Source: a virus. From it: a DNA stretch of 23,299 nt. The notes below the pieces were generated by a model that made no database searches, was not told where the DNA came from, and worked only from the letters and a program-made list of their open reading frames with translations. How positions within the stretch are numbered: the stretch's first letter is position 1; each line of letters opens with the position of its first letter. The DNA is taken from positions 1 to 23,299 of the IMG/VR virus record IMGVR_UViG_3300035698_015060, one strand, 5' to 3'. Below are positions 1-23,299 of the stretch, piece after piece. A program made the position numbers and the translations under genes.

Positions 1-152
1 CCTAGGAATATACAGGTCTCACAGCCTTCTGCTTTGGCCTGTTCTATAAACCATTTTACAAAATCTTCACAGTCATCGTTGTGTATTCTAGAGTTACCCT
101 TTAATCCAAAGTGTATATCTGTAAAACAAGCAACTTTTTTAAAGAATGCCAT
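1..152 (-). CDS. gp47: gp47-like recombination endonuclease subunit (SbcD/Mre11-type), N-terminus only
   Basis: Only the first 50 codons lie in the window; the gene runs off the left edge. The start is the ATG read on the minus strand at 152-150. The N-terminus reads MAFFKKVACFTDIHFGLKG; Asp12 and His14 in TDIHFG are the D-x-H motif I of calcineurin-like metallophosphoesterases, where they bind the catalytic metals. In T4, gp47 pairs with gp46 (SbcC/Rad50-like) to resect DNA ends during recombination-dependent replication. It begins 3 nt after the gp55 stop, so the two are surely co-transcribed, and gp55-gp47(-gp46) is the usual order in T4-like marine phages as I recall it. Identification rests on motif I plus neighbourhood; another phosphoesterase is possible because the rest is not visible. 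Confidence 0.75.
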   Translation of the reverse strand, partial: MAFFKKVACFTDIHFGLKGNSRIHNDDCEDFVKWFIEQAKAEGCETCIFL

Positions 153-155
153 GTG

Positions 156-1142
156 TTACCATTTCTTTTTTACAGTTGGTTTATGATTAGTCATATCAAT
201 TTTATTTTTAAACTTGACCGCATCTAGATCCGCTTTCATATCAATCTTGCCAGTCTTCTTGAATTTCTTATTCAATTTTGCGAGACCAGTTTTGTTAACC
301 TCATGTACGTCGCCGTGTACAGTTTCCATCATTTTCTTGTACGAAGGTGTACTAGTGGCGTTCTCATTCTGCCTGGTGAAACTTGGCATCATGCTGTTGT
401 ATTCCAATAGGTCATCTCTGATCGATTGATTTTTCTTTTCGATGTTCAGTATTCTCGTGAATGAATTTGTGATGGCCGCGGTGTAGTATGCAAAAGGATT
501 GTCAGACTTTGATTCATCAAACTGCAAACCGATCTGTGACAGTTGCATCAGTGCTTGTGATTGCATCTCGTCATTATAGGTATAACCTCTCCAGTTTGAT
601 CTAGTTCCGTATCTCTCGCACAACTTCATGTACATCATTGCAAGGGTGTTGGTCATCTTACCTTGATTGATTGCCCAGTGTCCATTATCCATTCCGCCGA
701 TCCAGTGTGATTTCCCTACACACACTAATTTTCCTTTTTCATCAAACATGTAATGTTGGAATGGCGGAAAGTTCACTTTGCTGTGATGATCTGCTGTCTG
801 TTTTGGATTCTTCTTCCTCTCACTGTCCAATGGCACGTGATCAAACATCATTACCCTGAACACCAGTTCTGTTTTTGCTAATTTTCTAGGTGACACTGTG
901 TAGTCCACTAGTTTAATTTTTTTGAGACCTGAATCTTTAGCCGCCTCCCATGCTTCCTGTGTGAGCCTTTTAGCTTTGGCTTTTCTGGCCATTGCTATAG
1001 CGGTGGCATTGATTTTTTTTAAATTTGGTACTATTAAATCATACCGTGCATTTTCTGGTGTTACGTATGAACAATAAGTGTTCTTGCTGGCGTGTATCTG
1101 CGCCAATAGATCTCTGTTGTTTAGGTACTTTACTCTCTTCAT
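156..1142 (-). CDS. gp55: Late-transcription sigma factor gp55, enlarged (328 aa)
   Basis: gp55 is the T4-family sigma factor that directs host RNA polymerase to late promoters (TATAAATA). Residues 6-20 (YLNNRDLLAQI) match the T4 gp55 N-terminus (YVNNKELLQAI). Residues 160-245 hold the conserved core, including GYTYNDEM, FDESKSDNPFAYY and IEKKNQSIRDDLL, which parallel GYTQSWKQEM, FDETKYKNPHAYI and the basic helix of T4 gp55. T4 gp55 is 185 aa; the extra length is mainly an insertion at about residues 22-158 that I do not recognise, plus a long lysine-rich tail (262-328) ending HKPTVKKKW. T4 gp55 instead ends with an acidic/hydrophobic sliding-clamp-binding tail. The start has a good ribosome binding site (AAGGA, 1150-1146) and the stop is TAA. 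Probable partners are host RNA polymerase, gp33 and the gp45 clamp. T4 comparisons are from memory. Confidence 0.88.
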   Translation of the reverse strand: MKRVKYLNNRDLLAQIHASKNTYCSYVTPENARYDLIVPNLKKINATAIAMARKAKAKRLTQEAWEAAKDSGLKKIKLVDYTVSPRKLAKTELVFRVMMFDHVPLDSERKKNPKQTADHHSKVNFPPFQHYMFDEKGKLVCVGKSHWIGGMDNGHWAINQGKMTNTLAMMYMKLCERYGTRSNWRGYTYNDEMQSQALMQLSQIGLQFDESKSDNPFAYYTAAITNSFTRILNIEKKNQSIRDDLLEYNSMMPSFTRQNENATSTPSYKKMMETVHGDVHEVNKTGLAKLNKKFKKTGKIDMKADLDAVKFKNKIDMTNHKPTVKKKW

Positions 1143-1145
1143 AAT

Positions 1146-1150
1146 TCCTT
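1146..1150 (-). promoter_or_regulatory. Ribosome binding site of gp55
   Basis: Read on the minus strand, AAGGA lies 3 nt upstream of the ATG at 1142 in the context GGTAAAGGAATTATG. The wider GGTAAAGGA segment gives additional anti-Shine-Dalgarno pairing. It supports the chosen start of gp55. Confidence 0.6.
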
Positions 1151-1209
1151 TACCTTATTGTTGTTGTGATTCGTGTCGTATGGGTAATTAAGTGTGCCTA
1201 AAAAATGCC

Positions 1210-1217
1210 TATAAATA
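1210..1217 (+). promoter_or_regulatory. T4-type late promoter TATAAATA upstream of gp48
   Basis: An exact match to the T4 late promoter box, the only sigma element gp55 recognises. In T4 the box sits at about -13 to -6, so transcripts should start near 1223 and carry a leader of about 40 nt before gp48 at 1264. The leader contains AAAGGAAAG (1242-1250), a possible but distant ribosome binding site. It would drive the whole gp48-gp53-hub-gp5-gp25 cluster. Confidence 0.8.
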
Positions 1218-1224
1218 TAGTTTA

Positions 1225-1253
1225 AGTATACAAAATTTAACAAAGGAAAGCAA
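1225..1253 (-). promoter_or_regulatory. Possible sigma70-like promoter for gp55-gp47
   Basis: On the minus strand, TTGCTT (1253-1248) is followed after 17 nt by TATACT (1230-1225). The -10 matches TATAAT at five of six positions; the -35 is weak (three of six). Spacing is optimal. Transcription would start near 1218 and cross the late promoter box. It makes sense as an early or middle promoter for gp55, which must be made before late genes, but it is a consensus guess only. Confidence 0.35.
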
Positions 1254-1263
1254 CCGTTAATAT

Positions 1264-2085
1264 ATGGCAACACTAGGTGGTATTATAAAAAACGTGGCAA
1301 CAGGGTTTTTTAACAAAACTCTGAGCAGGCTCACGGGTGCAGGCATAGCCTCTGATTCGAGGTTAGTACAAGCCAGAGCCAAATGGTCAGGCAGAAGCGA
1401 TAAGAAAGACTGGCGTGTTAGGTTGGCGGTACCAGATGGCCCATTATCACAGTTCTTTGACTTCGGCAATAATCCAATACTATCGCCATTGGCAGACGCT
1501 AACGGTATATTTTGGCCACTTACGCCAGCAGTGGTAATACAGCATTCTGCCAACTACAACGCATTGGCACAGACACACAGCAATTTTCCATTCCAGGCCT
1601 ACCAGAACTCACAAGTGGACAGCCTGAACATAATTGGAGAATTTCCAGTACAGAATTCCGAGGACGCCAAGCACTGGGTAGCAACAGTGAATTTCCTAAG
1701 GACAGCAACCAAGATGTTCTTTGGAAACGATGACAAGGACGGCTTAAAAGGTAATCCACCACCAATATTACATCTTTATGGTTACGGAGATCACATGTTC
1801 CATAGGGTTCCGGTGGTGTTGAATTCATTCAACGTTGAACTTAGACCGGGAATAGATTATATCTCCACTAAACAGACCAACACGCCTTACAAACAATTAA
1901 CAGGGGCAGATGCCGCGTACTTTATGAACGCAGAGGGAGAATCTCAAACCTGGGCACCAACGCTGTCAAACATATCAGTGTTAGTGACACCGATCTACAG
2001 CAGGAAGTCAGTAAGCGAATTCTCCATGAAGAAATTCGTTAGGGGAGAACTGAACGGCAAAGAAGGTGGGGTGGGATTCATTTAA
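1264..2085 (+). CDS. gp48: Baseplate tail-tube cap protein, gp48-type
   Basis: A 273-aa protein, first in the late plus-strand cluster. gp48 (with gp54) caps the hub and starts tail-tube polymerisation in T4-like phages; both resemble tube protein. The segment at about 85-150 (TPAVVIQHSANYNAL, then FPVQNSEDAKHW and FLRTATKMFF) has the pattern of gp48/gp54, in which a beta strand leads into a helix with S/EDA and a downstream aromatic stretch. PPILHLYGYG and VPVVLNSFNVELRPG (about 170-205) look like the following tube-domain strands. It is shorter than T4 gp48 (364 aa) but close to what I recall for cyanophage gp48. The stop overlaps the gp53 start (TAATG). No strong ribosome binding site is close to the start. 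It could alternatively be called gp54; the two cannot be separated by eye. Confidence 0.72.
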   Translation: MATLGGIIKNVATGFFNKTLSRLTGAGIASDSRLVQARAKWSGRSDKKDWRVRLAVPDGPLSQFFDFGNNPILSPLADANGIFWPLTPAVVIQHSANYNALAQTHSNFPFQAYQNSQVDSLNIIGEFPVQNSEDAKHWVATVNFLRTATKMFFGNDDKDGLKGNPPPILHLYGYGDHMFHRVPVVLNSFNVELRPGIDYISTKQTNTPYKQLTGADAAYFMNAEGESQTWAPTLSNISVLVTPIYSRKSVSEFSMKKFVRGELNGKEGGVGFI

Positions 2086-2384
2086 TGACCAAGTACTCAT
2101 CAACATCACCATATTTCAAGACACCGCAATCGGCAAACAGTTTGGGAGTCTTCGTCCCTCGTACACTGACGTCCGAGGAGGACGACCAGAGCTACACCAT
2201 AGAGAGGACCTACGCATACAGGCCTGACCTATTGGCATATGACTTGTACGGTTCACCGAGACTTTGGTGGGTGTTCGCACAGCGTAATCCAGACGAAATA
2301 GAAGATCCAATATATGATTTCAAACCGGGTGTGACCATCAAGTTACCCAAACCTGGAAACGTATCCAACGACCTAGGAATATAA
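2085..2384 (+). CDS. gp53: Baseplate wedge protein gp53 (short form)
   Basis: A 99-aa protein. Residues 46-72 (RPDLLAYDLYGSPRLWWVF, then AQRNPDEI) are the signature of the phage gp53 wedge family, and residues 75-90 (IYDFKPGVTIKLP) form the LysM-like end that closes the domain. In T4, gp53 clamps neighbouring wedges and completes the inner baseplate. T4 gp53 is about 196 aa; this version keeps only the conserved core with a short N-terminus, as I recall for marine T4-like phages. The ATG overlaps the gp48 stop by one base, with GGTGGGG a little upstream, so translation is probably coupled. One base separates it from the next gene. Confidence 0.88.
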   Translation: MTKYSSTSPYFKTPQSANSLGVFVPRTLTSEEDDQSYTIERTYAYRPDLLAYDLYGSPRLWWVFAQRNPDEIEDPIYDFKPGVTIKLPKPGNVSNDLGI

Positions 2385-2385
2385 A

Positions 2386-4683
2386 ATGTCTGAATACGAT
2401 GAGTACACAGGCAGACCAAAAAACTTCAGAACTTCTTCTTTTGTTTCTGCTGATAAAAATCTTAAAAAAAGAGCATCAAAAAACACTCAAAAAAAAGTTC
2501 AATCGATTTCAAGAGTCAATAACAACGACTTTGAAGTAGGTAAAGGAAATTTACGTCCAAACGTGCTCCACAAGTACGCATCGTACAACTATCTTTTCAC
2601 GTTGAGTGGCATAAACGAAACAGAACTGAGGACACACGGATACCTCAAGAGTCCACCACACGACATAATAGCGAGGTCTTCGGGGGTCAGTGAACCTAAC
2701 CTCTCCACTAGACAATTTGTAGAAGAGGATGTCAACAGTAAAACGTACGATCCCGAATTTGCGGCAACAAGAACAACGAGAGAAAACACATACGAAGAAA
2801 ATTTTGGAGCGAGCAGGTCGATATTATCACAAGGGCTTGACGTTTTCTTCGAAAACGTGAACATGCTGTCCACCACAGGTCCCAACGCTGAACGTAATCT
2901 GGGTAACTTCACAAAGATGGAATTTGAAATACACGAGCCCTACAGCATAACACTGGTGGAGAAGATACGTGCCGCCACAGCCATAAACGGTTACGAGGAC
3001 TACCAGGACGCACCATTATTGTTGACCATAGACTTCAAGGGGTTCGACGAGAACGGTAATCCAGTGCTAGAGGGATCGTCGCACGTGAGGAAGATACCAG
3101 TACTGATTGCAAGGGTAGAATTTGACGTGGACCAGGCAGGTGCGAAGTACTCGATAATAGCAGTGCCTTATGGAGAACTGGCGTACGATGACAGATTCAA
3201 GTTTCCAAGGACGGACATACCGGTCAAGGCGAACAACTACCAGGAGTGGATAAGCAGGGTGCAAACTGTACTTGATAAAAATCAACAAGATGAAGTAGAC
3301 GAGGGTCTTAGGGAATTCAAGGACCAGATCAGATTTAACGTACACCCTGACGTCGCGGAACAGGGCAAGTCATACCTCAACGGTGTGGAGTCCACCAACT
3401 TCACAGCAGACGTAGTCGAAACCAACGAGATTGGAAGTGGATTCGGTGAGGATGGACTAGCTTCTGTGTTTGGGGATCCGAATCCTAAAGTTAAAACCTC
3501 CGCGGGCAGTGGCGGCAGTGGCATATCATTGGTCAAGTACTTTGAGGACGCAATCAGGGCCGGATCGGGATATGAGAAGATCACCGAAGATTTCTGGACA
3601 ACCTACCTGAAAGGCACGAAAGAATTCACCAGTGACCAGCTGGATGATCCTGCACAGGTGTTGGACATATTTGAAAGCAACAAGATACAAGAGATAGCCA
3701 TGAAGCACCAGTTCATACATTGGTACAAGATAAAAACGACTGTGGAGACCGACACGAAGCGTTTCGACAGGATAACCAAGATGCACCCCAAAACAGTGAC
3801 ATACCAAGCCGTGCCCTACAGGATACACGTGATGAAATTCCTGAGACCGGGGATCAGCTTGGGCAAGATCGACTGGAACAAGAAGGTACACAAGAGATAC
3901 GATTACATATACACAGGGGACAACCTTGACGTACAAGGATTGAAGATCAACTACAAGTCGGCATACTACATGAGGAATGTGCGTGGTGACGACAAGGCCA
4001 GCACAGAGAACAACCAGATACTGTTCGAGGACAAAGCTAAAAAAATGGTAGATGGGAAAGAAAGATATCCAGAAAATCCACCATTGAGGTCGTACCCAAC
4101 AGGAGTCAAAGGGAAGAGCAATCTAAAGACAGGAAATGATTCTGAAAAACCACAGGAGTTCTACGATTACCTGACCAATCCTGAGGCTGATATGATGAGG
4201 ATCGAATTGGAGATCCTGGGAGATCCTGCTTACATATGCCAAGATATGTACACACCTATACATGCTGATAGGAGGACAACATCAGGAGGCACAAGATCGT
4301 GGGACAGCGAACGAGATTCATTCAACGCAGACAGCTTCCAGCCAATAATAGCAGTGAACTACAGATTACCAGACGACATAAATGACCAGGACGGACTGAT
4401 GTTCAGCGATGGCAAGAAATTCAGGGAAGACAACCTGTTCTTCAACGGGCTCTACCAGGTCAACAAGATCGACAGCAAATTTGATAATGGCCAGTTCACA
4501 CAGACCTTGCACTGTTCTAGGTTCAACAACCAACAAGGTGAGGGGCTAGACCCGACCGTGTCGGCTATGTCCAACAGCAGTAAGAAGAAAATAATAATAG
4601 ATGGAACACAGAAAAAAGCTAAAGACCTAGCAATAGAGAAAGCCAAGGAATTTGCGGAAGATTTTAAAAATGAATCAGCGTAA
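2386..4683 (+). CDS. Virion structural protein, candidate baseplate hub component (gp27/gpD-like C-terminal part)
   Basis: A 765-aa protein lying directly before gp5, the usual place for a hub protein. No exact T4 counterpart is recognised. Residues 59-80 (NVLHKYASYNYLFTLSGI) open the structured part after a charged, lysine-rich leader (1-45). The C-terminal part shows the pattern of phage hub proteins of the gp27/late-control-D kind: a strand ending in L-G-D-P at 611-614, and at 686-712 GLYQVNKIDSKF followed by GQFTQTLHCSRF. Residues around 440-490 (FIHWYKIKTTV, YRIHVMKFLRPG) fit a hub beta domain. Inferred role: trimeric hub that links tube cap and gp5 spike. AGGA at 2375-2378, 7 nt before the ATG, is a fair ribosome binding site. 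The first 45 codons are AT-rich with runs of A. Confidence 0.6.
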   Translation: MSEYDEYTGRPKNFRTSSFVSADKNLKKRASKNTQKKVQSISRVNNNDFEVGKGNLRPNVLHKYASYNYLFTLSGINETELRTHGYLKSPPHDIIARSSGVSEPNLSTRQFVEEDVNSKTYDPEFAATRTTRENTYEENFGASRSILSQGLDVFFENVNMLSTTGPNAERNLGNFTKMEFEIHEPYSITLVEKIRAATAINGYEDYQDAPLLLTIDFKGFDENGNPVLEGSSHVRKIPVLIARVEFDVDQAGAKYSIIAVPYGELAYDDRFKFPRTDIPVKANNYQEWISRVQTVLDKNQQDEVDEGLREFKDQIRFNVHPDVAEQGKSYLNGVESTNFTADVVETNEIGSGFGEDGLASVFGDPNPKVKTSAGSGGSGISLVKYFEDAIRAGSGYEKITEDFWTTYLKGTKEFTSDQLDDPAQVLDIFESNKIQEIAMKHQFIHWYKIKTTVETDTKRFDRITKMHPKTVTYQAVPYRIHVMKFLRPGISLGKIDWNKKVHKRYDYIYTGDNLDVQGLKINYKSAYYMRNVRGDDKASTENNQILFEDKAKKMVDGKERYPENPPLRSYPTGVKGKSNLKTGNDSEKPQEFYDYLTNPEADMMRIELEILGDPAYICQDMYTPIHADRRTTSGGTRSWDSERDSFNADSFQPIIAVNYRLPDDINDQDGLMFSDGKKFREDNLFFNGLYQVNKIDSKFDNGQFTQTLHCSRFNNQQGEGLDPTVSAMSNSSKKKIIIDGTQKKAKDLAIEKAKEFAEDFKNESA

Positions 4684-4699
4684 CAGGATAAATTAAAGT

Positions 4700-6955
4700 A
4701 TGACATACAAGAGTTCGGTTGGTTTCACAGATTCGGCCGATAACCAGAAAAATTTCAGTCAGAAATATAACAACGATAATTCCGGTCCTTACGTTGGGAC
4801 GATAAAATACGTTATAGATCCACTGAGGATGGGAAGATTGGGAGTGAACATTCCAGCCCTTTCTAAAACGACTTCGCCATCATCCAGCCAGATCATATGG
4901 TGCCAGTACCTGTCACCTTTCTACGGTGCAAAGAGTATTGAAGCAGTCTCAAAGACGGATCCTTTTGACTACAAAGAGACACAGCACTCATATGGATTGT
5001 GGGCGGTACCACCTGACATAGACACAGATGTGTTGGTGTTGTTTGCCAAGGGCGAGAAGGGCGAGTCACAGGCCTACTGGATAGGTTGCATACAGAAACC
5101 ACTGGTCAACCAACAGATTCCAGCACACGGTGCCAGCACGAACACAAGCATGCCGGCGGGCGGAGCAGATTACAGCCAGAGCAAGGAAGATTTATACGGT
5201 ACTAGCAGTTTGCCATCAGGCGAGAAGAACATGCGAACGTACAAGGACGGAGAAACGTTAGCCAACGTTAAGGGTTGGAAATATCCAGTAAATGATATTT
5301 TAGCGGACCAGATGGAGAAGCAGGGCCTAGTGCAAGATCCTGTGAGGGGAACAATAACAAGTTCTGCTAGGAGGGAATCACCCAGCAAGGTGTTTGGGAT
5401 CAGCACACCGGGAGCAATACGACCAGACTCGAGGACTTTGAACATTGGCATAAACAACACACCTATCAAGACAGACAGGAATCCGGGACACAGTTTTGTC
5501 ATGGACGATGGAGATACAGACGAGCAGAATCAATTGACGAGGATCAGGACGGCATCGGGACATCAGATTCTGATGCACGACACAGAGGGCACAGTGTACA
5601 TTGCCAACGGTTCAGGTAAGGCATTCATAGAGATGGAGAAGGATGGTACAGTAAGTGTGTTCTCGGACGGAGGCATAAACATGAGGACCAAACAGGATTT
5701 CAACCTACACTCGGACAGGCACGTGAACTTCCACGCAAAGGGCAGTCTGAACTTCACAGCGGAGCAGAACGTCAATCTCAACGGGGGTTTCAACGTCAAC
5801 ACAATGGAAAAGAATTCTATACTAAAATCATCACAGGGGGCAGTGAGAAGTTACGCCGCGACACAGATAACATCTTTCACGTCTGGGACACAGATGCACG
5901 GTGCAGGCGGAAACATAGATCTGGCAGGCGCCCAGGTACACATGAACTCACAGGGTGCTAGAGCAGGATGGGGACCATCATGGTTGGTGCCGGAGCATGA
6001 CCAAGTTGGCATAAGAGTATCTGATGGGCTAATAGACATAGACACTGAAAGACCGTTCAAGCAAGGTAAAGCCAACAAGATAGAGAACAGCACGACTGTG
6101 TCTGACTTCGTGACACACGAGCCATACACGAGAACCAGCGGTACTGCGATAAGGAAGAAATACATCAACGACATAATAGCAAGTATAACGGCAGAGAATC
6201 CTAGTGTGTCAGCACAGGACCTGAACAACATAAAAAAACGATTGCTCTCCAAGGACAGCATATCTGCCGTGACAGCAGAGATTAACAAAATTGTCAGTGT
6301 GAGCAACAACAAGGTATCGGACTTCGCATCAACAGAGATAAAAAAGCTAGTAGGCAATAACACGAAACTGGACCTTTCACAATTGAACAAAATAAATGAT
6401 TTACTGGTCAAACCTAACATAGCTGATGTGTCCGGCCAGATCAGGAAAATTGTGGGCAACAACGTGAAACTGGACTTTTCACAACTGAACAATATAAAAA
6501 CAAAAGTAATGGCCCACCCCACCATAGCCGAGGTGTCGGGAAAGGTTACTGACTACGCCAAAGACATTGTCGGTCTATCTGTCCCTGTGTCACTTAATAT
6601 TTCATCACTGAATGATCTAAAAAGTAAAGCCACAAATTATAAAAAAGAAATCACCAACATGGCCTCAGGTTTTATACAAGGGAAGTTAGCACAGTACGGT
6701 AAGGCCGCGTTCGAGGGTGTTAGATCATTCTTCTCAGGATTTAAATTTAGTGACAGTAGACTGAAAGATCACGTGCAATTAGTTGGCAAGTCGCCCTCAG
6801 GTATCAACATATATTCGTTTAAATACAAACAGTCAGCAGGAACATACGAGGGCGTGATGGCACAGGAAGTTCCATGGGCGAGACAAATGACAGACACAGG
6901 ATTCTACATGGTAGATTACAGCAAGGTGGATGTTGAATTTAGGAGAGTGAACTAA
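4700..6955 (+). CDS. gp5: Baseplate hub/spike protein, gp5-type, with C-terminal S74-like chaperone
   Basis: A 751-aa central spike. Residues 31-150 (GPYVGTIKYVIDPLRMGRLG, later YWIGCIQKPL) are the OB-fold domain of gp5/VgrG spikes. Residues 264-395 (GHSFVMDDGD, then repeated strands such as GTVYIANGSG and HVNFHAKGSLNF) form the triple-stranded beta-helix. Between them (about 150-260) there is no T4-lysozyme-like domain, unlike T4 gp5. Residues about 395-500 continue the shaft and are followed by helical repeats (505-665). Residues 684-751 (SDSRLK, PSGINIYSFKY, GVMAQEV) are a short Peptidase_S74-like intramolecular chaperone, which normally trimerises and then cuts itself off. Role: needle that pierces the outer membrane on sheath contraction. 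Ribosome binding site AGGA at 4685-4688 is rather far (11 nt). The stop overlaps the gp25 start (TAATG). Confidence 0.85.
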   Translation: MTYKSSVGFTDSADNQKNFSQKYNNDNSGPYVGTIKYVIDPLRMGRLGVNIPALSKTTSPSSSQIIWCQYLSPFYGAKSIEAVSKTDPFDYKETQHSYGLWAVPPDIDTDVLVLFAKGEKGESQAYWIGCIQKPLVNQQIPAHGASTNTSMPAGGADYSQSKEDLYGTSSLPSGEKNMRTYKDGETLANVKGWKYPVNDILADQMEKQGLVQDPVRGTITSSARRESPSKVFGISTPGAIRPDSRTLNIGINNTPIKTDRNPGHSFVMDDGDTDEQNQLTRIRTASGHQILMHDTEGTVYIANGSGKAFIEMEKDGTVSVFSDGGINMRTKQDFNLHSDRHVNFHAKGSLNFTAEQNVNLNGGFNVNTMEKNSILKSSQGAVRSYAATQITSFTSGTQMHGAGGNIDLAGAQVHMNSQGARAGWGPSWLVPEHDQVGIRVSDGLIDIDTERPFKQGKANKIENSTTVSDFVTHEPYTRTSGTAIRKKYINDIIASITAENPSVSAQDLNNIKKRLLSKDSISAVTAEINKIVSVSNNKVSDFASTEIKKLVGNNTKLDLSQLNKINDLLVKPNIADVSGQIRKIVGNNVKLDFSQLNNIKTKVMAHPTIAEVSGKVTDYAKDIVGLSVPVSLNISSLNDLKSKATNYKKEITNMASGFIQGKLAQYGKAAFEGVRSFFSGFKFSDSRLKDHVQLVGKSPSGINIYSFKYKQSAGTYEGVMAQEVPWARQMTDTGFYMVDYSKVDVEFRRVN
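6218..6660 (+). repeat. Helical tandem repeats in gp5
   Basis: Four related units anchored on L-N-x-I/L-K: LNNIKKRLL, LNKINDLLV, LNNIKTKVM and LNDLKSKAT, at about gp5 residues 507, 561, 595 and 636. The second and third are closest: each is preceded by I-x-K-x-V-G-N-N-x-K-L-D-[LF]-S-Q and followed by a V-S-G, giving a unit of 34-35 residues. Spacing is otherwise irregular (54, 34, 41). The hydrophobic spacing suggests amphipathic helices, perhaps a trimeric coiled coil. This stretch is also more AT-rich than the beta-helix coding region. Confidence 0.6.
6749..6952 (+). other. Peptidase_S74-like intramolecular chaperone domain (gp5 residues 684-751)
   Basis: The motif S-D-S-R-L-K begins at Ser684, with Lys689 five residues on, the spacing of the Ser-Lys pair described for the self-cleaving endosialidase chaperone. 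It is followed by PSGINIYSFKY and EGVMAQEV, the two other conserved blocks. At 68 residues it is a short form. Expected action: assist trimer folding of the beta-helix, then cut before or at Asp685. Confidence 0.72.
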
Positions 6956-7383
6956 TGGCATACGGAGGTAGTGGTAGTGGTAGCGGCGGTGGCTCAGGCA
7001 ATAGCAACAATTCAGTTACCTTCAAGGGTTTCAGCTCACGTGCGGACAAGCAGAACTTCAAGCTGTACGATTTCGAGGTTGCCAAACAAGATCTCATCAA
7101 CAGATTATCCGTGAGAAAAGGTGAGAGGGTGGAGAACCCGGAGTTTGGCACCATGATATACGATGCCATATTCGAACCATTCACAGATGCACTCAAAGAC
7201 GCTATTATAGACGACGTCACAGCCAATCTGAACGCAGATCCACGTATCAGCACAAGCGAAATACTGGTAACTGAAGCAGACAAAGGCATAGCGATACAGG
7301 CCACTATAACGTATGTTCCCTTGAATATCACTGAGAAATTGAGATTCAACTTTGATGAGAACTCACTGTTGCGTCTATCTTAA
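6955..7383 (+). CDS. gp25: Baseplate wedge protein gp25 (GPW/gp25 family)
   Basis: A 142-aa protein. Residues 36-80 (KLYDFEVAKQDLINRLSVRK, then GERVENPEFGTMIYD) are the signature of the gp25/gpW family, conserved in phage tails, R-type pyocins and type VI secretion (TssE). With gp6 and gp53 it forms the inner wedge and helps start the sheath. The last 60 residues (ISTSEILVTEADKGIAIQAT onward) form the family's beta sheet. The N-terminus (4-20) is an extra Gly/Ser-rich tract absent from T4 gp25. The start overlaps the gp5 stop (TAATG) and has a strong ribosome binding site, AGGAGA at 6941-6946, inside gp5. Confidence 0.92.
   Translation: MAYGGSGSGSGGGSGNSNNSVTFKGFSSRADKQNFKLYDFEVAKQDLINRLSVRKGERVENPEFGTMIYDAIFEPFTDALKDAIIDDVTANLNADPRISTSEILVTEADKGIAIQATITYVPLNITEKLRFNFDENSLLRLS
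6964..6999 (+). repeat. Gly/Ser codon repeat at the gp25 N-terminus
   Basis: Twelve codons (residues 4-15) made almost only of GGT/GGA/GGC and AGT/AGC/TCA, giving GGSGSGSGGGSG. The first part is an imperfect GGTAGT hexamer repeat, which could change length by slippage. It probably forms a flexible arm. Confidence 0.8.
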
Positions 7384-7403
7384 TACACGCACATTTCCTA
7401 ACA

Positions 7404-7411
7404 TATAAATA
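7404..7411 (+). promoter_or_regulatory. T4-type late promoter TATAAATA upstream of gp6
   Basis: Second exact late promoter box, in the 42-nt gap between gp25 and gp6. Only 14 nt separate it from the gp6 ATG (7426). With T4 spacing the transcript would start near 7417, leaving a leader of about 9 nt with no visible ribosome binding site. It would add separate late transcription of gp6 and the giant gene. Confidence 0.75.
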
Positions 7412-7425
7412 CCATTGTATACACC

Positions 7426-10400
7426 ATGGCAACAACAGATAGACAGAACAGATTACTTGTAGCGGAAGATTGGAGGAAGATCTACCAATCATTCCAACAG
7501 GCAGATTTCAAGAGTTACGACTTCGAAACATTGAGAAGGACAATGGTAGCATATCTACGTGAGAACTACCCAGATGATTTCAATGACTTTGTCGAAAGTT
7601 CGGAATATGTTGCACTGATCGATCTGATTGCCTACGTGGCACAAGCACTTTCTTTCAGGGTAGACCTGAATGCCAGGGAAAACTTCTTAGAAACAGCAGA
7701 AAGAAGAAATTCTGTATTAAGATTAGCAAGACTGATCAACTACAATGCAAGAAGAAACCAACCGGCAACAGGCCTTTTAAAAGTCAACACGATATCAACC
7801 ACGCAGGATGTCAACGATTCCTCCGGCACTAATCTCGCTAACAGCACAGTGGTGTGGAATGATTCAGCAAATTCAAATTACAGAGAACAGTTCACGGCAA
7901 TATTAAATGCGGCAAACCAGACAGGACAGTTGTTTGGACAACCGAGAGAGGCAGGAAAGATTGGAGGGATAGACACAGAAGTTTACACACTGAGCTCTAA
8001 CCAGTTAGATGTTCCGATGTTCCAATTTTCAAAATCAATCGGAGGCATCGGCAGAGATTTTGACATAGTGCCAAGCACTATCAATGACTCGGAATCAATA
8101 TACGAATCTCCTCCAACGCCTGGGACTGGATTGACTTACACGTACAGGACTGACGGATCAGGTGACAGTTCCAACAACACAGGATTTTTCTTCCTGTTCA
8201 AACAAGGACAGTTGCAGAATACAGAATTCACAGTGGACACAGCAATAACAAATTATGTACAAAGCATAGGCCGTAATAACATAAACGATAGCGATGTATG
8301 GTTATATCAATTAGATCAGTTTGGTCAGATAGCAGATACATGGACTAAAGTACCTTCTCTTTCGGGGAACAATGCAATATACAATTCATTGTCTAAATCA
8401 ACAAGGAACATTTACAACGTTGTTACAAAAGCAAATGACTCCGTGGATTTAGTTTTTGGAGATGGCAACTTCTCTGATCTCCCACTGGGATCATTCAAGG
8501 CTTATTACAGGATCAGTGACAACGCCAAATATTCGATACAACCTGCCGACATGCAGAATGTTCGACTAGCAGTGCCGTACATAGATGCAAACGGATCTCA
8601 ACAGACATTGACTTTAAGCATGAGTCTAAAAACAAATGTTTACAACGCCGCGTCAACGGAAACAAATGAATCGATTAAAGAGAAAGCACCACAGGTTTAT
8701 TATGCACAGAATAGAATGATAACAGCAGAGGACTACCAAGTAGTTCCACTATCAGCGTCACAGGAGATCGTTAAAGTAAGATCTGTGAATAGATCTGCAT
8801 CGGGTATATCTAGAGCTAAAGAAATTCTAGATCCCACAGGAGCATATTCAGACGTAAGTGTGTTTGCAGAAGACGGAATGCTGTACAAAGAAGAAAGCAC
8901 ACAACAGTTTACCTTCACATTCAACGGACGTAACGAAATACAATCAACGATAACTACATCGGTTGAACCAAAATTAAAAGAAGCATACTCTAGACAATTC
9001 TACTACGAGAAGTATGCTAAACAAGATCTAACGTCACTGACTGCAACATGGAATTCGACTACAACTGCCACGAACACCAACACTGGATATTTTGATTCTA
9101 GTGGGGCTCTCGTAGTTGGTGACAGTGCAACTTCAAACTTAAAATATGTTAAACCAGGTGCACTGGTTAAATTTACATCTCCGGACACACGGAAATTTTT
9201 AAGCGGATCCCTAGTAACGTCTACAACCCAAAATGCAGAAGACAGGGCATGGGCGAAAGTTGGTGCAGTAGAGGGAGATGGTGCTAATGGAGGACTAGGA
9301 AATCTTGCAACAGGTGTAGGACCCATAACTCTTTCCAGCATAATTCCAAATGGAGCAATAATCAATTCTGTTATACCCAACCTGACAACAAACTTCTCGA
9401 CAGCACTGGACAACGACATAATCGACAAGATAGAAGCATACGAGGAATTTGGTCTACGATACGACATAGACACAGAGACATGGAAAGTGATCACAAGCAC
9501 TAACCTAAGTACAAGTTCTGTCTTTGCCACTACGAACCAAGGTAGCACAGCAGGGACAAACCTGGATGCAAGTTGGTGGTTTAAATTCACCAATGACGGT
9601 AACACTTACACAATTACATATAGGAAATTAGAATACATATTTGAATCAGAATCACAAAATAAATTTCATTATGATTTAGAAGAAAAAATATATGATTATA
9701 AAACAGGCAAGAGTGTAAAAGACACAATTAAGATATTGAAGACGAACTCTATATTATCATCTGGCAACAGCATAGGATATCCTATAATATGGCAGGTAGT
9801 AGATACTATTGCAGAAGCAGACGGCTTCCAAGACAACAGGAAAGTCAAGGTTGGTTTCTTTGACGATGACGATGACGGAGTGGTTGATAATCCAGAAATA
9901 TTTGACATATTCATAGAACCAGATACATCGGTGTCCACTAAATTTGTTTTCTTTGAGAAGTACACATCTTATGATACTATACAGAGATTCAGACCATATG
10001 CCGCAACTAATTTCATAGTAACATTAAACGAAACAAGTATCAATTTAAACACATCGACTTACACAGACGGGCAGTTGTTCTATTTCTACGCAGACGCTGA
10101 AAATGTTATTAAGAAATATACATTAGCAAACAACACACTGTCGACAACAACGGACTACGAAGCAAAGAAAGGTAGAAATTCCATAGATTTCCGTTACAAA
10201 CATCATGCTGGACAGGAAACTAGGATTGATCCTAGTGTGTCTAACATTGTAGATGTGTATCTTCTAGAAAGATCATACGACAACTTGTATAGAATATGGT
10301 TACAAGACGGAGGAATGATGCCAACACCTTCCACAGCGGACCAACTGAGAATAAATTATTCAGGAACGCTAAACCCATTGAAATCACTGTCAGACCAGAT

Positions 10401-10908
10401 CATATACCATCCAGTGAAATACAAGATACTGTTCGGATCAAATGCGGAGGAAGAATTACAAGCAACATTTAAAGTTGTAAAAAATGCCAGAACAAACGTT
10501 ACAGACGCAGTGGTCAAGACAAGGGTGATATCTGCAATCAACGAGTTCTTCGCATTAGACAACTGGGATTTCGGAGACACATTTTATTTTACAGAATTAG
10601 CCGCTTACATACACAATCAACTCGCTCCGGATCTTCTAACAGCAGTTATTGTGCCAAACCAGTCGGGACAGAGCTTTGGGTCTCTCTTCCAATTGAATTC
10701 AGCGGCAGACGAAATTTTTATCAGTGGGGCCACCGTTGATGATGTTTCAATTATTAGTGCATTAGGAGCCAACCAACTAGCGGCTTCCGGCACTGTGATT
10801 ACATCGACATCAACTGCCACAACAAATACGACAACAGGATCAGCAGTGTCAGGCTCTACTACAACAGGTTCGGGATCAAGTACCGGCAGTAGTGGGGCTG
10901 GATACTAA
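7426..10908 (+). CDS. gp6: Baseplate wedge protein gp6 (large form, 1160 aa)
   Basis: gp6 is the wedge protein that dimerises into the ring joining all wedges in the T4 baseplate. Residues 19-110 are the clear signature: [52 protein letters not shown]. The C-terminal core at about 1045-1115 ([33 protein letters not shown]) matches the end of gp6 proteins. It is much longer than T4 gp6 (660 aa). The centre (about 500-850) carries added beta-rich sequence, including [16 protein letters not shown], an [12 protein letters not shown] stretch and an EF-hand-like loop at 813-824. Residues 1124-1160 are a Ser/Thr/Gly tail. It has its own late promoter just upstream and no good ribosome binding site. 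Its stop overlaps the next start (TAATG). Confidence 0.9.
9862..9897 (+). other. EF-hand-like calcium loop in gp6 (residues 813-824)
   Basis: The 12 residues [12 protein letters not shown] fit the canonical loop D-x-D-x-D-G-x-[ILV]-x-x-x-E at every key position. Flanking segments are beta-like rather than a helix pair, so it is probably an isolated calcium-binding loop. Sea-water calcium would saturate such a site outside the cell. Confidence 0.5.
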
Positions 10909-13900
10909 TGGCCGATAAGTCAATAAATTCACAATCAAATCAAGAAGTTGTTAAACAAGGCGACAACGAACTGAGAAGAACAGTTCAGCATCTACCTGCG
11001 TTCTACAGAACAGACTCAAACCAACGATTCTTGTCAAGTACCCTGGACCCTTTGGTGCAGAAGGGCGAGCTAGAAAGATTAGACGGGTACATTGGAAAAC
11101 AAGATGCCTACACTAGAACAATAACAGACAGGTACATAGGAGCCACAAACAGAGACAGAATGGCATACCAGTTGGAACCTGCTGTTACATACACAGACAG
11201 AGACACCACTTCGATAAATCCAGAGGACCAAGTTAAGTTTGCTGGAACTTATGACGACTATATAAATCAGATCAAATACTTTAGTGGTAACGTAGACAAT
11301 CACGACAGGTTAAACAAAGAAACCACATACAGTTGGAACCCGGCTGTGGACTATGATAAGTTAATCAATTACAGAGAGTACTATTGGGTACCTGCAGGGC
11401 CAACAGCAATAGAGATAGATTCAGTAGGAAAGTTAGCAGTATCGGAATACAAAGTAAATGCAATAACAGGAGCATATACATTTCCACACAAAGGTAATGC
11501 ATCAAATCCAGAACTTGTACTGTATAGGGGAAACACTTACAAATTTGACGTAAATGCAGTAGGACATCCTTTCTACATCATGACAGAACCCCACAAGGAT
11601 CAGTTAAGTTCAGATGGATCAAGTTCTACATTACAGACATTAGGGGTCAGCAACAACGGAGCAGATGGCGGGATAGTAACTTTTGTAGTGCCAACAGATG
11701 CACCGAACACTTTATACTACCAGTGCGGCAATCACGATTCCATGTACGGGATATTGAATATAAAAACAGTAGCAACATCTACTACTATTGATCCAGCAAA
11801 TGATATCGAAGGAGTTAAGAATTATAGTCTGAGAACATTGGCCTTGTCTAATGGTATGAAAATTAAATTCACTACAAGTAAAGTAGGAACAACATACCAG
11901 AGCAAAGAATATTACGTTGAAGGTGTGGGAGAAGCAATCACGCTGACAGACACTGCTAATCTTTCAACTCCGGAAACTTATGCAGACAACGGTGTACCCA
12001 AAGACAAGGATTACATAACAATCAACAGGTCCTCACTGGACCAGAACGCATGGTCGAGATACAACAGGTGGTTCCATAAATCTGTGATAGAGGAAGCCAG
12101 CAGGATAGCAGGAACCGAGTTAGTGTTAACCGAGTCCGACAGGGCCAAGAGACCTATTATAGAATTTGATTCTGGACTTGCACTTTACAAATATGGTACA
12201 GTGGCAAAAACACCAATAGACCTTTTTGACACAACAACCAGAGACGCATTGAGCATAGTGCCTAACACACAAGGTTATTTCGTTGATGGGGTTGCAATAA
12301 CAGACGGAATGAGAATAGTGTTCGCGGGTGACACAGATCCTCTAGTGAAGAACAAGATATATGTTGCAAATTTTGTAAACGCAGGTGATTCGTCACTAGT
12401 ATTATCGCTGACGTTGACAGAAGCTTTTGATGGCACAGTTGCTGATAAGGAAAACATATACATCAAGTCGGGACTGGCTAACAAAGGAAAATCTTTCTAC
12501 TACAACTCTACTACAACATTCTGGGAAGCGACGCAGACCAAATCTGCAACCAACCAACCACCGTTGTTCAACATGTATGACAACAAACATACACTTTTTG
12601 ATGATGCAACAATGTATCCAAGTTCAACATTCGTAGGAGCCAAGGTTTTCACTTATGCAACATCAGACACAGCAACTACAGATACAGTATTAGGCATCAA
12701 AGTAAAATACAAAACAATTAACAACATCGGAGACATAGTATTTGATTCAGATCATACAAGTGGGACATTCACTTATAAGTCTGGGACAACAACAGTTACT
12801 AAAAATTTAGCAGAAGGGCACTTGCATTACACAACTAGTAGGGAAGGACACAATTCTAAGAGTGCTTGGGTTAAAAGACCAAAGGAAAGCAAACAGAGAG
12901 TAATTAGAACACACATAGTTGATAAGACTGAGAAAAAGTTATTCCCTATAGACTTCTACAAGAATTCTGCCGCATTAACAGACCTAGAAATTTCAGTGTC
13001 AATTAACGGCACGAGGAAGACACTTACAACAGACTACACGTTAGTGAACGGAACAACCAACAAGTACATAAAATTTGTTAAAGAATTAAAAGTGAATGAT
13101 CAGATACGTATGGCTGGTTATAGCAGTGCTGATAAAGTTGTCGGAAAAGGGATATATGAGGTACCTGATAATTTAGCAACCAACAGCTTAAACCAACAGC
13201 TAGGAACATTTACGTATGGACAGATATTAAATCATGTGAGGGATATATTTGACAAGAACCAAGATGTAACAGGTACTATACCGGGTACATCTAATCTTAG
13301 AGATAAACCAGATTCCAGATTAAAAGGCGGTAGCATACATCAGCATGAGGGATCTCTACTTCCGGCAATTTTTGGATTGATAGATCAGGAGTCAAATGTG
13401 ATTTCAGCTATGGATCACTCTAATCATGAATATGAGAAATGGTACGACGCATTTTTAACACACGCAACAGGAACAGCATATGAGGGAATTGCCTCAGATC
13501 GGGTTGACGAGATAGTAATAGCAATAACACAAGGAAAAAATTATTCTTTCCCATTCTATTACGAGGACATGATAGGTTGGGGAGAAAATGTTTCTACTAG
13601 AACATACACAGTGCAAGGCACATTACAGAACGAATACGCACTTGACTCGCAACACAGCATTACCTCATTAAGCAATAGGGCAGTATATGTATACGTGAAT
13701 GATATACAATTGACCAGAGGAACAGATTACACTTTTAGCACAACAGACGACACTGTCAGCATAACAGCAACACTGGCAGTAGGGGATATTGTCAAGATTA
13801 AGGATTACGCAGATACCACAGGAAGTTACATGCCACCAAGTCCGACTAAACTAGGAATGTATCCTAAGTTTAAACCTGAGTTGTTTACTGACGACACTTA

Positions 13901-16900
13901 TATTACAAGTACGTCAGTTATTAGAAAACACGATGGATCGATCGTAAAAGCCTATGGTGATACCAGAGATGATTTAATACTAGAACTAGAAAAAAGGATT
14001 TACAACAACTGTAAGGTTGCTTATGACAGCACACTGCTGGACATACACGATGTAAAACCAACAGCTTTTTCATCGTCGGAATACACGTTAACGGAAATTA
14101 ACGACGTTATGGGTGCAGACTTCTACTCATGGGCAGGCAGGAACAGTGTGCAGTACATCAACAACACACAGTTCGTTGAAGGAACACCGTTTACTTACAA
14201 CTATGCCCTTTCTACTAACAGGATCTCCGGCGAACAATTGCCAGGATACTGGAGAGGAATATATCAATATTTCTATGACACAGACGCACCACATGTGAGA
14301 CCATGGGAGATGTTAGGACATTCTCAAAAACCCAGCACATGGGACGCAACTTACGGAGCGGCACCATACACATCGGGCAACGATGTATTATGGAATGCCA
14401 TAGCCACAGAACCAGGACATTTTGGAAAACCAACCATCCGCAATTACCTACCGGTTGATGCATCAGGAAACCTACTAGACCCAATAGCGGCAGGACTTAT
14501 AGATTACTTCGACATACCCGGAAGATCATTGCCGTGGAAGTTTGGCGATCAAGCCCCGGCAGAGACTTCTTGGAGAAGATCTAGTGCTTATCCTTTCACT
14601 GTGATGAAGACACTGGCACTTACGAAACCAGCTAAATTTTTCGCCAACTACTTTGATATTTCTAGAATGACTACCAATGTATCAGGCAATCAGATCTCGA
14701 CCGACACAGGGGTACGTATCACAGTTGCAACAGCGAAATATCACCTAGAGACGTCAATTGATAATAACACAGGAATCACTACGAGGTACCAGACAGCAGG
14801 CTACCAAAACTTTGTTGTGAACAATTTAATAGCCAAGAATCTAGATCCAATGACATTTTATTACAACAAGATGAAAAATTTGAATGTGCAGTTAGCATAC
14901 AAATTAGGAGGATTCACGGACAAGGGCAACTTGAAAGTGTTGACAGATTCTGTGTCACCGGGGTCTACTGCAGGTTCAAAATTCCTACCAGACGAAAACT
15001 ACAAGATTTTATTCCGTACTTCAAATCCAGTGGAGAGTTTTGAATATTCTGGTGTACTGATTGAGAAAAATGCCGATGCAGGTGTTGACGGATCTACACT
15101 ACTAGGCGGATACAAGATACTAGGATATTCTACAACGAAACCTTACTTTAGATTTAACTACCCTGTAAAAACAACATCTAGTTCTAATATGACAGTTGAT
15201 GGAACAACAATACAAAGATACAGCTCATACCAAGAGAATGTGCAGACTATACCTTATGGTTATGTGTTCACTACGATACAGGATGTTGCAGATTTTCTTT
15301 TTGGATACGGACACTGGTTAGAAGAGCAAGGCTTCAGATTTAACAAATACTCGAATGAGATAAAGGAAACACTAAACTGGGCGAACGCAGTCAAGGAGAT
15401 GCTATTCTGGACAACACAGCAATGGGCACCGGGTAGTGCTATAACAGTATCACCGGCGGCGGACGGTTTTGAATTGGACACTAACAACTCGATCGTTGGT
15501 AGGTTAAGAAACCTTGCAGGAGATTACTCGTTACTGGACGCAGGTGGGAGAAAGATAGACATTAGAGAGATCAGCACCAAACGTGTAGGCAAGACATTTG
15601 ACATAGGAGTCAAGTCCGACAATATAGGTCTTTACAACATAGCACTTAACACAGTGCAGAAAGAACACTTATTACTGTTTGACAACAGCACAGTTTTCTC
15701 AGATATCATATATGATCCGTTCACGGGATTCAGACAACAGAGATTAAAACTTGTAGGTTGGAAGACTGCAGGTTGGAATGGAGATTACTATGCTCCGGGA
15801 TTTGTTTTTGATGCCGCACAGGTCACTTATTGGACGGCCAACACAGACTACAGACTTGGCGATTCGGTGGAATACCAAGGAAAGTTTTATGTAGCCAAGT
15901 TCAACCATGGATCGTCGACAACATTTGACAATGCACAATGGATAACAAAAACAGAAAAACCATCTCCACAGCTAATACCAAACTTCGATTACAAGATCTC
16001 GCAGTTCGGAAATTTCTATGATATGGAATCAAACAACTTCGATGAGTCACAACAGCAGTTGGCACAGAGGTTGATAGGTTACCAAAGCAGGGATTATCTA
16101 GAAAATCTATTCGTCAACGACGTATCACAGTATAAATTTTATCAAGGGTACATCAGGGAGAAAGGCACACAGAATGCCATAGACAAACTGACAAAGGCCA
16201 GTTACGAGGGATCAAATATAAATTTAGATCTTTACCCGGAATGGATGATCAGGACTGGGAAATTTGGTAACACTGATTCTATAGAAAGCATACAAATTAC
16301 TTTGAAAGACGACGAAGTGACGGCAAATCCACAGAGCATAGAACTTCTAGCAACTTCAAACCAAGACAAGCAATACACACGTTCTCTAGCAGTTGTCAGC
16401 TCAGACCTTTACTACAAGCCAGTTGAATACAACACTAGTACAACATTTTCAAAATATGATTACACCGAGCAAGGGGTGGACAACGATTCCATACAACTGC
16501 TAAAGACAGCAGGTTACCCGCAATTAACTCAAGTACAACAGACAGCATTCGACATATCGGATTTGTTAAGCACAGACATGAATGCCGTGACAGGCAATGA
16601 CCTAATATGGGTAGCCAACAAGAGTAACAAGGATTGGGATGTCTATAGATTGACATCGGCTTCGTACAAGATCAGCACACTAAAAACAATCAATGGTACT
16701 TTACAATTAGAAATAAAATTCACAGACTCGCATGGATTATCAGCAGGTTCCACGGCCACAGAAGCAGACTACTTTGGAATATCAAACAGCGAGGAAGCGA
16801 CACTGAACGGGGTCTACCAAGTAAGCAGTGTGTCTGACCACGACACTGTTATAATAGACTACGTAGGCAATACAGGTTTTATTCCTACACTTGCAGATGG

Positions 16901-19900
16901 TTCGACAGCAGACAGCTACGGGAACGTCTACAAGTTTGTTTCTGTTAGGTTAAGCTCAATGGACAATGTAAATGACCTAATAAGTTACAATGTTTTCAAT
17001 GACAAAGATGATGCTATTAATAAAGAAGGTGACAAGGTATTTGCAGATGCAGATGCATCCGGCTTATGGAAAGTGTATGAGAAACAAGATCCTTACACCA
17101 CTTGTCTAATACTTTCACCTGACACAACAACGTTGGACCAGGAGTTTGGACACAGGATCGTAGCACGTAATGACGGAAGGACAGTTATAACGTCAGCCCC
17201 TGGAAAAGGACAAGGAGAAGTACACTTCCTGTTCAGATCTTCCGCGGTAGCAGGAACAACTTTACAGACACAAATCACAGCTACAATGTCAGACAACAAC
17301 GATAACACTAGTAGACTAGGTGACTCGTTATCAATGAGTACTGATGAGAACTTTGTAGTAGCAGGTGCACCATACACAAATACACTAGGGTTGGATGGCA
17401 GTACTAGACAACTGAACGCAGGATTAATAAAAATCTATGTTTGGGATCCGACGACATTCAAATACGGAATACTAGACACTATCTCTCCACCAACTGACGG
17501 TTCAAGTGCAAACGAGGATCTTAACTTTGGATGGGCACACAAGATATCAGAACCGACAGCAAGTTCACAGAGAAGCACAGCACAGAAATACCTGTTTGTT
17601 TCAGCACCAGGTCATGACAGTGACAGAGGCAGGGTGTACATGTACACTTGGGGAATTGGGGCAGATGGTTCAACTTATTCTGCATGGACGCAAGACTACA
17701 CACTGGAAGCACCGACCGGCGGTAGCGGACAAAGATTCGGACACAGGATACAGGCCAACGACAACGGTGACATACTGGCGGTTAGTTCACTAGCACCAGG
17801 CAACGCCGGAAAGGTAGAAATATTTGTTAGATCGGGAACATCGAGTGATGGAAGCACACAGAATTCATTCACACTGGTACAAACATTAACAGGCGTCGCA
17901 TCCGATGGATCTAGCAATGATTTGAACTTTGGTGAGTCCGTTGCAATGAGCAAAGACGGCACGACACTGATAATAGGTGCCCCGGGAGTAGACAACACAG
18001 ATCAACCAGATGCAGGAATAGTTTACTACTACAAATGGAATGCAGATGGGTCGACCAACACATACACTTTGCAACAGACAATAACAGCACCGGATAAATT
18101 GAGCAATATGAAATTTGGCTCAACGCTAGACATCAACGATGCCGGCACAAGGGTAGTGATAGGGGCAGAGTTAATGTCTACCAGCAGAGAAATGAAATTT
18201 GATTCTGGGCAGACCACTTTTGATTTACAGGATACAACTATATCAGACTTGAACACAGGGTCAGGAGCGGCGTACACAGCCACTATGTACCATAGTAAAT
18301 TTATAATAGACGATAGGCTGGTATCGGACAAAGTATCAGCAAACGATGATTTTGGACGTGGAGTGTGTATGACCAACGACAACGTATTTGTAGGTTCGCC
18401 TATGGATGATGGCAACACAGGGATAGTTAATGATGGCACCCTGTATTGTTATGACCTGACAGTGGCCGGCGAATATGCGTGGAACAATATAGCATCAGAA
18501 ACAACAATGATAGACACCAACAAGCTAGGACAGGTTTTCGATTTTGATAGCAAGACCAAACAGATCAGAAACTATTACGATCTCTACGATCCCGTTAAGG
18601 GAAGAATACTTGGGGTGGCTGACAGAGAGATCAACGTTAAGTCAGCATGGGATCCTGCATCTTACAACACAGGTGAGGATGTAAACAATAAAATACTATG
18701 GACAGACGACCATATAGGAGAAGTGTGGTGGGATCTGTCAACGGTCAAATGGACATGGTATGAACAAGGTGATCAAGAACACAAAGCAAACAACTGGGGT
18801 AAAATCTTCCCGGGCTCTAGCATTGATGTTTATGAATGGACAGAATCGACACTACTGCCAACAGAATGGAATGATATATCAGGAACACAGGGAGGCACGG
18901 CACAAGGCATATCAGGAACGGCTCTAAACAAATATGCATTCTCTTCTGTATACAACTCGAGACTAGACACTTTTGTAAATTACTATTACTATTGGGTCAG
19001 AGGCAAACAGACAATGCCCACAAACAGCGTTGTAACTAGGAAGAACACAGTGGCATACGTGGCTAATCTGATAGAGAGTCCACAGAATTTTGATGTCAAG
19101 TATTACAGTGTGACAGACACGAACAAAATATTAATTAACAACATTACTGATCTAGTAAATGGTGACATAGTACTCAACATTGATATAAGATCTAACACCT
19201 TCGATGGTGATGCACACTCAGTATGGAAACTAGCAAGAGAAGGAGACAAGGAGTGGAGACCAGGGCATCAAATAGAGACACGTTGGTGGGATTCGTTGGT
19301 AGGCAAGAACTCGGCGGGAGATTCCGTGCCAGATCTAACCCTTCCTCTGAATGAGAAATATGGGAACAGCATAAGACCAAGACAGAGTTGGTACACAGAC
19401 AGATTTACAGCACTGAAAGAAATAGTTGACTACTCGAACTCCGTGTTAAAACAACATCAACTTGTGGGACAGATTCAGCTAACAAACCTCGAGGCAAAAG
19501 AACCAGAGCCGACTGCACAGAGTCTTGTGTGGGACGACAAAGTGGACACGTTTGCAGAACTGGGATACCTATACACAGGAGACGTGTCAGGTAAAATAAA
19601 CTATCTTGTCAGAGCAGATGAGACCGCCAACAATTTTTGGTCAATATACCAATGGGACGGGGCACAATGGTCAAGGACAAGGGTACAGACATATAATACT
19701 TCAGGATTCTGGAGTTACACAGACTGGTACAAAACAGAAGGTGCTATGTCCCATGATGGAAATACTAAGATAGACAAACAAGTGACTTACGAGTATGAAT
19801 TAGACACACTAACACTAGACACAGGCAAACATGTAAAAGTGACAAGCGCCGACACAGGTGGATGGAAATTGTACATGAAGACAACCTCAGGTTGGGAGAA

Positions 19901-22900
19901 TGTAGGAACAGAAAATGGAACAATAAGAATTTCAACGAAACTGTATGACTACTCACAGGATGCCACAGGGTTTGCAGGGGGAGACAACTTCGATGACAAC
20001 TTCTTCGACCAAGAACCTTCATTGGAGACTAGGCACATATTGAAAGCAATTAGGGATGACATATTCATTAATGATCTTGCAGTGGAGTACAACAACATAT
20101 TCTTTATTGGGCTGAGGAAAGTATTAGAAGATCAGACATATGTTGACTGGATGTTCAAAACAAGTTTCATCAATGCTACAAACAGTGTTAGGAAACTGGA
20201 TCAGAGGAAAACATACACAGCAGGAACAGACAGCTGGATAGAGAGTTACATAAACGAAGTCAAACCTTTCCATACAAAATTGAGAGAGTACAAGTTAGGA
20301 TACACCAACCTAGAAACACAGGATGGCATATTCACAGACTTTGACAATCCACCGTTCTATGATGCAACAAATGACAGGATTAAATCATTAGACGTGTCCG
20401 TAGACACCGATAAGCTGACAAAATATCCATGGCAGATGTGGTATGACTACCACAAAAAACATGTGGCATCGATAACAGTGACCAAAGGTGGATCAGGATA
20501 CGTGTTAACTCCAACGGTGACAGTATCGGTAGGGGATGACAGCACATCAGCTACCGCAACAGCGACCATAAGCGGAGGAGCAGTGACAGCCATAACAGTG
20601 ACAGGAATAGGCGGCAGTTATACTACAACACCAACGGTGACCATCACAGGAGGGTTAGCAGACGGATCAAATCCAACGGATATTGCAAAAGCATATGCAA
20701 ATCTAAACAACGACCTAGTCAGAGATTTCAACACAACAATCAAGTTTGACAGGGTGTCCAGCACCTCAAGGGTAGTGGACTGGAAAGCATCTACCAGCTA
20801 TGCATACAACGATCTGATCAGACACAAAAATGAATTATACAAAGCAACAAGTGCCTTCACTGCAACTACGGACTTTGATGACAACATAGGTAACCTGTAT
20901 AAAATTTACGGCGATGAAACAGGATTTACTGCGGCAGACAGAACAAAAGGGTTCTACACACCGACTTCGGGAATGGCAGGCAACGAACTTTCACAAGTCA
21001 TGACAGGTGTTGACTATGGCGGAACTATGGTAACAGGCTTACTATTTGATCAGAACCAAGGGTGGGATCAGTCTAACTGGTACGACTACCCGTGGGACAA
21101 CTACGGTAACTCTGCCATCAATGCATTCATAGCCGATGGATCAACAGTAGCATACACTTTTGCAACAGCACCAGCGGTCGGACAGGTGTTCTATGCTTAT
21201 GCAACCAAAGACGACAGCACGAGAACAAGGTTGTCAGACACATTCACAGGGGATGGGTCAACTACAACATTCTCACTCAGCACAGCACCAGACGAAAACG
21301 CTTTTATTGAATTCATCAACGCAGACGATGACGGAGTGTTGACGCCGACAGACGACAGGACATTAGATTCGATAATAAAAGGTGGATTATTCACTACAGG
21401 TGGACTATATGCATCAGCACTGGGATCAGCACCATCGGACATCAATCTAGATGGAGATGACTTCATGGGAGTGGAATCGAGCTACGCACCAGAGGAGACA
21501 GTGCCAGGACAGATATTCGACACCCTAGACATCAAAGTATATACAACACCGGAGTCAGGTGTTCCTTTAATATCTGACATGGTCCACCAGGGCAACGGCT
21601 CCACGACCACGTTCTCACTGGGAGATCACCCAGGAACATTAGGATCTGTGACAGTGGCAGTGGACGGCGTGATTAAGAAATTGACAACGGACTACACGGT
21701 CAACGTTGGAAACAAGACGATAACATTCGGTACTGCACCTGTTGTTAACAGTGTTGTGTCAACAAAAACATTTGCGATATCAGGAAAAGATTTTATGGTG
21801 TTGGATCATTACTATGGTGACGGATCGACAGTACAATTCACTTCGTCATCAAGAGAGGATTTCGATCTAGACTCGACACTGTCAGAACTATACGTGACAG
21901 TGGACGGTGTGCCAACAACAGCATTCACAACGGCAACAACAACTCCGGAGTACGGAGATGGGTCAACGACCAAGATCGGGAACACACTTGTGTTAACTTT
22001 CAGTTCAGCCCCTCCGGCAAACGCATTCGTACAGATAGCAGGGTTCCGTAAAGACACATCATCATTTACAAGGAACTATGCGAGCATCAGGAACGAGTCA
22101 ATAACATATGATGGTTCCACCACACACGTACTGACATATCCGGCAGGAACGATCAGACCATACACGGGACTGACCATGATAGAAGCCAACGGTAAGATGT
22201 TGAGATCCCCAGACACGACCTACTACATGGGTGACGGAAGCACATACACCTACGGTGTGACATCTGGCTTACTGGATGACTCTACTGTGGATCCAGCAAA
22301 GACAATTTCATCAGCGGATCAAGTGGAAGTGCATGTCAATGGAGCATTAAAAACACTGACCACACATTACACTGTGGACATAGGAACACAGAACATCAAC
22401 TTCACGTCAGGCAATGTTCCCACAGCAGACGAAATGGTCAGCATAACAACTTTCGTTGATCACCATTACAGTATTGACACCAGCAACAGACTGGTACTCA
22501 ACCTGACACAGATAGCATCAGACGGATACACGCTGAATGTCAATGACGAGATGTCGGTGACCACATTCAACAATGCGGTAGGCATGAGTCTGAGAAGAGA
22601 AGTTCTTGAAGGGAGAGCAGATGGAGTGTTTAAACTATACTTTGAGCCAGCAAACTCCACACACACTAGAGTGTGGTTCAACGGAGAACAGTTGACAGTA
22701 GGGTATGACTACAAACTAGTCGGAAACACGATAACCGTGGCAGGCAAGACTATAACATCGTCTGACAGACTGGATGTCTTGTATTTCGCATCTCCGAGTG
22801 TGACGAACTCCACAGGATTCAGGATATTCAAGGACATGATGAATAGGACTTTCTACAAGCGTATTAGTAAAACAGCGACGACAGAATTAACATTAGATTT

Positions 22901-23299
22901 ATTAACAGATGCTACAACGATAACAGTCAAGGACGCAACATTGATTGCAGATCCGCAGGTGGTTTTATCTGTGGATGGATCAACAGTGGCAAAAAGATTA
23001 CCAGGGGTAATATTCATAGACAAGGAAAGAATAGAATATTCCGAAAAAACAGGAAACACGTTAGGACTAATAAAACGTGGAACCCTTGGAACAGGAATTA
23101 AGGAGCATGGTTCAGGTGCAGACGTGGTAGACGCATCAGGAACTCAAACCATCCCTTATGCGGACACGGTACACACCAACACCTTCACAGGTGACGGCAG
23201 TACGGCAACATTCGCACTATCACAAGCACCAACCTCTGCTAGTGAGTTAGACATATTCATTGGTGGCCAACGATTAGTCGGAAATCCTAAATTAAACGA
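10908..23299 (+). CDS. Giant modular virion structural protein, 3' end outside the window (at least 4130 aa)
   Basis: The frame opens at ATG 10908, overlapping the gp6 stop (TAATG), and I found no stop up to 23299. Position after gp6 matches T4 gene 7, and very large structural proteins at this place are known in marine T4-like phages. N-terminal residues 27-64 ([36 protein letters not shown]) look like a baseplate-anchoring segment. Then: cupredoxin-like domain (205-288); beta-sandwich units near 691 and 926; large conserved blocks (1000-1600, e.g. [19 protein letters not shown]); CBM5/12-like motif (1642-1678); helical segment around 1693-1765; seven-bladed FG-GAP propeller (about 2075-2518); helical block near 3040-3130 ([20 protein letters not shown]); GGSGY repeats (3187-3255); a second CBM-like motif (3292-3333); and GDGST units from 3409 on. 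Rich in Thr, Ser, Asp and Gly, with few Cys. Likely a peripheral baseplate/adhesion protein; exact role unknown. Confidence 0.82.
11520..11769 (+). other. Cupredoxin-like domain in the giant protein (residues 205-288)
   Basis: The domain starts [20 protein letters not shown] and ends [20 protein letters not shown] followed by MYGILNI. His220 (GHPF), Cys273, His276 and Met279 give the full set of type 1 copper ligands. The C-x2-H-x2-M spacing is that of amicyanin, not plastocyanin or azurin. The alternating hydrophobic pattern fits a cupredoxin beta-sandwich. Copper binding is an inference; related modules in marine phage proteins have unknown function as far as I know. Confidence 0.75.
12978..13800 (+). 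repeat. Two early beta-sandwich units of the V-N-G / TDYT type
   Basis: Residues from about 691 ([18 protein letters not shown]) and from about 926 ([18 protein letters not shown]) share the pattern V-x-V-x-[VI]-N-[GD], then a T-D-Y-T and a further hydrophobic strand ending in V-x-D or V-G-D. The same unit recurs near the right end of the window (21648, 22323, 22668), so the protein seems to use one fold repeatedly. Confidence 0.55.
15831..15941 (+). other. CBM5/12-like carbohydrate-binding motif, copy 1 (residues 1642-1678)
   Basis: The pattern W-x5-Y-x2-G-D-x-V-x-Y-x-G-x2-Y-x-A, a spacer with F, then a closing W is present as [20 protein letters not shown] ... TFDNAQW. This is the compact chitin-binding type 3 / CBM5/12 arrangement, with surface aromatics that hold polysaccharides. 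Sugar binding is inferred from the pattern only. Confidence 0.55.
17127..18459 (+). other. Seven-bladed FG-GAP beta-propeller in the giant protein (about residues 2075-2518)
   Basis: Seven successive units begin with a Phe/Leu-Gly step and continue to a strand ending in G/S-A/S-P or equivalent: [49 protein letters not shown]...[87 protein letters not shown]. After most, a G-x-V/I-x-[FV]-[YF] strand follows ([23 protein letters not shown]). Seven units of this kind are what closes an integrin-alpha-type propeller. Unit 6 is the most divergent and has an inserted loop. Confidence 0.78.
20466..20664 (+). repeat. GGSGY-type tandem repeat (residues about 3187-3252)
   Basis: Two adjacent units: [20 protein letters not shown] and [20 protein letters not shown], separated by an [10 protein letters not shown] link. 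The I-T-V-T-x(1,2)-G-G-S-[GY]...T-P-T-V-T pattern is common in bacterial and phage surface proteins and should form small beta units in a stalk. Confidence 0.65.
20781..20909 (+). other. CBM5/12-like motif, copy 2 (residues 3292-3333)
   Basis: [20 protein letters not shown] followed by KATSAF and a later TDFDDN. W, Y, D, Y and F stand in the same order and near-equal spacing as in copy 1 at 15831, although the G-D is replaced by N-D and the closing Trp by an aliphatic/Tyr stretch. It is weaker than copy 1. Confidence 0.4.
21129..22757 (+). repeat. Array of GDGST / V-D-G / TDYT beta-sandwich units
   Basis: D/N-G-S-T openings occur at about 21135 ([10 protein letters not shown]), 21252 ([10 protein letters not shown]), 21594 ([10 protein letters not shown]), 21822 (GDGSTVQF), 21957 (GDGSTTKI), 22110 (YDGSTTHVL) and 22230 (GDGSTYTY). 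Several are completed by a V-x-V-[DN]-G...L-T-T-x-Y-T-V...I-x-F part ([46 protein letters not shown]). Units are irregular and some are incomplete, so the array is old rather than freshly duplicated. An EF-hand-like loop ([12 protein letters not shown]) lies at 21318-21353. Confidence 0.65.
23187..23299 (+). repeat. Last GDGST unit, cut by the window edge
   Basis: [20 protein letters not shown] followed by [18 protein letters not shown] restarts the repeat seen at 21252 after a conserved-looking linker (about 23010-23170: [36 protein letters not shown]). The reading frame is open at the last base, so more units probably follow. Confidence 0.6.

Follow-up and report, generated by a model that had tools for sequence, protein, structure and literature searches.

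The gp5-like central spike encoded in the window, i.e. the whole 23,299-base stretch analyzed here (IMG/VR virus record IMGVR_UViG_3300035698_015060, positions 1 to 23,299), ends in a short module which profile comparisons confirmed to be of the S74 type, chance being excluded. Judged from sequence, the proposal that these last 68 residues are a shortened S74 auto-processing module, which would cut at Phe683|Ser684 after the spike trimer has formed, was given an even chance of being right. This places an S74 module on the spike with which a large group of uncultured T4-like phages pierces the membrane; the phages are probably marine in view of carriers such as Pelagibacteraceae contigs. No description of an S74 module on a gp5 spike was found in the literature searched, which excluded most subscription journals. 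Published work reports S74 in group 2 jumbo phages from fibres, spikes and other proteins (PMC7824862) and assigns an intramolecular chaperone to receptor-binding proteins rather than to the spike (PMC11406892).

The window holds a T4-like tail block of gp53-like, 765-aa virion protein, gp5-like spike, gp25-like and gp6-like genes (Table 1). Residues 19-410 of the spike match phrog_13211 (baseplate hub subunit and tail lysozyme; E 1.7e-31), and homology to gp5 hub/spike proteins together with synteny of the tail module (gp53-like, gp25-like and gp6-like neighbours) identifies the protein as a spike of the T4 gp5 type, as the preliminary description had assumed. Pfam searches of the spike gave sub-threshold matches to Phage_base_V (residues 97-130) and DUF2345 (317-419), and a lysozyme domain was not found. 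Core and module are separated by an extension of about 200 residues (481-683), which was absent from the preliminary description, as were the shortened form of the module and its optional presence. The extension carries LDLSQLN-type repeats (window 6140-6748) spaced by about 34 residues, of which the window and L003 possess two plus a degenerate one and L002, L004 and L005 four. Elsewhere in the window, a giant ORF of at least 4130 aa (10908-23297) lies downstream of the gp6-like gene and runs off the contig end, and a gp55-like late sigma factor gene (156-1142, -; phrog_12791) is located on the opposite strand.

Table 1. Position of the spike gene, its parts and neighbouring tail genes in the window.
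Feature	Position	Strand	Basis or remark
gp53-like baseplate wedge gene, two genes upstream of spike	2085..2384	+	Pfam Phage_gp53, 22.3 bits (cut-off 21); phrog_7145
765-aa virion structural protein, directly upstream of spike	2386..4683	+	phrog_11190, E 1.6e-27
gp5-like central spike gene, 751 aa plus stop	4700..6955	+	ORF; phrog_13211
OB-fold region and putative triple beta-helix core, residues 1-480	4700..6139	+	aligned over 16 relatives
Variable extension, probably helical, residues 481-683	6140..6748	+	LDLSQLN-type repeats; low identity
Segment before Ser684, residues 669-683, of aromatic, cationic, acid-poor type	6704..6748	+	composition compared with 1357 background windows
Phe683, predicted P1 residue	6746-6748	+	P1 is F/W/L in 78/78
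Short S74-type module, Ser684-Asn751 (68 aa, 7.8 kDa)	6749..6952	+	profile comparisons
Ser684 codon (AGT), predicted nucleophile, first module residue	6749..6751	+	conservation
Lys689 codon (AAA), predicted general base	6764..6766	+	conservation
gp25-like baseplate wedge gene, directly downstream of spike	6955..7383	+	Pfam GPW_gp25, 28.9 bits (cut-off 27.2)
gp6-like baseplate wedge gene	7426..10908	+	phrog_10646, E 6.4e-296

Taken alone, the C-terminus of the window's spike just missed the curated cut-off of Pfam PF13884 (20.8 bits, E 4.9e-4; cut-off 22), and a six-frame search of the window record reported no match to this family. Over 19 records, five relatives matched it, four above the cut-off (25.1-26.1 bits) and the fifth with 18.1 bits, and at E<=0.01 it was matched by 37 of the 38 short modules aligned in A4, including that of the window. 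Profile-profile comparison (hhalign) of the short modules with eight fibre-type S74 domains returned a probability of 98.3% (E 1.2e-14), and the top three sequences of a profile search against the PDB were all S74 proteins, namely the GA-1 appendage 3gud (E 0.0017), the tail fibre 6f45 (0.0035) and MYRF 7dc3 (0.049). The S74 relationship that had been suggested for 6749-6952 is thus well founded, and the blocks on which it was based are in place, with SDSRLK starting at residue 684 (base 6749), INIYSFKY at 702 and GVMAQEV at 718. Among 438 other mechanical ORFs of at least 150 aa in loci L115-L186, none showed SD.R.K within its last 100 residues. Prediction of the module structure from the diverse set A4 resulted in a compact monomer (pLDDT 88.8); the closely related set A1 led to a useless model (pLDDT 44.1). 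Compared with the PDB (Foldseek, VIA-align), the A4 model had neither a match at E<=0.001 (best E 0.65) nor one at Z>=5, and S74 structures (e.g. the 3GW6 / 3GUD / 4UW8 fold) were not among the 50 matches listed by either program, so that the predicted fold adds nothing to the S74 assignment.

The pair of Ser684 and Lys689, already pointed out in the preliminary description, is kept in 105/105 module-bearing spike ORFs (repeats included), corresponding to 79 unique proteins, and does not vary in alignment A4, whose 38 rows share 25-92% identity with the window. Since D, R and L of SDxRLK (each 52/52) match Ser and Lys in conservation, an invariant pair is no specific sign of catalysis. The serine codon class proved uninformative within spikes, where it is AGY in 80/80 including the window; in podoviral loci the codon is TCN in 19/21.

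In length the module departs from known S74 domains. It measures 68 residues from Ser in 79/79 unique spikes vs 91-143 in the eight fibre-type domains, AQEV and VDY are 13 residues apart vs 15-40, and VDY is followed by 11 residues in 79/79 spikes vs 29-56 in 8/8 fibre-type rows, so the C-terminal trimeric coiled coil is missing. With just 13 residues between AQEV and VDY, a long beta-hairpin tentacle is unlikely in the spike module, although a sharp contrast to fibre chaperones cannot be drawn from this, as three of the eight fibre-type rows are also short (15, 17 and 18 residues; others 26-40). According to published work, the T5 pb1 chaperone comprises residues 1263-1396 with a trimeric coiled coil (1371-1394) at its end (PMC4690869), single coiled-coil mutations in MYRF block trimerisation and cleavage (PMC8326128), and Ser-to-Ala exchange abolishes cleavage just before that Ser in the S74 proteins tested (PMC4690869, PMC8326128, PMC10769870). 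An Arg 14 residues before Ser is described there as taking part in cleavage in T5 pb1 and endoNF, and MYRF is reported to cleave without participation of stalk residues. Neither an Arg at -14 nor an Asp at -25 occurred in the unique 30-residue segments before Ser from 79 spikes.

These features bear on the view that the module is an intramolecular chaperone of the classical kind known from endosialidases and the T5 fibre, which would embrace the beta-helix, drive folding of the trimer and then be cleaved. S74 homology, the Ser-Lys pair and the C-terminal place on a protein expected to be trimeric, as judged from the gp5 family, are in line with it. We consider it improbable all the same, given the three shortened distances, the variable extension instead of the core as the next sequence upstream, and relatives encoded without module. 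Owing to its short form, the missing coil-forming tail and nearest isolate relatives that are podoviral, the module does not bear out the preliminary designation as an intramolecular chaperone normally found on tail fibres. Among other S74 carriers, the 'baseplate wedge initiator' of Synechococcus phage ACG-2014f (L239 1-1167) has at its end an S74 domain that includes the coil but is short in its middle part.

Cleavage by the module is favoured by the junction. The residue before Ser is F in 68, W in seven and L in three of 78 unique module-bearing spikes, and a terminal F or W was seen in 25 of the 52 unique spikes lacking the module, in 23 cases as part of a segment of the matching type (…KIFKF, …SFFRF, …KFKFW); ORFs open at the 3' end, core scores <150, duplicates and the re-fetched copies L019-L023 were excluded from these counts. 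Four module-less relatives, counted from hand-chosen shared anchors, end no more than three residues from the expected cut: L172 (691/761 residues, 91%, identical to module-bearing L094) three residues short of the residue before Ser, L153 (400/651 identical to L158) and L150 (403/595 identical to L003) one residue short, and L137 (583/670 identical to L136) two residues past it. Indirectly, these ends support the earlier surmise that a module on a piercing spike would need to be removed. Truncation of L172 as an artefact is unlikely, because its end differs in sequence from L094 and the gp25 start follows normally. A split spike was observed in L163 (2306-4624) and L176 (4947-7265), which encode a 498-codon core and a separate 274-codon C-terminal extension ORF ending in '...IKRFFKW*'.

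Composition points in the same direction. The 15-residue segments that precede Ser (n=78) and those that precede the stop (n=23) carry charges of +1.68 and +2.43, 3.59 and 3.00 aromatics, and 0.08 and 0.17 acids, respectively, compared with +0.25, 1.00 and 1.42 in 1357 extension windows. The pre-stop set excluded 27 module-less spikes with ends other than F/W and two F-ending ones with another kind of segment (...YDF, ...DDDF), and as module-less rows were picked by their F/W end, the last position of the comparison is circular. In interface score the two kinds of segment differ somewhat (p 2.7e-8, relatedness ignored). A corresponding situation was met in podoviral proteins unrelated to the spike, where L198 reads '...FGGVASIF|SDRRLK' and module-less L201 '...FGGVASIFGGL*', ending three residues past the corresponding Phe; module-less L211 and L215 likewise terminate close to the junction, but L218 does not fit, as it diverges from the family long before this point and has a different end. 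Taken together, the aromatic ends of module-less spikes near the junction and the F/W/L before Ser favour self-cleavage at Phe683|Ser684.

If so, trimerisation would be brought about by the OB/beta-helix core and the extension and not by the module, which may restrain the sticky tail, or proof-read tail assembly, until the spike is built. Lys689 would activate Ser684 as in other S74 domains, and the module would release itself before Ser684 by the Ser-Lys mechanism known from other S74 proteins. After release, the finished tip would consist of a trimer whose C-termini are aromatic and positively charged, presumably of the kind which module-less phages encode directly.

Several observations weigh against cleavage. 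The lost tail is the coiled coil that drives trimerisation, and by analogy with MYRF, where coil mutations block cleavage, its absence would be unfavourable; likewise, the upstream Arg of T5 pb1 and endoNF is without counterpart. Simple loss of a module predicts ends near the domain boundary as well, and the observed ends are scattered over up to five residues. Moreover, 20 of the best 80 of 585 core-recruited spikes end in '..DDIA/DDRA' and 12 otherwise, and in L188 the module sits on a tail protein upstream of gp5 and not on the spike.

No other region of the spike is as conserved as the module, which is nevertheless optional. Mean pairwise identity among 31 module-bearing spikes that were not recruited by the module amounts to 79% in the module, 53% in the OB region, 63% in the beta-helix and 35% in the extension, with values of 53-68% over the core regions. 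On a tree of 120 spike cores, presence of the module requires 11 changes, ten of them forced by starred branches; the tree was built by a quick method in which gain and loss are not separable, ORFs open at the 5' or 3' end, core scores <250, short cores, duplicates and L019-L023 were omitted, and its label 'F' includes L163 and L179, which end in F with another kind of segment. Between the window and L025 the modules are 95% identical, although the cores share only 48% identity; with the modules of its close core relatives L001-L005, that of the window shares 84-86%. The module thus appears to have been exchanged between lineages.

Such strong conservation could reflect a lasting job, and the main rival to cleavage is a permanent module, a small folded head capping the trimer or contacting a partner in the host envelope or baseplate, in which Ser and Lys would be kept because the fold needs them. 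We regard it as possible, though less probable than cleavage. Besides the high identity relative to OB region and beta-helix, the single fixed length in 79/79 spikes, the apparent exchange between lineages, the confident compact monomer model and the occurrence of related modules at the end of secreted-looking bacterial proteins are compatible with a permanent head. It is less easily reconciled with L172, the 91%-identical relative encoded without module, and a mere linker gives no obvious reason for the strict F/W/L before Ser or for the similar ends of 23 module-less spikes.

The preliminary description had suggested that an unremoved module would cover the tip where T4 carries the PAAR protein gp5.4. 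A search for PAAR (PF05488, E<=1) in 86 distinct viral contigs, some module-bearing and others not (the window plus 18, then 34 and 33 new ones), gave no match; the contigs may be fragments but include module-bearing ones of 138.7 and 121.8 kb. The controls, T4 and four cultured jumbo phages whose gp5 cores are related, were positive in 5/5 cases. PAAR is reported from the majority of jumbo myoviruses (PMC7824862). The suggestion holds insofar as no PAAR gene was found in the module-bearing contigs, but because module-less contigs are negative too, the module is not simply a PAAR substitute, and a simple trade of one for the other was rejected.

A scan of viral contigs with module patterns revealed 183 loci, and in the best 80 of these the module lies on gp5-like ORFs in 76 cases; the remaining four ORFs are cut by the contig start, so that their core cannot be judged. 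Conservation in this set is inflated by the recruitment with module patterns and the restriction to the best 80 of 183, which does not apply to the core-recruited scan and the set of 31 spikes. The best 80 of 585 core-recruited spikes comprise 29 with module, 18 with an aromatic tip, 20 with DDIA/DDRA, 12 with other ends and one open-ended, and an independent scan of 18 spikes yielded five with module, six with an aromatic tip and seven with DDIA/DDRA. This second conserved ending, GRDKDDIA/DDRA (L009, L014, L120, L166 and others), mostly follows soon after an HEPY motif; in L122 (528-2426) and L132 (4995-6863) it comes after an extension.

Outside the spikes, the nearest isolate relatives of the module are podovirus-type virion and ejection proteins, and tail-fibre families match more weakly; none of the 25 isolate records matched is annotated as a gp5 spike, and a tail fibre and a tailspike account for two weak matches among them (E 0.3-0.5). 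Single occurrences were noted in further contexts. A short module ends the tail protein (phrog_350) just upstream of gp5 in another T4-like contig (L188 1967-4210), another ends a subtilase (PF00082) in a viral contig (L221 884-2773), and in a 1185-aa 'internal virion protein D' (L105 2176-5733) it is internal (approximately residues 280-345), where self-cleavage would give two parts.

Cellular carriers are Pelagibacteraceae and Salipiger ORFs ending in the module (L191 1937-4207, L189, L190, L192 3686-4219; 54-62% identity). The 145-kb SAR11 single-cell contig L190 was rejected as a near-complete phage and is cellular, since cytochrome bc1 genes and a GTPase were recognized by eye beside the module ORF. 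Such carriers raise the notion that a secreted protein of alphaproteobacteria was the ancestor or the model of the phage module, which would act via a host partner. Matches of 61-62% identity on three Pelagibacteraceae contigs and of 54% in Salipiger, N-termini that look signal-like by eye in the Pelagibacter (L191, 757 codons) and Salipiger (178 codons) proteins, and the same '...KKVKKFF|SD' junction in the former agree with this origin. Nevertheless, it seems improbable, for only four of 147 genomes of the family to which the L191 genome belongs match, one of these matches looks like a phage protein, and transfer may run either way.

Returning to self-cleavage, a more general 'pro-tip' principle is conceivable at low probability, according to which minimal self-cutting S74 modules would cap short membrane-active C-terminal peptides and remove themselves on maturation. 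Doubtful to the same degree is its extension to proteins driven into or through the host envelope, i.e. contractile-tail spikes and podoviral ejection proteins, and so is the analogy by which self-removal might resemble the unmasking of viral fusion peptides. On this reading, the module could be gained and lost freely, because an uncapped tip can be encoded directly too. If cleavage holds, it would provide a route to a finished spike tip where no PAAR gene is found, a self-cutting S74 unit smaller than those compared here, and a link between the maturation of spikes and that of ejection proteins. Spikes with and without module form a natural series, and the twin spikes with 91% identity, one with and one without module, make the question of cleavage directly testable.

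Compared with T4 gp5/gp5.4, the present spike is similar in being of the gp5 type and lying beside gp53-like, gp25-like and gp6-like genes; it differs in that a lysozyme domain was not found and a long C-terminal extension with S74 module is present, and in contrast to T4, itself positive for PAAR, with its PAAR protein gp5.4, the 86 viral contigs yielded none. With the podovirus-type virion and 'DNA ejection' proteins of phrog_6121 and phrog_4287 (e.g. Microcystis phage Mwe-JY13, Sulfitobacter phage pCB2047-C, Vibrio phage PVA1) it shares a short module at or near the C-terminus, usually a hydrophobic residue before Ser, and some module-less versions ending near the junction, whereas their N-terminal part is unrelated and their module mostly only 25-48% identical. 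Finally, the S74/ICA chaperones of endosialidase NF, T5 pb1, the phi29 and GA-1 appendages, MYRF and the Bdellovibrio MAT fibres have in common with the spike module SDxxxK with Ser first, the G-V-[MI]-A-Q core, the V-[DE]-Y block and the C-terminal place on a beta-helical, probably trimeric protein, whereas the spike module is shorter, lacks coiled-coil tail and upstream Arg, is preceded by a variable extension and sits on a membrane-piercing spike.
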